A DNA stretch of 34,552 nt from Saprospiraceae bacterium (GTDB taxonomy: Bacteria > Bacteroidota > Bacteroidia > Chitinophagales > Saprospiraceae): the NCBI GenBank assembly GCA_020628725.1, contig JAHDEO010000001.1:1-34552 (forward strand). Direction: 5' to 3'. Under the pieces are notes generated by a model, which ran no database searches, was not told the DNA's origin, and worked only from the letters and a program-made list of their open reading frames with translations. Below, piece by piece: positions 1-34,552 of the stretch. A program made the position numbers and the translations under genes. Within the stretch, counting starts at the first letter, position 1; every line of letters begins with the position of its first letter.

Positions 1-55
1 GTTACGGGTTACGGGTTACGGGTTACGGGTTACGGGTTACGGGTTACGGGTTACG
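1..55. repeat. Heptamer tandem repeat (GGTTACG)n
   Basis: Nearly eight perfect copies of a 7-bp unit (GTTACGG on the plus strand, CCGTAAC on the minus) run from the left window edge, so the array may continue outside. It lies just beyond the stop codon of the glycosyltransferase at 68-1324. The same heptamer recurs twice at 2113-2126, at the 3' end of the epimerase gene. The array resembles the short tandemly repeated repetitive heptamers known from cyanobacteria. On the minus strand each unit carries a TAA. Confidence 0.97.
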
Positions 56-67
56 AAATTAATTTTG

Positions 68-1324
68 TCATTGTACTTTTCGTCCTTTCCACTCGTATTT
101 TTTGATAAATAATCCCAATAAGCCTATCACAATCACATACGTCAATTCGAGAAAAATAGAAGGGATATAGACCGACATTTGTACCAAATCTTTACGGTCT
201 AAGGAGATAGCTACGCTTCTGAGGAAAATAAAATCCAATACCACTTTAATTGCCAACTGAGCCAAGCCCATCCATAGTAGCGTAGGTATAAAAATTCCTG
301 CTACCAGATTAATCGGAATACTGATGCAAAACAACCAAATCAATGCCCATGTAAAGGTCACGCCTTTATCGGGATAGTTGGTCGTTTTGGTTGCCCAACG
401 GATACGCTGTTGCATAAATTCGCGTAAGGTACGCTTGGGTGTGGTGTAGGTCGCAGCAGCAGTATTTTTGAGGAAGCCAATATCGTCAGGATATTTTTTA
501 GCTATCTTTTGAAGGAGCATAAGATCATCGCCGGAAGCTTGTTGGTCGATGCCTTCAAAGCCATTTACTTCGTGGAAGATTTCGCGTTCGTAGGCGAGGT
601 TCGCTCCATTGCAGAGGTAGTGAATTTTCCGAAAAATGCCCGCGCCATTCACGCCCATCATTCCGATAAAATCCAGCGATTGAAAACGCTGAAAAGTCGT
701 TTTTTCGTCAAAAAAAATAACGGGAGCTGCTATGAATTTGGGTTGGTGTTTTTCGTAATAATCAGCTATCATTTTGAGCCAATTATCTCCCATAACACAA
801 TCAGCATCAGTTTGTACAATCAATTCATTTTCAGATTTTTGCACACCAATTTCAATAGCTTTCTTTTTAAATGAGTGGAGTATTTTGGGATTGATGTAAT
901 CTGCTAATTTGAGCGATTTTATATTATTTTTTTTTTCAGAAAAATCACGAATAATCTGCGGAGTATTATCCGTAGAAAAATCATCAATGACGATGATTTC
1001 ATAGAGATGTGTGGGATAGTTTTGTGCTAAGACGGCTTGAAGTGTCGCAGGAAGGTTTTCTTCCTCATTTCGTGCAGGAATGAGGATACTTATGGTAGTC
1101 GAATTTTTGTTGTTTTTATTTTTTTGAAAAAAAGGTAAGGACAACCAGCCCCAAATATATCGCCACATAAAGGCAACATACACCACCGTTAACCCCAGAG
1201 CAAATAACACAAAAAGCGTTTGACCTGCTATCAGAAACAGGTCAAATTCGCTGTAAGTCTTTAGATCATGTTTAAAATTTTTCAACCTGATAATCAATAG
1301 TTTGGGGTTTTGGCGAGGTATCAA
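68..1324 (-). CDS. Processive-type family 2 glycosyltransferase, membrane-bound
   Basis: Predicted inner-membrane GT2 transferase that adds sugars from nucleotide-sugar donors during polysaccharide synthesis. One N-terminal membrane segment (about residues 28-60) is followed by a cytosolic GT-A domain (about 78-310). Two or three membrane segments follow (about 325-345, 345-370, 388-408). Motifs seen are IPARNEEEN (82-90), TDAD (172-175), GDD (265-267) and QQRIRW (305-310), the Q-x-x-R-W signature of processive enzymes such as cellulose or hyaluronan synthases. No ATG precedes the first membrane segment. The start given is TTG, with other in-frame TTGs at codons 10 and 14. The first ~20 codons lie inside the palindromic element at 1263-1416, so the true N-terminus is uncertain. 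The sugar specificity cannot be read from the sequence. Confidence 0.9.
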   Translation of the reverse strand: MIPRQNPKLLIIRLKNFKHDLKTYSEFDLFLIAGQTLFVLFALGLTVVYVAFMWRYIWGWLSLPFFQKNKNNKNSTTISILIPARNEEENLPATLQAVLAQNYPTHLYEIIVIDDFSTDNTPQIIRDFSEKKNNIKSLKLADYINPKILHSFKKKAIEIGVQKSENELIVQTDADCVMGDNWLKMIADYYEKHQPKFIAAPVIFFDEKTTFQRFQSLDFIGMMGVNGAGIFRKIHYLCNGANLAYEREIFHEVNGFEGIDQQASGDDLMLLQKIAKKYPDDIGFLKNTAAATYTTPKRTLREFMQQRIRWATKTTNYPDKGVTFTWALIWLFCISIPINLVAGIFIPTLLWMGLAQLAIKVVLDFIFLRSVAISLDRKDLVQMSVYIPSIFLELTYVIVIGLLGLFIKKYEWKGRKVQ

Positions 1325-1416
1325 AGAAGGAGTTTATCGGGATAAGTGACTGATTTGATGTGAAGCCAAGTTCACAAAATATTGTTTATCAGACAGAAAA
1401 ATTTTAAACATGATCT
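1263..1416. repeat. 154-bp palindromic (MITE-like) element, copy 1
   Basis: The ends form a perfect 21-bp inverted repeat (1263-1283 against 1396-1416). The similarity continues inward without gaps at roughly 60-70% to an exact centre at 1339.5, where the dyad TTTATC-GG-GATAAG sits. The whole element could fold into one long hairpin. The central ~28 bp (about 1329-1356) reappear with one mismatch in inverse orientation at the centre of the element at 18096-18256. The element begins 4 nt after the stop codon of the upstream gene (1421) and covers the start of the glycosyltransferase gene. No transposase is nearby. Confidence 0.8.
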
Positions 1417-1420
1417 TATA

Positions 1421-1927
1421 TCAGATGTCATCAAAAAGGTCGTCGTAGGTATTGCGGTCTTGTTGTTTGATACGACGCGTAGTTTTAGGAATTTCTAATG
1501 GAATGATTTCCTCTTCGTCTTTTAAATCAAATTCGACCTCCTCTTCTTCGATTACTTCTTCGTATTCGGTTGTTTTACCGCGTCTTTGCTCGTCTACATT
1601 GGTTTGCATCTTGCGGACTTGGCGTTTGAGCATTGCTTTTCCGAAGAGATAAACCGCTACTACAGGACTGGCTATCAAGGTAAAAAGAATCGCTCCAATA
1701 CCGTAAGGCAGTTTGTTTTTCAGTAAGCTGCCTATCCATTTTCCATAATTGATAATTACATTGTGGTCAATGATTAAAGTAGCAATAAGTAGAACCGGAG
1801 TCAGATAAGAAAGTATCGTAAATATGCCTTTCGCAATCCAAAATATAGCCATTACCGCCAATACGAGAAAGACGATACCCATAACGGATCGAAAAGGGTT
1901 GGAACGAGATTGCTGTTGTCTTTGCAT
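1421..1927 (-). CDS. Small membrane protein with acidic C-terminal tail
   Basis: Protein of 168 residues that I do not assign to a named family. A short basic N-terminus is followed by a hydrophobic stretch (about residues 15-55) that could form two membrane segments, and by a further segment (about 72-97). A basic patch follows (KRQVRKMQ), then a strongly acidic tail (EEVIEEEEVEFDLKDEEEI, about 122-140) ending in YDDLFDDI. It starts at a clear ATG. It stands between the epimerase gene and the glycosyltransferase, separated from the first by a REP-like pair and from the second by the 154-bp palindrome, so operon membership is uncertain. The membrane topology is inferred from hydrophobicity alone. 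Confidence 0.8.
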   Translation of the reverse strand: MQRQQQSRSNPFRSVMGIVFLVLAVMAIFWIAKGIFTILSYLTPVLLIATLIIDHNVIINYGKWIGSLLKNKLPYGIGAILFTLIASPVVAVYLFGKAMLKRQVRKMQTNVDEQRRGKTTEYEEVIEEEEVEFDLKDEEEIIPLEIPKTTRRIKQQDRNTYDDLFDDI

Positions 1928-1960
1928 GAATGTGTGTTAGAAGTCAGAACGCTTTGCATG

Positions 1961-2032
1961 GTAGCACGGTCTGTAGACCGTGATTTATTTTTTGCTTTAC
2001 AAAAAATGGGTGCGGTCTACAGACCGCTCTAC
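1961..2032. repeat. REP-like inverted pair (GTAGCACGG family)
   Basis: Two 20-bp arms, 1961-1980 and 2013-2032, are inverted copies with two mismatches. Each arm contains its own small dyad CGGTCT-NN-AGACCG, the layout of a bacterial interspersed mosaic element made of two REPs. Between them sits a smaller hairpin (ATTTTTTG, 5-nt loop, CAAAAAAT). The outer ends GTAGC...CTAC match the larger elements at 12863-12943 and 22256-22328. It fills the gap between the epimerase gene and the small membrane protein gene. Confidence 0.85.
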
Positions 2033-2112
2033 TTCCATATAAATTTACGTAAATTATTCGGATTCTGAAATAATTTCAAGACAAGTATGGATGATTTTTA
2101 GACAAAAGCGCG

Positions 2113-2165
2113 GGTTACGGGTTACGTGTCTTGGAATTTGGAATTTGGTCTCGGCTGAGCCGAGA
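2113..2165. repeat. Heptamer repeats plus 17-bp palindrome at the epimerase 3' end
   Basis: Two copies of GGTTACG (2113-2126) are followed by TTGGAAT repeated with period 7 (2131-2148). Then comes an almost perfect palindrome TCTCGGCT-G-AGCCGAGA (2149-2165). All of this lies within the last codons of the epimerase gene, and the stop codon TAA (2115-2117) is itself part of the CCGTAAC heptamer. Confidence 0.85.
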
Positions 2166-3122
2166 GGAATTTTCCTCCGTTAGCCATTCTTTGAATAAGC
2201 GAATTCCTTCGCTAAAGGAAGTTTGTGGCTCGTAATTGAGCAATTGGTGAGCTTTGGTAATATTTGCACAAGTCAAAGGCAAATCACCGGCAGCGGCAGG
2301 AAGGTGATTGGTAATGGCTTTTATGCCGAAGGCATCTTCAAGGGTTTGTATCATTTCAGCCATGCTGATGGTCTTATTGTTGCCGATATTGATGACCTCA
2401 TATAATGTCTCGTCATAGCCAATAGCGCGCCGAATCCCCTCCACCACATCATCAATATAGGTGTAATCTCTACCTGAATCCATACTACCGAGTATGGGTA
2501 GTGGCTCGCCATTGAGCATTTTTAGGGCAAATTTGTGAATTGCCAAATCCGGACGTTGGCGAGGACCGTAAACAGTAAAAAACCTCAACGCGAGAAACTG
2601 AATACCATACAATTCACTATAAGAATGCCCTAATAATTCAGATGCTAATTTAGAACAAGCATAAGGGCTGACAGGGCGTAAATTTTGGTCATCTTCGCTC
2701 CACGGGAGTTGAGTATTCAGCCCATAAACACTACTGGAAGAGGAGAAAATAAATTTTCGGATATTGCGCTCTCGCGCAATTTCGAGCATATTTTGTGTGC
2801 CTTGTGTATTGACGAATGAATATTCACGAGGATTGGTCACGGAAGGACGAACGCCTGTTTTTGCTGCCAAATGTACAATCACATCGTAATCAGCATTTAG
2901 TGAGCTTGTTAATGACTCGTGATTTGTGACATCTAATTGAAGGAAAGTAAAGCGATTGCCATAAGCGCGACACATTTCAAGATTACGATGTTTGATACCT
3001 AAATCATAAAAAGGGTCGAGGCTATCTACGATAGTCACATACCAATTTCCAGCCAGTAAACTCTGCGCTAAATGGCTACCTATAAATCCGGCACCTCCTG
3101 TAATAAGTATGTTTTTGTTCAT
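2115..3122 (-). CDS. NAD-dependent epimerase/dehydratase, UDP-glucuronate 4-epimerase-like
   Basis: Extended short-chain dehydrogenase of 335 residues, most like enzymes that interconvert UDP-glucuronate and UDP-galacturonate to supply a uronic acid to the glycan. The nucleotide-binding motif TGGAGFIG is at 8-15. The catalytic pair is Tyr154/Lys158 (YACSK), preceded by FSSSSSVYG (126-134). RFFTVYGPRQRPD is typical of the GalE/GAE branch. It starts at ATG, 3 nt after the O-antigen ligase gene, so the two are probably co-transcribed. The last ~18 residues (SSRLSRDQIPNSKTRNP) are encoded by a palindrome and heptamer repeats and look like an acquired tail rather than part of the fold. A UDP-glucose or other 4-epimerase is possible. 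Confidence 0.9.
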   Translation of the reverse strand: MNKNILITGGAGFIGSHLAQSLLAGNWYVTIVDSLDPFYDLGIKHRNLEMCRAYGNRFTFLQLDVTNHESLTSSLNADYDVIVHLAAKTGVRPSVTNPREYSFVNTQGTQNMLEIARERNIRKFIFSSSSSVYGLNTQLPWSEDDQNLRPVSPYACSKLASELLGHSYSELYGIQFLALRFFTVYGPRQRPDLAIHKFALKMLNGEPLPILGSMDSGRDYTYIDDVVEGIRRAIGYDETLYEVINIGNNKTISMAEMIQTLEDAFGIKAITNHLPAAAGDLPLTCANITKAHQLLNYEPQTSFSEGIRLFKEWLTEENSSRLSRDQIPNSKTRNP

Positions 3123-3125
3123 GGT

Positions 3126-4463
3126 CTAGTGGAGACGCCCATTCTGTTTTGCCAATTTCTCTTGATAATCCTGCCCTGTATATTTCCCATAACGAAGATG
3201 TCCTACTCTGCCACGTTGAGTTTGTATGAGACCGAATACTATGGCAGTCATCATCATTGTTTCACTATTACTAAACCCATTGTGTCCTGACCCATACATC
3301 TGAATGGTAATCACAAATAGCAGGGAAATTGATAGGAAACGATAGGCAGGGTCTCTTATCCAGAAAAAACAGCGATAATATGATGAGATGATAAAAACCA
3401 ACATCGCAATAAACGCCAATATGCCTGCCTCTCCCCACACCATAAGATAAGTGTTATGACATCCTAAAAACCCTTCGGGTAGATTGTGGAATCCACTCAA
3501 ACCCCAGCCTTGAATGGGCTGGGCAGCAATCAAGTCTATCGCTTCTTCCCATAATTGGACACGGTCTGTAGTTGTCGTATTATTCACTTTTCCTTGGAAA
3601 ATCTCACCAACTTGTTGTAAGCGTTGAAGTTGTTGTAATTTAAGATTCGAGGTCACTTCTCGAATTTGAGGTAAAGCCGCAATTATTCCAAAAAATATTA
3701 TCACTACTGCCATAGCAAATCTTCGACGTCTTGCCCGCGGCATCTTCAGAATAATAGCCGAATTGTAACCAAAAAACAATACAATCATCAATATCGCAAC
3801 AATCAGTGTAGCTTTAGAAAATGTCAAAAACGCTGCATAAGCTACTATAGGTACCAACAGGAGAAAAAGTAAGGATAATCGCCTACTCTGAACAATGAAA
3901 AATAAAACAAAAGCCAGAGAGAAATTGGCATGTACTCCTGCAAGATTAGGGCTCGCAAAAAGCCCCGCAGAGCGTCCACCACCATACATCAATGCCTTAA
4001 AGCCACCGGTAAAGACACCGGTAGTAGCCCCAATCGGAACCATGAACGTAATGATAAGTAGTGTAAATGTCACTAAGGCTAAGACATTTAGCAAAACACC
4101 TCTGTCCGATGCATAGATGATGTACTTATACACTGCAAAACTCAACACGAATGCCGGAATAGTTTTCCTAAACATTCTATAATAACCCGCCGCCTCCTCG
4201 TGATGTGTATGGCTATAAAACAGCCAGGAAATGGTTCCTAAGACAAACAACAAGCCCAACATAACATAAAATGCCCAGAGTGGAAAATTGATTTTTCCAT
4301 ACCTAAACAAATAATAGCAAAGAATGAGGCAAAATACTAAAATGAATGGCGAAAATACAGCAACCACACCAAATAACAAGTTTGCTATACCATTAAGATT
4401 GGCAAATACTGTGAAGCAAATCCCCGCAAAACTCAAATCCAGTAATAGCGATCGTTTTAACAT
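3126..4463 (-). CDS. O-antigen ligase/polymerase family membrane protein (WaaL/Wzy-like)
   Basis: Polytopic inner-membrane protein of 445 residues with about 10-12 hydrophobic segments. Between residues ~265 and 345 lies the large periplasmic loop characteristic of the Wzy_C/O-antigen ligase family. The motif QGWGLSGFHN...GCHNTYL carries the conserved loop histidine (His336), followed by WGEAG. Such proteins either join lipid-linked glycan to an acceptor or polymerise repeat units in the periplasm. Sequence alone does not separate the two roles. No other polymerase candidate is visible in the window, so a Wzy role beside the Wzx-like flippase at 18256-19581 is plausible. Start at ATG. The gene sits between the beta-helix lipoprotein and the epimerase genes. 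Confidence 0.88.
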   Translation of the reverse strand: MLKRSLLLDLSFAGICFTVFANLNGIANLLFGVVAVFSPFILVFCLILCYYLFRYGKINFPLWAFYVMLGLLFVLGTISWLFYSHTHHEEAAGYYRMFRKTIPAFVLSFAVYKYIIYASDRGVLLNVLALVTFTLLIITFMVPIGATTGVFTGGFKALMYGGGRSAGLFASPNLAGVHANFSLAFVLFFIVQSRRLSLLFLLLVPIVAYAAFLTFSKATLIVAILMIVLFFGYNSAIILKMPRARRRRFAMAVVIIFFGIIAALPQIREVTSNLKLQQLQRLQQVGEIFQGKVNNTTTTDRVQLWEEAIDLIAAQPIQGWGLSGFHNLPEGFLGCHNTYLMVWGEAGILAFIAMLVFIISSYYRCFFWIRDPAYRFLSISLLFVITIQMYGSGHNGFSNSETMMMTAIVFGLIQTQRGRVGHLRYGKYTGQDYQEKLAKQNGRLH

Positions 4464-4511
4464 ATTTTCGTGATTCTTCGTTTGTTAATTCGTAGATTCG
4501 TTGTATCTGAT

Positions 4512-6101
4512 TTACTGCATAATTCCGGGGATTACCTTTTGGGCAGGTTTTGTCCAACGTTTGATATGAAAGGTGTAATTTTTCATATTCCTTTCACGCG
4601 ATACCGTCGAAACACTGTTGGCTTTACCAATATTAGAGGCTTCACTCGTCACTTTTTTAACTACCCAGTGGTTGTCCTCCATTTCACATTTCAATTGCCT
4701 CACTTTCAGTGGTTTTTGCTGGCTTTCCATAACAAGATTTTTCTTAAAAACCGCACGTTGTGTTGCAGGAATACGTAGATGATATTTTGCATTTTTTATG
4801 GTATTTGACTCTACCAGCACATCTGCGCCCAATACGACTGCATTGCCTGCATTGTTCGCTGTCTCTTGTATATCATAAAAAATATTGTTGCGAACCGTGA
4901 TATTACTCAACCGTTCGGTTTCGTATTCTACGTTCCCTCTTCCGATACTAATCCCTCTTGCTACGTCAAAGATAACATTATTTTCAACCAAAATATTTTT
5001 CGCATTGCGATGAATCACAATACCTGACCCGTGGCTCCCTCCTCCACAAGTTTTATCTGTTGTTCTAAAACCCCAAATACGGTTGTTGGTCACACGAACT
5101 TTATCTTCCGGTCGAATCGAATTTGTCCCCACCTTAATATCTATGCCGTCTTCTGCACAAGCAAGTTCCTCGCCATTTTTTTGGCGGTATAATTTACGGG
5201 TAATATACAAATCGTTATTGTCAATAATTGTTCCCGGCACCTCGCCTGTTATAGGTACGTTTTTACCAACATTTACGTGATATACCAACTGCACACCATC
5301 CGTAACATTATAAATTTCATTGTCCACAATTCGGTTGTTTCTCGCTTTTTTTCCTTCCGAAGCATAGACTATCACACCGATATTATCCGCTATAGATACT
5401 CCTCTCTTATCCCGAATCACACAGCGTTGAATAGTATTGTGACTGCTATTGAATATCCTTACCCCATTCCCCTTAATTACTTGTTCTATCAGACAGAAAT
5501 CCAACGTATTATGATTCGATTCTGATGCAAAAATATTATAAAGCCCTCCAATCTCACCTCTTCTTTCGGTTGCATTCCCTCTGAAAGTCAAGCCATGTAT
5601 CACCCAATGACTCACCCCATTAAGATTAAATCGTTCCAGTATTGCCTCCTTGCCTTGCGCCTTGCGCTTCACAGGGTGTGGAGCATCATAGGGTTGAGTA
5701 GATTTAGGGTCGTAATACCGAAAAACATAAGGTTGTTTTGCTGTACCGGAGAACGCAGGTCTCAAATCTCCCCATTTTCGATAATCTCCCGGGCTAATTA
5801 AGAAATAACGAATGTTTCTATTTTTAGCCAACAAACCACGCCACGATTTGTATGGTAAATTGGGCGTAACGACCAGAACATCCTTTCGCGTATGTGGTTG
5901 TTGATTTGCCGAAACATCCAACATTGGTAAATCGCGCCGATATTTGCTATCCGCAAATTGAGTTGTTTTTTTCAATGTCACCGTTTTCGGTACACTGAAA
6001 CCTATATTTTCCGTTTTTTTCACTTGTGAAGTCGTTTTACAAGTACAAAAAAACACTACAATTAAGACGAAGAATAATTTTGAATAACACGAATTACACA
6101 T
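4512..6101 (-). CDS. Right-handed parallel beta-helix lipoprotein
   Basis: Protein of 529 residues with a hydrophobic N-terminal signal ending in FFCTCK, where Cys19 or Cys21 could be lipidated, so it probably acts in the periplasm or on the outer membrane. After ~100 residues it becomes a run of beta-helix rungs rich in N-x-I/V and HNTI/NNxI repeats (for example SSHNTIQRCVIRD, VTNNRIWGF, VENNVIFDV, VRNNIFYDI, VESNTIKNA). This is the fold of polysaccharide lyases of family 6 and mannuronan C5-epimerases. In this locus, next to a polymerase/ligase and a uronate epimerase, it may trim or epimerise the polymer. The active site was not identified, so lyase, epimerase or binding functions remain open. 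Its start is ATG. Confidence 0.82.
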   Translation of the reverse strand: MCNSCYSKLFFVLIVVFFCTCKTTSQVKKTENIGFSVPKTVTLKKTTQFADSKYRRDLPMLDVSANQQPHTRKDVLVVTPNLPYKSWRGLLAKNRNIRYFLISPGDYRKWGDLRPAFSGTAKQPYVFRYYDPKSTQPYDAPHPVKRKAQGKEAILERFNLNGVSHWVIHGLTFRGNATERRGEIGGLYNIFASESNHNTLDFCLIEQVIKGNGVRIFNSSHNTIQRCVIRDKRGVSIADNIGVIVYASEGKKARNNRIVDNEIYNVTDGVQLVYHVNVGKNVPITGEVPGTIIDNNDLYITRKLYRQKNGEELACAEDGIDIKVGTNSIRPEDKVRVTNNRIWGFRTTDKTCGGGSHGSGIVIHRNAKNILVENNVIFDVARGISIGRGNVEYETERLSNITVRNNIFYDIQETANNAGNAVVLGADVLVESNTIKNAKYHLRIPATQRAVFKKNLVMESQQKPLKVRQLKCEMEDNHWVVKKVTSEASNIGKANSVSTVSRERNMKNYTFHIKRWTKPAQKVIPGIMQ

Positions 6102-6206
6102 TTTATTATTTTAAGTAAAAATCAAACAAAAAATATTGCTATCAACTGCGTATATAAAACCATTATCACATTATAATTCATTCATTCGAAATTCACTCAT
6201 TCAAAA

Positions 6207-8324
6207 TTAAACCCTAACCCACGCGCCTGTTTTCAATGATTCTACGGCAGCAATACTCGCTTCGGTGGTATTTACAATTTCTTCAAAAGGAATTGTTGGC
6301 GTGCCACCTGTTTTCACACTTTCAAGGAAGCGTTTGAATTGCTCATGATGCCCTTTATCTTGTGACTTCTTCATACCGCTACTCTTGAAACCGTAGTATT
6401 TTGATTGACGAAAATTATCAATCACCATTGTCCGATTTTGCGAATACACTTCTACACGCTCCTTAGAGTAGGCTTTACTTCCGTTAGAAAAGTAATTGAT
6501 AACACCTTGTGAACCATTACGATAACGTAATAAGATGGATGCATTATCCGTATTTTCCTCAAAATCCGTTCCGAAGGCATTACACACTACACTTTCCACG
6601 AGGCTACCCGTTAGGAAAGTTATCAAATCAATCAAATGGCAGGCTTCTCCGATGATTCTGCCGCCACCTGTTTCCATATCTTGCACCCAATGTTCAGGCG
6701 GAATAAAACCCGCATTCATCGTTGCAATCACGTTAATCGGAGTATTTCCTTCGCCGAGTTGTTTTTTGGCATCTTGGATAAATGGCGAAAAACGGCGATT
6801 AAATCCTACTGTCAACATCCCATCGTTCGCCTTATACGCCGCCATCACTTGTGATAGTTCGGAGCGTGTAATCGCCAGGGGTTTTTCCACAAAAACATGC
6901 TTGCCTGCTTCGAGTGCCTCTACCACTTGCGAAGCATGTTGGTTGTGTCGCGTTGTAATCATTACTGCGCCTACATCGTTATCCGCAAGAATGTCTTTAT
7001 AATTGGTGGTCGAATTGGCAATACCATATTTTTTGGCAGTCGTTGTGCCGGAAAGCCCCCGTGCACTGGCAATGTATTTCGTATCAGCATTAAGTTTTTT
7101 CAACATAGGTAAAATGATGGCTTTCGTAAAATTACCCGCACCTATGATGCCCAATACGCCTTTTTTACCTTGAAAATTCTTTTCTGTTACGACGACATTT
7201 GTTTGTTCTAAGGTCGCCGTAGCTGGATATTTTAAGACATAAGCTATGCCTTTTGCCGTATCAATGTTGTTGTAGACCTTCCCATAGTCTTCCAATGGAA
7301 TTTCCTCGCTGATGAGGTCGCGCATATTGAGACGTTTTTGGGAAACTGCATTTAAAATCGCCTCAAAATTACGCTTTTCTGTCCAACGTATATATGGCAA
7401 GGGATAATCATTGCCCTTCGTTTCATAATCTTCATCATAGCGTCCCGGACCATATGAACAAGATACTTGAAACGACAATTCTTTTTCGTAAAAATCCGAC
7501 CGCTGTATATCCAAGCCAATCACACCCACAAGCACAATACGACCACGCTTGCGACTCATCTGCGCAGCTTGCGAAATGACTTCATTACTCTTCGTAGAAG
7601 CGGTAATCAAAACGCCATCAGCACCTACACCTCCGGTCAAATCCATAACTGTAGCCACGGGGTCTGTACTATCCGAAACTTTGAGAGCATGAACCCCCCA
7701 TTGCTTCGCCAAATCCACTTTTGCCGCATCAAAATCCAAACCAATGACTTCGCAACCGTTTGCCATTAATAATTGAGCTGCTATCAAGCCAATCAAGCCC
7801 AAACCTGTCACTACAACAGTTTCGCCGAATGTCGGGTTTATCAATCGCATACCTTGAAGTGCTATCGCCCCGATAACCGTAAAACTCGCTTCCTCATAAC
7901 TCACGCCATCGGGTATTTTTGCAGCCAAATTTTTTGGTATACATACGACTTCGGCATGATGTCCGTTGGAAATTACGCGGTCGCCCACTTTAAATTCTGC
8001 TACGCCTTTGCCGACTGCAATAACTTCACCTGCGTTGCAATACCCCAATGGCAGTGGGTCGTTGAGCTTACGCATCACCGTTTCGACGGTAGGACGCAAG
8101 CCGTCAGATTTTACTTTTTGGAGTACTTGTTTTACTTTTTCGGGTTGTTGACGTGCTTTACTAAGGTAGTTGGCTTTACCAAAATTAACCAACATTCGCT
8201 CTGTTCCCAACGATACCAGTGAGCAATGGGTACGCACGAGAATATGTCCAGCCCGCACCTGTGGTACGGGAACTTCTTCGAGTATGGTTTCACCTGATTT
8301 TAGGTCTTGAATAATTTGTTTCAT
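6207..8324 (-). CDS. Bi-domain oxidoreductase: zinc-type alcohol dehydrogenase fused to Gfo/Idh/MocA
   Basis: Protein of 705 residues built from two dehydrogenases. The N-terminal half (about 1-365) is MDR/alcohol-dehydrogenase-like, with GYCNAGEV, GDRVISNGHHAE and a Rossmann motif GLGLIG (about 174-179). The C-terminal half (about 385-705) is Gfo/Idh/MocA-like, with GIIGAGN (about 392-398) and the catalytic-lysine motif EKPLAI. This fusion is common in Bacteroidota and proteobacterial capsule or O-antigen clusters, where it probably oxidises or epimerises a sugar or sugar-lipid. The substrate is not established. The ATG at 8322-8324 is preferred. Upstream in-frame TTG at 8366 would only add 14 residues encoded by the CACAACA-type repeat. 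Confidence 0.9.
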   Translation of the reverse strand: MKQIIQDLKSGETILEEVPVPQVRAGHILVRTHCSLVSLGTERMLVNFGKANYLSKARQQPEKVKQVLQKVKSDGLRPTVETVMRKLNDPLPLGYCNAGEVIAVGKGVAEFKVGDRVISNGHHAEVVCIPKNLAAKIPDGVSYEEASFTVIGAIALQGMRLINPTFGETVVVTGLGLIGLIAAQLLMANGCEVIGLDFDAAKVDLAKQWGVHALKVSDSTDPVATVMDLTGGVGADGVLITASTKSNEVISQAAQMSRKRGRIVLVGVIGLDIQRSDFYEKELSFQVSCSYGPGRYDEDYETKGNDYPLPYIRWTEKRNFEAILNAVSQKRLNMRDLISEEIPLEDYGKVYNNIDTAKGIAYVLKYPATATLEQTNVVVTEKNFQGKKGVLGIIGAGNFTKAIILPMLKKLNADTKYIASARGLSGTTTAKKYGIANSTTNYKDILADNDVGAVMITTRHNQHASQVVEALEAGKHVFVEKPLAITRSELSQVMAAYKANDGMLTVGFNRRFSPFIQDAKKQLGEGNTPINVIATMNAGFIPPEHWVQDMETGGGRIIGEACHLIDLITFLTGSLVESVVCNAFGTDFEENTDNASILLRYRNGSQGVINYFSNGSKAYSKERVEVYSQNRTMVIDNFRQSKYYGFKSSGMKKSQDKGHHEQFKRFLESVKTGGTPTIPFEEIVNTTEASIAAVESLKTGAWVRV

Positions 8325-8366
8325 TAAACCGTGTTGTTGTGTTGTGTTGCTGTGTTGTTGTGTCAA
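8325..8366. repeat. CACAACA-type period-7 repeat upstream of the bi-domain gene
   Basis: On the minus strand, CA/AC-rich words such as CACAACA, ACACAGC and AACACAA follow one another in steps of about 7 bp and end directly before the ATG of the bi-domain oxidoreductase. The stretch is open in the gene's reading frame. A related stretch lies at 26097-26130, before the ABC permease. Confidence 0.6.
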
Positions 8367-8437
8367 CTTAATAACTCGTCAATTCTCTTGGTTTGAAGTG
8401 AAAGGGGTCTATATAATCTTCTTTATTTGTTGTTAAC

Positions 8438-9547
8438 TTATCTCAATTCCCGAAACACCTTATCGAAGGTATCAACGGCTTTTTGGACGGTATTATTCAC
8501 TAAAATTGTCTTTTTCGCATTTGCCCCAAAGGTCGCTCTTTTTTCAGGATGAAGAATAAGGTCGCGCAATTTTTCTTTCAACATCTTAGCATCTCCCGGT
8601 GTAAAAAGATAGCCGTTTTCGCCATCCTGAATCACATCGGGAATTGCACCTACACTCGTTGCTATCGGTGGCAAGCCACAAGACATTGCTTCGAGCAACG
8701 AGTTCGGATAACCTTCTCGGTATGAAGGCAATACATAAATATCACCACTATACAAAAGGTCGATTTTTGCCTCGCCCATTACCCAATTTTTGAAGTCTAC
8801 TATATCTGCAATATCTGATTCTTTGGTATAATTCACAGCTTCATTAAAAACATCACCATTCCCTGCTACATCTACTACGAAGTTTTCGATGCCTTCTTCT
8901 CGAAGTAATTTTATAGCATCCAATAAATCAAAAATGCCCTTATTTCGATTCACCCATCCCAAATAAACAACTCGCACAGGAGTGGACTTTTTTTCAGGAG
9001 AATCTTTTCGCAAATATGGTGCAGTATCTATCCAATTGTGCGTAACGACAAATTTATCCAAATTTGTTTCGTTCGCCAACTCGCTATAATACGTTTTCCA
9101 AGAAGGTCCTTGACAAATCACACGGTCGGCTTTTCGGATAATATCTGCCACAAAATTTCGCATGGATTCCGAAGCCTCTACATCATTTTTTATCAAGCCC
9201 GAACGCGGCGCAATGATGGTTTTTTTGCCAAATAATTTAGCCATTCGCAACATCATTCCTTTTTCCCGAAAAGAAAAGCCATACGAGGCGAACAGCAAAA
9301 CCATATCAACCTTTTTGGTGAGTAAAATCCACTCAAATTTTGCCAATCGGAGGGCGGATTTGTAGACACGTTGCGCAAAACTGCGTTTTTTATTCGTTGT
9401 AGCTGTCGTATCAATCAAATGCCAATCTACCAAATCAGACAGCTTACTATTTATGAGTGAATTGCATGCAAACATTTGTCCACCTACATGTCCGCTTTTA
9501 CTTTTTGGGACAAATGAGCCGACGAATAGTACCTTTGTTTTTTCCAT
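8438..9547 (-). CDS. Family 4 glycosyltransferase
   Basis: GT-B-fold retaining transferase of 369 residues, cytosolic or membrane-associated, predicted to extend the lipid-linked repeat unit. The C-terminal half has the GT4 donor site: VVYLGWVNRNKGIFDLLDAI (about 193-212), VDVAGNG, then PSYREGYPNSLLEAMSCGLPP (about 273-293) with the E-x7-E pattern that contacts the donor. The N-terminal half starts KVLFVGSFVPKSKSGHVGGQM, a normal acceptor-domain first strand. Start at ATG. Donor and acceptor cannot be deduced. It follows the first AsnB-like gene after a ~110-bp gap packed with GTCAGAA repeats. Confidence 0.92.
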   Translation of the reverse strand: MEKTKVLFVGSFVPKSKSGHVGGQMFACNSLINSKLSDLVDWHLIDTTATTNKKRSFAQRVYKSALRLAKFEWILLTKKVDMVLLFASYGFSFREKGMMLRMAKLFGKKTIIAPRSGLIKNDVEASESMRNFVADIIRKADRVICQGPSWKTYYSELANETNLDKFVVTHNWIDTAPYLRKDSPEKKSTPVRVVYLGWVNRNKGIFDLLDAIKLLREEGIENFVVDVAGNGDVFNEAVNYTKESDIADIVDFKNWVMGEAKIDLLYSGDIYVLPSYREGYPNSLLEAMSCGLPPIATSVGAIPDVIQDGENGYLFTPGDAKMLKEKLRDLILHPEKRATFGANAKKTILVNNTVQKAVDTFDKVFRELR

Positions 9548-9554
9548 AAATAAA

Positions 9555-9654
9555 GAAGTCAGAAGTCAGACCGTTTACCCTGTCAGAAGTCAGATAAATT
9601 TCATCTCTGACAGAAATGCGGTCTGACTTCTGACAATGAAATGTTCTGACTTCT
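9555..9654. repeat. GTCAGAA heptamer repeats forming a 16-bp inverted repeat
   Basis: The gap between the AsnB-like gene and the GT4 gene holds GTCAGAAGTCAGACCG (9558-9573) and its perfect inverse (9619-9634), plus further GTCAGAA-type words at 9582-9595 and 9643-9653. The unit has period 7. A single AGAAGTCAGAA also occurs near 1939-1949. The repeat runs to within 4 nt of the AsnB stop codon. Confidence 0.88.
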
Positions 9655-9657
9655 CAA

Positions 9658-11577
9658 TTACACCGTTACATCAAATCTTTCTGCCCAACCAAACAATTGC
9701 ATCAAAGTCCACAATTGATGGCTTGATTTGTAGACCGAATGACGGGCATTATCCGCTTGATTACTTAGTCCGTTTTTGAGAATTTCTTGCAAAGCCGTTT
9801 TGTCAAACAAACCGACCACCGGATTTTTACTTTCAAAAAATGATTCCGCTAATTTGACGAAAACCTCGTTTTGGTATTTGTGTAGCGGAATGCTAAAACC
9901 TGACTTCGGATGATTGAAAACGCTGTCGGGCAGGTCATTTGCCATCATTTGGCGGATAATCCATTTGCCTTTTCCGTCTCGACGTAAGAATTGGTCGGGA
10001 ATTTTGGCGGATACCTCAAATAAATCAGGATCGAGAAATGGCGCACGTACTTCGAGTGAATTTGCCATGCTCATCCTATCTACTTTGACCAACATATCTA
10101 AGGGCAAATTGTAGCGCAAACGGTAGTACATAATCTGCCGCAAGGGTGTCCAAGATTTCCATTCCGGCGGTAAATCAACTTGTATATTTTTTAGATTTTG
10201 GGTGCTTGCTAAACCATTAGCAACTATTTTTGTGATTTCTCGTGGCTCAAACATATAATGTAAAGCCATCCCCAATGCCTCCTGCGTCACGGTAGATGCG
10301 CTAAACGCTCGCCGTGCTTGGCGGATTTTCGATATACCACTCAATCCCGGTACATTCGCTTGCAAATCAAGTAATCCTGTCGCGCCCTTTCGTAGCAAGG
10401 AAGGGATTTTTTGTAGGGATAATATTTTTCGATACCAATCAAATACCGGATAACCGCCAAACAACTCATCACCACCATCACCACTCAATGCGACCTTAAC
10501 ATGTTGGCGAATTTCTTTGCTGATAAAATAGGTTGGAATTGCGGATGAATCGGGAAATGGCGTCCCCACATGGTCGATAATTGTCCAGAAAATATCTTCC
10601 GTAAAATTCTGGTTCGGGATGGTGATTTCATGGTGGTCGGTGCCGAGTTTTTCGGCTACTTCACGGGCAATATGGCTTTCATCATAAGTTGCCTCTTCAA
10701 ATTTTACAGTGAATGTTTTGATGCGCTCCGTGCTGTTTTTTTGCAACATCGCCACCACCGTACTCGAATCAATTCCACCGGAAAGAAATGCCCCAAGCGG
10801 CACATCACTCACCTTTTGTCGCATGACCGCCTGCTCCAATTTCGGACGCAACATAGCGATGACATCCTGCTCAGTTTTGAGCGAATTATCAATCGTATAA
10901 TTTGGTTCAAAGTATGCCCAAGACTTTGTTTTCCCGTCTGCATCCAAGGTCATACAATTGCCCGGTGGAAGACTGTGAATACCTTCCAACAAAGTCATCG
11001 GATCAGGTACAAAGGAAATTTCGAGGAAGTAAAGTAGGGCTGTACGATTGAGTTTTCGAGGGATTTGCGGATGTTGGAGTAGGGATTTTAATTCGCTTGC
11101 GAAAGCAAATATTTTATCATTTTGGTAGTAAAAAAGCGGCTTTTCGCCAAAGCGGTCGCGCCCGATAAAAAGACGTTGTTGCTTTCTATCTATCAACGCA
11201 AATGCGAACATACCTTTGAGGTATTTTGGCATTTCCGTCCCATATTCTTCGTAAAGATGAACGAGCGTTTCGGTATCAGAATGGGTTTTGAATTGATGCC
11301 CTTTCGCTTGGAGCATATCGCGGAGTTCGCGGTAATTATAGATTTCGCCATTCATCACAATCACCAGACTATCGTCTTCATTATAAATGGGTTGTGTGCC
11401 GCCACTCAGGTCAATAATCGACAATCGGCGCATGGCGATGCTACCCCAATCGTCGGCATATACGCCGCCTTCGTCAGGTCCGCGATGATGCATTGCCCGG
11501 TTCGCATGGTCGATGTAGCTTGCCCGCAAGTCGGTTTGAGGGGCATCGAGGTCTATCATTCCGCAGATTCCGCACAT
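9658..11577 (-). CDS. AsnB-like glutamine-dependent amidotransferase, copy 1
   Basis: Asparagine-synthetase-type enzyme of 639 residues. The N-terminal Ntn glutaminase domain has the nucleophile Cys2 (MCGICG), RLSIIDLSGG (51-60), NGEIYN (76-81) and GRDRFGEKPL (139-148). The C-terminal ATP-dependent synthetase domain has the PP-loop SGGIDS (266-271) and LSGDGGDELFGGY. All visible key residues are intact. Within polysaccharide loci such proteins are thought to amidate carboxyl groups, for example of uronic acids, using glutamine nitrogen. The uronate epimerase in this locus fits that view, but free asparagine synthesis cannot be excluded. It is paralogous to 12950-14833 but clearly diverged. 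Start at ATG, required for Cys2. Confidence 0.93.
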   Translation of the reverse strand: MCGICGMIDLDAPQTDLRASYIDHANRAMHHRGPDEGGVYADDWGSIAMRRLSIIDLSGGTQPIYNEDDSLVIVMNGEIYNYRELRDMLQAKGHQFKTHSDTETLVHLYEEYGTEMPKYLKGMFAFALIDRKQQRLFIGRDRFGEKPLFYYQNDKIFAFASELKSLLQHPQIPRKLNRTALLYFLEISFVPDPMTLLEGIHSLPPGNCMTLDADGKTKSWAYFEPNYTIDNSLKTEQDVIAMLRPKLEQAVMRQKVSDVPLGAFLSGGIDSSTVVAMLQKNSTERIKTFTVKFEEATYDESHIAREVAEKLGTDHHEITIPNQNFTEDIFWTIIDHVGTPFPDSSAIPTYFISKEIRQHVKVALSGDGGDELFGGYPVFDWYRKILSLQKIPSLLRKGATGLLDLQANVPGLSGISKIRQARRAFSASTVTQEALGMALHYMFEPREITKIVANGLASTQNLKNIQVDLPPEWKSWTPLRQIMYYRLRYNLPLDMLVKVDRMSMANSLEVRAPFLDPDLFEVSAKIPDQFLRRDGKGKWIIRQMMANDLPDSVFNHPKSGFSIPLHKYQNEVFVKLAESFFESKNPVVGLFDKTALQEILKNGLSNQADNARHSVYKSSHQLWTLMQLFGWAERFDVTV

Positions 11578-11580
11578 AGG

Positions 11581-11612
11581 TTCGTGATTAGTGACTGGTG
11601 ATTAGTGATTCG
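11581..11612. repeat. TNGTGAY heptamer repeat, copy 1
   Basis: Four consecutive 7-bp units (TCGTGAT TAGTGAC TGGTGAT TAGTGAT) followed by TCG sit in the short gap between the start of the AsnB-like gene and the end of the GT4 gene. The same heptamer family occurs at 21467-21497 inside the modC reading frame, and in degenerate form near 23702-23727. Confidence 0.92.
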
Positions 11613-11629
11613 TTTTTTGCTTCGCAAAA

Positions 11630-12853
11630 TTATTTATTCAGGGTTTCTACCCACATTTTCTTCACGTTTTCTTGGTCAAATTCTTTCATACGTTCTTGGG
11701 CATTTTTACTCATATTTTTGAACGACTCGGTATCTTGGAGATATTGATTAAGCGTATCAATCCATTGTTGTTCTTCCGGCAGAATAGGCGTATCAAAAGC
11801 GATTTTTTCTCCTGAAAATGCAGGAAATAATACGCCATAATCCGTTTGAAGCGGATAATTTGAAATATCTTTTTCGTTTGGGGCGATTAACTCACGCGGT
11901 CCTGTCGTGCAATCGGTACTGAATACAGGACTACCACAAATCATCGCCTCTGCCAGCGCATTGGGAAAGCCCTCAAAAATACTCGTAAATAAAAACCCTT
12001 CGGAGTCCCGCAAATATTTAAACGGATTGGAAGTGAAACCTAATAATATGACTTGATGTTGCGCTAAATCAGGTGTTTTATCTTTTGTATTGCTAAGGTC
12101 TTGCAAGCTCAATCCCAAATCCCGCGCATAGTCCACCAAATAATCCTTCAAATCACCTGTACCTGCAATGAACAATCGCGCATTTGGTTCATTTTTCAAT
12201 ACTTCTTTAAAAATACGCAGCAAATGCCATTGTCCTTTGGAGTGGTTGAGCCTCCCAACTTGGATGAATTTGCGATAAGCAGTAGTTTCGTTCCATTCGG
12301 GCGTAGGTTCGTGGTATTTGTTGAGTATTTTTTGGGTATCATAAAAATTGGGAATGATAGTCGTGCGGTCGCTTTTTACACCAAAATTATTGACTGCATC
12401 GCCCAGCGTCCTACCATTCTGCCCAATGATGGTATCAGCTTGCGGATAAAGACGTTTGATGAGTGTTTGTTCCAATCTGCCGCCAACATTTTTAGAAAGG
12501 AAAGTACGCAATGTAATCAATACCTTCTCCTTTTGGCGCGACATCACATTCACAATATCTGCACTATACAAATAACTCAAAGACACTTCGATGCCGTTCT
12601 CGCGTTTGTATTTTCTCAAAAAAGCAACCCGCGTAGCGATGTTTTTTATTTTATCAAAAAAAGAACGCGCCGGACGCTGCCCGATACTTGTAAATTTTCC
12701 TTTGTATGAAAATGAAGGTTTAAAAATTTGTTCATCAAAAAAGGTCACGATATGAATGTCAAATTCATCGTATAGTAGCTCCGATAATTTAGCAGCAGAA
12801 CGCTCTGCGCCGCCGCTGCTCAAATGCGGTATGATGATGAGTAATTTTTTCAT
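11630..12853 (-). CDS. Family 4 glycosyltransferase
   Basis: GT-B transferase of about 407 residues. It begins MKKLLIIIPHLSSGGAERSAAKL, the classic GT4 N-terminus with the glycine loop SGGAER. The donor half shows QVGRLNHSKGQWHLLRIFKEV, RLFIAGTGDL and FTSIFEGFPNALAEAMICGSPV, including the conserved E-x7-E. The close of this motif, STDCTTGPREL, is like that of N-acetylgalactosamine transferases of capsule loci, but the substrate is not certain. The ATG at 12851-12853 is chosen. The frame stays open a further 23 codons upstream to 12922, but that part is encoded by the REP element at 12863-12943 and is unlikely to be translated. Confidence 0.92.
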   Translation of the reverse strand: MKKLLIIIPHLSSGGAERSAAKLSELLYDEFDIHIVTFFDEQIFKPSFSYKGKFTSIGQRPARSFFDKIKNIATRVAFLRKYKRENGIEVSLSYLYSADIVNVMSRQKEKVLITLRTFLSKNVGGRLEQTLIKRLYPQADTIIGQNGRTLGDAVNNFGVKSDRTTIIPNFYDTQKILNKYHEPTPEWNETTAYRKFIQVGRLNHSKGQWHLLRIFKEVLKNEPNARLFIAGTGDLKDYLVDYARDLGLSLQDLSNTKDKTPDLAQHQVILLGFTSNPFKYLRDSEGFLFTSIFEGFPNALAEAMICGSPVFSTDCTTGPRELIAPNEKDISNYPLQTDYGVLFPAFSGEKIAFDTPILPEEQQWIDTLNQYLQDTESFKNMSKNAQERMKEFDQENVKKMWVETLNK

Positions 12854-12862
12854 TTCAATCTC

Positions 12863-12943
12863 GTAGCACGGTGCTTCCAGCCCGTGTCTCGCGTGTGTAT
12901 AGCGCGTTCCTATCGCAAACACGGGCTGGAAACGCCGTGCTAC
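12863..12943. repeat. REP-like inverted pair (GTAGCACGG family)
   Basis: Two 25-bp arms (about 12863-12887 and 12919-12943) are inverted copies with two mismatches, starting GTAGCACGG and ending CCGTGCTAC. The left arm is identical over 25 bp to the left arm of the element at 22256-22328. The element fills the gap between the second AsnB-like gene and the GT4 gene. Such paired REPs are usually spread by RAYT (TnpA-REP) transposases; none is in this window. Confidence 0.93.
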
Positions 12944-12949
12944 GTTTGT

Positions 12950-14833
12950 TTACGTCCATTTCTCTCGCCACATTTCAAACATCAGCAGAAACCACAACCA
13001 CTCGAAACTCGTGGTACTCTCTGCCGAAAGAAAAGCATTTTTTTGTTGAGCCACGATTTCAGGATTGAAAATACCTGCTTCGCGGATGCGTTGGTCGTCA
13101 AGGTAATTTTCGGTGAGGTCGCGGAGGTCGGTTTTGAGCCATTGGAGTACGGGTACGCCGAAACCCATTTTGGGACGTTCCATGATGTCGCGGGGAATAT
13201 AGCGATGGGTAATTTTTTTCAAAATATCCTTCAAATTGCCATCGCGATATTTTTGTGCAAATGGAATTTGTGCGCCCCACTCGGCGATACGTTGGTCGAG
13301 GAAAGGTTCCCGCCCTTCGAGTGCAACGGACATAGTGGCACGGTCTACTTTCACCAGAATATCATCCATCATGTAGTTGCGATATTCCCATGCGAGTACA
13401 GCGTTCATTGGGTCGTTTTTTGTGGTGAAATGTTGTTGGTTGATGGCTTTGCCTTGCTTTAAAAGTAATCGTTGTAAATCACTATCAACTAATCTTTGTA
13501 CTTGATTTTGGAGGATGCTAACAGGGGAATTATCTTGTAAAATTGCCTTGCCTTTTAATAAGCGTTGGCTGCGTGATTGGTTGTATTTTTTCCCTGAAAA
13601 ACCTTGTGCAACACGAGCACCTTGTGCGGCGATTTGCCGCATGAAAACAGGTATTTTCTCTGTTTTTCCATGCAAATTTGCAACCGCATGGTATCGACTA
13701 TATCCTGCAAATAATTCATCACCGCCATCAGCAGAAAGTGCTACCGTCACATGCTTGCGAGCGATACGACTCACAAGCGTAGTCGGTATCGCAGAGCTAT
13801 CTCCAAAGGGTTCATCAAAGATTTCAGGCAATTCAGGGATGATGTCTTTTGCTTCTTGTTCGGTACATATATACTCGGTGTGTTCGGTGCCGAGATGTGC
13901 AGCTACACGTTGCGCGTGAGGCGATTCGTTGTATTTCGGATTTTCAAAACCAATGGTAAAAGTCTTTATTTTTTGAGTAGAATTTGCTTGCAAAATCGCC
14001 GTCACCACACTCGAATCATAACCGCCACTCAAGAAAACACCCACCGGAACATCCGCCACCATGCGATATTGGAATGCAGATGTGAGGAGTTTTTCCGTCT
14101 CGTCCAGCAGTTCTTTTTCGCTTAAATCCAGAAGCGGTTGTTCGTATTTTTCGTAAACATTCCAATACTTATGTGTGCGTGTGGTTTGTTTGTTGAGGTC
14201 AATTTCGAGGTAGCTGCCGGGTTGGAGTTTTTGGCAATTTTTGAAAATGGTATGCGGCGTTGGGATGTAACCGTATTGGAAATAATAAGATAAAGCATCG
14301 AGATTGATTTCTTTTTGAAATTGAGGAAGGGTATGAAAGGATTTTAATTCGGAAGCAAATAAAAATTGCCCGTTATTTTCATAGATGTAAAGCGGTTTCA
14401 CGCCTGCACGGTCGCGCACGATGTAGGCTTTTCCGGCATTTTCATCCACCAAAACAAAAGCAAACATGCCAATAAATCGCTCCAAACACGCCGCACCCCA
14501 TTGTTGAAATGCAGCCAAAATGACTTCAGTATCTGATTCGCTTTGAAAGCTGTGTCCATGTTTTTCGAGTTCGTCGCGGACTTCGACGTAGTTGTACATT
14601 TCGCCATTGAAGGTGATGCGAAGATTGCCGCGTACTTTGGGTTGTGCGCCACCTTCAGAGAGGTCGATGATAGAGAGACGGCGATGCCCTAAACCTACCG
14701 CTGCTCCCTGCAACTCCTGCCACCAATAGCCACTCGCATCCGGTCCGCGATGGATGAGTCGGTCGGTCATCACACGAAGATCACGTTCGGTGAGTTGCTT
14801 TTTGAAATCAATAAATCCGGCTATTCCACACAT
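12950..14833 (-). CDS. AsnB-like glutamine-dependent amidotransferase, copy 2
   Basis: Second asparagine-synthetase-type protein, 627 residues. It has Cys2 (MCGIAG), LIHRGPDASG (26-35), NGEMYN (76-81) and VRDRAGVKPL (139-148). The PP-loop SGGYDS is at 269-274 and LSADGGDELFAGY lies further on. Both half-reactions should work. Its C-terminal part ends in FEWLWFLLMFEMWREKW, as in AsnB proteins of exopolysaccharide clusters. It differs at many positions from the copy at 9658-11577, so the pair looks like two old specialised paralogues rather than a recent duplication. Two amidotransferases suggest two amide-bearing residues in the glycan (inference). The stop codon is 7 nt from the REP element at 12863-12943. 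Confidence 0.93.
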   Translation of the reverse strand: MCGIAGFIDFKKQLTERDLRVMTDRLIHRGPDASGYWWQELQGAAVGLGHRRLSIIDLSEGGAQPKVRGNLRITFNGEMYNYVEVRDELEKHGHSFQSESDTEVILAAFQQWGAACLERFIGMFAFVLVDENAGKAYIVRDRAGVKPLYIYENNGQFLFASELKSFHTLPQFQKEINLDALSYYFQYGYIPTPHTIFKNCQKLQPGSYLEIDLNKQTTRTHKYWNVYEKYEQPLLDLSEKELLDETEKLLTSAFQYRMVADVPVGVFLSGGYDSSVVTAILQANSTQKIKTFTIGFENPKYNESPHAQRVAAHLGTEHTEYICTEQEAKDIIPELPEIFDEPFGDSSAIPTTLVSRIARKHVTVALSADGGDELFAGYSRYHAVANLHGKTEKIPVFMRQIAAQGARVAQGFSGKKYNQSRSQRLLKGKAILQDNSPVSILQNQVQRLVDSDLQRLLLKQGKAINQQHFTTKNDPMNAVLAWEYRNYMMDDILVKVDRATMSVALEGREPFLDQRIAEWGAQIPFAQKYRDGNLKDILKKITHRYIPRDIMERPKMGFGVPVLQWLKTDLRDLTENYLDDQRIREAGIFNPEIVAQQKNAFLSAESTTSFEWLWFLLMFEMWREKWT

Positions 14834-14966
14834 GAGAAACTAAAGTTTCAAATTCCAAGATTGCTTTGGATAGTCAGTCATTGGACGATAGTTGATTATT
14901 GAATCTTTTAGTTAGTTTAACCAGAAGAAGTCTTGTCAAAAAATTAATCGTCAGACGATATACCAG

Positions 14967-15800
14967 TTAACGGGTCTTGCTGAATACAAGTTGATTGGTC
15001 CCTAAACTATTAGTTGTTTTGATTTTTTCGAGTTGAAAGCCTTCTTTTTTATAAAAATCAACAAGGTATTCCGGTGTAGCAACTTCAAAGGGTAGTCCGC
15101 CCAACCAATCGTGCCAATCATGTACCATCGACATGCCGCGCTGTTTTTTGTAGTCGCGGTATCTTTTGAGTGGATTTCTGAATCTAAGTATATCAGGAAT
15201 TAAGCCTAACAAAACATAAATCGGAAAAAAAACTGCTACGATAAAAGCTTTGCCAAGTATACCTTTATTGTATATTTTTTTGACGCGCAACCAAAACCGC
15301 GACTTCCAGCCCTGCTCGTTATAAATCGAAATGAAAAGTTTGCCACCCTGTTTGACAGGCAATATAGCATTTTCGAGAGCAAGCTGCATATTACCCGTGT
15401 GATGCAAAACTCCCCATGAATAAACGATGTCAAATTTCCCCAAAGAACCAATATACTCGGTATCCAATGCAGACCCCTCCTCAATGGTCCAGTCCGCGGC
15501 ATTGTTATGGTATTTTTCTCTTAAAAATTGAGCACAACCTACCGAAGAAGGGTCAAAGTCAAGCGAATGAACGCTTGCACCGAGATTTTTGGCGGAGAGG
15601 CTGAAGATGCCACTACCGCAGCCAATATCCAGAAAAGTTTTGTCTTGCAGGTCTTCGGTTTCCAACATTTCTTTGAGCGAATTTTCTGCAACGGCGATTC
15701 TCTCATTGTTCAGTGTTTTGAGAAATGCGCTCCAATTCTCACCAAAAGTAAATCGCGAGCCCTCCTTGACCTGCTCGCTAAATTTTTTTTCAACTGTCAT
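14967..15800 (-). CDS. Class I SAM-dependent methyltransferase
   Basis: Protein of about 277 residues with a Rossmann-type methyltransferase domain. Motif I is FLDIGCGSGIFSLSAKNLGA (about residues 56-75), followed by the acidic SLDFD end of strand 2. Later come FDIVYSWGVLHHTGNM and GGKLFISIYNE. The C-terminus (DWLGGLPFEVATPEYLVDFY...GFQLEKIKTTNSLGTNQLVF) resembles methyltransferases found next to sugar biosynthesis genes, so O-methylation of a sugar or lipid-linked glycan is likely but unproven. The ATG at 15798-15800 (MTVEKKF) is chosen; the frame is open 18 more codons upstream, but that part is AT-rich and overlaps TTTTGAATGA-type intergenic words. Confidence 0.88.
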   Translation of the reverse strand: MTVEKKFSEQVKEGSRFTFGENWSAFLKTLNNERIAVAENSLKEMLETEDLQDKTFLDIGCGSGIFSLSAKNLGASVHSLDFDPSSVGCAQFLREKYHNNAADWTIEEGSALDTEYIGSLGKFDIVYSWGVLHHTGNMQLALENAILPVKQGGKLFISIYNEQGWKSRFWLRVKKIYNKGILGKAFIVAVFFPIYVLLGLIPDILRFRNPLKRYRDYKKQRGMSMVHDWHDWLGGLPFEVATPEYLVDFYKKEGFQLEKIKTTNSLGTNQLVFSKTR

Positions 15801-15857
15801 TTTATTAATTTTGAATGAATAAATGCTGAATTTTGAATGATACAACACACACATCTA

Positions 15858-16826
15858 TTATTCTTTATTTTTTTCAAGCTGTTCCATGAGCAGCAACTGC
15901 CCGGTTTGTTGTAATTCGGTTTTGAGATCTTCTCTAAAATGTTTTGCTTTGGTCAATCGCCACCACAACGGAGGCGATATATTTTTTTTCTGCAATGCGT
16001 ATCGTACGCGTACTGCTAAATTTGTTAATGGTTGAAGATATTTAAATAAAGTACCTGACAACTTAACTAATGTACCGACATCGCCGCTTTTTTGAGTAGT
16101 AAAACTTGTATTGCGAACATTTTTAGAATCTTTTTCGTATTGGGGCTTTTCAGGATATTTGACAAAAGCGGCGATTTGGTCGAGGGTATTTTTGTAATCA
16201 CTTTTGAGGGCTTCATAATCGAGCTGAAATGTTTGTTCATTTGGGAGAAAACGGCTCATTCGAGGGTAAAAATAATGATAAAACATCGCTCCCGTGACTC
16301 CTGAAATTTGCTTTTTAAGATTGGTGTTGCGCTTTATGCTTGTTCCACCAATCATATTCATATACGAGCGAATGTAATCCTTAAATTCACGCTGAATGAT
16401 GATGTATTTTACCTCGCCATATCTTTCTTTTAAGGCAGATTTGAGGATTTCCAACTCTTGTTTATTGTGAAAAAAACCGGCGTCCAGTTTTATTGTCCAG
16501 TATGAATTGCCTTGTTTTTTGCTTAATTGGTCAATTAACTCAAAGAAAAAATCATAAAAATTTGCCGGACGTTGATTGAGGAAGTGGTTTTTATCACCTT
16601 CCAATATTTTGAATAAATCAGCATTGGTATAATTTTCCAAAAAGAAAATATATTGATTCAGGGTGTCAAAATCGCCCCAATATTTGGCATTTTCGTATAG
16701 ATTGGTTTCACAAAAACCATAATGCAACTCGTGATGGGCAGTCGTTATGTTAAAGCATTGCGAAAGTATATTGCCCAGCCATGTCGTCCCATTGCGATTT
16801 AAACCGACAATGAGTACGGGGGTGAT
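15858..16826 (-). CDS. Sulfotransferase-like protein lacking a canonical start codon
   Basis: PAPS-type sulfotransferase predicted to add sulfate to the glycan. The 5'-phosphosulfate loop IVGLNRNGTTWLGNILSQCF is encoded at about 16752-16811. It is followed by HHELHYGFCE, YWTIKLDAGFF and the 3'-phosphate-binding region IIIQREFKDYIRSYMNMI. The frame is open from 16970 downward, yet contains no ATG, GTG or TTG before the P-loop. The first TTG (16725-16727) lies after it and would remove the loop. The 5' border used here (ATC at 16824-16826, giving ITPVLIVG) is only where the homologous domain should begin. Upstream in-frame sequence is the TCAACAACTCG repeat region. It could be read from an unusual codon, from a start lost through repeat insertion (pseudogene), or be a sequencing error. 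Confidence 0.75.
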   Translation of the reverse strand: MTPVLIVGLNRNGTTWLGNILSQCFNITTAHHELHYGFCETNLYENAKYWGDFDTLNQYIFFLENYTNADLFKILEGDKNHFLNQRPANFYDFFFELIDQLSKKQGNSYWTIKLDAGFFHNKQELEILKSALKERYGEVKYIIIQREFKDYIRSYMNMIGGTSIKRNTNLKKQISGVTGAMFYHYFYPRMSRFLPNEQTFQLDYEALKSDYKNTLDQIAAFVKYPEKPQYEKDSKNVRNTSFTTQKSGDVGTLVKLSGTLFKYLQPLTNLAVRVRYALQKKNISPPLWWRLTKAKHFREDLKTELQQTGQLLLMEQLEKNKE

Positions 16827-16828
16827 TC

Positions 16829-16905
16829 GACGAGTTGTTGAGCTGTCGAGTTGTTGAGTTGACGAATTATCGTACTGATGTATTGATGTGTTGATTGCTG
16901 ATGTT
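16829..16905. repeat. Low-complexity direct repeats (TCAACAACTCG, ATCAAYACATCA)
   Basis: On the minus strand the gap contains two copies of TCAACAACTCG 16 bp apart and overlapping words such as ATCAACAC, ATCAATAC, ATCAGTAC in 8-bp steps. It is open in the sulfotransferase frame and contains no ATG on the minus strand. It begins where the first codon of that gene would be expected and ends at the stop codon of the preceding glycosyltransferase gene. Confidence 0.7.
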
Positions 16906-16906
16906 T

Positions 16907-18031
16907 TTATTTTAAAATAATGCTCTTCAACTTTTTTCCGATTCGATTGACATCGAAAAATGCTGCGGTATCAATCGCATTTTTGACGAGTTGATTGCGA
17001 CGATTTTCATTGTGAATGAGTGTATCAATCGCAGTTTGAATTGCTTGGGCATCTTTGACCTCTACTACTTCGGCGCAGTCACGTTTTTTCAAAAAATCAC
17101 TCAAAAATGCATGTGCCGGACTATGTGCCAATATCGGACGATTGGAGTAAAGCAAGGGTATCGTACGTGTAGGGAAAATGGTGCGATACTCAGCGTCCGT
17201 TTGTCCGCCGTCAAAGCCATGCGGCAATAACATCACATCAAATTCGGGTAGTTTTTTGATAAATTCACTCCAGGGGACAAAGCCGTAACGGACGACATTT
17301 TGTCCCGTGATGCCGTATTCGTCTAAAAAATTATTGTTGCTTGTAAATACATGCAGTTCATAATCAGGATTGGCAATGATGTGTTTGAATAAGCGAATGG
17401 AAGCATCCATACACGATTCATTGAGGCTGCCCGAAAACATGAATTTTATCTTGCCCTTCGGTTGTGGCGGTGCTTGGTATGTGACCTCCGGGATGACAAA
17501 TCCATGTTCCAAAGGTTCAAATTTGATGTGGGGATAGACCTCTCGATAATAACTCTGTAAGCCTTCGCTCATCACAAAATTGACCTTTGCATGGTCGAAA
17601 AATTCCGGTTGCCAACGCTCTGCTAATTTCAACCAATAACCATGTCGATTGTCGAGATAAGTATTGTGAAACCAAGTGTAAAAGGGCAAATCCAGTTGTT
17701 TGCTCACATTACATGCTGCTCGCATTACAAATTCATCAGGGAAAATCGACAATATACGTGTGCAATTTTCGGCTTTTGCAATCTGCTTGAGGCGACGTTC
17801 TACGCGCCTCATGCCGAGCAGTCGGCGATATTTATTGGTACGACCTTTAGGTGGAAGTAGCGGGTTGAGATGGTACAGCTTGGGCAGGTGTGTTCCCCAT
17901 TGTTGCTTATCATTCAACAAGTGTGGACGCCCAACCAATATCGCCTCTTCCGGTGAAAAGTATTCGACTATATTATTGAGTACCGCTATCGTTCCGCCCG
18001 TGCCGGGAAATACCCAGCCGGCAACTATCAT
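16907..18031 (-). CDS. Glycosyltransferase, GT4-like
   Basis: GT-B-like protein of about 374 residues. The N-terminus MIVAGWVFPGTGGTIAVLNN has the glycine-rich loop of GT4 transferases. The C-terminal half contains IKFMFSGSLNESCMDASIRLFKHI, VRYGFVPWSEFIKKLPEFDVMLLPHGFDGG and EYRTIFPTRTIPLLYSNRPILAHSP, matching the general donor-domain layout although the E-x7-E motif is degenerate (YRTIFPTRT replaces it). The ATG at 18029-18031 is preferred because CAGGAG lies 6 nt upstream, a good ribosome binding site; the alternative TTG at 18049 would place that site inside the gene. It lies between the flippase and the sulfotransferase and probably builds the repeat unit. Confidence 0.83.
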   Translation of the reverse strand: MIVAGWVFPGTGGTIAVLNNIVEYFSPEEAILVGRPHLLNDKQQWGTHLPKLYHLNPLLPPKGRTNKYRRLLGMRRVERRLKQIAKAENCTRILSIFPDEFVMRAACNVSKQLDLPFYTWFHNTYLDNRHGYWLKLAERWQPEFFDHAKVNFVMSEGLQSYYREVYPHIKFEPLEHGFVIPEVTYQAPPQPKGKIKFMFSGSLNESCMDASIRLFKHIIANPDYELHVFTSNNNFLDEYGITGQNVVRYGFVPWSEFIKKLPEFDVMLLPHGFDGGQTDAEYRTIFPTRTIPLLYSNRPILAHSPAHAFLSDFLKKRDCAEVVEVKDAQAIQTAIDTLIHNENRRNQLVKNAIDTAAFFDVNRIGKKLKSIILK

Positions 18032-18095
18032 GACTTTCTCCTGTGACAATGCTACAATGCTTAAATGATGAAATGCTTAAATGGGTTTGCTGCTT

Positions 18096-18256
18096 AGTAA
18101 CGACAAAACAATAACTTCCGCATTTGGACGGCTTCTTTTGCGCTTACTTTTTCCCTTGAAATCAGTCATTTATCCCGATAAACTCCCGCTTCCAAGAGAA
18201 AAATTAAGCACAAAATAACCTCATCGAAATGCAGAACTTATTATTTCGTCGTTACT
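18096..18256. repeat. 161-bp palindromic (MITE-like) element, copy 2
   Basis: The outer 33 bp at each end (18096-18128 and 18224-18256) are inverted copies with five mismatches. The similarity resumes inward (for example CTTTTTCCCTT against AAGAGAAAAA) with about one indel, reaching a centre at 18175.5 with the dyad TTTATC-CC-GATAAA. The central 28 bp (18159-18186) match the centre of the element at 1263-1416 with one mismatch, while the outer arms differ. It abuts the flippase stop codon (18256-18258) and so would be transcribed as a long hairpin directly after that gene. Target-site duplications are not evident. Just beside it (18057-18083) ATGCTTAAATG occurs twice. Confidence 0.8.
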
Positions 18257-19581
18257 TATTTCCTCAAATTATTCCATAAAGACAAGCATCTTTCGGATGC
18301 CCATTGAATATCGCTTCTTTTGACTTGAAAAAGCTCAATAAGTTGCTCTGAGAAAGTTTTTTTATAAAAGTACCAAAATACGATAGCTCCTATCGTATAA
18401 CCAATCGTAGCTGCGGTAGCTGCGCCAAGTATCCCCATACGCGGGATGAGTGTGATATATAAGGCAATACTAACTATCGAGCTGATAATCTGTACTTTAT
18501 TGGTCACTGCAATATGCCCTGACGCTGTAAATAATTTGGACAGCAGCTTGGTACTAACCATAATCAGCGTGCCGGGCAATAAGACCAAAAAAGGTAAAAT
18601 CGCACCGCTAAAATCACTGCCGTAAACAAAGGGAATGACATACGGACCAACAAGTGCTGCTAAGAAGGTGCAAAACAACAAAAAACTTAGCATAATCCGA
18701 TGTGTTTTTTTGACCAATTCAAGGCTATCTGCTTGGTTCTTACCGCCTGCTACACGATTGTAGATGACTTGACCAAGTGCCGCAGGAATAATCCAAATTA
18801 ACTCAGAAAGCATAACAGCAATACTGTAATTGCCTAGTGCTTCTGCACTGGCTACACCACCGAGTATGAGTTGGTCGATGCGGGTATTGGCATTGATAGC
18901 AATATTTCCAAGCCAACCTTTGAAGCCGTAAGTGTAGCTTTTTTTGACAAAATCTTTATTGAATCTGAATTTGGGGCGGTATTTTTTCCAGATGTTGTAT
19001 TGTTGGATGAGGAGTAGTGTTGTGACACCTCCCAGCAGCCCGATTAAACCGCCCCGCACGTTATTTTCCGAAAATAAAATAAGTAATACAACACAGATAG
19101 GTACAATGATTCTTCGGAGGATTTGTAAGAGATTATCCAGTTTGAACCACGAATCGGCAAGAATAGATTTGCTGGAAAACTGGAATATCGTATTGAGAAA
19201 AATGAGCGCAACAACAATGCAGATTTCTATGTATCCGATTTGTTCGCCCGTTTTACCAAGGTATCCGAAATACCACGCACTTGATATTATAATAGCAATG
19301 AAAGCCGCCTGTATGAAGCTTATTATGATGTTTGTGAGGGTAGAATTCTTTACACTGAAAGTTTTAGTTCCGATTTGATAGATGACTCCGGCACCATAGC
19401 CAAAGGTCAGTATCGGAATAAACATTGAGGCTAATAAGGCTACAAAAGAATAGACACCTTTCCCTTCTACTCCCAACATTCTGGCAATAAGTACGGAAGA
19501 TATGATTCCAAGTGGAAAAAGCAACAGCTTTGTTGCCAAATTTTGCGCCGCAAATTTGGTAGATGAACTCTTTTTAGACAT
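18256..19581 (-). CDS. Polysaccharide flippase (Wzx-like, MOP/MATE superfamily)
   Basis: Polytopic inner-membrane protein of 441 residues with about 12 hydrophobic segments and no large soluble domain. It begins KFAAQNLATKLLLFPLGIISSVLIARMLGVEGKGVYSF, the standard N-terminus of oligosaccharide flippases in the polysaccharide biosynthesis family. Another conserved segment is NTRIDQLILGGVASAEALGNYSIAVMLSE (about 228-256). It should move the undecaprenyl-linked repeat unit to the periplasmic side for polymerisation. Its presence together with a Wzm-like permease (25281-26096) means two different export routes are encoded in one window. Start at ATG, 6 nt after the upstream sulfotransferase gene, implying one transcript. 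Confidence 0.92.
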   Translation of the reverse strand: MSKKSSSTKFAAQNLATKLLLFPLGIISSVLIARMLGVEGKGVYSFVALLASMFIPILTFGYGAGVIYQIGTKTFSVKNSTLTNIIISFIQAAFIAIIISSAWYFGYLGKTGEQIGYIEICIVVALIFLNTIFQFSSKSILADSWFKLDNLLQILRRIIVPICVVLLILFSENNVRGGLIGLLGGVTTLLLIQQYNIWKKYRPKFRFNKDFVKKSYTYGFKGWLGNIAINANTRIDQLILGGVASAEALGNYSIAVMLSELIWIIPAALGQVIYNRVAGGKNQADSLELVKKTHRIMLSFLLFCTFLAALVGPYVIPFVYGSDFSGAILPFLVLLPGTLIMVSTKLLSKLFTASGHIAVTNKVQIISSIVSIALYITLIPRMGILGAATAATIGYTIGAIVFWYFYKKTFSEQLIELFQVKRSDIQWASERCLSLWNNLRK

Positions 19582-19587
19582 TGTTTA

Positions 19588-20652
19588 TTAGGCTTCGTAT
19601 CCGCATCTCTTCATTAAATCCCCTGTGATGCGCTTGAATAATTGGATGTCCTGCTCCGTAAAATGATTTTTCCAGTCACCGCTTGTCCCTTTTCTAAAAA
19701 AGCTGTTTTTACTGTCGGATTTTAATTTTGAAAACGAATTTTCATCTACTATCTTCTGTACAGTTTTATCTGAATTATCTGCACCGAGAAAGGCTAAAAT
19801 ACGGGCTACTTCTAGCTCAGCTTGTGTCCTCAGTTTTTCGTAATGTATGAGTAGCATTTGATTGGGTTTTCGAGTTTGCCAATCTAAGATATATCGCACT
19901 ACCAATGCCCAGTCTGTCGCGATTTTTTCCAGTGATGCTTGCGAAAAAAGTGGTCCCTCATCTTCTGCTTTTTTGAAGCTTTCTTCGCCAAACCAACCCA
20001 ATTTGTGATACAATTTACGACTAACCCTCCTCCCTAATTCACTGTTATTCAATTGATACAACAATTTATTTTTTTCATCTCCATGATAATACGCTCCCAT
20101 TCGCAAGGTGTGAAAGCGTTTGGATACACATACATCGCGTCCATCTCGAATGATATTGACGACTTTTGCATTGGGGTAGATTTTGAACAACAAATCTAAG
20201 TCAGTATAAGCTTTGTTACCAAAGATTTTTTTGTCTGGATTGTCATATAAAAATGTTTCAAAAAGCCCCTTCAAAGTTTCGTATCTGAATTTGTCTATAT
20301 GCCCTCGTTCAATTTCAGACTTGCCGACTTTCAATTGATTGGTGGTTCGTTCGATGTCTTCTTGTAATTGTAGCAAATACTTTTGTCGGTTAAAGTATTT
20401 TTTTTCTGTTTCTTCATTCTCAAATACACCTTTAAACGGGCTTTTATTTTGGTTAAAAACACCTTTTGCCTTAGCATATAAACCATGCTCTGTCGTAATA
20501 GGAAGCAAAGATAGCTGAAAATGACAACGAATATCCGGGTGGCTATCTAATAATTTTTGTAACCAAGTTGTTCCTGATTTAGAAGGACCAAAAACAACAA
20601 ATGGTTCTGATTTTTTATACCTTGTCATAGTTGCATGATTCATAATTCGCAT
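19588..20652 (-). CDS. Sulfotransferase
   Basis: PAPS-dependent sulfotransferase of 354 residues. The 5'-phosphosulfate loop is FGPSKSGTTWLQKLL (21-35). The 3'-phosphate-binding motif is VVNIIRDGRDVCVSKRFH (about 164-181), both well conserved. The C-terminal end has the GTSGDWKNHFT motif, also typical of the family, where it contacts the cofactor. It probably sulfates a sugar hydroxyl of the polymer or a lipid-linked intermediate in the cytosol. Three in-frame ATGs are possible (20652, 20643, 20628). The first lies 5 nt after the modC stop codon, and the third gives MTRYKKSEPFVVFG, closer to the usual spacing. It is only distantly like the sulfotransferase at 15858-16826. Confidence 0.92.
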   Translation of the reverse strand: MRIMNHATMTRYKKSEPFVVFGPSKSGTTWLQKLLDSHPDIRCHFQLSLLPITTEHGLYAKAKGVFNQNKSPFKGVFENEETEKKYFNRQKYLLQLQEDIERTTNQLKVGKSEIERGHIDKFRYETLKGLFETFLYDNPDKKIFGNKAYTDLDLLFKIYPNAKVVNIIRDGRDVCVSKRFHTLRMGAYYHGDEKNKLLYQLNNSELGRRVSRKLYHKLGWFGEESFKKAEDEGPLFSQASLEKIATDWALVVRYILDWQTRKPNQMLLIHYEKLRTQAELEVARILAFLGADNSDKTVQKIVDENSFSKLKSDSKNSFFRKGTSGDWKNHFTEQDIQLFKRITGDLMKRCGYEA

Positions 20653-20657
20653 TAGGA

Positions 20658-21539
20658 TTAAAAAACAATATCTATCAACACTTTATCTCCCTCATTAAAT
20701 TTTTCATTCAACGACTTTCTGACCACTTGATTACCAATTAAAATTGCTACAAAACCCTGTATTTCATTGACTTCTATCACACGACCAATTAGCTTTTCAT
20801 TGCCTTCAGCAAATACCTCAAGTGGCGTACCCGTGTGCGTAATTTTTCCATTTTTCAATACAAAAACCCGATTTGCCAACCGAAAAATTTCCCCAATATC
20901 ATGACTAACAAGAATAATAGTTGGATGATATTTTTTGTGAAATGCTAATAAAAAATCTTGCAAATCATGGCGTGTATCTGAATCAAGCGCCGAAAGGGGT
21001 TCATCCAAAAGCAATACATTCGCCTCTTGTGCCAATGTCCGTGCCAATGCCACTCGTTGCTGCTGTCCGCCCGAAAGTTTGGTTGGATATTGATGCTGCA
21101 AATCGCCTAATTGTATCGCCTCAACCAACTCATCAATCAGCTTTTTATCGGTGTTTTTTGTTTGGGCAAATTCCAAATTAGCACGTACCGTCATATTCGG
21201 AAACAGCGCGTAATCTTGAAACATTAGCCCTACATCGCGTTTTTGCGGCGCAAAATTAATTTTTTTGGACGAATCAAACCACGTTTCATCGCTAATTTGA
21301 ATGTAACCACTATCGGGCTGCATCAAGCCTGCCAACATTCTTAATGTTGAGGTTTTGCCTACTCCTGATGTACCATATAATGCAATAATTTCTCCTGTTT
21401 GGATTTCCATTTGCACATCCAACAACATTTCACCGCCTGCACCATGTAGTTTTTTTTGTAGGTTAGTAGTGATTCGTGATTGGTGATTCGTGATTGGTTT
21501 GGCGTCCTGTTTTGCGATATTTTTATTTGAATTTTTCAC
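20658..21539 (-). CDS. modC: Molybdate-type ABC transporter ATP-binding protein
   Basis: ABC ATPase of 293 residues following modA and modB. Walker A is GTSGVGKT (56-63), the signature LSGGQQQR (155-162), Walker B LLLDEP (176-181) and the switch histidine His213. MFQDYALFPNMTVRANLEFA is typical of ModC. A short TOBE-like C-terminal segment (about 235-293) could bind the oxyanion. There is no ATG before the first beta strand, so the start used is GTG at 21537-21539. Residues ~14-26 (KPITNHQSRITTN) are encoded by the TNGTGAY heptamer repeat. Ordinary ModC proteins would begin near Arg22, so the native start has apparently been overwritten. The substrate may be molybdate, tungstate or conceivably sulfate. 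Confidence 0.9.
   Translation of the reverse strand: MKNSNKNIAKQDAKPITNHQSRITTNLQKKLHGAGGEMLLDVQMEIQTGEIIALYGTSGVGKTSTLRMLAGLMQPDSGYIQISDETWFDSSKKINFAPQKRDVGLMFQDYALFPNMTVRANLEFAQTKNTDKKLIDELVEAIQLGDLQHQYPTKLSGGQQQRVALARTLAQEANVLLLDEPLSALDSDTRHDLQDFLLAFHKKYHPTIILVSHDIGEIFRLANRVFVLKNGKITHTGTPLEVFAEGNEKLIGRVIEVNEIQGFVAILIGNQVVRKSLNEKFNEGDKVLIDIVF
21467..21497. repeat. TNGTGAY heptamer repeat, copy 2, inside the modC frame
   Basis: Four exact 7-bp units (TAGTGAT TCGTGAT TGGTGAT TCGTGAT) and a partial fifth lie in the first 30 codons of modC. Because 7 is not a multiple of 3 the units are read in rotating frames, and all stay open on the minus strand. It is the same family as the array at 11581-11612. 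Confidence 0.93.
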
Positions 21540-21547
21540 AAAAAAAC

Positions 21548-21613
21548 ACGTAAAACGATTTTACAAATCGTTACTCGAAATAGGGCAGGACGATTTATAA
21601 AATCGTTTTACGT
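21548..21613. repeat. REP-like inverted pair spanning the modB stop codon
   Basis: Two 24-bp arms (21548-21571 and 21590-21613) are inverted copies with a single mismatch. Each has an internal dyad of the type ACGATTT-TAN-AAATCGT. This is a different sequence family from the GTAGCACGG elements. The right arm encodes the last five codons of modB (RKTIL) and its TAA stop, and the left arm ends 8 nt before the modC GTG. Confidence 0.92.
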
Positions 21614-22254
21614 CGCATCCCGTAAACTATCAATAAAATCGCAAAAGTCACTACGAATAAAAACAATGAATAAGCATTTGCCAAGCCATAATTCATCGCC
21701 TCCACTTCATCGTAAATAGCAATGGACGCCACGCGTGTTTTATCCGGAATATTGCCGCCAATCATCAATACCACACCAAATTCTCCTATCGTATGCGCGA
21801 AAGCGAGGACAACACCCGTCAATAAAGCGGGTTTGATATTGGGCAAAAGGATGCGTATCAAAGTCTCGCGGTGCGATTTGCCAAGTGTATAAGCTGCTTC
21901 TCGAAATGAAGTTGGCAGATTGCTCAAGCCCGCCTGTATCGGTTGCACCATAAAAGGCAAACTATAAATAACAGATGCCAAGACCAAGCCCCCAAACGAA
22001 AACACCAAACGCAGTCCGAGCACCTCATCCAACCAACGCCCCAAACCATTCGACGGGCTAAAAACTATCAACAGATAAAAGCCCAAAACCGTAGGCGGCA
22101 ATACAAGAGGCATACTCACAAGCGTCTCGACCACAGGTTTGATACGAGATTTGGTGAATGCCAACCAATTCGCCAACGGAATCGAAATGACAAACAAAAT
22201 CAGCGTTGTGATGAACGCCAATTTGAAGGTGAGTATAATCGGAGACCATTCCAT
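21595..22254 (-). CDS. modB: Molybdate-type ABC transporter permease
   Basis: Inner-membrane permease of 219 residues with about five to six hydrophobic segments. It carries the conserved cytoplasmic coupling loop around AAYTLGKSHRETLIRILLPNIKPALLTGVVLAFAHTIGEFG (EAA motif, about residues 139-177). MPLVLPPTVLGFYLL (about 48-62) is typical of ModB. It lies between modA and modC as in known mod operons. The ATG (22252-22254) directly abuts a REP element, leaving little ordinary leader, so translation may depend on coupling or on structure of the repeat. Its last codons, YGMRRKTIL and stop, run into another REP arm. Sulfate permeases are related, so the ion is inferred from ModA similarity. Confidence 0.92.
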   Translation of the reverse strand: MEWSPIILTFKLAFITTLILFVISIPLANWLAFTKSRIKPVVETLVSMPLVLPPTVLGFYLLIVFSPSNGLGRWLDEVLGLRLVFSFGGLVLASVIYSLPFMVQPIQAGLSNLPTSFREAAYTLGKSHRETLIRILLPNIKPALLTGVVLAFAHTIGEFGVVLMIGGNIPDKTRVASIAIYDEVEAMNYGLANAYSLFLFVVTFAILLIVYGMRRKTIL

Positions 22255-22255
22255 T

Positions 22256-22328
22256 GTAGCACGGTGCTTCCAGCCCGTGTTTGCATATATTTTGCCCTAC
22301 GTGGCACGGGCTGGAAGCACCGTGCTAC
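22256..22328. repeat. REP-like perfect inverted pair between modA and modB
   Basis: Two 24-bp arms (22256-22279 and 22305-22328) are perfect inverted copies, beginning GTAGCACGG and ending CCGTGCTAC, with a 25-bp AT-rich spacer. The left arm is identical to that of 12863-12943. The element starts 1 nt from the modB start codon, and its right arm supplies the modA stop codon (TAG, 22325-22327). The transcript would form a strong hairpin inside the operon. Confidence 0.95.
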
Positions 22329-23098
22329 GGAGTCGTGTAGCCGTATTTTTGTAATATTTCTTTTGCTTTTTGAGAAAATAAGAATTCGTAAAAACGAATG
22401 GCTTCAGCGTGAGTATCTTTTCGATTAATCAAGGCTGCACCTTGTGCGATAGGTGCGTGATTGTTCGCTTCGATTTCAGTCCAGACGCCTTGGTTTTTCA
22501 TCTTTGGAGATAACACCACCGACATTGCTGTAAAACCCGCGTCTGCCGTACCCAAATAGATAAATTGATTGACTTGTGATATGCTTTCTCCGTAAACCAA
22601 TTTATTTTTTACCTCATCGTAAACACCCTGTTTTTGAAGTGTTTCAACGGCAGCCATACCGTAAGGAGCAGTTTTAGGATTGGCGATGGCGACATATTCT
22701 ACATCCTGATTTTGAAGGCTTTGTATATTTAAGTTTGTATTCTCCCTTCTACTCCACAAGACCAATTTCCCGTATGCATATATACGTGGAGGCGCGAGAG
22801 TTTTGCTTTTGGCGTGCAGCGATTCGGGGTATTTCATATCTGCTGAAATGAGTAAGTCATAAGGTGCACCTTCGCTTATTTGTGCCGTCAATTTACCGGA
22901 AGAGCTAACGATAATATCGCATTCAATACCTGTTTGATTGGTGAAAGTATCCACCAATTCATTGATGGCAAATTGAGCATTGGCGGCTGTGGCGATGGTT
23001 ATTTTTTGTGATGTATTATTTTCGCAAGAAAGAAAATAAACCACGAAGGAGACTAAAAGCACGAAGATGAATTTTGAATTTTGAATAATGTAGCGCAT
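22325..23098 (-). CDS. modA: Molybdate-type ABC transporter substrate-binding lipoprotein
   Basis: Periplasmic binding protein of 257 residues. The signal sequence FIFVLLVSFVVYFLSCENN ends in a lipobox with Cys25, so it should be membrane-anchored. ITIATAANAQFAINELVDTF begins the mature fold. IIVSSSGKLTAQISEGAPYDLLISADMKYP is the diagnostic ModA stretch with serine residues that bind the anion. ANPKTAPYG and ADAGFTAMSVV follow as expected. It is the first gene of modABC. The C-terminus ends KYGYTTP at a TAG lying in the REP element. Molybdenum enzymes are not in the window, so the role may be housekeeping, although two sulfotransferases are nearby. Confidence 0.93.
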   Translation of the reverse strand: MRYIIQNSKFIFVLLVSFVVYFLSCENNTSQKITIATAANAQFAINELVDTFTNQTGIECDIIVSSSGKLTAQISEGAPYDLLISADMKYPESLHAKSKTLAPPRIYAYGKLVLWSRRENTNLNIQSLQNQDVEYVAIANPKTAPYGMAAVETLQKQGVYDEVKNKLVYGESISQVNQFIYLGTADAGFTAMSVVLSPKMKNQGVWTEIEANNHAPIAQGAALINRKDTHAEAIRFYEFLFSQKAKEILQKYGYTTP

Positions 23099-23155
23099 GA
23101 TTTTTTTTATGAAAAATAATTATCGACACTTTATTCAAAATTTACTCATCCAAAA

Positions 23156-23695
23156 TTAGTCCCGAACATACGTTTTTGCCATTTTCACCAATTCTTCATA
23201 CACATTCGCAGGCAGGCTTTTTTTCGGAATGTAAATATCTTCTTCAGTCGTTTGGCGTTTGAATAGGAGATAGTCTTTGTTGTCGGCGAAACGGGTGAAG
23301 TCGCTCCATTTTGTAGGGTGTGTGCCGAGTTTGTTGTACACGGTCATGCCGTTTTCGTCGAAGCTGATTTCGTAATCGCCTCCGGCTTCTACTGCATCGA
23401 GGTAGTCTTTGATTTGTTGGTTGAGTTGCTTGGTGGAGCTTTTGATTTGCTGATTGAGCAAGAGGATAAATCCAATAATTGCCAAACATAACAAAGCTAC
23501 TACAATCAAAATCATTTTCACTCTCAAAAAATAAAATGCCGCACCGCCACCGATAATCACTAATTGCAAAGCTAAAAACAGCCACTTGATAAAGCCTTGA
23601 AACTGCCTGACTTCGCGGGCTTCATTGGTTTGAAGAACCTCGCGGAGGATACGCTCAAAATCGGAACGGGAGTAGTTGAGTTGGTATTTTTGCAC
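23156..23695 (-). CDS. YcxB-like membrane protein
   Basis: Protein of 179 residues. Two adjacent membrane segments (about 38-58 and 60-85) separate a short N-terminal part (MQKYQLNYSRSDFERIL) from a C-terminal cytosolic domain. YEISFDENGMTVYNKLGTHPTKWSDFTRFADNKDYLLFKR is the pattern of the YcxB-like family. Its function is unknown even in better-studied relatives. The start is GTG (23693-23695); upstream the frame is open but has no ATG and consists of ACGAATC-type words. It is placed between lipoprotein genes and modA with 50-70 bp gaps, and has no evident link to glycan synthesis. Confidence 0.85.
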   Translation of the reverse strand: MQKYQLNYSRSDFERILREVLQTNEAREVRQFQGFIKWLFLALQLVIIGGGAAFYFLRVKMILIVVALLCLAIIGFILLLNQQIKSSTKQLNQQIKDYLDAVEAGGDYEISFDENGMTVYNKLGTHPTKWSDFTRFADNKDYLLFKRQTTEEDIYIPKKSLPANVYEELVKMAKTYVRD

Positions 23696-23770
23696 TATTG
23701 TCGAGATTCGTGTACTTGTGATTCGTTTTATCGATTATTTTTGAATCAAATCACTGTATAATGAAGGGTT

Positions 23771-24406
23771 TTACGGAAACTGGTGAGTTTTGTTCTCCAT
23801 AGATTGCCTTTCCCCATAATCAAATCCTATCTCCTTACAAAGCTCAATGATATTTTGCTTGCCTTGTTCGCTGAAGCCAAATAATGGTTCTTCATATTCT
23901 GTTCCTTCATCAATTTTATGATATGTTTGAGCAGGGATTTTTACAGACGAGATAAGTTGATTACAATCTAAGCAAATATTAACGACACATTTTATTTCAT
24001 CATCTTGGTAAAAAACAATCCCCAAATGAGGCTCAAAACAAGCTGCCCAATTTCCACCGTAGGTATCATTACTACCCAGAAAATTTGTCAAAAAATCTAC
24101 TTGCTTTTGATTCAGTGATTTTTGACAGAAAATATTGGATGCAAATTTTTTTCGCCCATCAACTTCAGTAACAACACCATACGATTCTACAAGTCTCTCA
24201 AAGTCATAAGCGACGACCTTATTGTATATTAACGTATCAAAAGGTGAATTGGATACAGTATTTCGCTCAATTAATTGGGCTTTTTCTGCATATTTGTTGA
24301 GTGTTCTTTGGGATAAATATTTGTCTTTCGGCTGATTATCGCAGGAATTTAAAATCCAACATAAAACAATAAACAGTAGAAGAGTATTTCTTTTGAGTCG
24401 TTTCAT
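23771..24406 (-). CDS. Lipoprotein of unknown function
   Basis: Protein of 211 residues from the ATG at 24404-24406. The N-terminus MKRLKRNTLLLFIVLCWILNSC is a basic, hydrophobic signal with a lipobox, so the mature protein starts at Cys22 (SCDNQPKD). The central part contains NDTYGGNWAACFEPHLGIVFYQDDEIKCVVNICLDCNQLISS. This style of segment, with an aromatic strand and a C-x-x-C pair (CLDC), is common in small uncharacterised Bacteroidota lipoproteins. A TTG four codons upstream is less likely as start. It lies 9 nt from the stop of the lipoprotein gene before it, so the two are probably co-expressed. No function is proposed. Confidence 0.8.
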   Translation of the reverse strand: MKRLKRNTLLLFIVLCWILNSCDNQPKDKYLSQRTLNKYAEKAQLIERNTVSNSPFDTLIYNKVVAYDFERLVESYGVVTEVDGRKKFASNIFCQKSLNQKQVDFLTNFLGSNDTYGGNWAACFEPHLGIVFYQDDEIKCVVNICLDCNQLISSVKIPAQTYHKIDEGTEYEEPLFGFSEQGKQNIIELCKEIGFDYGERQSMENKTHQFP

Positions 24407-24427
24407 TTTCAGATGCAAATTTTATAT

Positions 24428-25231
24428 TTAGTTCAACACTTCACTCAATGTCAAATCCTGATTCAAATCAATATCAACAACCCGCACATGTTCAAACATC
24501 TCCTCTTGATTTATGTAATCAGGTTTAAGGCAAGTAATCCATATTTTAGGGGCATCGTGTTTTCTAAATTCTTCTACTATCGGTTTTAAGTCTTTTAGTG
24601 AAATATCTTTATCGACTATAAATTTAAATGAGAGGAAACGCTGTTCTTGTTCACGTAAACGCGACCTCTCTTTAGCCAACCAATCTCCAATGTGTTTCTT
24701 TTCTGCCAGTTTTCCTCCAAGTTCCAATAAGATTTCCTCATCTTCATAGAAGTAATCAAATTCAGGCTTTAGCTTTCCCAAGATAACAGGCTCTTTATAC
24801 CTATCGTTTTCAAACTCCACAATACGCAAGCTATCGCGCATTTTTTGCACTTGAGGAAATTGAATATCAAACTTGAGGTTGATTTTGAAATCTTCAATTG
24901 GCGTACAGCATTTGTCGCCACATTTTTCACCTCGCCAATTACCATATTCATTGTACAAATAAATGCTCTTCCCCGTGATGCTGTACTTGAACTGCATGGA
25001 GCCACAATCTCCGGGAAATGCTAAAACTCTATCCCTCGCATCGTAATAACCTTCATTTTTGCCATATAATGGATCGCTATAATAAGCAACGGAATCTTCC
25101 CCAACATCCATTAAATAAATGGTTTTAAAACGGTCGTTTTCCCGATAGATATGCCAATGTCCTGTTGCTTTTTGTGAAGAATCGCAAGCTATTAGAGTCA
25201 GAAAAGGAAACGCTAAAAGGATATTTTTCAT
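24428..25231 (-). CDS. Lipoprotein of unknown function with possible ExbD-like C-terminal domain
   Basis: Protein of 267 residues with a lipoprotein signal (MKNILLAFPFLTLIACDSS, Cys16). Residues ~20-115 form a beta-rich domain (GHWHIYRENDRFKTIYLMDV) with a cysteine cluster CGDKCCTP. The middle is charged and helical. The last ~70 residues, FKFIVDKDISLKDLKPIVEEFRKHDAPKIWITC, resemble in pattern the periplasmic domain of ExbD/TolR (strand, D-x-x-V/I-x-x-x-x-L/I, helix, strand). That similarity is my pattern judgement and needs a profile search. It is the first gene of the accessory patch after the ABC permease gene. Start at ATG. It may come from a different biological context than the glycan genes. 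Confidence 0.75.
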   Translation of the reverse strand: MKNILLAFPFLTLIACDSSQKATGHWHIYRENDRFKTIYLMDVGEDSVAYYSDPLYGKNEGYYDARDRVLAFPGDCGSMQFKYSITGKSIYLYNEYGNWRGEKCGDKCCTPIEDFKINLKFDIQFPQVQKMRDSLRIVEFENDRYKEPVILGKLKPEFDYFYEDEEILLELGGKLAEKKHIGDWLAKERSRLREQEQRFLSFKFIVDKDISLKDLKPIVEEFRKHDAPKIWITCLKPDYINQEEMFEHVRVVDIDLNQDLTLSEVLN

Positions 25232-25280
25232 GGTATGTTTTTTTTGAATTAGATGTTTTTTCGCTTTGTTTTGGTGTTTT

Positions 25281-26096
25281 CTACAAAATATCTGCCATCA
25301 CCCGTTCCACCTTATTAAAGTAGAAAATCCCCGTAATCAACAACACCGTAATCAACACAAATGAAATGTAAGCATACTGACTCGGCGGGTCGCCTCCCAC
25401 GAGGCACCAACGCATACCTTCTACCACACCTGCCATTGGGTTAAGGTGATAAAGCAATTGATATTTTTCGGGCACAGCACTCGACGGATAAGCTATCGGC
25501 GTGACGAACATACCCAAGCGCAAAAGCATAGGCGTGATATGTTGAAAATCGCGGTAACGTATCGTCAATGCGCTCATCCAAATACCACCCGCCAAGCCCG
25601 ACACCAATGCCATCAAGATGAAGAACGGACTATAAACGATATTCGCACTCGGCGGAAAACGCATAATCAACATGATAATAGCCAAACAAACGAGTACAAC
25701 ACCAAAATTGATAAGTGCGGTAATGGCTTTGGAAAGCGGAATGACCAATCGCGGAAAATAGATTTTCTTAATCATATTTTGCGAACTAATAATCGACCCA
25801 CCTGCCGAACCAAGAACCGTCTGAAAATAAGTCCATCCACACATACCCGCGATGGTATAAATCAAATGCGGTACTTCTCCCGTATCTACTTGTGCGACTG
25901 TTCCAAATACAAAATTCAGGATAATCAGCGTAAACAAGGGGTTGAGGAATACCCATAAAAAGCCGATAACCGTTTGTGCGTATTTGACTCGTAAATCGCG
26001 GTAGGTCAGCGTCCATAACAATTCGCGGTATTCTAAAACTTCCCGAAAATTGAGCCGAAAGGCACTGCGCTTTTTTTCTATAATTGTCTCTTTCAT
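25281..26096 (-). CDS. ABC-2 type polysaccharide export permease (Wzm-like)
   Basis: Inner-membrane permease of 271 residues with about six hydrophobic segments. The N-terminus FREVLEYRELLWTLTYRDLRVKYAQTVIGFLWVFLNPLFTLIIL is the hallmark of Wzm/KpsM/TagG permeases, including the RDLRVKYAQ...GFLW motif. YHLNPMAGVVEGMRWCLVG (about 220-238) is the family's C-terminal signature. Such permeases work only with an ATPase (Wzt/TagH). None follows here: the next gene downstream is a lipoprotein gene and the only ABC ATPase in the window is ModC. The partner is probably outside the window. Start at ATG, immediately preceded by AC/CA-rich repeats. Confidence 0.93.
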   Translation of the reverse strand: MKETIIEKKRSAFRLNFREVLEYRELLWTLTYRDLRVKYAQTVIGFLWVFLNPLFTLIILNFVFGTVAQVDTGEVPHLIYTIAGMCGWTYFQTVLGSAGGSIISSQNMIKKIYFPRLVIPLSKAITALINFGVVLVCLAIIMLIMRFPPSANIVYSPFFILMALVSGLAGGIWMSALTIRYRDFQHITPMLLRLGMFVTPIAYPSSAVPEKYQLLYHLNPMAGVVEGMRWCLVGGDPPSQYAYISFVLITVLLITGIFYFNKVERVMADIL

Positions 26097-26130
26097 TGTG
26101 TTGTGGTGTTGGGGTGTCGTAGTATTGTGG
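26097..26130. repeat. AC/CA-rich period-7 words before the ABC permease
   Basis: On the minus strand the gap reads as ACACCCC, AACACCA, CAACACA in 7-bp steps directly up to the ATG. It is similar in composition and position to 8325-8366. Confidence 0.5.
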
Positions 26131-27108
26131 TTAAAGATATTGTTTATACACTTCCTCTAAGTCGTGGCGACGAACGAATTCAAGATTATTATGTTTTTGT
26201 TGGATGCGTTTTTTGAAACCCGGCATGAAGCGAAAACCTACGAGAGCTTTCATTTTTTGTTTGAATGGCACGGGTTCTTGCATCATTTTATCCAGTGCTT
26301 TACGGAGTTCTTTTTTGTTATCTGTCAAAAGGGCAAAGTCGGCGATGCGTCGCCAAAAGGCAAAACTGTCCTTGCTTTGATAATCGGCGGGTGGTTTTTG
26401 GGGCCAATCGACGAGTTGTTCGGGTGCGTATTTTTTACGGATATTGATACTATCTAAAAAAGGTTTATACCCCTGAGACATAGAAGCAGGTTTAAGTCGG
26501 TAAATGAATGGAACTTCATTCGATTCAAAGCATTTTCCCACTTTCAACATACGTATCCAAAGCGGAATATCTCCTATCGTAAATTCATCATCATAACCGC
26601 CGGCTTCGATGGCTGCTTCACGATTAAACATGACTGTAGGGTCACCAAAATATTTGCGGATAGATTTATTTTGAGTATTGAAATGTTCAATTTTGAGTTG
26701 GCGGTCGGGCTTTCCCGGTTTGCGTTCGATGATGCTGCCGAAGGGCGTGAGATACGCACAATGCGTTCCAATCATAATCGCTCCCTCTGTATTTTCCAAG
26801 AAATTAACTTGCCATTCGAGACGGTGGCGCATCATAATATCGTCGGCATCCATGCGAGCGATGTATTTCGACGTAGCGTTTTCCAATCCCCATGTCAATG
26901 CGCCTTGAAAGCCGGTTTTTCCCAATGAAAATACTTTGACTTTCTTACCTTCAAATTGCTTCGCAATTTCAACTGTTCGGTCTGTGCTACCATTTTCCAA
27001 TACCCACAATACATAATTATCATAGGTTTGGTCGAGGCACGAGCGAATGGCATCGGCGAGGGTGTCTTCCGCATTGTGCGCAGGGAGGATTATGGTGACG
27101 ATTGGCAT
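26131..27108 (-). CDS. Family 2 glycosyltransferase
   Basis: Soluble GT-A transferase of about 325 residues. It begins MPIVTIILPAHNAEDTLADAIRSC, the GT2 first strand. It has LENGSTDRTVEIA, then the donor/metal motif MDADD (residues ~82-86 from this start). GDIPLWIRML further on is the usual acceptor-side acidic motif region. This family often adds galactose, rhamnose or N-acetylated sugars in O-antigen synthesis; the substrate is unknown. The ATG at 27106-27108 is preferred. The frame is open 17 further codons to 27159, which would overlap the end of the deacetylase gene. It is probably co-transcribed with that gene and the ABC permease gene. Confidence 0.92.
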   Translation of the reverse strand: MPIVTIILPAHNAEDTLADAIRSCLDQTYDNYVLWVLENGSTDRTVEIAKQFEGKKVKVFSLGKTGFQGALTWGLENATSKYIARMDADDIMMRHRLEWQVNFLENTEGAIMIGTHCAYLTPFGSIIERKPGKPDRQLKIEHFNTQNKSIRKYFGDPTVMFNREAAIEAGGYDDEFTIGDIPLWIRMLKVGKCFESNEVPFIYRLKPASMSQGYKPFLDSINIRKKYAPEQLVDWPQKPPADYQSKDSFAFWRRIADFALLTDNKKELRKALDKMMQEPVPFKQKMKALVGFRFMPGFKKRIQQKHNNLEFVRRHDLEEVYKQYL

Positions 27109-27145
27109 TTTAAATTTAAATTTCGTACAGACAAGAATGTCTGTG

Positions 27146-28117
27146 TTACGCTTCGGCAAACCATTTATTTACGGGTGCATCAACGGCTTTAGGGACATCA
27201 TTCGTATCGAGACGCGGAAGTTCGTATTTGTGGAAGGATGTGGTGTCTGCAATTTTTACATCAATCGTGATGGCAAGTTTACAATCCATCTCTGCGAGAA
27301 TATTCATCGTGTCTTCATTGTGTCCGCCGTGTGGGTAACACATTGTCCAATTGTCCATATTTACGCCTATTTTTTTGAGAAAATTTTGCGCCTTAGTGAT
27401 GTCGATACGTTGTTGTTCGGCAGGAAGGGTATTGAGCCAGTAATGGTCGTAAGTATGATTACCAATGTGCATTCCCGCTGATTGCATACAGCGTATTTGT
27501 TCGGGACTCATGTATAATTCACGACTAAATATTTCCTGTGGAATACCAACGACTTCTTCAAAGAATTTATCTGCCAAAATACCACGCAATTTAGCAGGTA
27601 ATGCTTTTTGTAATAATCGTTTGAATAGAATTACTTGCGGCGTATCCTTTGGGTGTTTGGTCATCCATTTTTTGATATAATAATCATTGGATTCTAATTG
27701 ATATTCGTCGCGGTAGTAGTCTATATCTTTGAAAATTTTCTCTAATAAAACCTCTATATCCGTAGCAGCCGCGAGTATGAAATGAATTTTATTGACATCC
27801 AAAACAATATGCTCCGCAATCGCTTTGCACGGCACATAAAACGAGCCTTGCAAACCGCGATTGTACAGAATTGGCAGCACATAATTGAAGTGGTCGGTAT
27901 AGGCATCGTCGAAGGTGAGCAGGGCTGCTTTCGGCGGTAATTTATCACCCGTTTCAATGGAATGTATCAACTCCTCCATCCGAATGGGGTGATAGTTTTT
28001 CTGCAAATACGCCACCTGTTCTTCAAACAATCGGACATCCAAACCCTTAATGGCAGTATAACGCGAGTGTTGTAAATCACGGACGTAGTGATAGGCGATT
28101 ATCGTTACTTTATTCAT
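27146..28117 (-). CDS. Polysaccharide deacetylase (NodB/carbohydrate esterase 4-like)
   Basis: Protein of 323 residues without a signal peptide. The metal-dependent deacetylase motif TFDDAYTDH (68-76) contains the two catalytic/metal aspartates, and HTYDH (221-225) supplies the two metal histidines. A large insertion (about 100-205) separates the two. Related proteins in capsule and O-antigen loci remove N- or O-acetyl groups from sugar residues. The lack of a signal suggests a cytosolic substrate such as a lipid-linked sugar, or an unrecognised export route. With the GNAT gene upstream it could set the acylation pattern of an amino sugar (inference). Start at ATG. Confidence 0.9.
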   Translation of the reverse strand: MNKVTIIAYHYVRDLQHSRYTAIKGLDVRLFEEQVAYLQKNYHPIRMEELIHSIETGDKLPPKAALLTFDDAYTDHFNYVLPILYNRGLQGSFYVPCKAIAEHIVLDVNKIHFILAAATDIEVLLEKIFKDIDYYRDEYQLESNDYYIKKWMTKHPKDTPQVILFKRLLQKALPAKLRGILADKFFEEVVGIPQEIFSRELYMSPEQIRCMQSAGMHIGNHTYDHYWLNTLPAEQQRIDITKAQNFLKKIGVNMDNWTMCYPHGGHNEDTMNILAEMDCKLAITIDVKIADTTSFHKYELPRLDTNDVPKAVDAPVNKWFAEA

Positions 28118-28149
28118 TTTGTGAATGGGTAAATTGAGAGATTTAGGGA

Positions 28150-28572
28150 TTATTTTGGTGGGTGCAATCCGGCGTTCTTGAGCAATTGACGGAGGTTGAG
28201 TAAGCCTTCGCGGTTCATGTTTAATGCTTGGATGCTTAGTTTGCCTTTCAGTGTGATGCCAATGATGTGTAGGCTGTCGTCACTCCATTTGAAGTGGTCA
28301 TTCCAGTTGTCTTTTCTTGGGTGAAAAAGGGGGATTTTTTCTCCGGTGGCGGGGTCGATGGCGGTGGTTTTGGCGGATTTAAATTCATTGCAACCTGTAC
28401 AAGCATAAGCTAAGTTTGCAAGTGTATTGTTACCGCCTTTGATGAGTGGGATAATGTGTTCAAGATGAAAAGTAGAGGGACTGTGCGAGTTGGGCAAAAG
28501 GCAATATTCACAACGATAATCTGCTCTTTCCTTTATGGTTCGGCGAGTTTTTACTGAGATATATTTACGCAT
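28150..28572 (-). CDS. HNH endonuclease
   Basis: Small nuclease-type protein of 140 residues. A zinc-binding CEYC pair (Cys21/Cys24) is followed by HLEHIIPLIKGGNNTLANLAYACTGCN. This gives the HNH core (His36, Glu38-His39, Asn53) and the second zinc pair Cys58/Cys61 followed by Asn62. All catalytic positions of the small HNH family are present. The remainder (about 70-140) is a basic/hydrophobic domain of unknown role. The ATG at 28570-28572 lies within the 3' end of the preceding gene, an 8-nt ATGCGTAA overlap that implies translational coupling. It is out of place in a glycan locus. A host-defence, toxin-like or mobile-element role is possible but not shown. Confidence 0.88.
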   Translation of the reverse strand: MRKYISVKTRRTIKERADYRCEYCLLPNSHSPSTFHLEHIIPLIKGGNNTLANLAYACTGCNEFKSAKTTAIDPATGEKIPLFHPRKDNWNDHFKWSDDSLHIIGITLKGKLSIQALNMNREGLLNLRQLLKNAGLHPPK

Positions 28573-28969
28573 AAATATCAGGCTTGGGGCGAATATCAAA
28601 GTATTTCATCAACTCATCTAAGGTAGTGTTCCACATTTTTGAAAGTTGGATTAAATTACCTAAGCGCACCACTGCAAATGCTTCTGTTTTCTCAACCAAT
28701 TTGCTTAATTCGTTATGTTCCTCTTCTGTCAAGCCTTCATAATTGAGTTTTTCTCCTAAAAAAAATTGGCGTTCATACACTTCGTCAGGTATGCCGTTTA
28801 ATGTCTCATCTATTAATTCTAATTCTTCAATCGTAAACACCCTATCAGTGTGAGTTTCCTGAATCTCTTTGAATCGTTTGAATTGAGCATGAGTATGATT
28901 TAAAATTGCCTCATAATCCGTCGAATCTACCAATTTATGTATTGCCGCTTTAGTCGTCTCAATATTCAT
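28565..28969 (-). CDS. Small acidic helical protein coupled to the HNH endonuclease
   Basis: Protein of 134 residues that I do not recognise as a named family. It is predominantly helical and acidic, with charged stretches FTIEELELIDETLNGI and YEGLTEEEHNELSKLVEKTEA. These are followed by a C-terminal segment AVVRLGNLIQLSKMWNTTLDELMKYFDI that could form a helix pair. No signal peptide or membrane segment is seen. Its stop codon overlaps the HNH start by 8 nt, so the two are made together. Small acidic partners next to HNH nucleases recur in bacterial genomes, and an inhibitor or targeting partner is a reasonable guess, no more. A candidate TAnnTTTG promoter lies about 20 nt upstream. Confidence 0.8.
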   Translation of the reverse strand: MNIETTKAAIHKLVDSTDYEAILNHTHAQFKRFKEIQETHTDRVFTIEELELIDETLNGIPDEVYERQFFLGEKLNYEGLTEEEHNELSKLVEKTEAFAVVRLGNLIQLSKMWNTTLDELMKYFDIRPKPDIYA

Positions 28970-28989
28970 ATTAAGTTGTTTTCTTTTTC

Positions 28990-28997
28990 CAAAAATA
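28990..28997 (-). promoter_or_regulatory. Candidate Bacteroidota -7 box for the HNH pair
   Basis: The minus strand reads TATTTTTG, a match to the Bacteroidota -7 consensus TAnnTTTG, about 20 nt before the ATG of the small helical protein. No convincing -33 TTTG was found at the right distance, so this is tentative. It would allow the HNH pair to be expressed apart from the glycan genes. Confidence 0.35.
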
Positions 28998-29020
28998 CAA
29001 AAAAATACCTTGAAAATCCA

Positions 29021-30163
29021 CTAACGCAAGTCTTCCGGTATTTGCCACAAACGCCCCACACGGTCACGGTCACAATCCACTCGTGTGAAATAGGCATTAT
29101 CCAAATTCAAACGATGCACAGCCTCATGATGCGTTTTACTTTGAATGCAGGTAAATTCGTGATTATTACGCTTCTCAATCGGCGCAGTGACGAGGGGAAC
29201 AAGTGCACCGTCTTGTCGCTCCAATTTTGTGAAACTTGACTCGGCAAGTTGAGCATCATAAATGTTACCCATTTTCGCAAAATCTATGTAAATGTAACCT
29301 CGCGTATACGCCTCATGCGCCGCATAATGCAAGAGCATAGGGATATGTTTGGGTACACCATACATATCCACGATGCGGTGAATTTTATAATTTTGCGGAG
29401 CTAAATTTTCTTCTCTCAAGGCAGCAAATGCCTTTATTTTTCCTTGCGAAACATAGCCATACACATCATATTTTACAAAAGGATGTGCTACTAATCTCCG
29501 CTTTAACCAACGCATATCTCGATACGTCGTTCCCTTCAAATCTACGTACCAATCGGCTTGAAATTTGTCGATATTTTCAGGCGTAATTTGAATGATATTT
29601 GAATCGGAAATCGACGTGGTAGCCTTGACGGGAATGCGCTCATGCGCCATGCCTAAATCCTGACCGATGTGTTCGATGATTTCAAATGTTTTTTCATTCA
29701 AATTCAATACAAAACGCGGCATTGGGTCACCACCGAAGGGATTATAACCGTCATTCGCATAAAAATCGCGCGTACTTGGTTTCATGCCAATCGCCAAATT
29801 ACCTTCATTATTATTGTGAACGTAATCGACCATTGAGCCGCTAATCCCGCGCCGTCGCCAATCTTTGAGCGTATAAGCATTCGCATTTTGACTCATCGAA
29901 ACAATTTGCCCGAATAATTGCAATTTGTACGCCCGACAGCCGTAAAAAGCGACGACTTTTCCCGTTTCATTGCACTCCGCCAACAGACTTGTCGCCAAAT
30001 CAACTGGCATATAAGGACTCCCAAAGTAAAACTTCAGAAATTGCTCACTGATAAAAACGGATTGCTCGCCATAGGCTTCGCGAAAGAAAGCAGGCATATT
30101 CGGCACATCATCCAAGCGGACGTGGCGGACGGTGTAGGTATCGGTTTTTAAGATTAAGCTCAA
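29021..30163 (-). CDS. GNAT-family N-acyltransferase-like protein
   Basis: Protein of 380 residues with a GNAT-type first half. YTVRHVRLDDVPNMPAFFREAYG is strand/helix 1, and LKDWRRRGISGSMVDYVHNN (about 99-118) carries the R-R-x-G-I/x-G-x coenzyme-A loop. The second half repeats some of this layout (FVKYDVYGYVSQGKIKAFAALREE, about 230-253), suggesting a tandem GNAT-like fold. It may transfer an acetyl or other acyl group to an amino sugar of the glycan. There is no ATG before the fold: the start is TTG (30161-30163), inside a run of CTTAAA-like hexamers. The frame is open back to the stop codon of the preceding gene (30206-30208), with which it is exactly in frame. Confidence 0.85.
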   Translation of the reverse strand: MSLILKTDTYTVRHVRLDDVPNMPAFFREAYGEQSVFISEQFLKFYFGSPYMPVDLATSLLAECNETGKVVAFYGCRAYKLQLFGQIVSMSQNANAYTLKDWRRRGISGSMVDYVHNNNEGNLAIGMKPSTRDFYANDGYNPFGGDPMPRFVLNLNEKTFEIIEHIGQDLGMAHERIPVKATTSISDSNIIQITPENIDKFQADWYVDLKGTTYRDMRWLKRRLVAHPFVKYDVYGYVSQGKIKAFAALREENLAPQNYKIHRIVDMYGVPKHIPMLLHYAAHEAYTRGYIYIDFAKMGNIYDAQLAESSFTKLERQDGALVPLVTAPIEKRNNHEFTCIQSKTHHEAVHRLNLDNAYFTRVDCDRDRVGRLWQIPEDLR

Positions 30164-30186
30164 GTTTAAGTCTAAGTTTAAATTAA
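30150..30186. repeat. ACTTAA-like hexamer words across the GNAT start
   Basis: On the minus strand ACTTAG, ACTTAA, ACTTGA, GCTTAA, TCTTAA follow in 6-bp steps. The TTG used by the GNAT gene and its codons 2-5 (SLIL) are made of this repeat. Confidence 0.65.
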
Positions 30187-30200
30187 TGTAAATATGGAAC

Positions 30201-30235
30201 GCGGATTAGGCGGATTTAACGGATTGGCGCAGATT
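30201..30235. repeat. AATCCG word repeat spanning a stop codon
   Basis: On the minus strand AATCTG, AATCCG, AATCCG, AATCCG are spaced 10, 9 and 9 bp. The unit encodes the last ~9 residues (LRQSVKSA) and stop codon of the gene at 30206-31657. The words CAATCCGTT..ATCCG recur at about 32662-32677, before the first GT2 gene. Confidence 0.75.
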
Positions 30236-31657
30236 CTTTTGTGCCACCTTTTTATCTCCCAAAATTTCCAATAAAGCCTCGCACACACGTTCGGTAGCAC
30301 GTCCGTCATTTTCACCGGTTTCCATGTATCGGGCATGTTGTCGGGCTTCCCAGTTGGCTTTGGGATTTTCGATGTAATTTTTCAAATGTGCGGTTAATTC
30401 ATCAAAGCTGCGCGAGATAGACGCACCTTTAAATGAAAGGAATTTTTTCATGTGCGGAAAGTCCGTTACCCGCTTCGCGGAGAACCAATAATCGCGTTCT
30501 TCATGCGCGTCAAACGCAGTAATTACAGCAGGTGTATCGACCATAAATGAATCAATCGACACGGTAGAACCCGAATTGATGCAACACGCTGCACCGTATA
30601 ACATATTTGACAGACGTATCATATCGCTCTGTTTCATGCTCCATTGCAATTTGGAATCTACGAGTTGAGGATAATCAACTTTTACGCGGTCACTCACAAG
30701 GGCATCAAGGCGTCCGAGCCAAGTTTTATCTGCCATGCTGCCGACTACATTTTGTGGATGCGGGCGGGCTATGAGTTGCATATTTTCTCCGAAAATTCCG
30801 GCTTCTATTTGTCCTGCGAGATGTTCCACAATATCAATTTCACAGGGCGCAAAACGCGGTGAACTCATCGCAAAAAATAAGTAAGGTTTCGATGGATTCA
30901 AACCCAGTTTTTCAATAAAAGGCGCGATATTCGGGTCATTTTTTACTTGATGATGCAAATCAAAATGCGGTACGCCGCATTCGTAAATATCCGTTTTTTT
31001 AATCTTATAAAATTCTTGAAATTCGTTTGCCATCACAGGTCCCCAAGCGATGTATTTATCTGCCAATGCCGGAAAATGCCCCTTGCATGTGATGTTATCC
31101 CAACTCAATAAATGAATACAAGTTTGAATATTTAGTTGGCTCGCAGCATTCAGCAAAATCCCCTCTTGAAAACCTACCGGATAAGTTGCCACCACCAATC
31201 GCGGGTTAATTTCTTCGAGAAATTCACGCGCTTCAGGTATGTCCAAAAACTGTTGTTCATATTTTTTGAATCGCTGGCGAATGAAGGGAAAAACCTTATT
31301 CAAACGATACATCGCCATACCGAAATACGCCAATAGTCGCCGATTCAAATTAAATCTTTTTTCTACTCGATACTTTTCCCAAAGCGCAACGTTGTTTTTT
31401 ATATCTTCCAGAAAATATTTCCGCATCCGATTATAATTGGCGGAGCGTGGTTTGCTTTCTCGAAATTCGTGTAATGTAATTCCTTCACTTTCGCAGGCTA
31501 ATTTCAAATTCTCATCGTTGGCATCGGGTGTAATGAGTGCAACACTTTTGCCTTCGGCACGCAAACGTTTGAGCAAACCTGTTTGCAACACCATCCGAGC
31601 AGCAAAGCCGTGTGAAACAATGTAACAAATATCAATATTCGATGGTCGATTGTCCAT
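30206..31657 (-). CDS. GT-B-like glycan biosynthesis protein (CDP-glycerol transferase/surface carbohydrate type)
   Basis: Protein of 483 residues with a GT-B-like plan. It opens IDICYIVSHGFAARMVLQTGLLKRLRAEG and continues RLVVATYPVGFQEGILLNAA (about 153-172). The donor half shows KPYLFFAMSSPRFAP, QLIARPHPQN and INSGSTVSIDSFMVDTPAVITAFD (about 362-385). RPHP and the SGS...D pattern are shared by CDP-glycerol glycerophosphotransferases and related surface carbohydrate proteins, including UDP-GlcNAc 2-epimerase-fold enzymes. It may transfer a glycerol-phosphate or unusual sugar. The exact reaction is not known. Start at ATG. The last residues and stop codon fall in the AATCCG word repeat, so the native C-terminus may have been altered. 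Confidence 0.8.
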   Translation of the reverse strand: MDNRPSNIDICYIVSHGFAARMVLQTGLLKRLRAEGKSVALITPDANDENLKLACESEGITLHEFRESKPRSANYNRMRKYFLEDIKNNVALWEKYRVEKRFNLNRRLLAYFGMAMYRLNKVFPFIRQRFKKYEQQFLDIPEAREFLEEINPRLVVATYPVGFQEGILLNAASQLNIQTCIHLLSWDNITCKGHFPALADKYIAWGPVMANEFQEFYKIKKTDIYECGVPHFDLHHQVKNDPNIAPFIEKLGLNPSKPYLFFAMSSPRFAPCEIDIVEHLAGQIEAGIFGENMQLIARPHPQNVVGSMADKTWLGRLDALVSDRVKVDYPQLVDSKLQWSMKQSDMIRLSNMLYGAACCINSGSTVSIDSFMVDTPAVITAFDAHEERDYWFSAKRVTDFPHMKKFLSFKGASISRSFDELTAHLKNYIENPKANWEARQHARYMETGENDGRATERVCEALLEILGDKKVAQKNLRQSVKSA

Positions 31658-31677
31658 ATTCTGTAATGTAAGTGCCG

Positions 31678-32646
31678 TTAGGATGACGGTTTTCTTTCGA
31701 GAGCAAGTAACTTTTCGTCTATTTTTTCAAGTTGCTTATTAATTCGGGGGGTAAGCATTTTTCGTATGCCAAGCCTGCTTGTAAGACCAAATTTTCGATT
31801 GGTCAGCGCATGGCTTTTTTGAAGATAACGCAAGTATTCTTCGCCAAATACTGCCGACTCTTCTACTGCCATTCGTTGTAATTTTAGTCGAACTTGACTG
31901 CCTTTTGCTTGATTATTATTGAAAGTTTTGGTGTGGTCATCGTAGCGATAATTTCCAAAAACAGCATCTTCAAACGAAATGTAATCAGCTGATTTAAAAG
32001 CTTTTAACAAAAAACGATAATCCATTGAATAATGGTCATTTACATCGAAATCGCCAACTTCTTCTTGTATTTCCCGCGAATAAAAATAACCGACAGGATT
32101 ATTGGGCATCGCGTGTCTTCCGCCAAGTACGGCGAGGTGTGAGTAGCGATTGCATGGGGTTTTGACTTTGATTTCTGTGCCATCACTTTCGATGACGCGG
32201 GTCTTACCGAGTAGCATATTTTTACCCTTCGCCTTAGCGAAAAATTTTCCAACACGCGCCAACACCTCTTGTTCGTAGTAGTCGTCTGAATTGATAAAAG
32301 CAATAACTTCACCAGTTGCTTTGCGCCAGCCTTTATTCATGGCATCGCTTTGTCCGGCATCTTTTTCACTCACCCAGAAGTTAATCCATTTATCGTATTT
32401 TTTGAGGATGTCCACCGTTTCGTCCGTACTGCCACCATCCATGATGATGAGTTCGAGCGCAGGATAATTTTGCAGTAAAATAGAACGTATAGTTTCCTCA
32501 ATAAATCCCCCTTGATTGTAAGAGGGCATGATGATGGATATTTTTGGATAGACTTGTGTCTCGTAGGTGTCAGGTGACGTTTGAGAGTTGGCGCACCATG
32601 ATTTGATGTTGGGCTTGGGTGTAGGTAATTTTTCGAGTAAATTCAT
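31678..32646 (-). CDS. Family 2 glycosyltransferase
   Basis: GT-A transferase of 322 residues and first gene of the minus-strand block. KISIIMPSYNQGGFIEETIRSIL (about 31-53), IMDGGSTDETVDIL and AGQSDAMNKGWRKATGEVIAFINSDDYY (about 97-124) form a clear GT2 core with the DxD-equivalent NSDD. The motif SEKDAGQSDAMNKG is typical of the WcaA-like branch acting on glycan repeat units. A helical, basic C-terminus may associate with the membrane. Start at ATG. Upstream lies a 119-bp divergent intergenic region shared with the DUF4910 gene, where a promoter for the block is expected, although I could not identify a convincing one on the minus strand. Confidence 0.92.
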   Translation of the reverse strand: MNLLEKLPTPKPNIKSWCANSQTSPDTYETQVYPKISIIMPSYNQGGFIEETIRSILLQNYPALELIIMDGGSTDETVDILKKYDKWINFWVSEKDAGQSDAMNKGWRKATGEVIAFINSDDYYEQEVLARVGKFFAKAKGKNMLLGKTRVIESDGTEIKVKTPCNRYSHLAVLGGRHAMPNNPVGYFYSREIQEEVGDFDVNDHYSMDYRFLLKAFKSADYISFEDAVFGNYRYDDHTKTFNNNQAKGSQVRLKLQRMAVEESAVFGEEYLRYLQKSHALTNRKFGLTSRLGIRKMLTPRINKQLEKIDEKLLALERKPSS

Positions 32647-32658
32647 AGTGTAGTGGAT

Positions 32659-32732
32659 GTACGGATGAAACGGATTGGAGAGATTTCTATAGATTTATCA
32701 GTAAAAATCTTTAAAATCTGTACTATCCGTAC
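32659..32732. promoter_or_regulatory. Inverted repeat in the divergent intergenic region
   Basis: GTACGGAT (32659-32666) and ATCCGTAC (32725-32732) form an 8-bp perfect inverted repeat in the gap between the two divergent genes. Nested partial complements are AGATTT/AAATCT. It includes the AATCCG words seen at 30201-30235. It could be a regulatory site or simply another border repeat. Confidence 0.4.
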
Positions 32733-32753
32733 TCCTATTCTATTTTGATTTTT

Positions 32754-32761
32754 TACTTTTG
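32754..32761 (+). promoter_or_regulatory. Candidate -7 box for the DUF4910 gene
   Basis: TACTTTTG fits the Bacteroidota consensus TAnnTTTG and ends 4 nt before the ATG at 32766. Transcription would start at or near the start codon, implying a leaderless or very short-leader mRNA. A TTTG at 32744 is too close to be the -33 element, so support is weak. Confidence 0.3.
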
Positions 32762-32765
32762 GTAA

Positions 32766-34067
32766 ATGCAACAACAACTCGAACACTACTTTGACCGCCT
32801 ATGGTCACTCAATCGCAGCTTGACCGGCGAGGGCAACCGCGAATCGCTCCGTATTCTATCTGAATTGGTGGATTTGAAAGTACATGAAATACCAAGTGGA
32901 ACGACCTGTTTTGATTGGAACGTGCCGCCTGAATGGAACGCCCGTGAAGCATGGATTAAAGACCCAAACGGCAATATCGTGGTGGATTTTCGGGAAAATA
33001 ATTTGCATTTATTGGGATATTCCACGCCGATTCATGCAAAAATGTCGTTGGCGGAATTGAAGGAAAATATATACTCGCTGCCCGATAATCCTGATTGGAT
33101 TCCGTATCGCACGTCTTATTATAAGGAACGTTGGGGATTTTGCCTCACGCATAATCAATTGATGTCTTTGCCCGAAGGTGAATACGAAGTGTTTATTGAT
33201 TCAACCTTAGATAAAAACGGTTCAATGACGATTGCAGATGCCGTGATTGAGGGTGAAACAGATGAGGAAATTATGTTTTCGACCTATATCTGCCACCCTT
33301 CGATGGCGAATAATGAATTGAGTGGTCCGTTGGTGCAAGCTTTTCTTTATCAAGCGATTAAATCATTAGGAAAAACACGCTACACCTACCGTTTTACCTT
33401 TCTACCGGAGACGATTGGCGCGATTTATTACCTCTCACAACATGGCGAACATCTGAAAGAAAAACTCCGCGCCGGATATGTGTTGAATTGCATTGGCGAT
33501 GGCGGAAAATTCACTTACAAAAGAAGTCGCCAACTCACTTCACTCGCCGACCGTGCGGCTGAAACCGTCCTCGCGCAAACCAAAATCGGTTGCAATGCAG
33601 AAGATTTTTTCCCGCTTGGGAGTGATGAACGGCAGTATTGTTCACCGCATTTTGACCTGCCAATGGGGTCGGTGATGCGGACGCGATATTACATTTATCC
33701 CGAATATCATACATCAGCAGATAACAAAGATTTTATTTCCTTTGAAGCAATGGAAACTTCTGTTTTGCGCCTCTTGGATATTGTCAAATTATTGGAAGCC
33801 AACGCTTACTACATCAATCAAATGCCGCATTGCGAACCGCAACTCGGTAAGCGCGGACTCTATCCAAATCTTGGTTCAGACACCTCCACCCGCCTACGTG
33901 TAGCCGCGATGATGTGGACGCTGAATCTCGCCGATGGGAAGCATGATTTAATTGATATTATTAATCGAAGTGGTCAGTATTATTCGGAGATTTTAGAGGT
34001 CGTGAAGACGTTAAGTGAACACGGACTCATCACAAAAGCTGTGGGTTTAAACCCACAGCTTTTGTGA
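32766..34067 (+). CDS. DUF4910/DUF2172 aminopeptidase-like protein with C-terminal winged helix
   Basis: Protein of 433 residues of the M28-related DUF4910 family, which recurs in O-antigen and exopolysaccharide clusters. The N-terminus YFDRLWSLNRSLTGEGNRESLRIL (8-31) is the family hallmark. Likely zinc-site residues include His177 (ICHPSMANNELSG), Glu215 (LPETIG), Asp287 (GSDERQYCSP) and His315 (YPEYHTSADN). The last ~70 residues form a winged-helix-like domain (LIDIINRSGQYYSEILEVVKTLSEHGLI). Its substrate is unknown; hydrolysis or handling of an amide- or peptide-modified sugar is a guess. The only intact plus-strand gene here, divergent from the glycan block. The last 13 codons (LITKAVGLNPQLL) are written in a perfect 48-bp palindrome. 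Confidence 0.9.
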   Translation: MQQQLEHYFDRLWSLNRSLTGEGNRESLRILSELVDLKVHEIPSGTTCFDWNVPPEWNAREAWIKDPNGNIVVDFRENNLHLLGYSTPIHAKMSLAELKENIYSLPDNPDWIPYRTSYYKERWGFCLTHNQLMSLPEGEYEVFIDSTLDKNGSMTIADAVIEGETDEEIMFSTYICHPSMANNELSGPLVQAFLYQAIKSLGKTRYTYRFTFLPETIGAIYYLSQHGEHLKEKLRAGYVLNCIGDGGKFTYKRSRQLTSLADRAAETVLAQTKIGCNAEDFFPLGSDERQYCSPHFDLPMGSVMRTRYYIYPEYHTSADNKDFISFEAMETSVLRLLDIVKLLEANAYYINQMPHCEPQLGKRGLYPNLGSDTSTRLRVAAMMWTLNLADGKHDLIDIINRSGQYYSEILEVVKTLSEHGLITKAVGLNPQLL

Positions 34068-34072
34068 TGAGT
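34025..34072. repeat. Perfect 48-bp palindrome between convergent genes
   Basis: The 24 bases 34025-34048 are exactly complementary to 34049-34072 with no loop (centre GGGTTT-AAACCC). The palindrome contains the last 14 codons and the TGA of the DUF4910 gene and touches the first base of the opposing gene's stop codon (34072-34074). It could act as a bidirectional terminator, although no U-run follows, or be a REP-like insertion. Confidence 0.95.
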
Positions 34073-34552
34073 TAGTCGGCAGCTAAAGCAGCCGCTACGA
34101 ATTTTGAAAATTCCTTTGCCGTTTGCGGTGTCAAATGCGAACAGTCCGCATAAATTTCTTCCGAATTATTCGCGTATTTTTTTTGATAATTTAAATATTG
34201 CGTAAAATTAATTTCGGAAAAAACACTATCAATTTCAGGTGAATTTTCTAAGGCTTGCAATTCCCCGCAAATCGGCATCACCAAACCGTAAACTTCCGAA
34301 CCATTTGCCCGAAAATGTTGTGCCTGTGCCTCCATATCACGCGCATATACATGTGCGAGTGAGTCCAAGTCAAATTTATCAACTTGTTTATTAAACCATT
34401 CTAATTGAAATTGCTGACGCGCTGCATAATCTCCACGTTCTTTAACAATTACACCACCTTTTTTATCATAATTATGATGTAAGAAAAACGGCGGATTGCC
34501 TGCGCGATATTCGTCAATAGATTTTTTTTCGTACAAAAAAGAATATTGCTTA
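34072..34552 (-). CDS. SGNH/GDSL-hydrolase-like protein, 3' part only
   Basis: The frame is open to the right window edge, so this is the C-terminal ~160 residues of a longer gene; a TTG at 34534-34536 is just an internal codon. The end contains NNSEEIYADCSHLTPQTAKEFSKFVAAAL, the D-x-x-H catalytic block of SGNH hydrolases as seen in DltD-like and acyltransferase-associated esterases. Upstream parts (FLHHNYDKKGGV, DMEAQAQHFRANGSEVYGLVMPICGEL) fit the variable region between the serine block and D-x-x-H. In a glycan locus it may move or remove O-acetyl groups. The terminal AAALAAD is encoded by a REP-like imperfect palindrome. Identification rests mostly on one motif. Confidence 0.65.
   Translation of the reverse strand, partial: KQYSFLYEKKSIDEYRAGNPPFFLHHNYDKKGGVIVKERGDYAARQQFQLEWFNKQVDKFDLDSLAHVYARDMEAQAQHFRANGSEVYGLVMPICGELQALENSPEIDSVFSEINFTQYLNYQKKYANNSEEIYADCSHLTPQTAKEFSKFVAAALAAD
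34075..34098. repeat. REP-like imperfect palindrome in the SGNH gene 3' end
   Basis: A 24-bp stretch starting GTCGGCAGCT and ending CAGCCGCTAC is an imperfect palindrome. Its minus strand begins GTAGCGGC, like the GTAGC ends of the other REP-type elements. It encodes the last eight residues of the SGNH-like protein and lies directly beside the 48-bp palindrome. Confidence 0.55.

Follow-up and report, generated by a model that had tools for sequence, protein, structure and literature searches.

The DNA analysed here (the window, 34,552 nucleotides from a Saprospiraceae bacterium) ends in a pair of convergent genes, and the 48-bp perfect palindrome that they share belongs to a dispersed family in which the two arms vary in a paired fashion, copies lie in frame within protein genes, and, at one locus, two copies bracket a transposase gene. 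The palindrome is absent from the corresponding locus in three relatives. That it belongs to a repeat family is well supported. It is probable that the palindrome is a short non-autonomous element of REP/RPE-like kind that has spread through this genus of the Saprospiraceae, most likely as single-stranded hairpin DNA moved by a Y1 (HUH) transposase of the IS200/IS605 type. Insertions would have been mostly near gene ends, with those inside genes tolerated owing to the open frames of the element. At the window locus, landing at the tail of the DUF4910 gene would have given the protein 12 new C-terminal residues and the gene its stop codon, and the two convergent genes would now both end in a strong hairpin formed by the copy.

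Structure of the palindrome

The palindrome, ACTCATCACAAAAGCTGTGGGTTT|AAACCCACAGCTTTTGTGATGAGT (34025–34072, no strand assigned), has arms of 24 nt each (34025–34048 and 34049–34072), which in the repeat scan are 100% complementary with a 0 nt spacer; it is therefore as real, perfect, and free of a loop as the preliminary description had it. Among the eight inverted repeats listed in the window (arms of at least 14 nt, copies no more than 60 nt apart, 9-nt seeds), it is the sole zero-loop case. By simple arithmetic, the chance expectation for a perfect zero-loop arm of 24 nt in 34.5 kb is about 1e-10. The 40-bp core common to the family, ATCACAAAAGC-TGT-GGGTTT|AAACCC-ACA-GCTTTTGTGAT, occupies 34029–34068 (no strand assigned) and is extended by mirrored ACTC/GAGT ends; its inner bases, TGT/ACA, are variable yet paired. 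The GC stem is flanked by A4/T4. Folded as RNA, the palindrome stretches give one long hairpin per strand, at −42.5 and −49.8 kcal/mol (z −10.0 and −9.3). An Rfam search of the whole window returned nothing at the gathering threshold. Palindromes of 48 bp are shorter than the length at which palindromes turn unstable in Escherichia coli.

The DUF4910 locus and its convergent neighbour

The gene on the forward strand (32766–34067) encodes a protein of 433 aa with Pfam matches to DUF4910, DUF2172, and HTH_47, which ends in EHGL-ITKAVGLNPQLL. Translation and comparison with relatives place its last 12 sense codons (ATC...TTG, encoding ITKAVGLNPQLL) and the stop TGA (34065–34067) within the element, at 34029–34067 of the forward strand. 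The copy supplies the stop because it is read in its second frame, which has TGA at the end of the core. On the reverse strand, the 3′ part of the opposing gene, without a Pfam match, occupies 34072–34551, and its stop codon at 34072–34074 (TTA on the forward strand) includes the last base of the palindrome. The earlier statement that the palindrome is common to two convergent genes therefore holds: the DUF4910 ORF ends within it and base 34072 belongs to the opposing stop. Just past the end of the window at 34552, the opposing ORF meets unreadable codons (XXXX; L001), probably a run of N.

The relatives found through the DUF4910 gene are uncultured Saprospiraceae MAGs. Their homologues are 95–96% (G005), 82% (G001), and 81% (G003) identical, and the palindrome is absent from the DUF4910 locus of all three relatives compared. 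Translated from the relatives' DNA, the C-termini read EHGLLVKM*, EHGLLMVNG*, and EHGLLKEL*. The alignments break off at residue 422–424, one to three codons into the element core, which starts at codon 422; the C-terminal region in the relatives is too diverged to fix the insertion point. A homologue of the opposing gene, 40–47% identical, is convergent with the DUF4910 gene in each of the three, and for G001, G003, and G005 the gap between the aligned parts of the pair is 16 nt, 140 nt, and about 1.76 kb, respectively. The copy was therefore either gained in this lineage or lost in all three relatives, and we infer a gain rather than three losses.

A second dyad, at 34075–34098 on the reverse strand, had been described as REP-like. 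It is only a 7-bp imperfect stem that encodes VAAALAAD, with no demonstrated membership of a repeat family. Across 241 loci, its 16-nt core was found only here and once in G005. The opposing protein ends in FSKFVAAALAAD and its homologues in FSKTIANELV, FSKMLANNLS, and FSKIIAREL; since these C-termini align, the dyad consists of normally placed C-terminal codons and is, judged from sequence, most likely ordinary coding sequence. The G005 recurrence lies about 230 nt past the DUF4910 gene (L057 4502–4517 / L068 1271–1286) and stands apart from the homologue of the opposing gene.

A dispersed family of palindromes

A search for further copies, which had been proposed with the preliminary description, found many in the palindrome's own genome (G000; 7.24 Mb in 683 contigs). 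With up to three mismatches, the 22-mer GCTGTGGGTTTAAACCCACAGC matches 20 sites in G000 (reversed control, 0), and the half-element ATCACAAAAGCNNNGGGTTTAAACCC has 82 forward and 85 reverse matches (control, 0), which include half-sites of a longer element and of which the copies analysed here are a part. The family core is ATCACAAAAGC-nnn-GGGTTT|AAACCC-nnn-GCTTTTGTGAT, in which nnn and the site-specific outer bases stay paired. At least 37 distinct copies in G000 are centred on GGGTTTAAACCC, and 28 have perfect arms of at least 20 nt (two of these 28 being fold-back contigs). Fold-back contigs aside, the longest perfect copy is 76 bp. The family is present in four of the five other genomes of the genus and absent from G001 at the same mismatch threshold. 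Other species have their own consensus, such as TTCGCAAAAGCGGTGGGTTT in G003. The exact full-core pattern had no matches in viral contigs. No earlier report of this palindrome family was found among the literature matches listed, for which the motif itself was not a search term.

For further analysis, 73 copies were used, each a distinct 60-nt sequence centred on G(G/A)GTTTAAAC(C/T)C in which 14 or more of 20 positions pair; identical sequences were counted once, and two fold-back contigs were included. The G000 copies left out are L087 (right arm 3 nt shorter, with low pairing), L038 (at a contig start), and L088 and L089 (altered centre).

Position relative to genes

According to a crude, longest-first ORF caller, which counts the window copy at its ORF end as within an ORF, 29 of the 73 copies lie within ORFs, 16 between convergent genes, 21 between co-directional genes, and 1 between divergent genes, with a neighbour missing for 6. 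Many of the other copies within ORFs are close to the ORF start and may be extragenic. Thirteen of the 73 have at least 100 open codons on both sides, although in one of these (L041) a signal-peptide-like start then follows, and this copy may also be extragenic.

It is unlikely that the palindrome is instead a bidirectional terminator for the two convergent genes, with its perfection selected through the RNA hairpin and the sequence similarity between sites secondary. The hairpin is very stable on both strands, with A4/T4 around its GC stem; of the 38 distinct intergenic copies that have a called gene on either side, 16 lie between convergent genes (14 if the two fold-back contigs are left out) and a single one between divergent genes; and relatives often have a different hairpin at the same intergenic place. 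However, it is the sequence that is conserved and not structure alone, and the 13 copies deep in open frames are in positions where termination would cut expression. In addition, only four T follow the GC stem, and a scan of 20000–34552 for intrinsic terminators (GC stem, short loop, at least five T in the next eight) did not include this site. Any effect of the window hairpin on transcript ends is putative.

The copies inside genes favour the reading of the palindrome as a mobile element. In the core, the first frame has no stop, the second has TGA at the end, and the third has TAA at the centre, and the other strand is likewise. The element can therefore be tolerated inside genes, because on each strand one reading frame contains no stop and another reaches the last codons before meeting one. 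For 7 of the 13 deep in-frame copies comparison was made with homologues, and each is at an indel or variable loop. In an FAD-binding protein (L071), the copy encodes HHKSGGFKPSTFVI, with a net gain of 10 residues (30 nt) over the 75%-identical G005 homologue. In the BatA-like protein of G000, IISKAAGLNPQLLR is encoded near residue 329. Four relatives differ from this sequence or are shorter at that point, and G000 has gained 4 codons (12 nt) over G004 and G005 and 14 codons over G003 and G001. The net gains of 30 nt (FAD) and 12 nt (BatA) are smaller than a full element of at least 40 nt, therefore replacement or later loss was involved. The G003 BatA homologue has its own family copy in another loop, at about residue 144, where G000 and G004 have a CCCCTAAAGGGG-type repeat and G001 a TCCCCCTCTAGAGGGGGA palindrome.

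In two membrane proteins (L081 and L082) the copies lie in variable loops, and the G002 homologue of L082 also has a copy. The copy in an HldD epimerase (L090) falls at a gap relative to the solved HldD chains 4ej0 and 1eq2, as does a second, apparently decayed copy, HHKSIGSKPDAFD, in the same protein. The first copy in a non-ribosomal peptide synthetase (NRPS; L129) is at a gap relative to the adenylation domain of linear gramicidin synthase. In L145, one of the other six deep in-frame copies, Pfam matches flank the copy on both sides.

An AlphaFold model of the FAD-binding protein, in which the element occupies a low-confidence turn between strands 134–140 and 152–157, was rejected as evidence owing to its poor mean pLDDT of 53.6. 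Another in-frame repeat type (CCCCTAAAGGGG; peptides like SPLGAGG and SPFGGG) was seen in loops of the same proteins (L171, L172, L181, and L189), and one such protein loop in G001 (L175) contains the TCCCCCTCTAGAGGGGGA palindrome.

Pairing between the arms

Counted outwards from the centre, positions 7, 8, and 9 pair in 31, 30, and 30 of 32 G000 copies (91 of 96 in total), against 31%, 42%, and 38% expected if the arms were independent; the half-element pattern reached neither the right nnn nor anything beyond it, and collection of the copies required 14 of 20 pairs. Pairing also extends outwards. Four or more further pairs beyond the 20-nt core were found in 12 of 31 copies in G000 (null 1.3%), 16 of 17 in G003 (18%), and 7 of 14 in G005 (1.1%), where the null is given by mispaired flanks from other copies and 69 of the 73 copies were used, leaving out fold-backs and contig ends. 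Of 28 G003 copies in loci selected by position, 15 are part of a larger repeat that has 19-bp inverted ends. Four of these 15 are among the 17 outer-arm copies and do not count as independent; when they are removed, at least four mirrored outer bases are still seen in 12 of the remaining 13.

Two copies can be followed between species, with flanks 75–90% identical. In one (L086/L103), ATCAT/ATGAT corresponds to ATCAC/GTGAT, a paired change. In the other (L080/L109), ATCAC/GTGAT corresponds to ATCGC/GCGAT, with one additional unpaired change in L109. Since these copies stay palindromic, or nearly so, through paired changes, perfection is no proof of youth. The suggestion that the window palindrome is young is partly supported, by its absence from the matching locus in three relatives.

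Template-switch mutation that perfects inverted repeats is described in PMC7202029 and PMC3820800. Such quasipalindrome correction, acting on an ordinary imperfect hairpin, could have made the mirrored arms with no transposition at this site, and both the paired changes between species and the excess of outer pairs in G000 and G005 are as this would predict. It does not account, however, for a 40-bp core shared by dozens of unrelated sites and found inside unrelated genes, and is very unlikely to be the origin of the window copy, being a second process at most. Two G000 contigs are mirrored around a palindrome copy over the whole flank examined (C652, L084, 1986 nt; C455, L074, 1976 nt) and are true assembly fold-backs, and several contigs start in or next to a copy. 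For the window copy, however, a fold-back artefact is so improbable that it can be dismissed: each arm stops at 24 nt and continues into a different gene, the homologues of these two genes are convergent in G001, G003, and G005, and the family is found in four other assemblies too. On this evidence, readings of the window copy as a terminator only, a product of template switching only, or a fold-back were rejected.

The 138-bp repeat and corresponding sites in relatives

A 138-bp repeat with ATTGATTTT ends, which contains two hairpins resembling the 40-bp family, was recognised 23 times in the G000 loci examined. Both ends are present in 13, to which the flank analysis was confined, the other 10 being dropped. 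In three of the 13 (L006, L245, and L248), the repeat has one half of the palindrome on either side, the break falling precisely at TTT|AAA. With offsets of no more than 2 nt per side tolerated, 11 of the 13 have flanks mirrored over 6 nt or more, against 15 of 156 mispaired controls, a control count that is inflated by several sites with a common GGCGACT flank. The 138-bp element is also present at the apex of unrelated inverted repeats.

Other palindromes occupy some of the corresponding sites. At one intergenic site (L075), G000 has a family copy, and G002, G004, and G005 have a GATGTCNGACAT...ATGTCNGACATC palindrome; at another (L029), G002 has a CGTAGGGGCAGGGCATGCCCTGCCCCTACG palindrome. 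Comparison of the flanks of 12 of 19 loci with five relatives gave no clean empty site from which an insertion length or target duplication could be measured: where alignment was possible, the site contained a different hairpin, a longer stretch of unrelated sequence, or a copy in common, and the others had diverged. No insertion boundary was therefore obtained from the alignable sites. A check for target-site duplication of the MITE kind found copy flanks that are mirrored, not directly repeated, and no exact empty site.

From sequence comparison, the placement of the 138-bp repeat and the different palindromes at the sites in relatives suggest insertion at hairpin apices. The mirrored outer arms of the 40-bp family may reflect apex insertion into an existing inverted repeat, template switching, or both. 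A wider proposal is that HUH (IS200-type) enzymes move hairpins into the apices of inverted repeats already in place, each round lengthening the perfect palindrome and its site-specific mirrored arms, with hairpins at gene ends serving as landing pads and in-frame copies becoming new protein loops. This would fit the insertions of the 138-bp repeat at the exact centre and the over-representation of mirrored outer arms among copies of the 40-bp element; such a nesting system is tentative, and less likely than not.

Candidate Y1 transposase

A search for Y1 (HUH) transposases in four genomes gave 15 matches, nine in G000, four in G003, two in G005, and none in G001. One G005 gene (contig C162) is bracketed by two perfect family copies with arms of 35 and 38 nt, one centred 91 nt upstream of the presumed ATG and the other 85 nt downstream of the stop. 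Its protein scores 65.7 bits with the NCBIfam IS200/IS605 model (cut-off 55) and 22.7 with the RAYT model (cut-off 80). No family copy was found in the surrounding DNA examined for the other 14 matches (0 of 9 in G000 and 0 of 4 in G003), where three of the G000 matches (C369, C208, and C161) are less than 200 nt from a contig start and have one side out of view. G000 and G003 are palindrome-rich although none of their Y1 genes is bracketed. The bracketed gene points to a Y1 enzyme as the putative mover of the palindrome.

The contig of the window also carries an IS200/IS605-type Y1 gene (C48:38009–38353; L235), which lies about 3.5 kb past the end of the window; a GTAGAGACGCGATT/AATCGCGTCTCTAC palindrome is located about 1.2 kb away from this gene. 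In L238, CCAATGGGTTTAAACCCATTGG, a shorter palindrome that is centred on TTTAAA and is not the family core, occurs twice (centres 1686 and 3159); one of the two copies lies within a long ORF, in the part that matches a Y1 transposase.

Comparison with known repeats

The Rickettsia palindromic elements (RPEs) are palindromic repeats of 105–146 bp (PMC2229807) that are described as lying between genes and in frame in unrelated protein genes (passages in PMC2229807 and PMC10969869). The Saprospiraceae copies share this distribution; unlike RPEs, the core is 40 bp and the longest perfect copy 76 bp, and the host belongs to the Bacteroidota and not the Rickettsiales, so that the likeness is one of description. 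The palindromic repeats of Wolbachia are cited beside RPEs as a near system.

The GTAG/CGTC REPs, according to PMC3733652, are palindromes of 20–40 bp that occur for the most part where neighbouring genes are convergent or co-directional, and close to the 3′ ends of genes; some lie inside ORFs, and some provide a stop codon. The Saprospiraceae palindrome resembles them, as described there, in size, placement, intragenic copies, and the supply of a stop, and differs in its full, zero-loop symmetry. There is no GTAG/CGTC tag beside the hairpin in the window copy; the tetramer occurs on either strand in 4 of the 73 cores, inside the stem, through the variable bases. The bracketed transposase is also unlike that of GTAG REPs, being IS200/IS605 by score and below the RAYT cut-off.

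PMC3733652 also describes TIRYT elements, tyrosine transposases flanked by TIRs, some of them self-complementary. One locus here (G005 C162) is similar in arrangement, in that the repeats on either side of its Y1 gene are self-complementary and are also dispersed without such a gene, although the section on TIRYT elements does not mention mirrored site-specific arms. Insertion sequences that target REPs are described in PMC1525189. Like these, the second element enters the palindrome specifically; unlike them, the 138-bp repeat is too short for a transposase and sits exactly at the apex, TTT|AAA. The Saprospiraceae palindrome works like RPEs and TIRYT repeats and lacks the RPE size, the REP tag, and the RAYT features.

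In the texts consulted, protein-coding palindromes are described above all for Rickettsia, in passages that give no established mover. A family in the Bacteroidota, in a 7.2-Mb genome, with one bracketed transposase and copies in loops of well-known enzymes, would make both the mover and the effect of the added peptide testable. It is also a warning that, in such MAGs, the 3′ end of a gene or a loop of a protein may derive from an element. Elsewhere in the window, at 1961–2032, 12862–12944, and 22256–22328, there are three pairs of inverted repeats in which GTAGCACGG stands at the start or close to it; we take them to resemble paired GTAG-type REPs.
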